The notes under the pieces are model-generated. The model saw only the letters and a list, made by a program, of their open reading frames with translations. It searched no databases and was not told the origin of the DNA. A DNA stretch of 64,000 nucleotides from the NCBI GenBank assembly GCA_025617745.1, contig CM046873.1, positions 28,967,410 through 29,031,409 of the forward strand. Reading direction: 5' to 3'. This document shows, piece after piece, positions 1 to 64,000 of the stretch. Position 1 is the stretch's first letter. Every line of letters starts with the position of its first letter. The DNA is from Heliocidaris erythrogramma (lineage: Eukaryota > Echinodermata > Echinoidea > Camarodonta > Echinometridae). A program made the translations under genes and the position numbers.

Positions 1-1682
1 CTGAGCTCGGTCGGAGGGATGAAAGCAAATACGTCGTCTTTAATTTTAATGTGCAGTATGGTCACTATGATGTTTCGACATGTATCCGCAGTGAAGGAGG
101 TCAGTTTTTTCGTGGACCCACTGATGCATTCGTTTTATTAAACGGTGCAACAGAAATTGCCCATCAGGATGAAAGTACATATCTACTTAAACAAGGTGCT
201 TATGAGGATAAGAACACTGTTCTAGGAGGAATGATAATGATATATAAGCCATATACAACGTGTAATCTTGATGTGAAAGATTATCTTCGAAGTGTACGTG
301 AAGTGAGTAGAACTGGTGGACACTCGTCATTACATTGTGCTGTTATAAATGGTGATCTTGGTATGGCCCGTTTCTTGCTCGGTCGAGGTGCTGATGTGAA
401 TGAGGGCAACACTCTGGGTTGGACCCCTCTTCATTTTGCTACACAAATGGGCCATCTTAATGTTGTAGAATATCTGATCAGTCAAGGAGCTGAAGTGAAT
501 AAGGGGAATGTTGATGGCATCACAAGTTTACATGTTGCTGCATTCTCCGGTCATTTTGGTATCACCAATCTTCTCCTAAGTCGAGGAGCAGAGGTCAGTG
601 GGGTAACCAATGAAAAAGGTTCGACAGCCCTACATGTTGGAGTTCAGAATGGTCATCTCGATATCATTAAGAGTATGCTCAACCAGGGAGCTGACGTCAA
701 TGGGACAGATAACTACGGATGGACTGCTTTGCATATTGCCGCTCAAAATGGTCATATAGATGTTACAAAATGTCTACTTCGGCAATATGCGAATATGAGT
801 AAGGTCACCAGTAAAGGATCCACTGCTCTGCATTTGTCCGCTGCAAATGGAAATTTTGATGTCACAATAGCTTTAGTGGAGCACGGAGCCGAAGTGAATA
901 CCGCAAGGTCAGATGGTTGGACTGCCTTACAACTAGCTGCAGAGCATGGTCATCTCGACGTCACAGGTTATCTGCTAACACAGGGAGCAGAAGTGAACAA
1001 AGGCGACAGGAATTATTGCAGTGCCTTACACATTGCAGCAGTGAAAGGCAATCTCGCTGTCATGGGGCATCTGGTCAAAGGAGGAGCAGACGTTAATAAA
1101 GTCACAGCTAATCGCTACACATGCTTACATCTCGCTGCCCTTCATGGTCATGACGATGTGGCAGCATATCTTCTCAGTAATGGAGCTGACGTGAACAAAG
1201 CTGACAAAGATGGCAAGACTGCCCTACATTTTGCGTTTCAGAATGGAAATCATGATATCATAACATTGCTTATCAGTAAAGGGGCTGACAGTAAATGTGC
1301 CAATGCACAAGGACTCACACTGTTACACGTTGCATCAGCTGCGGGTTATGTAGACGATGTAAAGCTTTTAATCACAAATGGCGCTTCGGTCAATAAAGGT
1401 TCTGATACTGGTCTAACAGCTCTCCATTTCGCAGCAAAAGAAGGCCACCTAGATATGGTCAAGACATTGCTCCACGAAGGGGCCATCTTGGATGCAAGAG
1501 ATGGAGGTAAATCCACACCACTTCATCACGCCACAGTCAACGGTAATCTCGAGGTTGTGAAGGTCTTATGTGAAGAAGGAGCAATGGTTGATCTGAGGAG
1601 TGCCAAAGGACAGACCCCTATTTACTTATCATCCAAGAATGGTCATCAAAATATCACCGAGGTCTTCGCCGAACGTACAAAG
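1..1682 (+). CDS. Gene A exon 1: about 14 ankyrin repeats (5' end outside window)
   Basis: The frame with codons starting at position 3 is open from the window edge to the donor AAG|GTATTT at 1682/1683, leaving phase 0. Without splicing it would run to a TAA at 1719. From about position 320 it encodes 14 units of 33 residues with the ankyrin signature G-TxLHxAAxxGHLDVxxxLLxxGAxVN. The last six repeats, from [12 protein letters not shown] onward, match the last six repeats of gene B most closely. The first 100 residues do not show clear ankyrin units. No in-frame ATG occurs before about position 231, which also argues that the exon continues leftwards. Confidence 0.85.
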
Positions 1683-4600
1683 GTATTTAGTTCATGTAAA
1701 GGCGTTCTTGAGTTCAGATAATGGAATAGACTTTCCAGATAATTCTAAAATTCTGAATTGCTTATCATGACTACCAACATTTCCGAGAACGTGCTGAAAA
1801 CTGCATACAGCGATAAGAGTACGTATGCTATTCGTTGGAGAAAGGGAGAAGCAGTACTTTTTGATCATTATTTGTCATTTTTATTACTCGGCTTTTTGAA
1901 ATGTCATACAAATTTGTTTAGCATGTAATTTTCACTTGTTTTTTACATGGGTCACACGATTTTTTTTTCGTCATTACAACTTACATTCTTATTTGCAAAG
2001 TTAAACAAATAAAATTCTTATCAATTACCTTCCTTTAAACAGAAAATTTTTCATGATTATTATGCTTTAAAATGCATCAAAAAGCTCTCATAATAACACT
2101 TGTCATATCAGTATTCCAGCTTTCGGGCATTCTCTTTAGAACTCACATAATATCAATGAATTTAATGAAATGGTTACTTTCATGCCGTGGTGAAGAGTTG
2201 GCACAGCCATTATGGATATATACACTCAACCAAAAAAGTAAGTTCCCCCCTAGCATTTTTGGATATATCTCAAAAAGTATTTTACCGATTTTCATAATCC
2301 AAACGAATGGATAGGAAATGTTATTACTCATAACATGAATGGCATATCATTGCCACCAGATATCATTATTGGTGTGAAAAAAATGCATTTTATGTCAAAA
2401 TGCATGGGAAAAAAAGTTGCACTTAAGGTTATAAGCATATTGTGTAAATTTCCTATGCAAGTTAGCAAATGACCTTTTCAAATTGTTATGTAATTCTCAG
2501 GAATTTCTTCAGGTACAATATGCTTCCCTATTAAACTGTATGCTCATGAAAAGAAAGAGATAGAGAAATATGCAATAAACCATGCTTAAAAGTTCAGAAT
2601 CATGAGTGATTGTTTGATTATTTGTGTAAAAGTCAATGCAAATCACTAAAGTGCAACTTTTTTTCCATGCATTTTGACATAAAATGCATTTTTTCACACC
2701 AATGATGATTTCTAGTGGCAATGATATGCTATTCATGTTATGAGTAATAAAATTCCCTATCCATTCCCGTTTGAATTATGAAAATCGGTAAAATACTTTT
2801 TGAGATATATCCAAAAATGCTAGGGGGAAACTTACTTTTTTGGTTGAGTGTATAACATCCGAATTGGGCGAGAATGAAATTAGAAATCCCGGTGTAGTAG
2901 GTTATGCAGCTCTCACCCCATCCATTCCAACTTCCTTTTTGTTTTTATCTCCTTCACATAATGTAGCTTTATCACAATGCCTTCCCTTCCCTTCCGGGGA
3001 GAGTTGCTCCTACCGAGCAGTTTCCGGAGGTGGTAGTGGCCCCATGATTTAATATTCTTACAATCTGTTGTATCATGTAGAGTATTGACCACCGTGATGA
3101 GAAAGGACGCACAGCCGTTCACCTGGCTACTCAAAATGGCCGCACCTCTGTCACTGAGACACTGGTTTCTTATGGAGCTGATATCAACATTCAGTCCAAC
3201 GATGGAAAGACTTGTCTCCATGAAGCCATTATACTTTCTACTCGTGCAAACAGCAGAGTCGAAACAACATCCGCACTCCAAAAGGTAATGAAACATCACA
3301 AAAACAGCAAAGGGGGATTATGTAATTTGAATAACAGTAATTTAAAAGTGAAAATTATATTCCATGATATTACACACTAACGGCCATTCGTTAACAACAC
3401 ACGTTTTATAAAGTGATTTACTACAATTAATCAGTGAAAAGCTGGACCAGCTTAAGATAGTAATTCTGGTTAGTGAAGCTTTTTTGACTAGTTACACAGT
3501 AAGTAGTCCATCGTGCTTTCATAACCCACTAGTCGAGTTGTGACGTTGTCCAGCTCACATCTGACTTGCTTTCAGTAAAATCTGCCTGTTCGACAAGTTT
3601 GATCATGGTGTTTTAGAAAGGTAGTCAACCTCGCTAGACTTGCCTTCCATTACTTCGGGTGGGTACCATCTTAGACCAAAAATTCTGTCTCTCGTTTGTT
3701 AGCCTCTTATTTTGGGTAGGGTCGTCTCTTCACTTAGAGACAGAAACGCTCCGTACACTCGCGTGTGCAAACTCACTGATCGCCGACTTTTCGTTGTAAA
3801 CATCTGTATATTTCTATTTTAGGAATATTTTTATAAATTAAATAGATTAGGCCTAGTAGTACACGGCTCCTCGTCACAATTTCAAGGGATACTTAAAATT
3901 TTCTGTAGATTCTGATTTTATGAGCTATTTGCCCTATTTTGGGGGTGCTGAACATGAATTTACTTGTTGCCATTTTTCTAAATGACGTCTTTGACCGTTG
4001 CCATGGTAACGAAATATTTTCTAAAAAATAACATATATCTCTTACCAAACAACAAAAAAATATGTAAGTGATGAAGTGTATCAATTTCAAGCTACCCTTT
4101 TGATTAAAATTAAAAATCTCAGTTGTCAAAGGTCATGTTATGCTAAAAAAGGGCCGTTGCTATGGTAACGCCTAAATTTGTCAGAAAATAGCATATTGCT
4201 GCAATAAAAAACATAAAAAAACATAATAGAAGTATTTAAATACATCTATTTCATGCCAAAACCTTGATTTCCATCAAAATATTGGTCTTGCAAAGTCATA
4301 TTTGTGCCACAACATGGCCGTTGCTATGGCAACGACATGGTAGAAATTGGTATTTTACGAAATATATAGCATTTCTGTATCAAAACAAAACATAATAAAA
4401 AAATGTATAAGTACACATACTTTCCACTTTCCGATTCTTTTCAGTCTAGATATAGTTTTTGAGGTAATAGTCATGCCTGATAGGACAGTTGCTATGGAAA
4501 CAAATGATGGAAAAATTAAAGTAGGTATGCGTGGCTTATTAAATTAATTTAAGTGCATTTGTTAATATACCAAAATATACCCCCTCCCCTTGGACATTTT

Positions 4601-7600
4601 TTTTCCTCAATCTTCTTTCTTGTTACCCAGATGTCTCGGCCATCATTCATTATCTATTTAATTGCCATTATAAAAAAAGGATGGTGGATGAACGTGCCAG
4701 AGACGTTGCCACGGTAACAAATTAATTAATCTTTGAGTAAACAACCTAAAGGCATAAAGTTAATATCTAAGAATATCTCTTCCAGCTATAAGTTAGGCTG
4801 CAATTAACATCTGAATTATCCCAGTTCATGGTTATGCTCTAAAATGACTGTTGCTATGGTAACGTCTGAATATTCAGAAAATTATGTATTTTGTAAAGAA
4901 ACAATCAAGTCGGGTAGAACTTCCGAGATCGATGGATAAGTTCTTTCCAGCAACCTTTGTCATTCAAGAGTTCAGCGATGTCTAGCGTCTCCCGGAGACC
5001 AGTGTCCTTAATTAATCGACATATGTCCTCCTATAGGTCTCCCTCTTCTTGCATCTCCATGAAGGGGTTTCCACAGGACCACGGGACCACTGAGTGTAGT
5101 GTAAGCTCTGGATGCCTTTGATTATGACCTGAAAGTTCAATCTCCTCTGGGTTACTTTTGTGCTGACCTTTGGAAGGATTCCGTACAGCTCCGAGTTCCT
5201 CAATCTCGTTGCGTATTGGTTGCCGCTCAGAGCCATCCTTTAACATTCTGGTGCTAGTGTAGCACCCATCACGGGGGTCTGATTTCCATACTGACCTCAG
5301 GCTGTGGCATGCTGCCCAGGCCTTCCTCACCCTATCTGTGTTCCTGATCTTTGCTCCCAAGTAAAGAAAGTCATCCACCAATACAGTTGGCTTCCGACCA
5401 GCACTCACGATTCCCTCTGGCTCCAAGATGTTCTCCACCAGGGGTGGTATTCTGAGATTTATTTTATCTTGATTTTAGTGAAAAGATTTTAATTGTCATA
5501 ACAAATTTTAAATTGCAACATTTCATTGGTGTTTGCGCAGATGAATTCCGCGTACGTAGCCACTTTTGCGCAGTCGTTAAGCAATGACGCGCCATAAGCA
5601 TACATTTTGTTGTAACAATTAAAATTATTTCACTAAAATCAAGATAAAATAAATCTCAGAATATCACCCCTGATACTTAAGTCTTGCTCTCATTTATCCG
5701 CAGTCCTACATTCATAAATATCTCATCCACCTCTCTCAGTAACTCCTCTGCCTCATTTACTGGGTCGTGGCACCCTCAATAATCCTCCTGACTGGTGGTG
5801 AATCTTCCCTCTCTAAAGCAATTGTGGCGGTCTCTGAGCTTCTTGGCTGGATTCGGCTCAGAATCATCCTGTTGAGGGTCTTTGCAGCAAGTGACGTCAG
5901 TGAGATGCTCCTGTAGTTGTTGGTGTCAGTGAGGTCACCTTTCATTGTTACTGGGACGGTGTTCCTTTTCCTCCATTGATCTGGGACAACACTCTTCTCC
6001 AGTGCCTGATTACAGAACTCCAGGCTGATATCGCTAAAATCACATCTCTTCATCACCTCCGGCGATACTCCGTCATCTCCATACCCCTTACTCTCCTTGA
6101 TCCCCCCCCCCCCCCTCTGGCTCTCTAAGGTCCGACAAATATCCATTTCCTTGAATAGCTGAATACGTAAAGGCTATATTATATTTTTCTTCTTACAGTT
6201 TCAAAATTTAACTGATCGATTACCATGGCAATGTCTCTGGAATGTTTGGATTTATCACTCACCACCAGTTTAACGGCAATCAGGGAAGATTATGATAGAG
6301 AGTCTGTTGGTAGATCCCATTATACGAAACTGTGTCACGGGTGGGAGTACACTTTCTACATATTAGCCCATACACTTTTATTAATGATTTCATAAGTCGA
6401 GCATACTTTCTTTATTGATCAACACATTGATGTGTTGTCATAGCAACTATTCTATCAGACATGACCGTTACCTTAAAATACAACTAAAATACATCTTCGT
6501 TGAAAATAATTGGAGAGTTGGAAATTTGTATTTTTTTTTAAATTTATTTACTACTTACTTTATAGACAATGTTTTTTGTGTAAGAGTTAAGATTAATTTT
6601 TCTGACAATGACAATGACATTTATTCTCATGTCACCCATAGAGAGGGTATTGGAGTATACAATAATATACATGTACAAATCATTCGTATTTCATAAAATA
6701 ATTTACAAAGCATTTAGAGTACAATGTTTAAAAATACAACAAAATTATTTTTGGATAATTACAGTTGAAATAATAAATAAGTGCATGAAAGCTTAAAATG
6801 TAATTAGAATGTATAAATATTCCAAAGAAGGCAAGTAATGGCATCAGCATATCGTTGGCTGTTATGCCACAATTAAATCTAAATCTCAGAATATTGTATT
6901 TCGAGCGCCTTTAGAAACGAAGCATAGTTTTCCTGCAAAATTTTACAAGGTTGGATCGGATTTCTGGTTTTTCACAATTAAAGAGCTGATTCATTTTGAG
7001 TGTATTTGGCCGCTCAGTGTAATATTTTTTTAAATACTTTTTTCTGAAAATATCAGTCTCAACCTGGTTGTTGCCATAGTAACGACCATAATGATATAAA
7101 TACATTGTTGTAAGACTTTGAATGACCAAGATTTTGATGGCAATCAAATTTGGAGCAAGAAACGGACACACGGAGACACTTGTTATGTTTTTACCTTGTT
7201 GCATCACAAATATATAGCATTTTCTAGAAATTCAGATATTACCATGGCAACGGCTAATTTGGAGCATAACCATGACCTTGGATAAGTCAGACTGCAAGGT
7301 AATGTGCAGTTTGAAAGAGATATTCTTATTTTCAAAATTACCCCATAAATTAATTTTTGGAAGTGCTTCCATATCATAATATTGTTCAGTATGTATCGTT
7401 CAATAACTGGACCAGTTTTGGTGCTTTAATTTAGACAAAAGTGCACAATTCAGCCAAATTTTGGAGCTATGCCCCCGTACTAATTTTTTGTTGGAAAAGC
7501 ATTATCAACCATGCTCGCGAAAGTTGAGACTTTAGAATTTCCCATTCCTGCACGTAGGACTGTATGCCCCCTCGATCCCCGACAGCGTTTCGAATGTTTG

Positions 7601-10600
7601 TTGGCACACCCCCCACCTTTTAGACAAAAGTGCACAATTCAGCCAAATTTTGGAGCTATGCCCCCGTACTAATGTTCTTGTTGGAAAAGCATTATCAACC
7701 ATGCTCGCGAAAGTTGAGACTTTAGAATTTCCCATTCCTGCACGTAGGCCTGTATGCCCCCTCGATCCCCGACAGCGTTTCGAATGTTTGTTGGCATACC
7801 CCCACCTCCAAATTGTCCTATCATTGTCATCTCATATCTGCAATTTTGGTGTGCTTTCAAGGTCACAGTCAGGTAAAACCATAATTCTTATTATCCGTTT
7901 GGTCTCGAACTGATGCCGATATGGTGGGTGTGAGCACCAGCCCCATTTCTATCGCAACGCACCATCAAAATATTGGAATTGTTTGAAAATGACATATATA
8001 TTCTGTTTTAACAATAGAAAACACATAATATTGGTCTTGATATACATATCATAAACTGCCTGAGTTATTACAATCATAATCCGAATCACTTAAGGCCACT
8101 GTCAAAACAGGGTTGTTGCTATGATAGTATTATGAAAACTGAACAATTAAAAAAAAAGTGACAGATTTTTGTTATTACACATTTTTGTTATTACACGACC
8201 ATATTTGGATATGATCATTGTCTTAAATGATAACATTTTCAATGCAGTCATTCAGACTGCTTGCAATGGAGATATCTAGCATGTCAAGACTGTTATATTG
8301 TTTTAAAATAATGTTAAACTAAAACAATGCCACTTTCTGGAATGCCAATATTTTAAAGATGATTTTGGTGCTCACAGCCACAGTACAACACCTACCAAGC
8401 AGTCAAAGTTAATACTGTAATACGACAACACAGTAGATGAGAGTATCTCTAAGTACAGTGGTACCTTTTCAATATGAATTGACTTATGCAATGCATTTTC
8501 AGAAGCCTTGCATATCTATTTGAACATTTGCATCTTCGTTTTTCTATTCATAGCAAGTGTCCTACCAGGCATGAACTCCAACCTGGAAAATATTCTGGAT
8601 CTGGATTTGAACAAATAGGACAGTTACAAATTTATGAACTCAGGCACTTGTTTATAATTCATTATTTAGATACATAAATATCCCTTTCTTAAAAATCAAT
8701 ATTAGCTTTCTTATTCTTTTTTTACCTAAATTCATCCGGCTTTTGATGGCAATTAAAGGGTTACTAAAATAAAAAAATAATTGCCCATTTTTGGTAGGAA
8801 GGAGTCATCAGGAGCCAATAAATTTCTATCACACACTTTTTTATGCATTCAGTCGTATTTCATAATCATTTTGAAAAATACATTTTTGCTGATTTACAGA
8901 GTCATATAAGCCCCGCCCCTAAAAAACCATCGAAGCGACATCGTGATCTGTGACGTACGAAAAGTAAAGGAAAATATTCCACCCACCTGTATACCGTGTA
9001 TGCCCGCAGGCCTGGCAGGCCCAGCCCGGTACGGTGCCGAGTGAGAGCATGATATTCACCGCATCGACCATTTGCATTGCATATTTTCGTGTTTAATTGC
9101 TCACAATAACGTTGATTTGAGGACACAGTTTCATCAATTATGCCGAATCGGTGTACAGTTGCGGGCTGTAGCAAGACCCCTAAAGATGATGTAAGGGGGT
9201 GTAAGCCTACATCTTTTTCCTAAAGATGAAAATCTACGGAAATTGTGGGTCGCAAAGGTAAAGCTCACTCGGGCAGAGTGGCAAGGGCCGGCCAAGTGAG
9301 TGGAGTACAATCTACAGCGATCACTTTGCCGAAGATGATTTTGAGGATCCTGGCCTGTATTCCGAATTTGGCATGAGGAGAAGGATAAGCTAGCTAAAAG
9401 ATTCAGCTATTCCAACGATCAGACTTGGAGTCAAGTCTTCCAATCTGTTTTTTAACGACAGCAGCTGCAGCAGCTTCACCCGTAGACAGAAAATTCTGTC
9501 TCTCGTTCGTTCGTTTCCGGTCTACTTCACCCGTAACTCCAGGGAGCTCCAACGCGTTGGAGCTCCCTGGATTTACTTCACCCACGGCTCTTCACCGTAT
9601 TCTGCGAGGGGTTCAAACATATAATATGGTCGAATTTCCCCTTGGCACTCGAGCTTCTTTCCTTCGGGGTCTGATAAATCTTCTGATAAATCAGAGTTCG
9701 TATCTGCATGGCTCAGAAAAGTCCTCCAACTCGGATCGCGGGCACTTTTCCTCTCTCTAAATGTGACGCACAAAAGTGAGATGAATAATAACTCAGAGTT
9801 GCGGTCCAGGTTCTTTTGATGTCATACTTTAATTCTCGTTATCAAGTAATAGATGTACAAGACGAAGAGAAAAACCCTGAAAGTACAATAGAAAATAAAG
9901 AATCATAAATTGTCATATTCATAGAGAGTTTCATTGTACAAACAATCATTAATAAAAGTAGTAAGCTGATAGCTCGACTCTACTATTATCACATTACATG
10001 TTTCCAATCCACTTAACCCTTACGTTATCGCACAACAAAATATGGCGTTATATAAACAAATAATAAAAGAATAGGGTAGAGGTAAAGAGTAAGGGAGAAG
10101 CAAAGAATGCATCGAAGAATTTATATATAAAAACTTAAGCTAACCTCAATATATGTATATACATGTATGAACGAGTGAACGTAATACTAAACTCAACTTA
10201 ACGCTTAAATGAAACAGTAAAAAATGATGATTGTCAACAAAAGTTTCGTACCTAATCATAAAATAACAATAACTAATTGATTAACGAAATAGTGATTGAC
10301 TATAAACATGATAAACTTCACCTGAGATACAAATTGAAGATCAAAATAAAACCAGACTAAAGTTAAACCAGATTAAACTTAAACCGGATTAAATCTATAG
10401 TATGAACAGACCTTTGTACTCCTGATGTACAATTACTCCCTGTTAATGAGTTGTTTTAGTGTGAACAAGGCTAGGCCTTGAACAATGTAACTACATTCCT
10501 GAGTAACCATCATCCCTTGTGTAAACATTGACCGTAAAGCTACACAGAACTACATGTACAGCACTGGTGGGCATGTGATACAACACTTCAGCACTCTACT

Positions 10601-13600
10601 ATATAGTTTCTATGAATGATCCCTCCTGGTCAGCACACAGCTTATACTAGGGACAGGTTTACTCTCACTACTCAATAGAATCCTAAGAATATATCGCCTA
10701 ACAACTAATCTTACTTTACAGAGTTAGTAATATACTTACTCTACAAAAATGATACATAGTACAGCATAATACTGAAAAATAAAATATACTAATTAGTCAA
10801 ATCCTCTCAAGCAATATCATTTTGAATAAAATCCTAAATATATGCTCAACAAAGAAAACCGTTATTTCCGTCCCTACAGAAATTATCCAACATATAACAT
10901 TCCACCAGTTACGCACAGATTGTACAAATTAATACTGATAAAATGGCAATGTTCAATATAACAAACAATAATACATCTCCTCAACGAGATATAAGCGGAC
11001 GTTTCCGAAGCATGACTGGATTATATAAATCAATGGAACTATGCAAATTTCATAGGGGAAATATAACAAGTATCCATGCAAATCATGTTCAATAAAATAC
11101 TTCTAAACATTTGTCTCCTACGACAAATCATATCGAATCCAGCACAAATAGCAATTTCTAACGTAATTCCATCCTTATGACAAGAAATATGAAATACCTT
11201 TAAATCTACGAACACAATAAAATGAATATATAACTCAAGGAAAATACAAAGTTATTCTCGACATATATTCAAAATCATCAAGAAAAGATATTTTTACTTT
11301 CACAAATCACAATTAATTCAGATACAGTATATATTTGGCAATATATGAAATGGTGTAATAAAATCAAACTTACCCCTATTGGATGGAATTTGTCATGAAA
11401 AAGTCAAGGTTTGGTCGAGTTCCCTTCTCTATAGATGTGGTCATATTCCAATTTTGTATAATTAGATGCCTACATTGTACTTCGTTACATTACAAATACA
11501 TGGTGGAAGCATTGTGGTATATTGGTGAAGGCCTTTCACTCTCATACGAGAGCTCTTGGATCCTTGATCGGTGCTTACATCTATGGCAAGCCTAATGCCC
11601 AATAAGTCAGATAAACTCAGTTTTTCGCCGATAAACTGAGTTTTTCGCCGATAAACTGAGTTTTTCGAGCGATAAACTGAGTTTTTCGAGCGAAAAACTA
11701 AGTTTTTCGAGGGAAACTCTGCATATCAACTGATAAACTTAGTTTTTCACGATAAACTAAGTTTTTCACTCGAAAAACTTAGTTTATCACCGATAAACAG
11801 GGTTTTTCTCGATAAACAGAGTTTTTCATTTGATATGCAGAGTTTCTCTCGATAAACTCTGTTTATCACTTGAAAAACTCGGTTTTTCGGTGATAAACTA
11901 AGTTTATCGGCGAAAAACTCAGTTTTTCGGCGATAAACTAAGTTTTTCAATTGATAAGCAGAGTTTCTTGATAAACTAAGTTTATCACTTTGAAAAACCC
12001 TGTTTATCGAAGTGATAAACAGGGTTTTTCGAAAAACTATGTTTATCAAACGATAAACACAGTTTTTCATTCGAAAAACTATGTTTATCAAACGATAAAC
12101 ACGGTTTTTCGGAGATAAACTAAGTTTATCGGCGAAAAACTCTGTTTATCAATTGATAAACAAGGTTTTTCGAAAAACCCTGTTTATCAAACGATAAACA
12201 GGGTTTTTCGATATGCAGAGTTATTGTGAATTTACCGCGAGTGGGCGCTACAAAAGTACATAAAGAAGCTGGCCTGTGAGCATCGAACTCAAACATAGTC
12301 AGCAAAATGCCTTCTTGTGAAGCCATCAACTGTACCGATCGACTTCTTTCTTTCATTTAATATATCTTCTTCTCTTTCACAACAATGGCAGGAAAAGATA
12401 GAAGAAAAGTAAAAAAAAAAAAAAAAATACATAGGGAAAGAGAAGGGGATAGATCAAATGATAAACACCAAAAAATACATATGGAAAGGGGAGACGATGA
12501 CAGATGGAAGGAAAAACAAAGAAATCCATAAGGAAAGAGAAGAGAATATGGAATAAAAAACAAAGAAATACATCAAAAAAGGGGAGAGGAGGTAGATGAA
12601 AGGAAAAACAGAAAAATTCGTATGGAAAGAGATGATATATGGAAGGAAAAACAAAGAAATATATAAGGATACGGGAGGGGATAGTTGGATGGAAAAACAA
12701 AGAAATACATAAATAAAGGGGAGAGGATATAGAAGAGGAAAAACAAAGAAATATATAAGGAAAGGGAAAAGGATAGATGAAAGGAAGAAAAAAAATACAT
12801 TAAATTATATATCCTCTGTTCTTTCCTTATGTATTTCTTTGTTTCTCCTCCCATCTATCCTCCTCTCTTTCCTTATATATTTTTGTTTTTCCTTCCATCT
12901 GTCCTCTTCTCTTTCCTTATGTATTTCTTTGTTTTTTCTCCCATCTATCCTCTTCTCTTTCCTTATGGATTTCTTCGTTTTTCCTTCCATCTATCATCGT
13001 CTCCCCTTTCTTTATGTATTTCTTTGTTTTTCCTTCCATCTATCCTCTCCCTCTTCTTTATATTTCCTTGTTTTTCCTTCTATCTATTCTCTTCGCTTTC
13101 ATCATGTATTTCTTTGTTTTTCCTTCCATCCATGCTCTTCTCTATCATTATGTCTGTCTTTGTTTTTCTTTTCATCTTTTCTCTCCCCTTTCCCTATATA
13201 TTTCTTTGTTTTTCCTTCATTCTGTCCTCTTCTCTTTCCTTAAGGATTTCTTTGTTTTTCCTTCCATCTATCATCGTCTCCCCTTTCTTTATGTATTTTT
13301 TGTTTTTCCTCCCATCTATCCTCTTTCATTTTCCTAATGGATTTCTTTGTTTTTCCTTCCATCTATCCTCTTCTCTTTCATCATGTATTTCTTTGTTTTT
13401 CCTCCCATCTATCCTCTTTCATTTTCCTAATGGATTTCTTTGTTTTTCCTTCCATCTATCCTCTTCTCTTTCCTTATGGATTTCTTTGTTTTTCCTTCCA
13501 TCTATCCTCTCCCCCTTCTTTATATTTCCTTGTTTTTCCTTCTATCTATTCTCTTCGCTTTCATCATGTATTTCTTTGTTTTTCCTCCCATCTATTCTCT

Positions 13601-16600
13601 TCGCTTTCATCATGTATTTCTTTGTTTTTCCTCCCATCTATCCTCTTTCATTTTCCTAATGGATTTCTTTGTTTTTCCTTCCATCTATCCTCTTCTCTTT
13701 CCTTATGGATTTCTTTGTTTTTCCTTCCATCTATCCTCTCCCCCTTCTTTATATTTCCTTGTTTTTCCTTCTATCTATTCTCTTCGCTTTCATCATGTAT
13801 TTCTTTGTTTTTCCTCCCATCTATCCTCTTTCATTTTCCTAATGGATTTCTTTGTTTTTCCTTCCATCTATCCTCTTCTCTTTCCTTATGGATTTCTTTG
13901 TTTTTCCTTCCATCTATCCTCTCCCCCTTCTTTATATTTCCTTGTTTTTCCTTCTATCTATTCTCTTCGCTTTCATCATGTATTTCTTTGTTTTTCCTTC
14001 CATCCATGCTCTTCTCTATCATTATGTCTGTCTTTGTTTTTCTTTTCATCTTTTCTCTCCCCTTTCCCTATATATTTCTTTGTTTTTCCTTCATTCTGTC
14101 CTCTTCTCTTTCCTTAAGGATTTCTTTGTTTTTCCTTCCATCTATCATCGTCTCCCCTTTCTTTATGTATTTTTTGTTTTTCCTCCCATCTATCCTCTTT
14201 CATTTTCCTAATGGATTTCTTTGTTTTTCCTTCCATCTATCCTCTTCTCTTTCCTTATGGATTTCTTTGTTTTTCCTTCCATCTATCCTCTCCCCCTTCT
14301 TTATATTTCCTTGTTTTTCCTTCTATCTATTCTCTTCGCTTTCATCATGTATTTCTTTGTTTTTCCTTCCATCCATGCTCTTCTCTATCATTATGTCTGT
14401 CTTTGTTTTTCTTTTCATCTTTTCTCTCCCCTTTCCCTATATATTTCTTTGTTTTTCCTTCCATTTGTCATCGTCTCCCCTTTCCATATGTATTTTTTGG
14501 TGTTTATCATTTGATCTATCCCCTTCTCTTTCCCTATGTATTTTTTTTTTTTTTTTTTACTTTTCTTCTATCTTTTCCTGCCATTGTTGTGAAAGAGAAG
14601 AAGATATATTAAATGAAAGAAAGAAGTCGATCGGTACAGTTGATGGCTTCACAAGAAGGCATTTTGCTGACTATGTTTGAGTTCGATGCTCACAGGCCAG
14701 CTTCTTTATGTACTTTTGTAGCGCCCACTCGCGGTAAATTCACAATAACTCTGCATATCGAAAAACCCTGTTTATCGTTTGATAAACAGGGTTTTTCGAA
14801 AAACCTTGTTTATCAATTGATAAACAGAGTTTTTCGCCGATAAACTTAGTTTATCTCCGAAAAACCGTGTTTATCGTTTGATAAACATAGTTTTTCGAAT
14901 GAAAAACTGTGTTTATCGTTTGATAAACATAGTTTTTCGAAAAACCCTGTTTATCACTTCGATAAACAGGGTTTTTCAAAGTGATAAACTTAGTTTATCA
15001 AGAAACTCTGCTTATCAATTGAAAAACTTAGTTTATCGCCGAAAAACTGAGTTTATCACCGAAAAACCGAGTTTTTCAAGTGATAAACAGAGTTTATCGA
15101 GAGAAACTCTGCATATCAAATGAAAAACTCTGTTTATCGAGAAAAACCCTGTTTATCGGTGATAAACTAAGTTTTTCGAGTGAAAAACTTAGTTTATCGT
15201 GAAAAACTAAGTTTATCAGATGATATGCAGAGTTTCCCTCGAAAAACTTAGTTTTTCGCTCGAAAAACTCAGTTTATCGCTCGAAAAACTCAGTTTATCG
15301 GCGAAAAACTCAGTTTATCGGCGAAAAACTGAGTTTATCGGACTTATTGGGCATTAGGCTTGCCATATACATCCCTGGGCAAGGTGTTTTGCCCACATTT
15401 GTTTTGCTTGACCCAGATGTATGAAATGTGTACAGGCAATGATAGTTGCAGGGCAGTAGTAATATTACTGATGTGGTATCCTGGGTAAGTAAGATCGATT
15501 TATTATTATCTATTACATGTATTCTAAAACTCTGTTTCTTGGACATCGCATCCGTTCTAGTTCACGTACAAGGGAAATGATTGTGAAGGAAAAAGTGTGA
15601 TAAATTCATGACGAACTCGTGCACATTGAATTTTTTCCCTTCATAATCATACCTTGGACCCCGAATTACCTGAAAAAGGAGCATTTAAAGGAATAAAACA
15701 GTCAAATTGGTAAGTTGAGCATATTCGTTTAAGTATAGAGCCTATGCCTAATCTATTTAATTTATAAAATATTCCTAAAAATAGAAATATACAGATTTTT
15801 ACAACTACATGCCGACTGTTCGTCAGCTATCAGTGATGAGTTTGCACCGAGTGTATGGAGTGTTTCTGTCTCGACGGAGTAACAACAATAAAGACATAGT
15901 TGGTCCAGCAATCCTGACTTGCTTTAAATTGTATGTTTTCAGTGAGGGGTTTTTGTAAAGCGACGTAATTCTGCCATTGATATTTGTCTAGATCTCGGCA
16001 GATTTCTATCACAAGGAAATGCCCTCGAAGAAGGCACTGGTCTTCTTTCTCTTGGAACATGGAGCAAAGTACGACATGAGGGACCACCAAGGCATCCTGC
16101 CAGTTCACTATGCCAGGGATGAAGTGATCCGCCAGATGATACTTTCGAGGTGTGAAAATTACTATTTAAAGTCGACAGTCAAAAAGGGGGGGGGGGCAAT
16201 ATTCATATTGACCCATCCCCCCCCCCCCCCCAAAAAAAAAGGTTTTTAAATGATCCCAAATAAGCATGATGAGACAAGAGGCTAACAGCTACCAGTCTAT
16301 GTTACTAATATAAAAACATAAAAACATATAAAAAATATTTAAAAAAATTATTTATCTTACCTTTTCCGCGTATGGATACATGTAGTATTAGCTTTTATCT
16401 AGAAATCGAGAATACCATCAAAGTATTCATTTTTCAAGTTAATATGATGATCAGTTTTGATCCAAGTATAATGTTGATATTGATATTGTTCATGTGAAGC
16501 AGACTTCTAATTGACTGAATATAGCCCTAGTGACATTTGAATGATTTTGTTTCTCATAATGTTAGCTCACAAACGCGTGCTTTGATATTATTTCCAATAA

Positions 16601-17236
16601 TGTATTTTATCTTTACATGCGTAAACATTTTAAATCTTCTGTAGTGTGTCCTTTACAATCATACGTGCAAGTGATAATATATTTCATTTTTCTTTAAACA
16701 AACACATAGGTCACCATCGATGGACAAGATCCAGAGATACCGAGGTATTAATATACCGAGTCTCTTTTCGATCTGTTTTTTCTTCCGCTTTGCCCTCTTT
16801 TTGTTGTTCTTATGCCCTCTTTTATCATGTTTATGCTCATGCCATTCAATTTTTATACATGTACATATATTTTACTAAATGGTACATTAGGTCGACTCCT
16901 AACAATGCGGTTTATTCCGTCATAATAGCGACCCCTACATTAGGTAGACAGTTGGTGTCATTAGATCGACAGTTGTCTATAGAAATGAGACAAAACTGTC
17001 CTCCTAATGTACCCATTAGGGGTATAGATATACGCATACGCATATATATATATATGCAGCAATGGAAATACTCACGTGAGAGTCTACCCGGAGTAAGCCA
17101 GAAACATACGTAAAATGTTTAATTGCCCTACCGGGGGGGGGGGGGCTACCCCGGGTAGACTCTCATGTTGATATTCCCAATGCTGCATGCATATATATAT
17201 ATATATATATATGTTGTATATGTTAAATTCCTTACA

Positions 17237-17276
<40 letters not shown>

Positions 17277-20115
17277 AAAGTAAGATAAAGTTCACTCCGA
17301 GAATAAAGACATAGTAGATATCCGTAGGTTTGCTTCCACAAGCGCTTTCGTTTAATTCTTCAGGTGGAATGATTAACCTGTTAGTTACATGCGTTTATAT
17401 ATCGTACAAGTAGAAGTTACAAACATTTTACAAGTCTTTCAAATCTCCGTTGCTAAAGTTAAGAGATCTATTCAATAGACGGATAGTTGCTGGTAGATGA
17501 AAGCTAGAAGAATGAGTTGTGATAGCATGGAGGATGTTGAATAATTGGCCTGGTGAGCGGGGGAAGAAGGATTATGGCATTTGGAGTCAATGGAACAGTC
17601 GATTATTGTTTGGCACAGTACACAATAGAGTAGAGTGTTTACAATAGCTTAAACCGGGTATAGACTTCTTTGGTTATTCTGAGATAAAAGAGTATGTAGA
17701 CTTCGAAATTAAATAGTCTGACGCATTTCTTAAGTTAATATGATACATAAAGACCCTTGGTGTAAAATGCAGTCAATGAACGTGGTAAGGATTCTACAAC
17801 GATTGACTATTGAATGTATATACACATAATAGTACATGCAACATTATATAATATAATATACACTGTATACTATGTGGTAGTTAGAGTAAGAAACAGCAAT
17901 TCATATAGCGTTCAGTGAAGGTTTACATTTATTAATGAAATGTTCTTCTTTTAGGCAACGTTTAGTTTTGTCATCATCATTCATTTTATAAAAAGGTGTA
18001 ATTAAGAAATTGGGTTCTACGGAACGAGCACACCTTTCTATATGTTCACTCAATTTTAGTATCTATATTCTTTCTGTCTTATTTGTTGACGATGAACCCT
18101 TACTCTGTTACGAAGAACATCTCCTGTTTCACCAATATTTTGTTCTTTACATCCTTGGCACGTTATACAATAAATCAAGTTTTTTGTTTGACATGTAAAT
18201 GGAAATTTAATTAAAAACTCCGTGTTGTTTATTCCAATGTTGATTCTATTTGTCACATCCAAATGGGGGCATGCAGGTTTTGCATCTTTTGTCGCCGCAT
18301 CTTTTCACCCCACCTTTTGTATTGTTGTTTTGGGAAAATCTGGTTCTGGTGAATATTTGTTTCAGATTAAGGCTTTGTCGTTTGCTTGATATAACTTTTA
18401 CATTTTCAAATACTGCTTTCAGAGTTTCATCGGTCTTGATGAGAGGCAACGAATCATGAATAATTTGAAACATGTTTGGGTTATTTGGGTTGAATGTGTG
18501 GACAAATGGAACTATCTCCTGTTCATTTCTTTCTTTTTTAGACATCAACTCTTGCTTACTGAGTGCATTTGCCTTAGAAATACCGGTTATAATAATTTCC
18601 TTAGGGTAATGTCTAATCAAAAGCATATGCTTTAGTTCTTCCAACCGTTTCTTTTTAGTTTCTTCATCGGATACAATTGTACATATTCTCCTAGCTAAAT
18701 TATACGGGACATTATTTTTACACTGCTTAGGGTGGCAAGATTTAAAATGCAAATATTGGTGGGTGTCTGTGACTTTATAGAATATGTCTGTCTTTAACAA
18801 ATTATCTTCCTTTATTATTTTAATATCTAAGAAATTTATTGAGCTACAATTAACATTCCATTTAAAACCAATTGCTGGGTGTAATTCACTTAGTATCTTA
18901 TGTAAATCATTAATATCTCCAAATTCAGTTTTCCAAACAATAAAACAATCATCTAAGTATCTAAACCATTTTTTTTTCAAAATACCTTTTAACTTCAACA
19001 TTATAATGTGTTTCGACGCGCTCATAGAGTTTCTCCTCTAAGTATCCCATGAAGAGAGTAGCATAAGTCGGGGCCATTTTTGTTCCCATTGCAGTTCCAC
19101 GTTTCTATACATAATTATTTCCATCAAAATGGAAGGTGTTATTATTCAATATAAAATTGACCGCGTGTAATATGAATTGTGAAGGAAAACGAGAATCAAT
19201 TTCTTCCGGATATTTATTAATCCAATATTGTATACCTTTTAGACCTTCACTATGGGGTATGTTAGTGTACAAACTATTAACATCATATGTAACAAAGGTT
19301 GATTCAAATGGCAATTCCTCAGGTAAGTGTGTTAAAAAAATTAAAATCATCCCTAGCAAAACTTTTTACTTTATTGACTAGCGGTTTAAGCAAAATATCA
19401 ATAAAATTACTTAAACGGTGTGTTGGACATACCGGTCCAGCTATGATTGGGCGCATTTTTAATTTGTCATTGCAACATTATATAATGTTGCATGTACTAT
19501 TATGTGTATGTGTGTACTATTATGACTGTACTATTATGTGAATATACATTCAACAGTCAATCGTTGTAGAATCCTTACCACGTTCATTGACTGCATTTTA
19601 CACCAAGGGTCTTTATGTATCATATTAACTTAAGAAATGCGTCAGACTATTTAATTTCGAAGTCTACATACTCTTTTATCTCAGAATAACCAAAGAAGTC
19701 TATACCCGGTTTAAGCTATTGTAATCACTCTACTCTATTGTGTACTGTGCCAATCAATAATCTACTGCTCCAAATGCCATAATCCTTCTTCCCCCGCTCA
19801 CCAGGCCAATTATTCAACATCCTCCATGCTATCACAACTCATTCTTCTGGCTTTCATCTACCAGCAACTATCCGTCCATTGAATAGATCTTCTAACTTTA
19901 ACAACGGAGATTTGAAAGACTTGTAGAATGTTTGTAACTTCTACTTGTACTATATATAAACGCATGTAACTAACAATCCACCTGAAGAATTAAACGAAAG
20001 CGCTTGTGCAATCAAACCTACGGATATCTACTATGTCTTTATTCTCGGAGTGAACTTTATCTTACTTTAAATTATTTTTTCTATACGTTCTCCCATCTAC
20101 ATTTCTTTACAACTA

Positions 20116-20152
<37 letters not shown>

Positions 20153-23100
20153 CACCCCCCCCCCCCCGGTATACCAACCCTGGGTCGATTAGGGAACCTA
20201 AAAACATTTTGTGTATGTTTCTGGCCATTTAGTCGACCCAGGGTAGATAACACTATTATTATATTTATATCACAGATGTCCAAGATGTTTTAATTCAGTG
20301 TCAACCAAGAGTAGTATTTGGGGCCATTTAGTCCACCCAGGGTACATAAGAATCCCAACTCCCAATTTCATAATCATCCTAGACACTTTAGTTTATTGTC
20401 AACCCAGAGTTGTCTTTGTGTCCATAAAGTCAACCCAGGGTAGATAACAATTCCTACTGTCTCATCACAGGCATCCACAAATACGAGTCAGGGTTGACAA
20501 ATTAAAACATCTGAGACACGTGTAATATAAACAGTTAGGATTGTTATCTATCCTGGGTTTACTAAATGGCCACAAAACTACTTCGGGTTGTCAAACTAAA
20601 ACGTCTATAATGCCTGTGATATAGACAGTAGGAATTATTATCTGCGCTGGGTTGACTAAATGGCCATAAAAGCTACTCTGGGTTGACAATAAACTAAAAC
20701 GTCTAGGATACATGTGGGGATTTCCATTGCTGCATGTAGATATAGATATAGATACATGTATATATGTATATTTCGCTCGTCTAGTACTATTAACATCCGA
20801 ATCAAAAGCCGTTTTAGCGCTAATCATTGCAAGAAATAATATTCTCCAAAATTGCAAAGTAGTAAAACCCAACAAATTCCAAGGAATTCGTCATTTATAT
20901 ATTCATCTTTAAGGATGCTCAAGTAATCACTACAAAATCGTGATTACGATTATTTTAAGCAATTGCTTATGATTTATGAAAATGTCAGGCTTCGAATCTA
21001 ATTATTCTTTCTTCATTGATATCTATATTAATGTCTCTTATAGCTGACGAGTCGCCGCCTTTCATAAACATGATATCTGCTCAAGTCGGCTCTGACGCTA
21101 AAGAGCTCGAACTGGAACACCATGACATATCAATGTCTATCCCACCGGATGCTGTTCAACACAGTGACTCATGCAAGGTCACACTAACCCTCGTTAGAGA
21201 CCCTCCTAGTGTTGATATCCAAAACGATGAATCAGTGGCCTGCTACGGGATCAGATGTGACCCTCCAAACATGATCTTCCACCAGCAACCTGTCAAGATC
21301 AGGATACCACATTCAGCCTTGGTCACCAACCCTGATCAAGTGACCCCCGACATCGTTTTCAGGGTCTGGGATAAAATAAGTGGTAGGTAACCCCTTTTTC
21401 AGATGTGCGTTCATTGAAACACAAATAGAAATAGGGAGGCTAGTATTATGAGGGGAATTCAACTCAAAGTGTTGAATGTCACAAGCAGCAATGAATCGTA
21501 ATACATTTTGTCCTAGAAACATGCACACACGTTGCAAGACTGATAAATCAGCTGTCAAATATGTTGTTACATTTTAAAAGATACAACATAAGAACTAGAT
21601 GTTTGCCCGAATAGAGTTGTACAAAACTCTAAGAAAATGATTCTACATGTAAAAACAGAACGTCATGTGAAAGCTTTTATTCGAAGAGGTTTACATTCGG
21701 TAGAACATTTTCATCTTCTGAAGTCGTAATTTTAATCCTACCTGATACTAGGTTTACCAAGGACATCGAGAGCGAGATCATCCAACTCACCAGACGTTTC
21801 TCCATACTGCAGAGTATACAAAAGACATCTCGAGCTCTACATTGATCGTAGTGCTGAGTGGTGGGTTCTTATTCCTCTGGAGCAACAGGTGGTACGATAC
21901 CAACTCATGTGTAGCCCGTACATACCGAACAGGATTGAACGAGGCAAAGACTTTGATGTTCACCTCCACCTGTATGCAGACCTTCCCGTGATCGATTTGG
22001 TCAGTAAACGGCAGTCTTGAGCATCTACGAATTTCAAAACCCCACAGAAATTTAAAACATACATTTTTTGTTCAACCCACACTTGTCACTTGATGCTTTA
22101 ATTCAAAGTAGATAGCTAACTGTATTTGTTCCTTCATCATTTTATTGGATGAACGATTATAAACACAATGTTCTTTATTGAGTGTACCCCTTCATTTTCT
22201 ATTACATAGGAAGTGCAAGAGGAGGAAAAGCAACAGTCTTACCGAAAAGGCCACCCTCCTGTGCCGATATCCATCGTGTCTAGATCAGGTGACGTAATAG
22301 TGACGTGTGATCGCGAGGATGAGGTAGTTGAACCCAAGGTAATTGTCGATGCATTTTCGTTGCTCCTTTCATTTATTTTCAAACTGCAACCTTATGATAG
22401 TTGTGCATCAAATGGCATGAAATAGGCGAAAAACCCTTTTTTGGCAGTATAAATATATATATATATATATATGCCTCGTCACTCAAATACAGTTCTCTTG
22501 ATAAAAATCTTCCTATACTAAGACACCCAATGTTTTAGGAGTATGCCAAGAGTATATGGTGGGAAAAGGGTGTCTTCTTTCTTTAAACAGTTTTCCATTG
22601 CACTCATTTTATCTTATATCATTCTGTATCATAGGTTCTCTGTCTTAAGAAAGTCCGCAACCGAATAAGACACAATGTGCTATTATCGGTAACACCAGGT
22701 AAAAATGGTGCAGAGTTCGCAGTGCTTACCATTACAATCATACAAGCTGAACATTCTGAAAGGCCAGAGGTGTCTCGATCCATGACTTTTGTCATCAGAT
22801 ACTCAGGCAAGTGTATGTGATGTTTAACATGTTAACTGCAAAAAAGTATTACTGAACTTGAACGTATTTAAAATTGATCTTTTTTCAGTAAAACTAATTT
22901 ACACTTGTCTTAACATATTATCCCGCATATTAGATAACAGCGGAAATGCATATGCTTTATGCGTTATCCATCTAAATATATATCCTGAATCGCAGTGGCA
23001 GAGTCGTAACATATACATTCACATAATATATCTCTCTGTTTGACGGGTTTTGTTCCAAAACATTTCAGCATACATAAAACTAACTTCTTATTTTTAAATC

Positions 23101-26100
23101 TTCTATTTTGCAATATAGAAACTTAGTAACATCGTAGTGCTGTTTAACCCTTACTGTACTGGGCTATTTCAAGCTCCTCTCTAACCGATCGCCGCAAAAT
23201 TTTGCACGTACCTCGAGAATCGCGTAGAGAACACAAATCCAGTGTTATTTTCATGTAAATTTGAATATTTTCATTTAATAGTATGATTTAGGCAAATGAT
23301 ATGCATAAATGTACATTTTGATTGATAATCAAGAGAGGCCTTGGATATAAACCTTTAATGCAAAAAGTTTTTTTATGAACATTAAAACATTAAATTAAAA
23401 AAAAAATGAAAGTAATATCAATTGTCATGTATTCTATTTCTTTTTTTATATATTTGTTTTTCAACTTTAACTTTTTTTTTGTTTTGTTTAAGTCTGCTGT
23501 TTCAGAATGTTACCTGAACCAATATTCAGTTAGGATAAATGATAATTGCAGCTTAAAGAAGAAATTAAGCATGATAAAGGAGGAACATAAGGAAATGCAG
23601 TTTCCCATTGGTTTTGTTCACAAAACTCAGAAATTCTCCATCTTCGGGCTGACGTGAGGTCATAAAGGTCACGGGCACGGCAATGCATATGGCCAATTTT
23701 TGTAAACTTGCTGTCAAAAGCCTTCAAAAAAGGCGAAAAGTGGTTTGACGTGCTTCGGTTCGAAATGTGCGGAAAATTTCTCAAAAATGATTAGATTATT
23801 AAATTACTTTGGTAATTACGGGGGGATAGAGCATTCTTTAGAAGATAAATCTTGATTCACCATATATACAGTGCACACAAAGCAGCAAACCACCTTATAG
23901 ATTGTGTTTCTTGGACCTAAACTCATTTTCAACCGTCTGACGTTTTTACTCTTCCATGGACAATTCATCTGTTTGAGTGTTTTAGCATCTAGCTACTGGA
24001 CTTTGGTATGCCCTGCATTTAAAGAAATGATTAAAAGAATGGATAAAACATTTTTGTAACTAAATTATGTATACACTGTCTGTCCCACCAGTACTCTATA
24101 AGAGCGAGGTGATAAATTACCCAATGGATTCGTGAACCTAACAGCTGGCCAAAATATGTCTGGTTGTGTAAATATCGAAAATAGCAGTGCAATTCCCATA
24201 TTTATTGCTTTATACCACTGCAGACGATTTAAAGAGCCCAGTTTCCAATGAACCTTCTTTATTCATCGGGTAAGCTTTTGATTATTTCTATCTGTTTGAA
24301 TTCATTAAAAAATATGGTGTCCTCAATGTGAAGAATGATATTGAATCAGATAGACTTGTGATGTTTCTGTTTTGCATTTGAAATCAAAATATCATATATC
24401 AAATTGCACGTATATTTTGCTGAATATCAACCATTATCAGCTCCGTCTTATATCATCGAAATAATTCAAATTTAGAATTTGAAATGTTATACCTACGGAG
24501 CCCGGGAAGGGACATGGGGAAAATCTTTTTTTTTTTGGAGATATTATCTCGTTCCCTCGAGATAATAACTCGTTCCCTCGAGATAATAACTCGTTCCCTC
24601 GAGATATTATCTCGTTCCCTCGAGATAATATCTCGTTCCCTCGAGATAATAACTCGTTCCCTCGAGATAATATCTCGTTCCCTCGAGATATTATCTCGTT
24701 CCCTCGAGATAATATCTCGTTCCCTCGAGATATTATCTCGTTCCCTCGAGATATTATCTCGTTCCCTCGAGATAATATCTCGTTCCCTCGAGATATTATT
24801 CTGTTCAATTTACCCCCTAAATATGTTGTCCAAGCTCCAGAAGCTTCAAAATGCTGGGGCTCGCATTGTTTATCTGTCCACCAAGCGTACCCATATCTCC
24901 CGTTTTGCAAGTCGCTGCACTGGCTCCTGTCAAACATCGCATTATTTTCAAAATTTTGATGCTCATCTTTCACTGCGTTCACGGCTCTGCTCCCCAATAC
25001 AATACCTCTTTAATTGAAAATTACACCCCGTGAGATCTTCGCGCTCATCCACTTCCAGTTCTCTTGTAGTCCCTAAAGTCGCAAAGATCATTTGCCCACG
25101 CATGTACTAAATTATGGAATAGCTTTCCAGAAAGTGTATAACATCTGAATCTTTTAAAAATCATGTAAAACATTTCTGTTTAATTCTTAATTAATTTCTA
25201 CATACGCCTTGAACACTCCACAGAGTGGATTTGGCGCTATATAAGTTACATTTATTTTTATGTTGCCATTCTCTTTCTTAATTAATATATTCTTAATGGA
25301 TATTTTTCTTTTGTTCACTACCACTCGTGCACCTCTCTCTCTCCAGTAATTTGTTACGCTCAAACACACTTCCTTCTCCCAAAAAATGGCCACTTCATTA
25401 AAGAGTCTTGAAATAATGAAACAAAAATTCTAAAATACTCTTGTTTAATGTTGTCACTAAGTAGGATATTTTCTTTATTGGGGGACATGTAGCAGCATGT
25501 TATCTATAATATATTTCAGAACAGCCCCAAGGCTTAGGAAAGAACGGGAACTTAATGATTTACAGCAATAAATCGATGTATCTACCTATTTGCTAGTTTC
25601 CTAAACTATGCCGTCATTCGAGAAAAACTAAGTCTTAAACGCGCAGCCTCTGCCCGCGCGCGCGTACTCCCCGTCCACCAATCCAATCGCGCCACCGCCA
25701 TACTCTTCCTCTTCCTTTCTCGCCCGTCAGTGAAGTGACATCTATGAGCTAAGTCTTAGCCTAAAGTGCGAGATATTTACATCCAAAAGCGTTTTTGGCT
25801 GCTGTTCATAATAAAAATCCCGTTCACCAAATTCTAATACTCATTTTGGTGTATCGGACTTTTCATAAGTCAACCGCCTTCACGGTAAATTTAATCAAAA
25901 ACGATCGCCGTTTTCTCTTCCTCTGTTGAGCTTTACACAGACGGTGTACTAGTACACTGTGTCAGGGCTTCTTCCCCGTGTATTGTAGGTGGTTGATTCA
26001 ACGCGCTTAGACAAGCGGTTTATCACTACGATTGACTAGTCTCCGTATACAGGAGTTTTATTCCCACTCCGTATTGTGAGTTGGTTGTTGCCTTTTTAGT

Positions 26101-29100
26101 TCAATTGTTTGCTTGCTTGTTTTTTTTAATTTACAGCAATGTCGAAGTCTCCGTCTACGACTAGTGGTTCCCCTGTGGGAACTAGACTAGCTTTGGGAGG
26201 GTTGGCTGCGAGAGGTTCCTCTCGCACCACCGTTATCTTCCCTGGAGCTTCGACTGTAGGTAAGTTAGGGCCTACTTCGTGTACGGCTCGCCCCGTTATG
26301 AGTTCGCCGTCTATTCTGACGACCAACTCATGCGGGATAAACCGAGAGAGTGAGTCCTGGAACATGGCCAATACCTCTCTCGAAGATAGAGACTTGTATA
26401 ACGGTGAGAGTGAGTGCCTAACACGCCCAATACCTCTCACTGATAAAACTGTGGGTACTACCCCGACCCACGGTTCGTCTCGCTCGAGCAACACTTCTCG
26501 CTCACTAGCCATAGATGTGTTCGCTCAGGGGTCGGCTCCTTTTGGCTCTCCGCACGCTTCTAATCCAAGCAAGGCGTGTAAGAGCGGTAAGAGCAAAAAG
26601 AGTCGTGATCTTCCTAAGCTGCCCGCTACAGGGCTTACTACGGAAGCGACGCCCGTTTCTAAGGGAAAAGGGAGCATTAAGCTTGCTCCCCTGCCCAAGA
26701 AACGTAAGCGTCAGAGTACTGCCCAGCCAGTAGGCGGGGCGGACTCTCTCCCCTCGACGTCGACCGAGTCCTCGTCGACTGTGTCAGGGGAAGCCAAGAA
26801 GAAGCGAGTTACCCCCCAAGGGGTGACTGCTTCTGAGTCGAGCGTCTCCCATGAACTTCTTAGTTATCTGAAGATCATTGTGGAGAGGAGTGGTTGGTTA
26901 GACTCTGGGTCTGTACCCCCCACCACGCATGACTCCAACCCCTCCCCCCTTGGGGGAAGGGGGGATACCTGCACCCGCCCCGGCCCGGATCCGGTTCGGA
27001 TATCGGATCCGGTTCGGATACCGGATCCGGTTCGGATACCGGATCCGGTTCGAATACCGGATCCGGTTCGAATACCGGATCCGGTTCGAATACCGGATCC
27101 GGTTCGAATACCGGATCCGGTTCGAATACCGGATCCGGTTCGAATACCGGATCCGGTTCGAATATCGGATCCGGTTCCGGATATCGGTTTTACCGGTTAT
27201 CCGGCTAGGAACACTGTGTTTCCCAGTGGTCTGGGATCCGGTTCCTTTGCTCAGGTATCCGGCTCAGTGCTGTTGAATTCCAACACACAAGAGTCTTGCC
27301 GCCCCTCTCGGGGCATCTCCAGACCACGTTCAGCTTTTGATCGTCCGGTCGGGGCTACTCCCATTCCAGCGGCGCTTGGTGCCCCGCCTGGGGAGGAATC
27401 TTGGGACTGTCTAAACCGCCCTTCTTGGGATCAGGCTTCTCAGTCGGGATTCTCGGAGGATGATGCTACTTCTCAGGCTGAGGTTACGCCCCAGACCTTT
27501 CGGTCCCTGGCGGTAGATACTCAAGCCCTGTTGGAGAAATATCTTCCCGACACTTATACACCGAGTCGGGTGGATTCGGGACAACAGTCTCTCCTTTTTA
27601 AAGGTGAGCGTCCCTCTAGGGGCATCCCTCTCACGGAGGATTTCAAGCAAGTTTATAATGACTTCACTTCCCAACCTCCTTCCCTTCTTGGTAAGGCTCG
27701 CCCCTTGGCCAGGGACTTCTCCTTCTCCCAACAAGACACTCTCGATTTTTTTGCGAGGAAATCTTGTTCCAGGGACCTCATTCATGTAGGTGGTAGGCTT
27801 GGTGTCAACTTCTTAAGTGCAGGTTACGTCAAAGCGGAGAGGTTCCCGGCGATGATGGAGTCTCATACCAGAACCGGCCTAAGGCTGACTGCCTACTTGG
27901 GCACGCTCCTTTCCCTTCGGGCTAGGAGCCAGGAGCTCCAGATGTCCGATTCGGACATTCTTTTGTTGAACGAAGCTCTCTTGTCTTTGACAGGCTCCCT
28001 GTGGTCGGAGCTGTCTGTGTCGGCAGCTCTAGCCACCAATGCTAGGAGGAAGCTTGCGCTTTCCTCTCTTGGCATTGCGGATGCGGACATCCCGGCCCTT
28101 CTGGCCAGTGTTCCCCATTCCGGTCAACACCTCTTTGGAGGTAAGGTTTCGGACGTGATTCAGCTGGAAGTTGATTCACGCAAGCAGGCGGCAGAGCTTT
28201 TGAAACGCCTTAAGTCCTCGGCTCCTAAGTCGCAGGCTCAGGCTAGCTTTCCTCCTCCTAGACCTAGGCGCGGTGGCTCTTCTGGTTATCAGCCCACTCG
28301 CGCGCCGCAAGGTCAGCCCAGTACTCCACGCACGCTTGGAGCCGGGGCGGAGCCGTCTCCCCGAGGTAGGGGGAGGCGCCGAGGTCGCGGCCGGGGCCGT
28401 GGTTCGGCCCAGGCCTCGCGGCGAGTTTGATGGTGCGTCCCGAGCGTTGGGGGAGAGGGTTGGAGGCCGTCTTCAGTACTTTCTTCCCGCCTGGGAAGAA
28501 ATTACAGACGACAAATTCGTGCTCTCCATTGTGCGAGGAGGCTTCTGCATAAAGCTCGCAGAGCCCCTCCCGCACGGAGCCATCCGCCGCAACCCTCCTT
28601 CTCTATCGCCCCCTTTTCTAGAACACATCTCCATCGAGATTCAAGAACTGCTGGAAAAGGGAGCGATCGAACGGGTAAGAGACCACCCCCATCTGTGTCT
28701 CTCCCCTATCTTCATAATCCCCAAACGCTCGGGGAAGCTCAGAATGATCTTGAATATGAAGGTCATAAATACCTTCATACCAAGAGAGCGTTTCCGCATG
28801 GAAACCTTGGCCTCGATTCTTCCGGCGATCAGACCGTCGGATGTGGCCATTTCGGTAGACTTGAAAGATGCCAACTTTCACGTACCAATACACCCTTCTT
28901 CAAGGGACCTCCTAGGTTTCGCCTTTCAAGGCGAAACTTTCCGGTTCAAGGCCATGCCTTTCGGCCTGAAACCGGCTCCTCGAGTTTTTACTCGAGTAGT
29001 CTCTGCCCTAGCCGCTTTCCTCAGGTATCGCGGTCTGAGACTGTTCACTTACCTGGACGACTGGCTCCTGGTGGCGAGCTCTGTGTCCGTCCTTCAGTCT

Positions 29101-32029
29101 CACATGGACCTACTTCTCCGTACTACACAAGAAGTAGGATTCATAGTCAACTGGGACAAGTCGGAGTTGACTCCTACCCGCAGACCCATTTACCTGGGTG
29201 CGGAAATAGACATCGTGAACCAACTTGCCCGCCCAAGTCGGGAGAGAGTTCAGGCAATTGTCTTACTAGCTCGATCTCTTCGTCTCTTACGTCGAGTTCG
29301 GGCAGGCCGATGGCTCCAGTTCTTGGGCCACTTATCGAGCCTTGTGGATGTCCTCAAAGACTGTCGGCTTCATATGAGGCCCTTCCAACTTCATCTTCTG
29401 AAGTTTTTCAAGCCCAGTGTAGACTCGCTCAAGGTGTGGATTCCTCTCACCGAGGAAATCAAACGCCTGCTTATTCCCTGGTCGAAAGAGTCGTTCCTTC
29501 TTCAAGGCAAGTCTCTCCGCACGCCCCTTCCGTCTATCACCATCTCGACGGATGCTTCCCTACTGGGGTGGGGCGGCCATTGTTCGGACCAGGTGGTCTC
29601 GGGGGACTGGTCACACCTGTGCACCTTGCCCCACATCAATGTGTTGGAATTGATGGCAGTCTTCATGTCTCTCCGCCATTTCGAGAACATGATTGTAGGT
29701 CGCTCCGTCCTGATTTTGACGGACAACACCACTGTTGCTGCCTACATCAACAGACAGGGCGGGACTCGTTCCACTACCCTGAACGATCTCACCGCCAAAC
29801 TTTGGAAGTGGTGTCGGTCGCACCGAGTGATTCCGATCGCCTCCTATGTTCCCGGGCGGGACAATCTGATTGCAGATTTTCTGTCCCGGGGCATGTGTCT
29901 CCCCTCCGAGTGGTCACTGAATCAAGAGGTCTTCGACTACCTCAGTTCAGTCTGCGCCCCTCTGGAGATAGATCTGTTTGCGACAGCCCTCAATCATCGC
30001 CTCCCGAGATATTGCTCTCGAGTGCGAGATCCGGAAGCTTGGGCCCTCGATGCGTTCTCCCTTCAGTGGAAGAACTTCCGGGGTTACGCCTTTCCGCCGG
30101 TCTCCTTAGTTCCTCAGGTCCTGAGGAAGATTCAGGAGGATCAGGCGTGGGTCCTGCTCATAGCACCTTGCTGGCCGAGGAGACCTTGGTTTCCTCTTCT
30201 TCTGTCTCTGCTGGACGGTCGGCCTCTCTCCCTTCCCCGGAGAGCAGACCTATTAGCTCAGCCCCTATCGGGGATCCTCCACCATCGCCCGGCGGCTCTA
30301 CATTTGACCGCCTGGCCTCTATCGGGGAGGATGCGAGGACGGCAGGACTCTCCGAGAGAGCCTCCCAGTTCATAGTCCAGAGCAGAAGAGATTCTACCCG
30401 AGCTGTTTACAACTCGAGGTTAGAAGCCTTCCATGCTTGGTGTGGGGAGAAGGGATTTTCTTCCCGTTCTGCCCCAGTGGGTGCTATTGCGGATTTCCTT
30501 ATCGCCCTTTTCGATAAGGGCAGGTCCCTCTCTACCATCCGTGGTTACCGGTCTGCTATTGCAGCGATTCACCTTGGTTTTTCTGATGGTTCGGGAGTTT
30601 CTAACTCTCCCTTCTTGACTCATTTGCTGAGGTCGTTCTTTTTGAAACGGCCAGCAAATCGCCAACTGACTCCTGCGTGGAGCCTTCCCTTGGTTTTGGA
30701 CGCCTTGGCCAAACCGCCCTTTGAGCCGTTGTGCAAAGCGTCGTTACACCATCTGTCGATCAAGACTGCCTTTCTTGTCGCTATCGCTTCGGGCAGAGGA
30801 GAAGCACTATTCAGGCTCTCTCTACGGCGCCCGGGCATGTCAGATGGGAAAGGCAGGGTGTACGTCTTGTCCCCCGACCTTCGTTTATTGCGAAGAATCA
30901 GACGGATTCTTCTGGCTCAATCGAAGTGTTCTTGAGTCCTCTATCAGATTTCTCTTCTGTCAAGGAGGATAAGTCTTGGTGCCCTGTTCGGGCTCTCAAA
31001 TGGTACTTGGATAGGACTAAGGTTTTTCGTAAGGATGATCAGCTCTTTCTCATTTCTCGTCACCCTTATTCCCCAGCATCACGGGAGACTATCTCCCGGT
31101 GGATTGTCGAGGCTATCCAAGCTGCGGGTTCGGAGGCTCTCCTGTCTGAGAATCCTCCAAGAGCGCATGATACTAGGAGTGTTGCTACCTCCTGGGCGCT
31201 GTTTCAGGGTCTTCCTTTGGAAGACATTTTGAGGGCCGCCTTTTGGCGTTCCCCTACTTCCTTCACATCCTTCTATCTTAAGGATGTTCCTTCGGGTGAG
31301 GTTAGATTTGCAACCTCTGGGTTGAGAGCTGCTTCGTCGTCCCTTTCTGCCCCGCGTTAGTTCCTCCCGTCCTGGGACATGCCACCCGGGTTTTTATCCG
31401 TGCTATTCTAGCAAATAGGTAGATACATCGATTTATTGCTGTAAATCAAGAAAATTATATCTAATTTTGTTATTTACTAGATAAATCTATGTATCTACCT
31501 ATGTCCCTCCCTCCGGCCCCTCTCCTTGTCTGACATCATGTCCTAGATCTGTCTCTGACTGCTCGGAAGAGGAAGAGTATGGCGGTGGCGCGATTGGATT
31601 GGTGGACGGGGAGTACGCGCGCGCGGGCAGAGGCTGCGCGTTTAAGACTTAGTTTTTCTCGAATGACGGCATAGTTTAGGAAACTAGCAAATAGGTAGAT
31701 ACATAGATTTATCTAGTAAATAACAAAATTAGATATAATTTTCTTGTTTTAGTGCACAACAGATTGGAGAGTTGTCCCCCAATACATTGAGTTTACAATG
31801 ATAAAATTTGGGCTTGACAGGGGTTAGAACTTTTGAGTTTATCAATCAAAAGTGTCAAATGTTATTTTTATTACCTATACAATCGGAACCGAGTAAAATA
31901 TATCATAACTACTTATTTTAATATGGCGACGTCTATGTAATGCAGAGAGACCTCATTTATTTATATATATTTATACATATACATATATAGCGAGAGAGGT
32001 GTGGATGTGTGTTCCATCATTCTCTGTTC

Positions 32030-32060
<31 letters not shown>

Positions 32061-35000
32061 GCATTATTTGTAAGGAAATAACATATACAACAGCTTTGGC
32101 AAATCTCGTGGAAATAAATACAAGTGAAAGAAATTGCGAGAATAACGTTGCGTAGCTCAATCAAAGTTCCCCAGAGCTGTCCTCCCTTTTTGAAATTTTT
32201 TGCAAAGGCTGAAAAAATGTCTCCGCCGGGAATCGAACCCTGGTCGCTTTACACACGCGCAACAACAAAAACAAAAGTGAAAGGGTGGGTTTTGTCAGTT
32301 AAGGCGCGGATGTCAAATTTGCCAAAAATCGGGAAAAGGGGGATCTTTGTGGAGTTTGTCATTACGCGTTTATGGTATCTTTTCCCCAGAGCCTAGAATT
32401 GCATGGTTTAGGGGTATATTATAGGGGTTACACTTGTTTAAGGGGTTTAACCTTTCAAGAAAGCACGCGAAAATACTTGAATCGGGTGTAAACCTGTGGT
32501 CGCGCGTGTGTATATACAACAATAAAAGAAAGGCTGTTGGGGTTTTTGGGGGGTTAAATTTTACATAACAGAATACCAGGAAAATGTTCAATTTTATTTC
32601 CCAAACGGATATCCATTCGCTGCTTAAACAAGTGCCGTACTTGGAACCAATAAAGTCATTTAATTTCTTGACCCTTTCTTGAAATATGTACAATATGGAA
32701 CATTGGATTTGAAAACAATTTTAATGATAAAACATAGACAAGGTATGTTCACACCGTTTAGGTTTCGGACTAAATAAACCCAGGTGTTCCATAATACCAA
32801 TGCTTTTACTATAATATTTAGGCTAATGTTTCACTCTCAATGACCATGTAATTTTATCTCATTGCGTGTAACTTGCTCAGTCATTGAATTGTTTATTGTT
32901 TACGAGAAAACAACACGAGCAAAATGTGTTATACACATGTCTATCTAACACGAAAGTCTATCTAACATGAAAGAGTGGACCAATTAACATTTATGGTTAT
33001 TTTTGTGTCTCATAATAACATCACAATCTCTCTCCGGAGGTAGATGGATATACAGATCAACAGCTTGCTGGGCATCCGTTGCTATCTCCAGGGAACGAGA
33101 TGTTATCTCGAGGGAACGAGATAATATCTCGAGGGAACGAAATATTATCTCGAGGGAACGAGATTAATATCTCGAGGGAACGAGTTATTATCTCGAGGGT
33201 ACGAGATAATATCTCGAGGGAACGAGATAATATCTCGAGGGAACGAGATAATATCTCAAAAAAAAAGATTTTCCCCATGTCCCTTCCCGGGCTCCGTATA
33301 TACCAGATATCTTTCTCATGCTTTTATTATTTTTTTGTATCTTTTTGCCTCTAACGGAGATTCTTCTAGGATCAGGCCCCTTTTGACTCCATTTTACTCC
33401 ATTGGCTCGCTATTATTGGATAAGCAGTTTTCAGCAGCTTGTTTTCCATTTTTATATATCTAAAGAAAAAATTCTAGATGCATTTTGATATTCAGACAGC
33501 TAAATAATTACATAAATATAACATTTCTAATTTAACAGAGGAAACAAAGAAGTTTCTCATGCTGGTGACCAGTCTGATGCTGATACAAACACGATTGCTG
33601 AAGAACTCTCCCTAGAAGGGTACTATGACTTGGGAGTGGCTCTTGGTATCACCATGCAACAGCTGGATGCAATCGAGTACCAGAGGTTCAGAGACAGACA
33701 GCAGGCCATCAAAGACATGCTTGTGAGATGGAGGCAAAGACAGGGAACAAACCGGAACGCAAAGGACCAGCTTCTGTCACTTACTGAATCTACAGACACT
33801 ACAGTCGAACAAGTGGAGCTGTCAGGTTAGACCGTAGGATCACGCGCATGATTTCCTAGGGAGAGGAGTTGATAGTTCTTGCCCGAATTTAAACTTTGCA
33901 GCTTTTAGATTTTGCGAGCGAGCAAAGACTTTGACATATTTCCTTCAGTGTAAATGAATTTCTGTCATAAAGATGTTTATACCACCTTGGTCCCGAAGAC
34001 AAGGTTCTTCTAACATTGTTAATTTCAAGAGAAATTGTGGGCTGCATTCCCCACCAACCGAAAGAGAGAGATTTATGATAATGATAATGACTTGAACGTG
34101 AACTAAAAGGACAGAATTAAGTAAGGGGTAATTTAACGCTGACTTAAAATATTATGCGTAATGTATACAACGAGACCAGGAAATTCTTTACCAGACGAGC
34201 TCTTGAATGAATATAGATTAACTTAAAATGCATTTCGATCACCACTTACACATTATAAGAAAATTCATTAAGTGAGTAGGCCTATATAGGACGAGATCCA
34301 ATTCATCAATTGTTATAATCTTATTCTAAATACACTTTTCTCGTTTCACTGCATCATTGTCCATTTGCCTGCCGTTGATAAGACATGTCTACGTTGAGGT
34401 AAGATTAATTCCATTTTCTACAATATTAATCAAAATTGCATATTTATCATCATTCAAATGGGAAAATTTAAAAAGTGGCAAAGGCAGAGTAGGTACAGAT
34501 GGGGACGAGAATATAAGAAGATATAAGAGAAATAGAAAAAGGGCGACATGAATTGAGGAAATAGAAAGATACATTATGGGGCGGCTGTTGAGATTCTTGG
34601 AGTAGGCCTATAATAGTAGCAAGGTGATCACAATGCTGATAACAACAATGATATAAATAAATAATTACATGAATTATTTTATTCAGAGAAAATTTCCATT
34701 TGATAAGTGACCAAAATGATTCCTTCAATATTATGAAACCTGCACAACGGGTTTCATAACATGGACGGAACAAACTGTATGAAGAGTATGAAGTGTTTTT
34801 ACGACCCCAAACTCCCCGAGTAGACCTTCTCTGTATCAGGGTTTCAAGGTTTCTTTTATTTTCCACATGATTCCTTTCAATGTTTTACATATATAAAAAT
34901 TGGTATAATATCAAACAAGTTTACGATAAGAAATGTTTACATAAATGGAAAAAATTTAAGTACAGTAATTACATATAATAAACAATATTATACTATCATA

Positions 35001-38000
35001 ATTTCGGTAATATTAGGCATAGTAAAGAAACAAAATTGGAGGAGTCTATTAAAAAGCACAGCTTGTATTTTATAGACCCCTTTGTGAGAAAATAAATATT
35101 TCCAAATGCTCTGAGTATATGGAAATAATTACTAAATATATATACTTTACACTATCCCACTATCGTACAAACGCATACAGAACAGTGGGCTTATAATTAT
35201 ATTCTGCTAGAACCATGGTTTCCACTCGGTATGATGTGGCAATGTAGATAAAAATCTAGTGCAGTGGCATATCTGGACACACACAAGTACACTCTCCAGT
35301 TAGGAAAGATATTACTCTTTAACGCAAAGCATGATTTCATTGATATGCAGTGAGATACCTGATAAGACCTTGGTGGCAATCGCCCGTCAGATCAAGCCTG
35401 AGAAATTCTTTCAGATTGGCGAGAAGCTTGGATTCGATCACACAGAGCTACGACATATGGAATATCGGACGCTGTCAGAAAGGAAAGAGGCGAATGTCCA
35501 AATGCTGACGATGTGGAAAACGGCTCAATCATCCATATCCAAAGGAATTCAGACATTAAAGCGTGTATGGAAGTCTGTCCACTCCGCACAAAAGACAGAG
35601 AAATCTGAGGGTATAAATGTTTATTCTTTATCAATAGCTATAATAATGTATTGAGATCGATAACTAAAAAATGAATATTTATAGCTTTTTTTTGTCGAAC
35701 GGATTAAATTCCTTTTAGAGGTAGAACAAGGCCGAAACAACAATAACTGATAATGTTTTCTCGCTCTCTGACAAAAGAATCATGGTTATAATCCATGTGA
35801 AGACTTTTTGGATAACTAGAACTAACTGCTCCTATAGGCGATTCCTACACTATTTATTTTTGTTTTGTTTTAGATGACGAAAGCTTGAATGACTTTGAGG
35901 CGATGTCTGCACCAACGTATGTAGAAATGAACGAGTCTACAGAGCCTGGAGATTCTGAGCATTTGGAGATCATTAGAACTTCAGATCTAGGCAAGTGTCA
36001 CAACTGATGTGAATTATCTTCTTCTTTTTTTTTAATGTGAATTATCTTAGCTTTATTCCACTACATATATAAGGTCAGAGGATGAGCGGAAAATTACAAA
36101 CGAGTCCTCAAAAATTACACCTTAAACGAAATAGATCTTCTTTTAAAGTAAAAACACGTCAGTCAGTTAATCTGACTTTTCTTAAGCAATATCCCCATTC
36201 ATTGTGTTTCAGTAAAAATATTTTTTTCGCTTTGCTCGTTAGACAACTTTTGCAAGTTTGTCGGTTATTTTGGTCCAGCACATTCATCTTCTATTCAAAA
36301 TTATCTAGCGACGCTCTTGACAGTGTCATCCCTACGCACACTTTCACACATAAACCGAGTTGAGAATGATAATACATAAACTCCATATTCTGCATAATTA
36401 CTTTAGACCCGGACCTCATTGGTAGTCGAGTTGCGCCGGCAGAGTCTATGGACCGATGTGGAGGTAAACCTGGTCCGGAGGAGCTTTGCAGCGTCGCTCT
36501 TCCATTCCAAAGCTTGTCGTTGATGTGGGAACTGGGGAAGGCTCTGCGTCTGCATGATGACGTCATTGCTGAATTTCTCGAGCTACCCAATCCAAGAGTT
36601 CTGAAGAAGATTGCACGACAGCTCTTTAACAGCTGGTGGAATAGTGTAGAAAGCGAAGACAGGGACGATCTGATGACAGTGATTCTACTGGAATACAACA
36701 TTCAGGACAGTAATGCAGGTTCGTAAGTTGTTCACAAGACCACAATAACATTTTAAAAATACACATATCCTTTTGTGTATTTTTATAGTGTAAAACATTT
36801 GGCTGCTTGCTTTTTATATTCAGATCATTACTCTTAAAGTTAATGACCTTAACGTAATTGAATTCATATGCTTTTAGTAGACGTCAAATTTGATATGTCT
36901 ATTTTCTTTAATATGAATTAATCAATATGTACATGCATATTTGAGAAATGTACAGTTTTACGTTTCTGTGTTGATTATCAGTTCCTCGGATTATTGCCTT
37001 CCTGATATTCAAATTTATTGTTGCGTTGCATTGTAAAAACTCTCGTATCCCGACAGTTAGTTGATATGACTGACCTGGGTTCCTTGTCATTGTTTTACTT
37101 GCATAGGCCGGGAGGAAATCTGCAAACAAATTTGCACAAAAGCAGACTTGCTCCAGCTGTCTCATCGTCTCAACATAGGGACTACTGACGTCATGCATGC
37201 CATATGCACTACTACTCAATACTCTTACTCTCACTTGGTACGGGGTAGCGTTCTTCAGATGCTTGAAGGATGGGTGCGAAAAGAAGGTACGAGAGAAAGA
37301 CTTCTGGAGGTTACTCGGTCTTTCCGTCTCAACGATGCAGCTGGCAAAATAGCAACAGGTGAAATATGTGTATTCTATGTTTTGATGTAATATGTTTTGT
37401 AATTATATGTTTCATTCTATATTCTGTTAAGTCATGCATAACCTGAACTTGTATTTCTCTTGGTTTTTCACGAAGAAAATTTTTTTTAAAAATGAACAGC
37501 TTTAACGTAAACAATTATGTAATACTCCTATTAGTTTTGTTTAGAAGTTACATGCTAACAGCATGCTCGAAGTCTCAAGATTTGGATTCCTATTTTATAT
37601 CTTTACAGCCATGGAGGACCATCCAGGCTTCGGGAATCTACTTTCCCATAGCACCATTGATCACATGGGTGGAAAGCTGAAGCTAGAGGAGCTGGGTATC
37701 AGGATTTCTATTCCCTCAGGAGCTATACCTAAAGGAATGAGATCTGTAGTTACCCTTAAGGTACCTAGCCATTGCAGTGATAGGATTCCCCTTCAAGAGG
37801 GAGAGGTGCTGATTACTCCGGTCGTAGAGTGCTCTCTACCTCACGAACTTCTCAAACCTGCCACGGTAGTGCTTCCTCACTGCATACATCCACAGCAACA
37901 TGACATTATTTCAAGTACTATCTTGCACACCAAAACAGGACCAGGTACAAATATATCTTACTATTCTAGGTGCAAAACATTCGTCTGCATATACCTGTCT

Positions 38001-41000
38001 CTATATTGATAAAAGTTCTTATTTGCGTAATCGAAGTCAAAAGTCAAGAAAAAAATTGGTTACGCTTCTTTATCCAATGTTTAAATTTAAGTTCAATATC
38101 CACATTTTCGAAAAGGTCTCATTTCTTCGTAATAATAATAATAATAGTGGCCACTTATATAGCGCTCATATCCGTCACGCAGTGACGCTCATGGCGCTTA
38201 GACATTATTACCCAGGTTATAGCCGAGCTGCCAAAGTAACTAGCGCTCAAGCATATCAGGTACCCATTTACACCTGGGTGGAGAGTGGCAATGTAGATTA
38301 TTGTCTTGCCAAAGGACGTTAGTGCTGTGGTGGGATTCGAACCCCGTACCTTGTGATCTGCAGTCCGGTGACTTATCCACTAGACCACAACACCTCTACC
38401 TCGTCATGAAAATATAACTATATTTTCTCTATGTATAAGTATACCCATATTACCATGAAAAAAATATTTATACATTATTGAATGGGCTTGTGAGGGATAC
38501 AAGGGTGTATCGCATGAGCTGATGATTAGGAGGCGAGTTGGCTCAGTCGATAAAGCGTCTGCCTGTCGAACCAAATATCGTGGGTTCGAATCCACCCTGG
38601 GCGCATGACTGAAGCCTGTGTTGTGTGCTAACGTGCCCCTCACTTGTTTCATAGACGCAGGCTATGTTTCACCACCTTTGCACGTTTAAAAGCCCACTGC
38701 ACTATTCGAATAAGAGTAGGGGAAACCCATGTGTAGTGGTACACCTGCACATTCAAATCAGTTATATCGGGAGGAGAGACCTAAGGGTTACAAGGATTCA
38801 GTTCGCTTTTCCCCTTCCAGGCACGACGAGTAAAATGCTGTCAACGCGAGTGCATATATATATCCTTGTGTCCCACGAAAGAAATTTCCATTTAATATTA
38901 TTATAATCAATTGTATGAAACCTAGTACCTAAATTTCCACTGTTCTTGTGTCTTTGTATTAACATGCACCTTAAAACACAGAGAGGAAAGACATATTTGT
39001 CCGTATCTCTAAAACTAGCAAAAGCCTTGCATTCGCTAGCAAACAATAGAAAGGACCTTTTTTTTATTTGTAGAAAATGCTTTCCATGACCGGCAATTAC
39101 CTGCTTGAATAGAAAGAATTAGGTTTCATCATCAAGCATTTGCTTGAGATTTGAGCTCTTGCTTGCTTTATAGATACGGCCCATTATAACCTTACCCCAG
39201 CATCTTACAAGAGCTGCGCGTGTACATCCATTTTTATTATTATTACACACATCTGATAAGTAATGGAGCCATGATGATGTACAAGTATAATTTCAACACA
39301 TAGAAATATATCTGTTCAAAATAAGTCTCTGAAATCAATACATGTATCACATTTTTATTACACATTGTGGGCTTGACACTTAACCATATTTTTTTTAATT
39401 ATTCATCATTTCGAAGAAACATTCGGACGCCGAACCTTGCTTCCACGTAAACCAACAGGTTTCCGCATCTCAAACGACAGAATTGAATTTGCCACACGCC
39501 ACCTTCAACTCTGTGCCTTGTCATCCACCAATGTTCAAGGAGTTCGATTCACTTGTGTAGCCTTCCAACCTCTATCCATCCCTCATTCTCAAAAACCAAC
39601 ACTGCGTGTATACATCGCTCATCCCTACAGGAGATATGTGACAGTATGTAAAACACATTGTTAGATTATTATTGTGACAGGTAGCAGTGTCTTTAAAAGC
39701 TTAATAACTCCCGAAGCTTGTCATAAATACTGGCGATGGTAGATGAATCCTTGAAAAAAAAAAACTTTTTTAGAGAAACTGGAAAAAATAGTTTATCACG
39801 CAGAAAATGAGTTATTGCCCAAAAGGTTAATCATGTTAACCAAAAAGATATAACAGATATGCACATGAGGCACCATGTTTTCTCATGGTTCTAGTGCTTG
39901 ACAGGCGATCGGGTACAGTTCGACTTGTCTTGATTTGATAACTACTCAGCTATCATACTTCTTCTAAATTCGTCTGACACAATTATTTGTAGTTTTGAAC
40001 ATTCAGTGAAATATTTGCTTGAATTAGTAAAATTTCATCTTCCGGCAACTAAAAAAATATGTCTTTAGAATATTGGTTGGAACGTACTAGAATACAAAGA
40101 CAAATCATGTACACATTTAATGGATGGTGAACAAATCATTTCCCTGCTTTATACCATATTCGTGTAACGCATAATCATGTTAGATGCACACAAGTCTGAC
40201 AAGGGACAGAAAAGACCTATCGACCACCTTCTGTATTATTTATATTCTAAACTTTAAACCCAGTTGATTGAATTATGTGGTATCTTAGTTTACCCTTTTG
40301 TATCGTTTTATCTTTATTTGCAAACAAACACGGTCACAGTTTTCATTAAAGTTACATATAATAACAATATAAAAAGGCTTTTATTTTAAAATATATTCAC
40401 TCCACATCTTACTGAGGAAATACCTATGGCAATAACATTTAGCAATTATTTCGATCTTATTCTTGATCAAAGGATATCGAGAGAGAGGAGAAGGAATCAT
40501 CAGAACCTTTCAGCCGGGTGATGAAAGCAACCGATTTCTCAGTAGGATCAACCACAGAGGATCTCTCCGTCTGGTGCCTCGACGGTTCAAACAAGACCAA
40601 GGAAGTGGTCAGTAAAAATAATAAAATGGTTTTATGTCAATTTATACTTATCTCCAACTAATAGACATAATATTGATACACGTGTGTCTGTTGAATATAC
40701 AAGTGGAATATTTTGGATAAAACTAAGTTGGATAAAGACATGATTATGCTTCAAATAGGCACAAACAGTTGACGAACATTGCTATTCTTTTTTTCTGTGA
40801 TTTAAAATAAGGTTCCTGTCGACCATCTGCTGAAGAAGGAATGCAGCATCTTGAACTTTGAACTTCAGTTCTCGCCGGCGGAGAAAGGAAAGAAGAATAT
40901 TGGTATTCAGATTGAGCAAGGCACTTCGACTCTCCTGGAACAACAGTTCACAACCACAATTGAAGGTATGCTCCCACTTATAAGTGGCAGATTGGCAGAA

Positions 41001-43718
41001 TCCAATTCTTCCTCATAAACGTTTACAAATGGGGCGTGTTTTAAGCATCCCTTTAATGACTTATTCACATTTATTCAGTATATTCACTTGCACTTTACTT
41101 CCGGAAAGCATTTGATTAAAAATGAATAACCTCTTATCTATTTCAATTCCTACAGATGAACCAGACTATGGAGCCGACAATACAGATTCGTAAGTCTTAA
41201 GTTAAAATCTAAGAATATAATTTTATGCCAGTATCCTTGAAACCAGATTTAAATAATTATTAGTGTGCGGTTACTTTGTCCCCTGACCTATGGTAATCCA
41301 ATTGTATTAACACCATACATATCATAACAATTGAGTAACTAGGAGAATGAATGAAAATCATGAAGGAAAAAAAAATAGATTCCTTTCGTAAGTCTTAAGT
41401 TAAAATTTAAGACTATATGACGGTATCCTTGAAACCGGCATAACTTTGTCCACTGACCTATGATAATCCAAGTTTCGCCACCCCATACAAATCATTACAA
41501 TTGAGTAACTACGGGAATGAATGGAAATCATGAATTGATTTGGTAAGTCTTAAGTTAAATTTAAGATATATGCCGGTATCCTTGAAACCGGATTTAAGCA
41601 ATTATTAGTATTTCAGGTTTCAAGTTTAAGACATTCATTTCCAACTTTCCAATATACAAAGTATAAAAAGCAATAAGTGAACAAGAAATGATGTACATGT
41701 ATTTTTAACTTTGTTCACTGACCTATGATAATCCAAATGTCGTCACCCCATACAAATCATTACAATTGAGTAACTACGGGAATGAATGTAACTCATGAAA
41801 AACATTCAGTTGATTTCGCATTTTCACAATTCATTACTATCTTTTTTGTCAATCATAATTATTCACTTCTTTAACTCCATTGCCTACGAGAAGCGGATCT
41901 TTTCTGTATGAAGCGTATTGGAATTGTAATATTCAGTTAGTCAGTGGGTTAAAGAAATTGATTTGTATCGATTGGAGAGGTTAGCACTTGGCGCCCCATA
42001 AATCAGTGGATTAAGTAAAGCCGAATTATCCTGTCGGTCTCTTCCCGGCTAAAGCACGTAAATCATTTTAAATTGCACTATTTTGATAGTTAAAATTATA
42101 TGACGTCAGGGCCTACTGGATGTTTTTCATAGACTCTCAACAATATGATATGTACTAACACCCAAACAAGTCTGTTGCAAGAGAGATATAGCTGAATTTG
42201 TAAGTTTGATCTGTTGAAATTTAAATTGCCGTAAGAAGAGACAAATAGTTATGAACTATTCGGTTATCTTTTAGAGATTTAAAGTTAATACTCGGAAGTA
42301 AATTTAGAGTAACATTGAGAGAATTGATGTTTTGTTTAAAGATACATTTACCGAATAAATTCTTACCACTTCTTGTCCTACCGTGATCCTCAATTGGCAT
42401 TTAAGAAGAAAAAAAAGAACTATCAGCAGAGTTTTGATATTTTGCCATTTCACTGTTATTATTGCATCCAAACGGGTTCAATTGTCTGGAATTAGGATTT
42501 TAATAATTTGGTAAATATTTAATAATAAAAATTCAGTTGCAGAGAAAGCAAGCTGATATAAAGAATCAATGACTTCATGAGGGATATACATGTACATAAT
42601 TATTGCACTGACTTGGCATCGAGAAGGGGAATTCACGAATTCAGGGTAATTGTTGAAATAAGGTACTGCCTTCAAATCATTTTCCAAATGTTTCACTTTT
42701 GTGTCCACAGGCTACAGAGTAACATCATTTGAAATCAGTGGCGGATCTAGCCTGGTAAGACACAATACATTATAGGGGCCCGCCATTGTGCACAAACAAA
42801 GCGGGCCTATAGAATGTATTGTGTCTAATCCGGCTAGATCCGCCACTGTTTGAAATATTGTTTTATACGTTAACTTGTTGAAGTTGTTTCAGGAAGGATG
42901 AATGGAACAGTCTTCTGTACCACACTAATGCTCCGATATTTGTCATTATATTACCATCATCACAGGCAAGGTCAAATACAATTGGCATCAGACAAGCTGC
43001 TAGATTCCTTGACAAATCTACTCCATTTACCCAAGGATGTGCAGTGTCTTGGCAATTGCCTTGGATTCTCGCACTCAGCTGTAGAGACATACCTTGACAG
43101 AGCAGACTCCTCGGCTAGCAGCGTCTCAAGTACAGGTTTTAAGGAGATGCTTCGTGACTGGAGACGGCGGGTTCGGCCTAGTGAACAGGTGGACAACCTT
43201 CGCAAAGCCTTGAAGAATGCTAGATTGGGATATGTAGCTGACGCCCTCCTGCATAGACGTAAGTAGTACCTTTTACTTGGCGCAAGGCAGACTCTGTAGC
43301 GAATCCACATGGTAATATTTTCATGTGTCATAATTTAATAACCAAATTATTGACAATGTATAGAGGACAAAAATACGATAAGTTTTAAACATGTTAAAAT
43401 AATTATTTGAGGAAGAAACTACTGAAAAGAGTATAAAGCCATGACTGACGAAACATGTATTGGACATGAGGGATAATTGTTTTAAAAATATATTTCTCGT
43501 TTTATTATTGATTTTCTTTCTTCATTGTGGCATTGTTTACTTTTCTGATTTTTATTGACGTAAGTATATGTTTCGGATTGAAGTGAAATGCAAATAATTA
43601 CAGGGGATATTACATATCTTCTATTTCTCTCCTGTCTGTACTAATAATAGGTGAATCACAAATGAATATGGCACCAATCAGGAAATCACTACTACGTCAC
43701 CAATACAATCTTCGTTGA
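1..43718 (+). CDS. Gene A: ankyrin-repeat / ZU5-UPA / multi-Death-domain protein, 5' partial, 22 exons
   Basis: Hand-built spliced model: 1-1682, 3081-3284, 15992-16149, 16710-16744, 21044-21382, 21752-21999, 22210-22338, 22635-22806, 24224-24269, 33539-33825, 34383-34398 (weak), 35351-35610, 35874-35990, 36407-36718, 37107-37358, 37609-37944, 39417-39643, 40473-40607, 40812-40965, 41156-41189, 42966-43258, 43651-43718. Every junction keeps phase and the total is 1833 codons plus TGA. Order of domains in model residues: ankyrin repeats about 106-628, ZU5 about 693-805, UPA-like 806-990, Death-like 1005-1100, 1104-1190, 1235-1334 and 1336-1418, second ZU5 1419-1530, UPA-like 1531-1702, final Death 1714-1811. 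There is no signal peptide or membrane span in what is seen. ZU5-UPA-Death is the core of ankyrins, UNC5 and PIDD1, so an intracellular scaffold or death-fold signalling role is inferred. The reading frame is open to the left edge, so the start lies outside the window. Confidence 0.8.
2223..2850. mobile_element. MITE with about 203-bp terminal inverted repeats, TA flanks
   Basis: Left arm 2223-2425 and right arm 2649-2850 are near-perfect reverse complements beginning CACTCAACCAAAAAAGTAAG. Both outer ends abut TA (TATA), as expected of Tc1/mariner-type insertions. The loop of about 220 bp has no coding potential. It lies in the intron after exon 1 of gene A. Confidence 0.75.
3081..3284 (+). 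CDS. Gene A exon 2: two further ankyrin-type units
   Basis: The exon has acceptor ATCATGTAG|AGT and donor CAAAAG|GTAATG and is 204 nt long, phase 0 to 0. It translates with [20 protein letters not shown] and [18 protein letters not shown], both ankyrin-like. The homologous exon of gene B at 61474-61678 is one base longer and broken, which supports this as a true conserved exon. Confidence 0.8.
4905..6150 (-). mobile_element. RTE-like non-LTR retrotransposon relic, internally deleted
   Basis: On the minus strand, 6146-5757 encodes [33 protein letters not shown] and [17 protein letters not shown], the N-terminal RT blocks. Then 5760-5690 reads [20 protein letters not shown], and 5438-5031 reads [26 protein letters not shown] and, in another frame, the C-terminal GxxPKVS region. 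The catalytic RT core is missing between the first two parts, and frameshifts are present, so it is dead. The family name is by similarity of these motifs. Confidence 0.75.
5439..5672. mobile_element. MITE nested in the RTE relic
   Basis: Inverted ends CAGGGGTGRTATTCTGAG extend for about 60 bp (5439-5500 against 5613-5672). The element interrupts the retroelement coding sequence between [10 protein letters not shown] and VDDFLYLG. I cannot see a clear target duplication. The CAGGG start is hAT-like, but the family is not settled. Confidence 0.65.
7433..7806 (+). repeat. Recent 186-bp tandem duplication
   Basis: Two head-to-tail copies, 7433-7618 and 7619-7806, start TAGACAAAAGTGCACAATTC and end near GAATGTTTGTTGGCA. 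They differ by only a few bases, so the duplication is young. No coding function is seen. Confidence 0.8.
9139..9420 (+). pseudogene. THAP-domain exon, frameshifted
   Basis: The ATG at 9139 opens [18 protein letters not shown], the C2-x-C start of a THAP zinc-binding DNA-binding domain. After a G5 run near 9192 the frame shifts, and the next frame gives [20 protein letters not shown], matching the FPxDxxxRxxW core. A third frame gives [10 protein letters not shown], the C-terminal HF motif. Two frameshifts therefore break the domain. It may be a host THAP gene remnant or the N-terminus of a THAP-type transposase. GC-rich sequence just upstream (8908-9030) could be its old promoter. Confidence 0.7.
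9538..9571. repeat. 34-bp perfect palindrome
   Basis: The two halves of TCCAGGGAGCTCCAACG and its exact reverse complement meet at ACGCGT. Similar words TACTTCACCC flank it on both sides, so it may be a small insertion or a cruciform-prone site. Confidence 0.8.
9573..9773 (-). pseudogene. Possible short acidic exon (PYxFEP motif)
   Basis: The minus strand reads [20 protein letters not shown] then [18 protein letters not shown]. An acidic leader followed by a PYxFEP motif occurs at the start of some uncharacterised proteins that carry a P2X7-like C-terminal cysteine domain. No partner exon is seen. It converges on the THAP exon. The assignment is tentative. Confidence 0.3.
9780..11505. other. 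Intronic AT-rich stretch without recognised features
   Basis: This part of gene A intron 2 is AT-rich and has stops in all frames. I see no RNA gene, inverted repeat or transposon end here. Confidence 0.5.
11510..11581 (+). mobile_element. SINE head, split by foldback insertion (left part)
   Basis: Sequence ending CCTTGATCGGTGCTTACATC has the layout of the tRNA-derived head of the local SINE family (compare 44965-45065). The body resumes at 15374 with CCTGGGCAAGGTGTTTTGCC. Joining the two sides across the foldback element gives the usual head-body junction. Confidence 0.5.
11611..12225. repeat. Foldback left arm: about 32 modules GAWAAAC-NNN-GTTTWTC
   Basis: The arm can be parsed almost without remainder into 17-bp near-palindromic modules GAWAAAC, a variable triplet (TGA, TAA, TCA, AGA, AGG, CCT, TAT and others) and GTTTWTC, separated by 0-5 bases (GCC, GAGC, ACTT, AAAC and so on). 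A few variant modules contain GATATGC or GTTTCTC. Confidence 0.85.
12480..14480. repeat. Foldback core: 45-48-bp minisatellite, inverted at about 12800
   Basis: From 12480 to 12798 the purine-rich strand is on top (word AAAACAAAGAAATACATAAG). From about 12805 to 14480 the pyrimidine-rich strand is on top (word TTTCTTTGTTTTTCCTTCCA). The right part is about five times longer, with higher-order units of four or five monomers; the word CATTTTCCTAATGG recurs at about 13327, 13420, 13650, 13832 and 14202. The open frames across it are rich in F, S and L only because of composition. Confidence 0.8.
14755..15340. repeat. Foldback right arm: mirror image of the module array
   Basis: This is the reverse complement of 11611-12225, module by module, with the same triplets in reverse order and only isolated differences. 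The near identity implies a young insertion or gene conversion between the arms. Confidence 0.85.
15374..15465 (+). mobile_element. SINE body, split by foldback insertion (right part)
   Basis: The word CCTGGGCAAGGTGTTTTGCC followed by CACATTTG and TGACCCAGATGTATGAAATG matches the post-tRNA body seen in the SINE at 44965-45065 and in echinoderm SINEs generally. It continues the head that ends at 11581. Confidence 0.5.
15992..16149 (+). CDS. Gene A exon 3: terminal degenerate ankyrin unit
   Basis: The exon lies after the 12.7-kb intron, with acceptor TTTGTCTAG|ATC and donor TTCGAG|GTGTGA, 158 nt, phase 0 to 2. It encodes [20 protein letters not shown] followed by [20 protein letters not shown] and ends RQMILSR. 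The matching exon in gene B (61930-62091) starts ISEDF and has the same acceptor context. It probably closes the ankyrin stack. Confidence 0.75.
16710..16744 (+). CDS. Gene A exon 4: 35-nt linker microexon
   Basis: The acceptor is ACACATAG|GTC and the donor CGAG|GTATTA. Entry is phase 2 and exit phase 1, which joins correctly to the ZU5 exon; the other possible entry phase would give a stop at the next junction. Gene B has a 35-nt exon with the same start and end at 62792-62826. It encodes a short charged linker. Confidence 0.65.
17053..17210. repeat. Left part of a GCAGCAATGG-ended repeat split by the Penelope insertion
   Basis: The word GCAGCAATGGAAAT at 17055 is mirrored by ATTTCCATTGCTGC near 20726. 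Between lie TACCCGGGTAGAC-type words, poly-G and (TA)n. The matching right part is 20150-20740, where TCNACCCAGGGTAGATAACA recurs about every 100 bp in both orientations. Confidence 0.4.
17271..20073 (-). mobile_element. Penelope-like element with inverted flanking repeats
   Basis: Inverted copies of about 580-590 bp (17271-17850 and 19481-20073) surround a minus-strand reverse transcriptase. Both outer edges start TAATTTAAAGTAAGATAAAG and adjoin (TA)n microsatellites. The layout of pseudo-LTRs in inverted order and a GIY-YIG-like tail is characteristic of Penelope-like elements. Stops and frameshifts show the copy is dead. Confidence 0.85.
18056..19400 (-). pseudogene. Penelope-like reverse transcriptase plus GIY-YIG endonuclease, decayed
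   Basis: From 19359 downward the minus strand reads [20 protein letters not shown], then after an in-frame [23 protein letters not shown], then in a shifted frame [18 protein letters not shown] with the YLDD catalytic box and [17 protein letters not shown]. The C-terminal part, again in another frame, reads [20 protein letters not shown] followed by RNRVRVH, the GIY-YIG endonuclease core. At least one stop and two frameshifts separate these pieces. The 5' part of the RT is missing beyond about 19440. Confidence 0.85.
20150..20740. repeat. Diverged minisatellite with ACCCAGGGTAGA words
   Basis: The word GTCNACCCAGGGTAGATAACA appears about every 100-120 bp, first in one orientation (to about 20470) and then inverted (from about 20500). 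The array is therefore a rough large palindrome. Confidence 0.5.
21044..21382 (+). CDS. Gene A exon 5: first ZU5 domain
   Basis: The exon is 339 nt, phase 1 to 1, with acceptor CTTATAG|CTGAC and donor AGTG|GTAGGT. It encodes a ZU5 fold: a beta-rich segment with [18 protein letters not shown], an amphipathic strand series, [20 protein letters not shown] and IRIPHSA. The SIPPDA and CDPP patterns are typical of ZU5 domains in UNC5, PIDD1 and ankyrins. Exon 16 is a second copy with the same phase. Confidence 0.85.
21752..21999 (+). CDS. Gene A exon 6: start of UPA-like domain
   Basis: The exon is 248 nt, phase 1 to 0, with acceptor GATACTAG|GTT and donor GATTTG|GTCAGT. The peptide includes [32 protein letters not shown] and [18 protein letters not shown] strand-rich segment directly after ZU5 is the position of the UPA domain in UNC5, PIDD1 and ankyrins. 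The domain name is inferred from position and beta pattern. Confidence 0.75.
22210..22338 (+). CDS. Gene A exon 7: UPA-like segment
   Basis: The exon is 129 nt, phase 0 to 0, with acceptor TTACATAG|GAA and donor CCCAAG|GTAATT. It begins with the acidic run EVQEEEK and ends [20 protein letters not shown]. Exon 18 is the matching exon of the second cassette, also phase 0 to 0 and beginning with an acidic run. Confidence 0.7.
22635..22806 (+). CDS. Gene A exon 8: end of UPA-like domain, GC donor
   Basis: The exon is 172 nt, phase 0 to 1. It encodes [30 protein letters not shown] and a final MTFVIRYS strand. The acceptor is TATCATAG|GTT. The donor reads TCAG|GCAAGTGT, a GC-AG intron with an otherwise ideal consensus. 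Exon 19 is its counterpart. Confidence 0.7.
24224..24269 (+). CDS. Gene A exon 9: 46-nt microexon before Death domain
   Basis: A pyrimidine tract and CACTGCAG|ACG acceptor are followed after 46 nt by the donor ATCGG|GTAAGC. The exon takes phase 1 to 2, which is exactly what is needed to join exon 8 to the Death exon at 33539. It encodes [14 protein letters not shown]. Exon 20 is the analogous microexon of the second cassette. Confidence 0.6.
24497..24800 (+). repeat. 21-bp palindromic minisatellite, copy 1
   Basis: A leader GGAGCCCGGGAAGGGACATG and a T-run are followed by about 12 units of CGTTCCCTCGAGATAATATCT with ATTATC, AATATC and AATAAC variants. Each unit holds the near-palindrome GAGATAWTATCTC and the CTCGAG palindrome. 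The open frames on both strands (LSRSLEI and SRGNEII repeats) are composition artefacts. Confidence 0.85.
24803..25255 (+). mobile_element. L2/CR1-like non-LTR 3' end
   Basis: The plus strand reads [20 protein letters not shown], then in another frame [20 protein letters not shown] with GSAPQYN and LWNSFPESV-like words, the C-terminus of an L2/CR1-type RT polyprotein. It ends with TTTGGCGCTATATAAGTTAC, the 3' tail shared by L2-type elements and the SINE at 38130. It is 5' truncated and frameshifted. Confidence 0.7.
25557..25715. repeat. DIRS left inverted terminal repeat with outer extension
   Basis: The sequence from 25576 (ATGTATCTACCTATTTGCTA) to 25715 is the reverse complement of 31565-31704. 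The 19-nt outer part starting GATTTACAGCAATAAATCG is not in the right repeat but is found, inverted, in the internal complementary region. Confidence 0.9.
26139..28430 (+). CDS. DIRS ORF1, gag-like protein
   Basis: The frame is 763 codons long and starts at the ATG after a 560-nt leader. It contains a basic Ser/Pro-rich N-terminus (KKRKRQ near residue 190), a run of ten DPVRIP hexapeptides at about residues 284-345, a conserved helical middle region, and a C-terminal [15 protein letters not shown] nucleic-acid-binding tail. No CCHC knuckle is visible. The position before RT and the basic tail fit the capsid-like ORF of DIRS elements. It overlaps the RT frame by about 160 nt. The frame is intact. 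Confidence 0.8.
26983..27182 (+). repeat. 18-bp minisatellite coding for DPVRIP repeats
   Basis: Ten units of GATCCGGTTCGAATACCG (some with GGATATC or GGATACC) lie in frame in ORF1, followed by a degenerate eleventh. The unit contains GGATCC and TTCGAA palindromes. Confidence 0.9.
28273..30375 (+). CDS. DIRS ORF2: reverse transcriptase, RNase H and methyltransferase-like region
   Basis: The frame of 700 codons overlaps ORF1 at its start; no ATG is evident near the beginning, so it may depend on a frameshift or internal initiation. RT blocks: [55 protein letters not shown] and the catalytic [11 protein letters not shown]. RNase [24 protein letters not shown] and [11 protein letters not shown], ending ADFLSRG. 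The tail [13 protein letters not shown] to [11 protein letters not shown] and [11 protein letters not shown] resembles the degenerate methyltransferase region found in DIRS elements. No stop interrupts these domains. Confidence 0.85.
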   Translation: MALLVISPLARRKVSPVLHARLEPGRSRLPEVGGGAEVAAGAVVRPRPRGEFDGASRALGERVGGRLQYFLPAWEEITDDKFVLSIVRGGFCIKLAEPLPHGAIRRNPPSLSPPFLEHISIEIQELLEKGAIERVRDHPHLCLSPIFIIPKRSGKLRMILNMKVINTFIPRERFRMETLASILPAIRPSDVAISVDLKDANFHVPIHPSSRDLLGFAFQGETFRFKAMPFGLKPAPRVFTRVVSALAAFLRYRGLRLFTYLDDWLLVASSVSVLQSHMDLLLRTTQEVGFIVNWDKSELTPTRRPIYLGAEIDIVNQLARPSRERVQAIVLLARSLRLLRRVRAGRWLQFLGHLSSLVDVLKDCRLHMRPFQLHLLKFFKPSVDSLKVWIPLTEEIKRLLIPWSKESFLLQGKSLRTPLPSITISTDASLLGWGGHCSDQVVSGDWSHLCTLPHINVLELMAVFMSLRHFENMIVGRSVLILTDNTTVAAYINRQGGTRSTTLNDLTAKLWKWCRSHRVIPIASYVPGRDNLIADFLSRGMCLPSEWSLNQEVFDYLSSVCAPLEIDLFATALNHRLPRYCSRVRDPEAWALDAFSLQWKNFRGYAFPPVSLVPQVLRKIQEDQAWVLLIAPCWPRRPWFPLLLSLLDGRPLSLPRRADLLAQPLSGILHHRPAALHLTAWPLSGRMRGRQDSPREPPSS
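30280..31360 (+). pseudogene. DIRS tyrosine recombinase, broken by one frameshift
   Basis: The N-terminal SAM-like part ([20 protein letters not shown] to [11 protein letters not shown]) lies in one frame. It continues up to the box A region near 30797 (LVAIASG), where the frame changes. The other frame supplies [10 protein letters not shown] with the box A arginine, then [11 protein letters not shown] (HxxR of box B) and FTSFYLKDV with the catalytic tyrosine. One missing base near 30797 accounts for the break. It overlaps the end of ORF2. The stop is at 31358-31360, just before the internal complementary region. Confidence 0.8.
31408..31502. repeat. DIRS internal complementary region
   Basis: Its first half, up to GCTGTAAATC at 31447, is the reverse complement of the left end of the element. 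Its second half, from AAGAAAATTATATC to CTACCTAT, is the reverse complement of the right end. It thus records the fused ends used as template in DIRS replication. Confidence 0.9.
31565..31745. repeat. DIRS right inverted terminal repeat with outer extension
   Basis: Positions 31565-31704 mirror the left repeat, and 31705-31745, ending AGATATAATTTTCTT, is the right-specific extension copied in the internal complementary region. Confidence 0.9.
32222..32255 (-). repeat. tRNA-like B-box fragment
   Basis: The minus strand reads CCAGGGTTCGATTCCCGGCG, a perfect T-arm with B-box, but no acceptor or anticodon arm can be paired. It is a SINE or tRNA fragment, not a tRNA gene. Confidence 0.5.
33082..33295 (-). 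repeat. 21-bp palindromic minisatellite, copy 2 (inverted)
   Basis: About eight units of AGATAATATCTCGAGGGAACG are followed by an A-run and CCCATGTCCCTTCCCGGGCTCC, the reverse complement of the leader of copy 1 at 24497. The same structured repeat thus occurs in opposite orientation on either side of the DIRS element. Confidence 0.85.
33539..33825 (+). CDS. Gene A exon 10: first Death-type domain
   Basis: The exon is 287 nt, phase 2 to 1, with acceptor TTTAACAG|AGG and donor GTCAG|GTTAGA. It encodes a helical Death-fold segment: [20 protein letters not shown], then [14 protein letters not shown]. The pattern of a glycine-containing helix 2-3 turn and an MLxxW helix is typical of Death domains. 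It follows a 9.3-kb intron carrying the DIRS element. Confidence 0.75.
34383..34398 (+). CDS. Gene A exon 11: putative 16-nt microexon
   Basis: This exon is proposed because exon 10 leaves phase 1 while exon 12 needs phase 2. A 16-nt segment with a pyrimidine-rich upstream stretch, GATAAG acceptor and perfect GAG|GTAAGA donor supplies the missing phase. With it the total coding length becomes divisible by three. The acceptor (AAG) is weak, so another microexon in 33826-35350 could do the same job. Confidence 0.4.
35351..35610 (+). CDS. Gene A exon 12: second Death-type domain
   Basis: The exon is 260 nt, phase 2 to 1, with acceptor GATATGCAG|TGA and donor TGAGG|GTATAA. It encodes [37 protein letters not shown] and [10 protein letters not shown], a recognisable Death-fold helix series (aligned to exon 10 by LG...LxxMEY and MLxxW). 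Confidence 0.7.
35874..35990 (+). CDS. Gene A exon 13: acidic linker, GC donor
   Basis: The exon is 117 nt, phase 1 to 1, with a strong acceptor TTTGTTTTAG|ATG. It encodes an acidic, probably unstructured linker ([19 protein letters not shown], then [11 protein letters not shown]). The donor is CTAG|GCAAGTGT, the second GC-AG intron of this gene and identical over eight bases to that of exon 8. Confidence 0.65.
36407..36718 (+). CDS. Gene A exon 14: degenerate Death-type domain
   Basis: The exon is 312 nt, phase 1 to 1, with acceptor TTACTTTAG|ACC and donor TGCAG|GTTCGT. It encodes [20 protein letters not shown] and [20 protein letters not shown] followed by LMTVILLEY. Helix spacing and the LFxxWW motif resemble a Death domain, but with lower certainty than the neighbours. 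Confidence 0.6.
37107..37358 (+). CDS. Gene A exon 15: fourth Death-type domain
   Basis: The exon is 252 nt, phase 1 to 1, with acceptor TTGCATAG|GCC and donor CAACAG|GTGAAA. It encodes [19 protein letters not shown] and [20 protein letters not shown], a Death-domain pattern ending in a helix with amphipathic spacing ([15 protein letters not shown]). Confidence 0.7.
37609..37944 (+). CDS. Gene A exon 16: second ZU5 domain
   Basis: The exon is 336 nt, phase 1 to 1, with acceptor TCTTTACAG|CCA and donor ACCAG|GTACAA. It encodes [20 protein letters not shown], then [11 protein letters not shown] and [20 protein letters not shown], the ZU5 strand series seen in exon 5. It starts the second ZU5-UPA-Death cassette. 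Confidence 0.85.
38130..38400 (-). mobile_element. SINE with tRNA-like head and L2-type tail
   Basis: On the minus strand the head starts GTGTTGTGGTCTAGTGGATA. Its first seven bases pair with ACAGCAC 65 nt on, and it contains the loop CTGCAGA (anticodon GCA, Cys-like) and the B-box GGGTTCGAATCCC. The anticodon stem does not pair well, so it is not a tRNA gene. The body ends in GCGCTATATAAGTGGCCAC and (ATT)n, the same tail as the L2-like element at 24803-25255. Confidence 0.7.
38531..38690 (+). mobile_element. tRNA-derived SINE, plus strand
   Basis: The head has an A-box TTGGCTCAGTCGATAAAGCG and a B-box GGGTTCGAATCCACC about 45 nt apart. A unique body follows (GCCTGTGTTGTGTGCTAACG). No full cloverleaf with a paired acceptor stem is seen. 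Confidence 0.6.
39417..39643 (+). CDS. Gene A exon 17: UPA-like segment, second cassette
   Basis: The exon is 227 nt, phase 1 to 0, with acceptor TTTCGAAG|AAA and donor GTGACA|GTATGT. It encodes [20 protein letters not shown] followed by [11 protein letters not shown] and [13 protein letters not shown]. It has the same position and phases as exon 6 in the first cassette. The acceptor is not ideal (AAG). Confidence 0.65.
40473..40607 (+). CDS. Gene A exon 18: UPA-like segment, second cassette
   Basis: The exon is 135 nt, phase 0 to 0, with acceptor GATCAAAG|GAT and donor GAAGTG|GTCAGT. It starts [20 protein letters not shown] and ends [14 protein letters not shown]. Like exon 7 it opens with an acidic stretch and leads to a strand pair. 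Confidence 0.6.
40812..40965 (+). CDS. Gene A exon 19: end of UPA-like domain, second cassette
   Basis: The exon is 154 nt, phase 0 to 1, with acceptor AAATAAG|GTT and donor GAAG|GTATGC. It encodes [20 protein letters not shown] and ends [11 protein letters not shown]. It has the same phases as exon 8. Confidence 0.65.
41156..41189 (+). CDS. Gene A exon 20: 34-nt microexon before last Death domain
   Basis: The acceptor is TTCCTACAG|ATG and the donor GATTC|GTAAGT, with phase 1 to 2. It encodes [12 protein letters not shown]. The sequence around its donor is repeated twice more in the following intron (41388 and 41543). Confidence 0.6.
41186..41800 (+). repeat. Three to four diverged copies including a splice-donor word
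   Basis: The word GTAAGTCTTAAGTTAAA occurs at 41190 (the real donor of exon 20), 41388 and 41543. Downstream words GACCTATGATAATCCAA and AATTGAGTAACTACGGGAAT recur with it and once more alone at about 41710-41790. Spacing is 155-198 bp. Confidence 0.8.
42736..42848. mobile_element. 113-bp hAT-type MITE with 8-bp target duplication
   Basis: The ends CAGTGGCGGATCTAGC and its inverted partner flank a palindromic interior. The direct repeat TTTGAAAT lies at 42728-42735 and 42849-42856. CAGTGG ends and 8-bp duplications are hAT hallmarks. It lies in the last-but-one intron of gene A. Confidence 0.85.
42966..43258 (+). CDS. Gene A exon 21: C-terminal Death domain
   Basis: The exon is 293 nt, phase 2 to 1, with acceptor CATCATCACAG|GCA and donor AGAC|GTAAGT. 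It encodes [55 protein letters not shown] and [18 protein letters not shown]. This is the clearest Death domain of the gene: six helices with an MLxxWRxR motif and the final LxxALxxxxLxxVAD helix. Confidence 0.8.
43651..43718 (+). CDS. Gene A exon 22: last coding exon
   Basis: The acceptor is ACTAATAATAG|GTG. Entry in phase 1 gives 22 more residues, [21 protein letters not shown], then TGA at 43716-43718. I see no AATAAA in the next 300 bases, so the poly(A) site is not located. Confidence 0.6.
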
Positions 43719-44128
43719 GGGTCCAAGCCAGACCTCTGACTGATCGATGTATTTAAGAATTTTTTTTCTTCAAGCAATCACTGGCGTATCCAGACTTGTT
43801 GAACATGGGGCACAGACAGGGGTACGTGACACATAATGTCACAGAGTCACATAGTTACACACACGCACACACAAGCACACAAGCACAGGGGCAGGAGTAG
43901 AGTAAGATGACCCTTTTTTAGCAGATGAACGGGGACCATGAACCCCTTGTGCCCCGTGTTTACGCCTGTGCTAGGAACAAATAGTTTTAATCAATACAGA
44001 ACCTCCATTTATCTCGCATGAACTGATGGTGATAAAAAAATACTCAGTCGAATCTTATACCTCTATGGTATACTTCAGATTTTTAGTGTACCATTGCAAA
44101 TTCTTCTCCACAATGAAGAATCAATGTA

Positions 44129-44942
44129 CACTAAAGGAAAAAAGAAACTTATAAAAGTTCAAGAGATCACCAAATTAAATTCTCTGCATGGAAATGTACC
44201 AAATTTGGATATAATGTTGATTCAATGCATGGCTTTAAATGACAGTCAATAACAAAAAGTTTTCTTCAATGCCACAAAAGAAATGTGCACTGAAACAAAG
44301 GACTCTCTAATCCCAAAGTCACAAAGATAAACTGCAGTCTTGTACACCATATGCATGTCAATGAATGAAACAAAAGAATTTCAAAAGGGATTTGCAAGTT
44401 CATATCCAAACAGATTAATAGCCAGTATGTCCACCTCTAGCTTGCTGGCAAGCTGTACACCGTCTTCGCATGCTTCCGATCAGATTCGCGATGGTAGCCT
44501 GGGGAACATTGTTCCATTCCTCTTGCAGTGCTGCAATGAGCGTCTCCCTATTGATGGGTTGATTGTCACGCCTTGACACACGTCGACCAAGCTCTTCCCA
44601 GAGATGTTCAATTGGGGAAAGGTCTGGTGAACGGGCGCACCATGGCAGAACATCAATATCCTCTTGCTCGAGGGGTGCAAATCCTTTTGAAATTCTTTTG
44701 TTTCATTCATTGACATGCATATGGTGTACAAGACTGCAGTTTATCTTTGTGACTTTGGGATTAGAGAGTCCTTTGTTTCAGTGCACATTTCTTTTGTGGC
44801 ATTGAAGAAAACTTTTTGTTATTGACTGTCATTTAAAGCCATGCATTGAATCAACATTATATCCAAATTTGGTACATTTCCATGCAGAGAATTTAATTTG
44901 GTGATCTCTTGAACTTTTATAAGTTTCTTTTTTCCTTTAGTG
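44129..44942 (-). mobile_element. Tc1-like element with 255-bp inverted repeats, deleted
   Basis: TA flanks both ends. Left arm 44129-44388 and right arm 44683-44942 are reverse complements beginning CACTAAAGGAAAAAAGAAAC. Between them only the C-terminus of a transposase remains. Confidence 0.85.
44415..44684 (-). pseudogene. Tc1/mariner transposase C-terminus, truncated
   Basis: The minus strand reads DIDVLPWCARSPDLSPIEHL, WEELGRRVSRRDNQP and NNVPQATIANLIGSMRRRC, ending at TAA. SPDLSPIEHLW is the conserved end of the DDE domain of Tc1 transposases. The N-terminal two-thirds, including the helix-turn-helix, are deleted by the inverted-repeat junction. Confidence 0.85.
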
Positions 44943-44949
44943 TAGTTTA

Positions 44950-45070
44950 GCAAACGAAAGCGAGTAGAGGTGTCGTAGTCGAGTGACTGGAGATGCGAAG
45001 GTCGTGAATTCGCTCCCCGGCACGGCATTTATATCCTTGAGAAAGGCATTTTATCTAAATTGCTCTTTTT
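44950..45070 (+). mobile_element. tRNA-derived SINE next to the Tc1-like element
   Basis: The head AGAGGTGTCGTAGTCGAGTG is followed 40 nt later by TCGTGAATTCGCTCCCCGGC (decayed B-box) and the body TATCCTTGAGAAAGGCATTT. It is the same family as the copy split by the foldback element. Confidence 0.6.
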
Positions 45071-45476
45071 AGTGTACATGTATATTCATGGTGTTTCGCA
45101 CGTTTCATTACCAACGTGTTTATAAGAAATGATTGTATTGCTGCTGTAAAGCATGATTCTATCATGAGGTATATCGGAGCTGACCTGGATGAATTTGGTT
45201 CTAATAAGAAATCATCAAGACATGATACTGCCTTATAGCCCTAGAAATCGAGTAAAGATTTATTTCTTAATGTTGTATTGAACAGTTAGTAGGCAACAAT
45301 TACAAAGAAATATCTAGATCTTGCAAAGATATGTCTCTTTCCAATCCAAACTGTTTGCGGAGCAGGATATAACCATAAACACGATGTGCATCATCTCATT
45401 TTATCAATATATATTCATTCTTATGCTAATTTATAACTGGCCGGTTTCCTAGCAAATATTGTTTAACCCTAATAGG

Positions 45477-46235
45477 ACCGGGGGGGCGGATTCCGCCCCC
45501 CCCCCCCCCCCCCCTCGACGTTTCGCGTAATATGTTCGCATCGCGAAAAGCAGTCACCACGCCACTTCACTACTTTTTTCTTTCAAGTCTTGCGCAACTT
45601 TTGAGACCAAATTTGTGATGTCCACGCGTGCGGTTCCGGAGTTACGCAACATTTCGTAAGTGCATGTCAGACCCAAAATTGCTCAAAAACGTGATTTCGT
45701 GTACAAATCCAATGCAAATTGTGTTTCCAGCTAAAATTCATAAATGTTTCATTATTTTTACTGTTTAAAAACAATTAATTTTATGTTGTTTATGATTAAA
45801 ATAGTGTCGCCGACGAATTCCATCGAAAAAACAATAAAAAACAAAAAGTCGAAAAACAAAGAAATACATAAGAAATTAAAAAAACAATAAAATACATAAG
45901 AAAAAAAGGATTTTACCGAATTTTTTTTTTGGGTTTATTTGATCAGAATCTGACAAAGAGTCTCTATACAAAAAATTAGCAGTTTTGGGGCTTTATTTAA
46001 TTAATTAGAGCAAACCATTAATTTTATGCATAAATTAGCATAATTAATTAGTTGTGACATTTCTCGGAGAAACTGACTATACAGTTTTGTAGATTACGTG
46101 GTCGGCGACGTGTGTGCCGATTTTCGTTGCGAATGCGCGGTGGATGGCCGAGATCTTAGGGGGGGGCGGAATCAGCCCCCCCCCCCCCCCCCCCCCGGCT
46201 GTGAGATGGGTCTAAATAACCCGGCTCTATTAGGG
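45477..46235. mobile_element. piggyBac-like MITE with TTAA flanks
   Basis: The ends CCCTAATAGGACCGG and CCGGCTCTATTAGGG are inverted and are flanked by TTAA at 45473-45476 and 46236-46239, the piggyBac target duplication. Just inside each end is a G-run, a GGCGGA word and a long C-run. No transposase is present. A stretch at 45845-45900 contains AAAACAAAGAAATACATAAG. Confidence 0.75.
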
Positions 46236-46299
46236 TTAATGGTCGAAATCATGTCTACCAGGCAGACAAGAAGCACATGCATATACGTATGTGTATATT

Positions 46300-47300
46300 C
46301 ACGTATTTCTCATTTACCATTAACATTATTGATTTGAGTGTACATTTTATAATTCCTTATATCATTACAGCGTGCATGTGTTGTATGTACTGGTTCATTG
46401 TTTGCATAACTTCGATATCTGATTCTGTTTGTCATGATAATTTGTATGAACACAGTTCCTTATATACGTTTCTGTGTGCGGCTCACAATGAAACAGTATA
46501 GTAATACAGTATAGTAAATATAGTGTAATTGTTAACACATGCACTATTCAAGAATGCTCTGGTAATTAAAGGGCTGCAGAATTGTACACTAATGTTATAT
46601 ACATGTATTACAATATACGTGTGTAGATAACATAAACTATTATATCACCAATGAATGTTTATACATTTATCATTTACCATGTTACCATAATGGTTCGGGT
46701 GTATATTTCAGAGTTGTAAATATCATTACATCGTGCTTATGTTGTGTGTACTTTGTCATTGTTTCCATAACTTCGATAATATCTGAGTTTGCTTATTTTG
46801 TTATAACACTATATATAACCACGTGTCTTCAGATTACTTTGTGTATAAGATTCACTATGTGATTGTACTAGTACTTAAGTTTAGTCATTTCTTTTTTCAT
46901 AAATCATCTTCGCTATTTTGCAATCGAATATATTTGTGTTTATTGCACCTACACGTATGAATCTTAAATATATAGGTTTTTGTCCATAATTATATATTGC
47001 AGGAAAGACTGCTTTGGTTGTGCTGGTAAATGCTTAGAAGTGTTTAGATGAAAATAATGCGAACTCTCTTTTCACTGGCTACTGAGTTGAGTGTTTGAAG
47101 TAATTTGTTTTTGATAATGTGATTGTAAGTATACCACGTAAATTATCACGTGATGACCTGCTTTACGTAATAGTTCTTTACCTGTAAACAATATTTTGTT
47201 AGTGGAAATGTTTTACAATGAAACAGTATAGTAATATAGAAAAACAGATATAGTATAATGTACGTTCGTGAAATTGCTAAGACATGCATGACTATTCATG
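46300..47300. repeat. Diverged repeats of about 365 and 730 bp
   Basis: The word CATTGTTTGCATAACTTCGAT near 46395 recurs as CATTGTTTCCATAACTTCGAT near 46758. AAACAGTATAGTAATA at 46492 recurs at 47220. No coding potential is seen. Confidence 0.4.
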
Positions 47301-49050
47301 AATTTTTCGAGAGACTTGGAAATAGTGTGTATATACATTTTATTTCGTTGTTATACACCACGTATATATGTTCAGTAAACAGTAGTTTAATGGACAATGA
47401 TATAATGTGTGAAAACTAAAGTAAACTGATTGATGAAATTATATTTTCATGACGGAAAATATTTCCATTTTATAGTTATTGTTTCTAAATGATTGATTAC
47501 TCTGTGAATATACTCTAATATCATTGGCAGTTTCAGTGTATTAGACAGCATATGAGTGTACATTGTTATGTACAATATTAATAATGATATTAATAAAAGC
47601 AACATTTATAATACGCACATATCCATTTAAATGGACGCTCAAGGCGCCTAGCAACATACTTATGTAAATCAGTTTAGATGATTACTTTGGACAAAGCAAC
47701 TATATGTAATTTTGCATGGATAACATCGAGAAATATAGTAATTAACCGAAGTATTCTGACGTGGGAAAAGTTGTCAAGTTTATTTGGATGTCCTTCATGT
47801 CCATCACTTTAGTGACTCACACAAACAAGACTTTGATTCGTGTTGGTATATAGCCACTGTAAATATATAGTCACTGTAAATATAGGAATAAGTTTATACA
47901 TTTGCTGTATACATGTGGATATTGTGTCAAGATATATCAAATACATTTAATCACCTCATCGTGAATATTCATATTAACTGACAAATTATCACGTGCCATA
48001 CATGTACATATATTCCGAAATGGTGGGTGCAGCAAACATTACAAATGTGGTGATGGTTGGTGCATATTTCATATACTGTAAGTTTTGTAAACTATCTCAG
48101 TGAAGTGTATTGAATAGCCTACGAATAGAAAATAGCATATATATATATATCCAACCATACATAATATCATTTGATTATTTAGTACAGACAAGAGAAAGGA
48201 GAAATTAAAAAAAAAAAACAAGCCCCAAAACAAGGATAACATTCAAATCAATTAACGTACTTGAAAAGCAACCTGTTTTTGCATTACAATCACACATTCT
48301 ATACTATCAAAGCTTGATTTCCCTTCTTTTCTGTCATGTCACTTCACTTTTCCGAGCTACTGAATGACTGACACATGCTTTTGGCAAACAGCTTGAAATC
48401 CTGAAGGTCAGTGGTTTGCAGGACACTTTAAGAATATAATTATAAGGTGTTTGTAGTTTTTATTCATTATGAAACTTAATTGGTAGTACCGGTATGAAGG
48501 ATATGGCAAAGGAAATGGAAATTATGTTCTTATTGATTATTATGAATCATGGAAGATATTGTGCATCATTTTGAATGAGATTTGAATTCTTATAATTCCA
48601 TTTTCTGATTGATATCAATGGAAAATCTTATCATATCAAAGATATATTAGATTGAAACCTGCTTACTATTGCTCCTGCATTAAGAACAAAAATTGTAAAG
48701 TCATGAAAGCATTTGGATGGCGTATCGGTACACTCTATGTCGGCGGTAATTCATAGATTATGTAAGTTTACACATGAGTTGCCTCATCAGATTACTTAGT
48801 TTATACTAAATAACCTTGTCTTATATATATGAGCTCAATTTATGTTTGTAGTATCTCCCCGAAATCTCATTCGATGCATCCATCAATGTTGAAGGTCAAC
48901 CTCCATTGCTTTAAAGCGGTTAAGCTTCTTTTAGATTCAGATTCATATTCAAAACACATTTGTTTCTTTCTCATAGTCAAATAAGTACAAAATGAAATTT
49001 ACATTGACGAAAACACGATGGAAAGAGGCCAGGGTCCCAGGAAGTACATT
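47300..49050. other. Intergenic AT-rich region without recognised genes
   Basis: Apart from a SINE/L2 tail remnant near 47575-47660 (CGCACATATCCATTTAAATG, GGCGCCTAG) and a short (TA)n at 48138, I see nothing assignable. Confidence 0.5.
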
Positions 49051-49073
49051 GCTTGTGTTTGGGTCGCCAAATT

Positions 49074-49616
49074 TTACATATATGATGTTATACAACTTAA
49101 AACATACACCAAAAAAAATCTAAAAAATAAAATTAACAAGAATGAAAAAGGGAGAAAAATTAAGAAAAAGAAATATCTGCAATACATGCTACCCACAATA
49201 TTGTACAAAGTAAATGTGTATACCGGTATTTTTTTTACAATACACGTAAATTTACGGAGTGAGGGGCATGTTTTAATGTAGTCATTTAAGTTGTTCCAGA
49301 GTTTGGGACCGTAAAAACGAATATTTTGTTGAAACGCAATTACTGTTCTTAGCCTAGAAATATTTGAAAGAAGAGAGAGAGAGAGAACAAAGATAAAACA
49401 TGTTTGTAGGGATGATACTCTCCTCTTTATATTTTCACTTGGACTTACTTTGGCAAAGATTTTGTCAACACATTGTAACATTGTGACGTTCCTTTTCGTA
49501 TCAGTTATCTGTCGTAAGTTTCGGCACCACATACAAGGGAAATTTCTAGTCCCTATGATGCTTAGAAAAGGAATTTTATTCAAATTACTTATGGAATTGG
49601 TTACATTTGTGAACAA
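49074..49616 (-). mobile_element. Non-LTR retrotransposon C-terminal relic
   Basis: The minus-strand frame of 180 codons contains FYGPKLWNNLNDYIKTCPSL RKFTC, the common C-terminal GPxLWNxLPxxI motif of CR1/L2/jockey-like polyproteins, and a cysteine-bearing CMWCRNLRQI upstream. A second, more decayed version of the same sequence lies at 49800-50060. Confidence 0.5.
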
Positions 49617-50177
49617 TTATCACACATTGTATTAAGCGAAAACCGCATGATATGAAGTTTGATGATTTAGAAGCTTATTATAACAATGAATTCATATAAC
49701 ATGTTGATTTGACGTGTTGAAAATGTTTTGATGCCAGTGCATGAATTGTAATATTTCATGCTTTATAATGATTAAGTTTTATTGAAGAGAAGATAGGCCA
49801 AAGAGGTGATACAAAGTGAAATTCTCTGCATCATATTGTCACTATAACTATGTTTGGCAAGGATATGAGCCAATATATTGTAACACATTGACGTCACATC
49901 TTCCATTCCTGAAGTGACTTTTTGTTGTCAATATTTGCTTTGCACTTAACAATAAGAAGGAATGTTCCTATTCTCATAATGCTATTCTAAAAGAACCATA
50001 AAGGAAATGAGGTTTGTTCGAATCACTTATGGAATTGAAAAAACGTTATCACTTATTGGACAATAGTGTTAGCTGTATAAATGCATGAAAACAGACTTTA
50101 ACAGATCAGTGTGATAATGGTTTGATATGTATATTGATTTGACCTATATAATATGTGTAAATGGCATAGCATGAAAA

Positions 50178-50740
50178 GTCATATTTTGTGTTATTTGTAT
50201 TGTATGATTATGATGGTTTGATGACGTCAATTTGTATGCATCCACTGATCCGAAATTTCGTCATAGTTCATACTCATTTGAATTTTATAGTTATGATGAA
50301 TTTGATGACATGACATGATTTTATCACTTTATATTGTGATATCTTACAATGAAGTTTCATGTTGATTTGTATGCACCCAAAATTTCGAAAGTTAGTCATA
50401 TTTTATATCATTTGAATTGTATAGCTATCCATGTATTTGATGACATTACATTTCCTATCATGATATAATGTTATATCTCACAGTACAGTTTCTGTTGATT
50501 TGTACGCATCGAATAGTCCTCAAGTTTGTCATATTTTGTATCATTCGAATTGTATAGTTATTATGAATTTGATATGGCGTGTTCTTATCATGTTATATTG
50601 TTACATCTCACAGTACAGTTTCTGTTAATGTGTATGCATCCAATAGTTCTCAAGTTTGTCATATTTTGTATCATTCGAATTGTATAGTTATTGTAATGAA
50701 TTTGATGATATGACATGTTTTTATCATGTAAAAAACATTA
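50178..50740 (+). repeat. About 4.5 copies of a 132-bp tandem repeat
   Basis: GTCATATTTTGTATCATTCG recurs at about 50260, 50395, 50528 and 50658, with CTCACAGTACAGTTTCTGTT between the last copies. The last two units are almost identical and earlier ones are diverged. Confidence 0.7.
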
Positions 50741-50744
50741 CGTA

Positions 50745-52850
50745 TTCCAATCTTATTATGTATGCAATTTTATAAGAGTCGTTTTCATGACGAAGCACAG
50801 AATTATTAAATAATTTTAATTGACTTTGAATATTTGTGTTCAGTCTTCGATTCTGCCAGTCATGATACAGAAGAGGTCATTATTATACCTTTTCTTGTGA
50901 TTCTTGTTAGTGAAACGGTGTTTGAATTCAAGGTATCATGTGTGTCATCTTTTCGCATATCATCCCAGATATTTGTTTTTCTTTCATTTTTTTTGATTGC
51001 GTATGGAATACGACTATTAATGTGTTGTTGCATTCATGCCTTTTACGTGAAAACAATTGAACTTAACGTTGTGTACAGTTCAGATGACAAACTTACAAAT
51101 GAAATGATATTTCTTTGCTAACTCTTTTAATGTTCTGTTCTGTGTGAATTGAATGAATAATTACTGACAGGGAGAAGAAAAAACCTCATATAAAATATGA
51201 CTTCATTCATCAAATTAAATAATATATTTACATATTAAATTTTTTGTCATCTATCAAATTTATGTAAATAACAGAAGCTTTAATGAGACACGTAAGTTTT
51301 GCGAAATACATATGCTTTGCAACTGAAAGCATATAGGTAATTGAATTTTGAAATATTCTGTCACACATGTGTCAACTTTTGGATATTGTCAAGAAATGAA
51401 TGAGTTTTTAGTGGCGGCTCGGAGGGCCAGGATGTGGGGCAGTATTTTTCAACTTTCCCAAAAAGGAAAAATAGAGAGTCTGGAATGATTAAAAAGTCAT
51501 CTCAATTGCTCAGCTGGTTTAGTTAAGAGTAGGAAATCAGATCACAATGAAAAATGTGTAATTTTTTAGCAGTCTTATATATAATTTGTTGAGTGAGAAG
51601 AGGTTGTAGAAATAAAATGCCGTTCTTTGAATTTTCATTGTGATTATGTCTTGTTTCGTTTTATTAAAAAAAAAATAATGGACTTTCTTTTTATAAAGGG
51701 ACTCTCTTGTATAATTGATTGAACCCCGCGCCGCCCTCCCACACTGAATACTTGAGTCGGTGTTACTGTTTAAGGATAAGAGTATATTTCTAAACCTAGT
51801 ACTCACTTTATTTGTTCATTTGAGAGGTATACATCCGAGAGGTTGCCAATAATCAATGATTAATTACTCACACTTTTAACAAATCACAAATGAGAGAGAG
51901 ATTGGTATATTAATTGTACCTTTACAGTCACAAAGTAGCAGAAATATGTGGGGATAAAACAGAAAAGAAACGAAGTGAACACTCACTTCCAATTAACGAA
52001 AATGTCAAGTTCGTCTTTTCAAATTTGTATATGTTGATTATGGTGAAAATTATTCTAATATAATGTGCCATAATTCCTTATTGTTGTCCATATTTCAAGA
52101 CGATGAATGAGAAAAGTTGACATCGCTTCATATTTGACGTTTATGCTTTTCTTAAATACTTTTCGAAGTATCTCAAGAGGTTGTGAAAAGCATAATATCT
52201 GTAATTGCACCAAATAATTTGAATTCATCAAGAGAGAGTTGACACGTGAAATGTGATTACCGGTAATCATGTATTTGGAAAAAAAGTACATTAAGGTTAA
52301 ATGTTGCCTCGAATTATTTTCATTAACGTTGCTTTTTTTTCTTTCCATGTCGCCTCGTTTGAATAAAGCATGATATACTCTACCGTACGTGTCGACTGTT
52401 TTTTATTATTCTGGTTCTATTATGATATGGTTCACTAGACACATTATTTGATTTAATTTTCTTTTCTTTTATTTTATTATATTTAATACCCAAATCCATG
52501 TGGCTTATAAATACAACAAATATAGATAATATTATATCATATACTGCACATGTATGGTTTCCAAAATTATTAACCGATCATTACATCGTGGATGCTAGCT
52601 AATAAACTGGAACAACAAGAACAAGATAAATTCATGATTGCGACATCTCAAACATGTCCGAAGCACCACCAACAGCTACAGCATTTCCAGCTTATCGACG
52701 AACATACCACCACTATACTATATATACCACTGTACCACAATTCCCATATCCCATTCCCATATCATCAGTAAATTATGAAAGTTCATAGATAAAGATTTTT
52801 GTCATGCAGCAGTCAGATCTTTTGTTTTGTTTTGCCAGTTTATTATAATA
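50745..52850. other. Intergenic region without recognised genes
   Basis: The sequence is AT-rich and all frames are short. I see no domain, RNA gene or element end. One 95-codon hydrophobic frame at 50834-51121 lacks any recognisable pattern. Confidence 0.5.
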
Positions 52851-52856
52851 CCTTTG

Positions 52857-53040
52857 GGAAGGAGGAAGGGAGAGGGAGAGAGAGGGGAGAGGGAGCGAGG
52901 AAGGGAGAGGGAGAGGGGAGAGGGAGGGAGAGAGGAGGGGAGAGGAGAGAGGAAGGGAGAGGGAGAGAGGAAGGGAGAGGGGGAGAGGGGGAGAGAGGGG
53001 GAGAGAGAGAGAGAAGGGGAGAGGGAGGAAGAGGGGGATA
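52857..53040 (+). repeat. (GGGAGA)n purine-rich simple repeat
   Basis: About 185 bp of irregular GAGGGAGAGGGAGAGAGG on the plus strand. Open frames on both strands here are compositional. Confidence 0.95.
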
Positions 53041-53930
53041 GTGCGCGCAAGAACAACGATAAACAAAAAGAAGTACAATTTAAAACCATGATAATGTACG
53101 AACAAACCACATTCGGATTCCTAGGTCTTTATCTTTCTCTCAGATACGCAAAGATGAAGATTTTGTAATTCATAAGCCCACCATTTTTTTTGCATTGATG
53201 TGTACTGGGGCTTTTCTTAACTGATACAACAAAGTTAAGTTGGAATTTGCTATTTTAAAGTGATTTACAGTACGGTACTCAAGAGAGGAAACCAGCTCTT
53301 GCACTCAATAAGGACAAAATCCGAGAACTTATATCTCTAATTATTTAATGCATTCATTTGTTAAAGCACACCATCCATAGACATAATAGTGGGATTTGCA
53401 TAAGAGCATCACTGAAAACAATTTATGGAGTAGGCCTACATTTCAAAATCCCACTTCTGTTCACTGAGAAAGTACACAAAATTGGACTAGGAATGCAGAC
53501 TATATCGTAGTTCTTATTAGCAATCGGGCCAATTATTATCTTCAAGGCCCAAGACAGAACGGGATGTTCCTGGAAATTATTTCAATCTCTGTGGTAACCA
53601 ATAAATATTTTTAATACTCGTTTTTCTATAGGCCTATACATGTATTTCCTATGTATTGCTTTATGAATACATTTCTAGAACACTCTTATTACATGTTGGG
53701 TTTACTCGTCTATTTTCATTTACTTTTTTAAGAATCATTCATAATAGCTTACAGTTTTAGTAATTCGCTTTGAACCAATCATAATTACATCATCTTAACC
53801 ATGTTTGAAATAGTTATTTTTATTTCTCTTTCAACTGAATGCAGTTCAGCCTACTGTATAAACCATGAGATCAAATTTGTTTCTTCCATGACTTATTATT
53901 GATATGCGCAGCCAAAGAAAAAGGAATTTG

Positions 53931-54394
53931 GCTGTATAGTGGGGTGCTTTAAAACTAACAAAAAAAAAACATATTTTTTACAGGTTTTGTCTGACTCTTT
54001 TGTTACCCATGACGTATTCTTTGCATATTCTATAACGAAATTGAACTGAATATTTTCCTTATTGTTTTGAACGGCGCTCCATTTTTTTTTTTTGGCTCAG
54101 CTCCAAGCATGCTAATGTTCTTTTAAAGGCGCACGTAGCGAGGAGTACAGTTAGGCTAAATATGGCTGTAAAGTGGGGTGCTTTAAAACTAACCCAAAAA
54201 AATATTTTTTACAGGTTTTGTGTGACTCTCTTTTGTTACCCATGACGTATTTTTTGCATATTCTATAACGAAATTGAACTGAATATTTTCCTTACTGTTT
54301 TGAACGGCGCTCCATTTTTTTTGGCTCAACTCCAAGCATGCTAATGTTCTATTAAAGGCGCACGTAGCAAGGAGTACAGTTAGGCTAAATATGT
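53931..54394 (+). repeat. 234-bp tandem duplication
   Basis: Two copies start GCTGTATAGTGGGGTGCTTT (53931) and GCTGTAAAGTGGGGTGCTTT (54165) and end GTTAGGCTAAATATG. They differ mainly in homopolymer lengths. Confidence 0.8.
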
Positions 54395-54989
54395 TTTTGA
54401 ACAATTTCAATGCCTCTCTTTGGAGCAAAAAAAAAAAGAAGAAAAAACCTTTTTGGGCAAAGTTGTGAAATATTTGATGCGAAAAGTCCCCCAAAACGTA
54501 CTTTACAATGAGATAAGCCACGAAAGTCTGCGTAAGACAGGAACATGCTACGATTAGTTTTGTAAATCTAATACCTCAGGCACACCGATGATACTCAAAC
54601 CAGACCGACAGCAGACCGAACAAAATATAACATTACCGATAATGACCAAGAATCGATCGATGTGGAGTCGGTGTGGAGTCGGATTGGCAGTGTGACTGAG
54701 GTATAATCAAACACATATTGTAGTGTGCTATTACATCGATTGGCATGCTTCTGTAGCTTTATATTTATTGCAGGGTACCGACGGACTTCTGAGGGTATCG
54801 TAGCATATCGCAGGACATCGTAGCCCATCGAAGGATACTAGAGGGTGAAAGGACTTCTCACAGCTAATATTACACTTCGTGATGCATTTGAATAGCAGAA
54901 AACACATAAGCCTGAGAGTCAAGCTATGCAAATGTAACATGGGTTCATGTGCGGTGTCAGACCAGGAAGTTGTGAAAGAAATCATTCAA

Positions 54990-55390
54990 GAAAATACCCT
55001 TGTGCTTCGTAGAATAAAGGTGTCAGACACCAGCATTTGAACTGATCAGAAGGACCAGGTTTGACTCATCACAATCAACATCATTTCTGTCTTACGACAT
55101 CCATGGATTCGCAGTGGAATGAGTTATCACTCGAATAAATACTCTTGTGCTTAACACTAATATTAAGCTGTCAGAAGCCAGTATTCGAACTGTTCAGATG
55201 GATCAGGTTTGACTCATCATAATCAATAAAAAATTACATTAGGTGTTTCACAACATCTATGCGGAGCAATGGATTCGCAGCGGACTGAGTTATAACTCCA
55301 GTAAATACAGGCACCCTTGTGCTTAACATTAATAAGATGTCAGAAACCAGCATTTGAACTGATCAAACGTGCCATCTTGGACCACCCACA
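54990..55390 (+). repeat. Three diverged copies of a 150-165-bp repeat
   Basis: The series CTTGTGCTT, TGTCAGAMRCCAGYATTYGAACTG, CAGGTTTGACTCATCA and GGATTCGCAGYGGA appears in order two and a half times. No coding function is seen. Confidence 0.6.
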
Positions 55391-55429
55391 ATCCACAAAG
55401 ATCTTGGCCCCGTTTCATAAAAAATCAGG

Positions 55430-55880
55430 TAAGCATATTTATTTATTTATTTACTTATTTTGTCTTCTTTATTTTATACTGCAGGGTTGGCCTGATTCAG
55501 TTATGCAAAACTGCTTTCCAAAGGCGCCCTGCAGTTTAACAAATCATTCTACGTGAAAATACAAAACACATAACACTTGGGTAACATGGTAAATTACAAA
55601 AATTGGAGAGTGATTAAATGGTATTATAAAATGTACAATTTTGAATAGTAATGTTTATAATTCCATTGAGTCCATTGAACTTAAAGGGATGTACACATCT
55701 GAGCATTACCAGGGAGTGCATTAAACAAACTGGCTCCAACATAATTATGCAAAATAATTTCTTTTATATTCTGTCCTTGGGCGGGGTAGTTGGAGGGGCA
55801 TTTTAAAGAATAACGTGTCCAATAATTTACAATTCGTTTGCAGGTCAATGATTGTAAATAAGTTGGTATTAGATTAATTT
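55430..55880 (-). mobile_element. Non-LTR 3' end relic
   Basis: The minus strand carries LQLPRPRTEYKRNYFA and FNALPGNAQMCTSL-like words and ends with GCAGGGTTGGCC-type 3' sequence (minus strand CAGGCCAACCCTGCAG), a tail seen on L2/CR1-like elements. It is heavily decayed. Confidence 0.4.
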
Positions 55881-55919
55881 ATATTTAAAGAAAGAACACA
55901 ATATTGATCATGGGTGTCG

Positions 55920-58080
55920 ATCCCGGGGGGGGGGGGTATGTATCCCAAAAAAATAATTGAGGTTGGGTATGGCCTGTATTATCATCCCCCTAATATTTTT
56001 GGATAAAATAAATAAGAATTATGATACATTAGCTTAAAACTAATAATTATACAAACTCAATGTTTGATCCTGAAATACCATCACATTCTTTAATGATTAG
56101 GTGTAAGTAAATGCCACAATTTCAATGCAAAAATATCGAAGAAAATTTGTTCGCTCGCATTATTCTCAATTAAGGGGTTCCGTGAAGTCCTGCTTTTCAT
56201 TAAAAACAATTTTGGGATTCTCTAAAATGCAAGTTTTATAGACAGATTTCTAAAAAAGTCCCTGGTGTGGGAGGGGGTATCCCTCTCCCACACTCTCGCC
56301 GGTCACCCCCCCCCCCCCCCCCCCCCCCCCAATCATGAACACGGATCGACCCGCCTGATATTGCTATTTTATATGCTGCTCTACTGATACATTTCAGCGT
56401 GAGTAACGAGGAACGCTGAGGTGGATGATAATCCTTATTCAAAATCATTCTAGAATCTAGTATATTTATTCTGTTAATTTTAGGGTAATTTGATAAGTAG
56501 AATTCAGATGTACATGTTTCAGGGCTGATTTCGGGATATGTGACTTGTCTTTAGAGGTTTTGGGAAAGTGTCACTTTTCCTTAATTTTCTCTCCTCCTTC
56601 ACTTCTCTTTTTCTTCCTCCTATTTTCCTCGTTCTTTCTCTTTTCTGCCTCGTGTTTTCAGTAGTGCTGGAGCTGCTGTCCCTTCGCCCCCCGATCCACT
56701 TCTGCACCCGTAATGCCAAATGTGTAACTACTGGCATTATGATCCCCTCCCCCTATTGAATAACGAACGCGTTTATAAGTGGTGCATGAAAGTGACATCG
56801 CATGAAGACTTGACAATTTAAACAAATATTAATCAGATCACTGGCGTATAAGAAGGGGAAATTGGGGATCCCCCACCGGACAAATTTCAACCATGAAAAC
56901 AAAAATGATAACTGACTTTTCAATCACTATGAATTCTAACCAAATTGCTCCTATATATCTCATGTGCATAAATCTAGAGAGAATTGGGGAAAACACCCAC
57001 GTCCCCCCCCCCCCCGGGTGTGGCTTGTACTTCCCCCCCCCCCCAACACACACACACACTTTTTTAAAAAAAAGGTTATTTTAAAAGCAATCAGTTAGTG
57101 AAAATTCTCTTTTAAAATGCTATTAAAGGGCCAGTCCGGTCCTAGCATAACTTGCTTTCAATGGAATGAGAAAAATCAGACAAATAATAAGAGGGTTGTG
57201 AATTTTTAATGATATGAAAAATTAAGAAAAAAATAATTAAAATTACTAGACAAATTGGTAATTCTTTCATGAGTTTGTGACGTCATTCCCTCACAGCTCA
57301 CAAATTATTGTGTTTATAATAATAAACTCATTACCGAGTTACCATGCATGAAATTATCTTTTCAAATACTATTTCAACAGTAAGTCCTAATATTGAATTA
57401 CCCAAAAGTTCAACACCCTTTTTTTCTTCCTTTCCGAGCTAGAAATACAATTCGTAATGACAAAATAAACCCAGATTGCGGGGTATTTAAACTCGAAATT
57501 TACTCCACCTTTAATTATCGATTCTATTCTTTTCCTCTTTCGAGGAACTTTATGACAAAATAAAATTGAACAACATTACATGGGATCTGATGACAGTATT
57601 TCCAAAATCAGCAAGTGACGAAAAAACAATTTTAAAAAATAGAATAGACAATAGGGGAAAGAAATGCTTTTAAAAATTAGAATTGATATGAACCGTTGTG
57701 CCCATATTTTTTAAATGTCCACCACAGGGTACTTTTTCCCGCATTCATAATCTATATTGAATTGTAAAATATGTGTAAAGTGATTATAACAGTGATCATG
57801 GAAACATTAACTCGTTTAAAATTAACAAAATAGTTGGTACAGGTGCCAAATACGGAAAAAAGGGCCCAAAACTTACTTATTTGTAAATTCAAGTAAGATT
57901 TTAATCTGTGTGTGTGTGTGTGTGTGTGTGTTTATATTGTGATAAACGCACCAAATTTAGGACAAACGTAGATGAGTATGTAGATGAGTATACGCAAAAT
58001 TGGATAAAAATATTTTTCAACTTCTACTTTCATTTCTGCTTTCTCTGAATTCGTCCCCCATATAGACTAAGGAGGTGGAT
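55920..58080. other. Intergenic region with poly-C tracts, no supported gene
   Basis: This stretch contains C/G runs at 55924, 56307-56331, 57002 and 57033, a GTGTGGGAGGGG/CCCTCTCCCACAC hairpin at 56265-56295, and a (TG)12 microsatellite at 57908-57931. I see no gene. Confidence 0.5.
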
Positions 58081-58134
58081 GGAATGACCAGTCTGATATC
58101 AGCATAGATCTATTGAAGGAGCCCAGGAATTAAT

Positions 58135-58320
58135 GGGAATTCGGGAAGTAATTACCGTTGGACTGTGATACATGCACCTGCGAATGGTCGTCTTGATATT
58201 TTGGTACTCTTGAAATTTCTGCTCATTCAAGGGCTTAAGGAACTGGCTGCTAATCGAAGAATATTCTAACGGTTCCGTGTATTTAGCTTATTCAAGAAGT
58301 TGAAGTGAATAGGAAGCTAC
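58135..58320 (+). pseudogene. Decayed ankyrin repeats upstream of gene B
   Basis: The frame from about 58145 reads RWTVIHAPANGRLDILVLLK followed by FLLIQG, close to the ankyrin unit WTxLHxAAxNGHLDVxxxLLxxG, then stops. A further piece near 58290 reads LIQEVEVNRK. It is a relic of additional repeats of gene B or of another copy. Confidence 0.6.
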
Positions 58321-58688
58321 TGATGATCAGACAGAATTCAGTCGTTACACTGAACAGGACTAAAACGACAAATTCAATTTAATCTGTCAACATTTCGATA
58401 CTGTTTCATTGCATAAACCTGAGAAGATGAATTAAAAAGACTACGAGGGATTTTTAATACAAACATCTACTTCAGAGGCGTTATGTAAAGACCTAATATC
58501 ATTGCAAGGGAAATGCTACATGTCATTGTTAGAATCATTATACAACGAATGTCCATTTCCGTCGTATTTGGGAATGGAATATGGAATAAACAGGATCGTA
58601 TTAACGTATATGTAAGGGAATAGTTCAGTACGAATGTGCCAAATTGGGGTAAATATTAAGAAGAATATCGCAAAATTGTTCAATTAAT

Positions 58689-61106
58689 ATGGCGAAGAAC
58701 ACGGAAAACTCCCATGTCCATGATGGTTGGACTCCATTACACAAAGCTGCAAAGAAGGGTCATCTTGATGTCACCAAATATGTCATCAGTGAAGGAGCTG
58801 AAGCAAGTAAAGATGTTAATGATGGTTGGACTCCATTACACAATGCTGCAGAGAATGGTCATCTTGATGTCACAAAATGTCTAATCAGTGAAGGAGCTGA
58901 GGTGAATAAGGGGACAAATGACGGAATCACTGCATTATATACTGCTGCACAAAATGATCATCTGGATGTCATCAAATATTTGATCAGTGAAGGAGCTGAG
59001 GTAAATAAAGATATTATTGATGGCTGGACTGCATTACACACTGCTGCGCAGAATGGTCATTTTGATGTCACAAAATATCTGATCAGTGAAGGAGCTGAAG
59101 TAAATAAAGAAACTAATGACAGTTGGACTGCACTACACATTGCTGCGCAGAATGGTCATCTTAATGTCACCAAATATCTGATCAGTGAAGGAGCTGAGGT
59201 GAATCTGGGAACAAATCACGGTTTCACTGCATTATATACTGCTGCGCAGAAGGGTCATCTTGATGTCACCGAATATCTGATAAGTGAAGGAGCTGAGGTA
59301 AATAAAGATGTTAATGGTGGCTGGACTGCATTACACATTGCTGCGCAGAATGGTCATCTTAATGTCACCAAATATCTGATCAGTGAAGGAGCTGAGGTGA
59401 ATCTGGGAACAAATCACGGTTTCACTGCATTATATACTGCTGCGCAGAAGGGTCATCTTGATGTCACCGAATATCTGATCAGTGAAGGAGCTGAGGTAAA
59501 TAAGGATGTTAATGATGGCTGGACTGCATTACACACTGCTGCACAGAATGGTTATATTGATGTCATCAAATATTTGATCAGTGAAGGAGCTCCGGTGAAT
59601 AAGGAAACTATTAATGGTTTGACTGCACTACACATTGCTGCGCAGAATGGTCATCTTGATGTCACCAAATATCTGATCAGTGAAGGAGCTGAGGTGAATA
59701 AGGCGACAAATCACGGTTTCACGGCATTATATACTGCTGCACAGAATGGTCATCTTGATGTCACCAAATATTTGATCATTGAAGGAGCTGAGGTAAATAA
59801 AGATGTTACTGGTGGCTGGATTGCATTACACACTGTAGCACAGAATGGTCATCTTGATATCACCAAATATCTGATCAGTCAAGGAGCTGAGGTGAATAAG
59901 GGAACAAATGACGGTTTCACTGCATTATATGTTGCTGCAAAGAATGGTCATCTTGATATCACCAAATATCTGATCAGTGAAGGAGGTGAGGTAAATACAG
60001 ATGCTAATGATGGCTGGACTGCATTACACATTGCTGCACAGAATGGTCATCTTGATGTTACCAAATATCTGATCAGTGAAGGAGCTGAGGTGAATATGGG
60101 GACAAATCACGGTTTCACTGCATTATATGTTGCTGCACAAAAGGGATATCTTGATGTCACCAAATATCTGCTCAGTGAAGGAGCTGATGTGAATGTGGGG
60201 ACAGATGCTGAGATCACTGCATTACACATTGCTGCACATAAGGGTCATCTTGATGTCACTAAATATCTGATCAGTCGAGGAGCTCAGGTCAATCAGCGAG
60301 ACATTGATGGGTGGACTGCATTACAGATTGCTACACAGATGGGTCATCTTGATGTCACCAGATATCTGATCAGTGAAGGAGCTGAAGTGAATAAAGATAT
60401 TACTGATGGTTGGGCGGCGATACACTCTGCTGCACAGAATGGTCATCTTGATGTCATCAAATATCTGATCAGTCAAGGAGCTGAGGTAAATAAGGGGGCA
60501 AATAGGGGTTGGACTGCATTACATCTCGCTGCTCTTCATGGTCATGACGATGTTACATCATTCCTTCTCAGTCATGGAGCTGAGGTAAACAATGGTGGCA
60601 AAGATGGCAAGACTGCCTTGCACTTTGCCTTCCAGATTAACCATCATAATATCATCAGACGACTTATCAGCAAAGGAGCTGACGTTGATCATGTCGATGC
60701 CCACGGACATACAATGTTAGAAAATGCATCAGCTGCGGGTCACATAGACGTTGTACATCATTTAATCGGCAGTGGAGCTTCGGTGAATAAAGGCTCAAAT
60801 ATTAGTCATACACCTCTTCACTTTGCAGCAAAAGAAGGCCACGAGGATATTGTGCGTAAGTTGTTACTTGCAGGAGCCACTTTGGAAGCAAGAGATGCAA
60901 GTAAATTCACACCTCTCCATCACGCATCAGCCAATGGTCATCTCGAGGTAGTAAGAATCTTGCTTGCTCAAGGAGCAAGTGTTGATTTAAGAGGAGCTGA
61001 TGGCCAGACGCCTCTTCATCTATCTTCAAAACATGGCCATGCAAGTATCACCGAGGTGCTGGCAGAACAGGCAAAGGTAGGGTCCATTGTCTTTGATTTG
61101 ATGTAG
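58689..61106 (+). CDS. Gene B first exon: 24 ankyrin repeats
   Basis: The frame opens at ATG 58689, the first ATG after a TAA at 58650, and encodes 24 consecutive ankyrin units of 33 residues ([20 protein letters not shown]). The true exon probably ends at the donor GCAAAG|GTAGGG at 61076, phase 0, as in gene A; reading on gives TGA-free sequence to TAG at 61106. Repeats 5-6 and 7-8 are nearly identical, showing a recent 198-bp duplication. The last six repeats match those of gene A. It is probably an intracellular binding scaffold. No signal peptide is seen. Alternative: the unspliced frame could make a short ankyrin-only protein of 805 residues. Confidence 0.85.
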   Translation: MAKNTENSHVHDGWTPLHKAAKKGHLDVTKYVISEGAEASKDVNDGWTPLHNAAENGHLDVTKCLISEGAEVNKGTNDGITALYTAAQNDHLDVIKYLISEGAEVNKDIIDGWTALHTAAQNGHFDVTKYLISEGAEVNKETNDSWTALHIAAQNGHLNVTKYLISEGAEVNLGTNHGFTALYTAAQKGHLDVTEYLISEGAEVNKDVNGGWTALHIAAQNGHLNVTKYLISEGAEVNLGTNHGFTALYTAAQKGHLDVTEYLISEGAEVNKDVNDGWTALHTAAQNGYIDVIKYLISEGAPVNKETINGLTALHIAAQNGHLDVTKYLISEGAEVNKATNHGFTALYTAAQNGHLDVTKYLIIEGAEVNKDVTGGWIALHTVAQNGHLDITKYLISQGAEVNKGTNDGFTALYVAAKNGHLDITKYLISEGGEVNTDANDGWTALHIAAQNGHLDVTKYLISEGAEVNMGTNHGFTALYVAAQKGYLDVTKYLLSEGADVNVGTDAEITALHIAAHKGHLDVTKYLISRGAQVNQRDIDGWTALQIATQMGHLDVTRYLISEGAEVNKDITDGWAAIHSAAQNGHLDVIKYLISQGAEVNKGANRGWTALHLAALHGHDDVTSFLLSHGAEVNNGGKDGKTALHFAFQINHHNIIRRLISKGADVDHVDAHGHTMLENASAAGHIDVVHHLIGSGASVNKGSNISHTPLHFAAKEGHEDIVRKLLLAGATLEARDASKFTPLHHASANGHLEVVRILLAQGASVDLRGADGQTPLHLSSKHGHASITEVLAEQAKVGSIVFDLM

Positions 61107-61473
61107 GCCTACTGCATAAATATCAATACATCAATACATTTATCACTTGTCGACATATTGTTGATGGAGAGTTTAAACTCGAATTTGAAACAAGAGTTTC
61201 CTAAATTCATACTCATTGTCTTCCTTTTCTTCTTCTTTTTTTTTAAATCCTAAGAGCATCCTCCCCAAATTTTACTCTCGTTTCTAAACTACTATGCATA
61301 TTAGTGTTATTTGTTCATACAATTAAAAGCCCAGCAAATATCAATATTCTGTTGAGGAAAATACGGGGAAACGTATACACATTTTGATGCACTACAACAC
61401 CCGAACAATCGTGCCAACAAGTTTGATCTTGATAGATTCCAATCTCCAGAGGATGTATTATTTCTCATTACAG

Positions 61474-61678
61474 AACATTTGCCAACCTGGTGACAACCTC
61501 GTCACAGCCATTAATTTAGCTACTCAAAATGGCCACACGAACAGTATTGAGACACTTGTTTCTCATGGAGCCGACCTGAACGTCAAGTCCATCGATGAAA
61601 AACACATGTCTTCATTAAGCCATCATACTTTCCAGTCGGAAAGATAGAAAAGTTGAAACAACAGCAGCACTCAAAAAG
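61474..61678 (+). pseudogene. Gene B exon 2, frameshifted with stop
   Basis: It has the same acceptor and donor positions as gene A exon 2 but is 205 instead of 204 nt. It reads INLATQNGHTNSIETLVSHG as an ankyrin unit, then one extra base after the GATGAAAAA word shifts the frame. In the frame homologous to gene A a TAA replaces a GAA codon. The splice sites are intact, the coding is not. Confidence 0.75.
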
Positions 61679-61929
61679 GTACGATGATTATACAACTGGA
61701 ATCCCTACATAACTTTAGAATTCCAATATCGGATCGAATTGTGAATACATCAAATTGAACATGAATTAGAACCATGTTTATTTGGGATTATTCTGTTCAA
61801 TTAATCCACTTATTGTAGCAATACAAAGGCAAAATCATCTGCAGTCTGGTGAAGAGTTACTTGTTTTGTAACGAAATTTTGTAATTTTTTTTTTTTTTTG
61901 ATGGCTTTCTTTTATGGATGTCCATCTAG

Positions 61930-62091
61930 ATCTCGGAAGATTTCTGTGAGAATAAACTGTCTTCCGAAGAGGCACTGGTCTTATATCTCTTGGACCACGG
62001 AGCAAGGCCAGACGTAAAGGACAATTCAACCAAGGCAACCTACCGTCCACTATGTAAGGAATGAAGTTATTCTACATATGATATTTTCAAG
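61930..62091 (+). pseudogene. Gene B exon 3, frameshifted
   Basis: The exon is homologous to gene A exon 3 (ISEDFCENKLSSEEALVLYL against [20 protein letters not shown]) but is 162 nt against 158. Two indels after the LLDHGARPDVKD word put it out of frame, leading to a TGA. The donor TTCAAG|GTGGGA is conserved. Confidence 0.75.
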
Positions 62092-62791
62092 GTGGGATAA
62101 TTTCAGGTTAGAAATAAACAACCCACCCCCAGAATGGTAAAAGAAACATAAGAGAATGTAAACGGCTTTCATTTACGAATAGAAGGAATTACTGTTACCT
62201 TAATGTTATGACATATTTCACTGTTAGGTTTGAGGCCCAAACATAAATTGTCAGAACATGTTTTGTTATAATTATTATCAAATGTTTTTATGTCCCATTA
62301 CATTACATTTGTGACACAATATTGATAAGCTATATTAAGTTTATTTTCAAACATAATTTTATACTTTAAAGATGTAAGATATAATTGTTATCATATTACA
62401 TATGTTTTGGAGTGATGTGTTATATAATACTTCATCTTTAGTAAAAAATAGCCTTTACATAAATATGGAAGGATGTTGCATGCATGCTTTAACTTATCTT
62501 GCATTTGCACCATCATTTTATCATTCTATGTATTTCATCAATATTTATAAATGTAAAAAAGTATCAGTTTTCGAACATTTTCAGTGAACCATTTCAGTTT
62601 ACTTCATTGAGTACAACTCAATCTTTCCCAAGTGAGATGCATCGTTCCTGATATAATTTCAAACGTTCCTAAAATCATCTTTGGTATACTCCAAATTCTC
62701 TGAATATGTCCTGAAAATGTCCTGAATAATTAAGCGTGTCCTTGAAATACAAATATTATCAATTTCCTATTAACAAACAAAATATATATAG

Positions 62792-62826
62792 GTTACCGAC
62801 GATGGAGATGATCAGGAATCAGCGAG
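62792..62826 (+). CDS. Gene B exon 4: 35-nt microexon
   Basis: The acceptor is ATATATAG|GTT and the donor GCGAG|GTACCA. It has the same length, ends and position as the microexon of gene A at 16710-16744. A ZU5 exon would be expected beyond the right edge of the window. Confidence 0.6.
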
Positions 62827-63935
62827 GTACCATTCAAAGAATCTATTCTCTTTGATTAACCTTAAAGAAAAGGTTCAAAGTTCTGGTATAGGTGCAAAAT
62901 AATTTGTGAACTTTCTCATTCTTTTTATGTCACTTTCGTAGGATCATTGAAGAAAACTCCCCTAAAAACGATTGCTCTGCATGCCGTCATATTTGAAAAT
63001 ATGATTAGCAATACCGGAAAAGTTTGGACCAAACCTTCATGCTATATCTGTTTGTAGTCCTATTATGCACATTTCTCTGTGCAATGCATGTGCCTTTCAG
63101 AGGGATTTAATCAGTTTCTTATTATTTCACGGTTCCAAGACCTCTAGGTTTACATCAGTTCTAATGTACTACATAACGAACCTTTCCAAATTGCTTCCAG
63201 TTTCTTTCGTAATGTAATCACTAGACCAGAACTCAACTTTCTCAACTTTTTCTCCAATATTCGTCCATTGTGCTTTAATTCATGTCGTTTAAACATTAAA
63301 TTGGCGTTTTTGTATTCTGTTATTTTTTTAACAAGATTTTTAACAAATTATTTTTTTAATGTATGGTATTCATTGGTAGAGAAAACCTTCCTTTATATTT
63401 TTGTACCATTTTTGTTTGGTATATATTTGCACGCATGACTGAACAGCAGACATTAGTTAGAAGCTTAGAAGACTATAAAATCCCACTTGCGCCACGTGGC
63501 AAAGTGAAGAACAAAACAACATTCGACATGAGAAATACAGGTCTACCATGATTTACCTTATTTGCGCTACTCAAAACAAAGCTCAAGTAACCGCTGCCAA
63601 ACCAGGCAAGCACTCTTGTAGGCGAATCATACAAATGCACAGATATCCATCGTAAGATGTCATTGTTGTTGAACAAAACAATTTAGATAGCACATTGGAT
63701 TCATGTGTGTATGGGGGTGGGGGAGGTTCCAGAGGACTGGGTATAAAATAAGGGCACTTAAACTAACAGAAATATTTCTAAAGTCAATTTTAATGCAAAA
63801 AATGAAAAATGAAATTTTAGCACTTAATTTTAATTCAGACAACTTTTATTTTGTTGGAAGCTCAATATTGCACATTCTACCTATGTGATTGGCGCATGTG
63901 TGCGTGTGTTTGTAAGTTGTGTAGACGTGGGTGCG

Positions 63936-63972
<37 letters not shown>

Positions 63973-64000
63973 AAGCACATACGTTAATAGACAACCATTC
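62827..64000. other. Intron of gene B running off the window
   Basis: No ZU5-like exon is seen before the edge. The end carries a (GT)n microsatellite at about 63934-63970. Confidence 0.5.

Follow-up and report, generated by a model that had tools for sequence, protein, structure and literature searches.

The foldback transposon described here is probably a non-autonomous IS3EU element. Its arms are probably an array of transposase-binding sites that selection for transposition preserves; the evidence includes the order, phase and pattern of change of the short modules that make up the arms. The element lies in a 64,000-nucleotide stretch of Heliocidaris erythrogramma DNA (the window), in which an ankyrin-repeat frame and the repeats likewise suggest a sea-urchin host. 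The purpose of long repetitive foldback arms has so far been unsettled, and the array has the pattern that would be expected of protein-binding sites needed for jumping. In the sections of the Galileo study drawn on here, the role of repeats in foldback arms is called uncertain, and the repeats of Foldback and Phantom are said to be untested as binding sites (PMC3688188). The copies in this genome provide a letter-by-letter map in which the outer letters are frozen, the W positions are mostly A or T, the centre is free and the phase is kept. This map predicts the contacts of a dimeric DNA-binding protein. A young, abundant family and a second such family in one genome make a direct test of arm function possible.

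The element is 3,786 bp long and extends from 11582 to 15367, correcting the bounds of 11611-15340 given by an earlier, sequence-only reading of this DNA. It has 27-bp inverted ends (TATGGC...GCCATA) and sits between two exact copies of the 6-mer TACATC, a direct repeat immediately outside the ends (11576-11581 and 15368-15373, no strand assigned). The left terminal repeat, TATGGCAAGCCTAATGCCCAATAAGTC, occupies 11582-11608 on the + strand, with its inverted copy at 15341-15367 on the - strand. Next come the module arrays, at 11610-12226 (+) and, from the pattern search and arm comparison, 14760-15339 (-). They are followed inward by a unique domain at 12221-12410 (+), which provides 190 columns of the arm alignment as an internal yardstick of divergence and has its inverted copy at 14559-14748 (-). 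The middle consists of a diverged minisatellite of the 46-bp type on the left (12415-12800, +; TRF and inverted repeats I3-I5), inverted relative to an expanded 46-bp minisatellite of ~38 units on the right (12810-14553, -; TRF). Two long blocks of the arms pair with 98-99% complementarity, and one 20-bp module of the left arm is missing from the right. Long inverted repeats with short internal repeats, and little or no coding capacity (frames judged by eye), place the element in the foldback class.

The arms are written in a modular 17-bp grammar. A search of the window for GAWAAACNNNGTTTWTC with at most one mismatch gave 53 matches, all exact and all within the arms, whereas 100 dinucleotide shuffles averaged 0.15 matches and never exceeded 2. 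The left arm, with spacers of 0-5 bp, has 27 exact 17-bp modules and three variants of the GATATGCAGAGTTTCTC type (at 11711, 11832 and 11953), and the right arm has 26 and three. With a partial variant at the inner edge of each arm (12210 on the left), the totals are 31 and 30, close to the "about 32" counted previously. Because one arm is a copy of the other, the number of independent modules is ~27-30 rather than ~60. The 27 modules use 13 distinct central triplets, whereas 20,000 sets drawn uniformly average 22 and never fall below 15. Twenty modules have an asymmetric W pair, and when these are oriented by it every triplet reads W-N-R; the first and third triplet positions covary (p = 0.0007 by permutation). 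The mean spacing of the modules is 20.1 bp and their centres are phased near 10 bp. Phase coherence is 0.85 for the 30 module centres, a value reached by 0 of 2,000 random spacings and 0 of 2,000 order shuffles, and is also 0.85 for the 59 half-sites, at 10.05 bp.

The 27-bp terminal repeat occurs at 209 places in the genome with at most three mismatches (0 for a reversed-pattern control), the family has about a hundred copies, and the module-pair pattern has 9,906 matches. The family is recently active and its copies are very young. Counting the window's own copy with 38 fetched ones, 39 have both ends, and an exact 6-bp duplication flanks 33 of these. The exceptions are L033, L040, L052, L054, L056 and L058, the last matching at 5/6 letters; L071 and L072 also have the exact duplication, making 35 sites in all. 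The pattern used to search for ends resembling those of this family minus the initial G of module 1 found 0 in the genome.

Which letters change between copies? In 36 copies, with one arm taken from each, the polymorphic columns are 6/324 in the flanks, 5/54 at W, 14/102 in the spacers, 12/27 at the central base and 115/190 in the inner domain. In seven older arms, from five copies, 9/324 flank columns have changed, compared with 13/27 for the central base (p = 4.4e-11) and 53/190 for the inner domain (p = 5.7e-17), although these events are not independent because the five source copies share ancestry. Against a binding array, the spacers of these arms (8/102 changed) have also diverged less than the inner domain, and their difference from the flanks is significant only at p = 0.037. 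The array as a whole is thus more alike than the inner domain, which may be a harsh yardstick; the fairest contrast is flank against centre inside modules. In the young set, the contrast between flank (3/324) and inner domain (12/190; p = 0.0007) is smaller because the copies are very young, and W is no different (p = 0.46). Overall, module flanks change ~ten-fold less often than the neighbouring inner domain, and 64 of the 71 changes seen at W exchange A and T (18 arms pooled, poorly aligned ones included). The sequence-only reading had proposed a possible protein-binding array with fixed flanks and a free central triplet. The pattern of change across copies argues well for such a candidate array, and the flanks are indeed nearly fixed. 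The free triplet is rejected by the 13 distinct triplets against a mean of 22 and by the column counts in the seven older arms, because of which one base, the middle one, is free.

How might such an array work? The 17-bp module, with a pyrimidine before it and a purine after it, would be a site of two-fold symmetry to which a protein dimer binds. The likeliest binder is an IS3EU transposase, acting in trans through its DNA-binding part. Contacts would be made with the twelve letters of the flanks, the two W positions would accept A or T, and the central base would be an uncontacted spacer. About 30 in-phase sites lying edge to edge at each end could bring many protein units onto one DNA face, and the loaded units may in turn improve end recognition and help the ends to pair. 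A copy whose sites are damaged would then leave fewer offspring, freezing the flanks, and whole-module losses of ~20 bp (two turns) would preserve contiguity and phase. Since whole-module loss is common, any one module is dispensable. One would then expect substitutions to be tolerated as well, unless contiguity is important or deletions simply occur far more often, and this counts against a binding array.

The window also contains a second IS3EU-type foldback, at 24494-33298 (no strand assigned), with ends TACGGAGCCCGGGAAGGGACATGGGG. It was found by a scan for inverted TAYGG..CCRTA ends (first 14 bp, at most three mismatches, identical outer 6-mer); 59 decoy offsets gave 0. The identical 6-mers outside its ends, TATACC, are at 24488-24493 and 33299-33304 (no strand assigned). 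Its left array (24538-24799, +) has 12 units of GAGATAWTAWCTCGTTCCCTC and its right array (33083-33257, -) has ~8 units, of which 7 were matched. This 21-bp palindromic module is the second foldback's own, unrelated to the 17-bp module, and has the same layout. That another family with such ends, in this very window, carries a different palindromic module laid out in the same way speaks for a binding array. Autonomous IS3EU members encode an integrase-like DDE transposase related to IS3/IS481. Integrase-core matches to PF24764 (rva_4), a profile that we take to be the IS3EU core, lie at most 3 kb from second-family ends, on the inner side, at four places; second-family copies of this kind are at C4:711718, C5:9278007 and C2:52905271-52914441. 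Of 273 candidates for the profile, 150 were scored and 116 matched, and 5 pairs were seen among these matches and the 100 ends listed, against 0.065 expected and 0 in each of four shifts. The one fetched second-family copy (L073) has no transposase-like frame, judged by eye. A tentative generalisation is that several IS3EU families here use a distinct end type: a short terminal repeat followed by tens of palindromic sites that adjoin one another in helical phase on curved DNA, with a different module in each family. Selection would act on contiguity and phase rather than number, and the transposase, or a partner, might form a cooperative filament along the arm, which would bring the ends together and confine each transposase to elements of its own family.

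A transposase gene with the 27-bp ends, which the sequence-only reading had suggested seeking, was not found near the 100 exact and 39 T-variant ends listed, of 209: the exact ends have 0 rva_4 matches within 10 kb, and the T-variant ends have none within that distance by eye, among the matches listed. Eleven rva_4 matches in frames of 417-421 aa, for example around C1:39004157, have near-equal scores and are perhaps a young autonomous family. For the IS481 profile (NF033577), 68 of 3,877 candidates were scored, and the 44 of these 68 that lie in frames of at least 900 aa are taken for retrotransposon polyproteins. No autonomous copy was recognised among 41 copies of the 11582-15367 family: in each, the three longest frames between stops (150 aa or more) look by eye like minisatellite frames or flank fragments, and so do the frames of 70 aa or more in the middles of five of these copies. 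A search of a phage collection gave no match.

The lack of an autonomous partner near the 100 exact ends listed would also fit modules that bind a host protein, such as a transcription, chromatin or silencing factor exploited by the element, rather than a transposase. The array is, moreover, far longer than the three sites per terminal repeat reported for Galileo. This reading is nevertheless unlikely: two families with alike ends carry different modules, as family-specific transposases would predict and one host factor would not.

It is less probable still that the arms are simply intrinsically curved DNA, with A-tracts in phase, in which curvature is kept rather than a protein-read sequence. 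A wedge model with provisional parameters gives the arm a contour/end ratio of 1.92, compared with 1.10 for 60 shuffles, 1.09 for other window DNA and 2.77 for a phased A-tract control. When the half-site is permuted and the spacing kept, 1.7% of 300 permutations reach the arm's value, and the W changes, being mostly A<->T, also suit curvature. However, modules with random 0-10 bp spacers still reach 1.53, so phase explains only part of the curvature. The second family's array is unexceptional, since 13.5% of 400 permuted units reach its value, and the fixed G, C and TC letters are not required by curvature alone. Thus, the random-spacer and permuted-unit results weaken curvature as the sole explanation.

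Neutral tandem turnover or gene conversion, which would keep the modules alike without function, is very improbable. It is in keeping with arms that differ by whole modules of ~20 bp (one arm, L061_R, has 44) and with spacers that are also well kept in older arms. But letters 2 to 7 bp apart should then fare alike, and there is a strong difference between flank and centre. Across aligned copies, the triplets and the order of the modules are specific to the slot, which contradicts simple satellite turnover. Correction through a hairpin is unlikely because 20/27 modules retain a mismatched W pair.

The sequence-only reading had left the foldback unnamed. From its ends and target-site duplication, assigned by sequence, the element is best read as IS3EU. 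Its ends (TATGG..CCATA) and those of the second family (TACGG..CCGTA) both fit TA..TA and TAYGG..CCRTA. In the portions of the published accounts used here, rust-fungus IS3EU elements have a 6-bp duplication and TAYGG..CCRTA ends, fungal families have terminal repeats longer than 30 bp (PMC12730594), and complete families have TA..TA termini and usually a 6-bp duplication (PMC10045372). The likeness to the Repbase superfamily IS3EU / GingerRoot thus covers the terminal letters, the 6-bp duplication (exact in 33/39 two-ended copies, as above) and may extend, for the second family, to the rva_4 matches near the ends; the differences are that neither a foldback structure nor module arrays of 600 bp are mentioned in those portions, and that the terminal repeats of fungal families exceed 30 bp. 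Membership of another superfamily with 6-bp duplications, IS3EU-like only at the ends, would be allowed by an assignment made from ends and duplication rather than from a transposase of the 11582-15367 family, but it is highly unlikely given that TATGG..CCATA with a 6-bp duplication fits the published IS3EU descriptions and that the second family has integrase-core matches beside its ends. Among the literature matches listed, there was no paper on IS3EU foldbacks or on the 17-bp module.

How does the element compare with other foldbacks? The P superfamily, to which Galileo belongs, has 7-8 bp duplications and a THAP-type transposase, and Mutator-type foldbacks have 8-10 bp duplications; the 6 bp found here agree with neither. 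The TU elements are sea-urchin foldbacks that reportedly have constant arms, variable middles, 15-bp subrepeats and 8-bp duplications. Variable middles are shared, since middles differ here in L031, L034, L038, L064 and L065, whereas 17-bp modules at 20.1 bp and a 6-bp duplication set this element apart. The text consulted for Tetris, a Drosophila virilis foldback, which also cites the TU elements of Strongylocentrotus (Liebermann 1983), describes tandem repeats in the terminal repeats, as here, but these are ~220 bp long and the duplications are 8-10 bp (PMC4079207). Galileo is a Drosophila foldback with long terminal repeats whose internal repeats hold extra transposase (THAP) sites, according to the footprint and EMSA results in the sections drawn on (PMC3688188). 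Galileo-G has three THAP sites per terminal repeat, for a P-superfamily transposase (PMC3688188), whereas the element described here has ~30 predicted sites edge to edge.

The 27-bp terminal repeat TATGGCAAGCCTAATGCCCAATAAGTC lies outside both module arrays, and the 6-bp direct repeat TACATC lies outside the terminal repeats, so the foldback element spans 11582-15367. With one mismatch allowed, a search of the window returned 53 matches to the 17-mer GAWAAACNNNGTTTWTC, all exact and confined to 11610-12209 and 14760-15339, against a mean of 0.15 in shuffled sequence. Each arm is close to an exact inverted copy of the other, with 98-99% complementarity over two long aligned blocks. The right arm has one module fewer than the left, and each arm carries three variant modules of the GATATGCAGAGTTTCTC type at corresponding places. 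Inward of the arrays there is a unique domain of ~190 bp, followed by a 46-bp-type minisatellite that has its own inversion around 12,805.

How free is the module's centre? The central triplet had been read as free, and this does not hold. The 27 exact left-arm modules contain 13 triplets where 22 are expected, and none of 20,000 uniform draws gave so few; triplet letters 1 and 3 covary (p = 0.0007). Twenty of these modules are asymmetric at the W (A/T) position, 14 as T/T and six as A/A; once oriented, their triplet is invariably W-N-R. The W letters are associated with the outer triplet letters (p 0.0005 to 0.018), while among left-arm modules association of the middle letter is not clear (p 0.07 to 0.24). 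C or T precedes the module in 25 of 27 cases, and G or A comes after it in 26 of 27. Given the limited triplets, the W-N-R rule, the covariation and these outer letters, the module is a near-palindrome, Y-GAWAAAC-N3-GTTTWTC-R, in which one letter is free rather than three.

In the 1.06-Gb genome, where the window occupies G000:C21:28967410-29031409, a module with a second half-site no more than 6 bp on has 9,906 matches (5,007 forward, 4,899 reverse), and the reversed pattern has none. The 27-bp end has 209 matches at up to three mismatches (reversed-pattern control, 0), and the 100 among the matches listed are all exact. We fetched 40 places, which together take in roughly 73 of the 100 ends listed (31 pairs and nine unpaired forward ends), a sample biased toward intact termini but selected independently of the modules. 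Including the window copy there are 41 copies; 39 have both ends, and 33 of these have an exact 6-bp duplication. Target sites (these 33 plus those of copies L071 and L072) show a palindromic preference around R-C-G-Y, with C at duplication position 3 and G at position 4 in 48 of 70 each, both strands counted. The family is mobile and young, with IS3EU-type ends. Published descriptions give TA..TA termini and usually a 6-bp target-site duplication (TSD) for complete IS3EU families (PMC10045372), and TAYGG..CCRTA ends with a 6-bp TSD for those of rust fungi (PMC12730594); the ends and duplication agree with these descriptions, and we assign the family to IS3EU with high confidence.

Individual copies vary. 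In L048, at 4773-4831, two ends stand back to back, separated by nothing but the 6-bp duplication CCCTCG, as though one element had inserted at the other's edge. The older copies L063, L064, L066 and L069 have unlike ends, left GCCTAATG and right GCTTAATG; T-variant ends number 39 in the genome. L031, L034, L038, L064 and L065 have different middles with arms and ends of the same kind, like other modular foldbacks, and some middle sequence is common to copies (~98% between L031 and L038). The flanks of L056 are mutually reverse complementary (CGTACGTACGGG and CCCGTACGTACG) without a duplication.

The modules are under base-specific constraint, and this constraint is very probably functional. 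We aligned the 69 of 80 arms in which the inner motif is present, leaving out the other 11. In 36 arms, one per element, polymorphic columns number 6/324 in the flank (the 12 outer letters of each module), 5/54 at W, 12/27 at the central base, 3/27 and 1/27 at the outer triplet letters, 14/102 in spacers, 2/51 in variant modules, 1/27 in the terminal repeat and 115/190 in the inner domain. In the young group (31 elements, inner identity at least 95.5%), the flank (3/324) varies less than the inner domain (12/190, p = 0.0007), the spacers (10/102, p = 6e-5) and the centre (5/27, p = 9e-5); W (1/54) is not different from it (p = 0.46). The older set comprises seven arms of five copies (L063_R, L064_R, L066_L, L066_R, L069_L, L069_R and L071_R), chosen for an alignable inner domain; of their 189 module copies, the 27 that contain gaps are excluded. 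By position, the centre letter changes most (31.5%), then W (6-10%) and the outer triplet letters (~4%), and the flanks least: 0-1.2% at eleven of twelve letters, with 4.3% at position 16 from a single shared change. Changed columns number 9/324 in the flank, 6/54 at W, 13/27 at the centre, 8/102 in spacers, 5/51 in variant modules and 53/190 in the inner domain. Since the spacers too are better kept than the inner domain, the latter may be a harsh yardstick; the flank-centre contrast inside modules is independent of it. Poorly inner-aligned arms, tallied without modules below 11/17 identities, have flank rates of 0-6% and inflated rates elsewhere. In a pooled tally of 18 arms that includes them, 64 of 71 W changes are A<->T.

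What else could shape the arms? The main puzzle is that single modules can be lost, yet flank letters are almost unchanging. Whole modules come and go: arms that contain the inner motif range from 477 to 742 bp, mostly in steps of ~20 bp (two helix turns), and L061_R, the largest seen, reaches 1,068 bp with 44 exact modules. Damage to a module may do more harm than its absence, if contiguity matters; alternatively, such deletions may simply be far commoner than substitutions. The 30 left-arm module centres have a phase coherence of 0.85 at the best-fitting period within 9.5-11.5 bp; controls fitted in the same way average 0.49 (random 17-22 bp spacings) and 0.62 (observed spacings, order shuffled), and 0 of 2,000 of either kind reached 0.85. 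The 59 half-sites give 0.85 at a best-fit 10.05 bp. Strong arm curvature is predicted by a wedge model (1.92, with shuffles at 1.10), but randomising the spacers between modules still gives 1.53 and the array of family 2, the window's second IS3EU-type foldback, is not predicted to be exceptional, so curvature is a possible contributor only. Neutral turnover or homogenisation would make modules alike, but it does not yield differences between letters a few bases apart, and hairpin-based correction would restore symmetry, yet the mismatched W pair persists in 20 of 27 modules. Aligned copies keep module order and, apart from a few cases, carry one and the same triplet in a given slot; together with the flank-centre contrast, this upholds the view that satellite turnover is insufficient.

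We suggest instead that each module would be read by a dimeric protein, that this reader may be the transposase, and that the arm would work as a loading array. The transposase is a reasonably likely binder of the modules. The nearest demonstrated parallel is Galileo, in which extra THAP sites are located within the long TIR; the authors of that study propose that specificity comes from having multiple sites (PMC3688188).

No transposase was recognised in the copies of this family that were read, and the gene with its 27-bp ends that the note proposed to look for did not appear: no match to rva_4 (PF24764, an integrase-core profile) lies within 10 kb of the 100 exact ends among the matches listed. 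A window scan for TAYGG..CCRTA inverted ends with identical 6-mers outside returned exactly two elements, 11582-15367 and family 2 at 24494-33298, and zero decoys. Family 2 has ends TACGGAGCCCGGGAAGGGACATGGGG, TSD TATACC and arrays of 21-bp palindromic units GAGATAWTAWCTCGTTCCCTC, differing from the 17-bp module. Among 58 units of two copies, minor letters stay at or below 5% at 19 nearly fixed positions; the other two positions hold A or T (minor 43% and 35%). Its end occurs at 164 genome places at up to three mismatches. Near the 100 of these listed, five rva_4 matches lie within 3 kb on the inner side, at four places, against 0.065 expected pairs, and each of four shifts gave 0. Of the four ends concerned, two have 1 or 2 mismatches. 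In the fetched family-2 copy L073, with TSD GTTTGG read from its flanks, a transposase-like frame was not seen. At G000:C1:39004157 and ten other places there are open frames of 417-421 aa, eleven in all, whose rva_4 scores are nearly equal; they are perhaps a young autonomous transposon family.

Other features share the window. Inside 24494-33298 is a GC-rich element, presumably DIRS-like, with a reverse transcriptase, a weak match to a tyrosine recombinase that falls below Pfam's cut-off, and 148-bp inverted repeats at 25568-25715 and 31565-31712. A 263-aa frame with a YLDD motif at 18246-19037 (minus strand), which we take to be possibly a Penelope-like reverse transcriptase, has zero Pfam matches at E 0.001. 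At 58653-61106, an 817-aa open frame with ankyrin-type repeats, recognised by eye, lies within a 99-bp tandem array.
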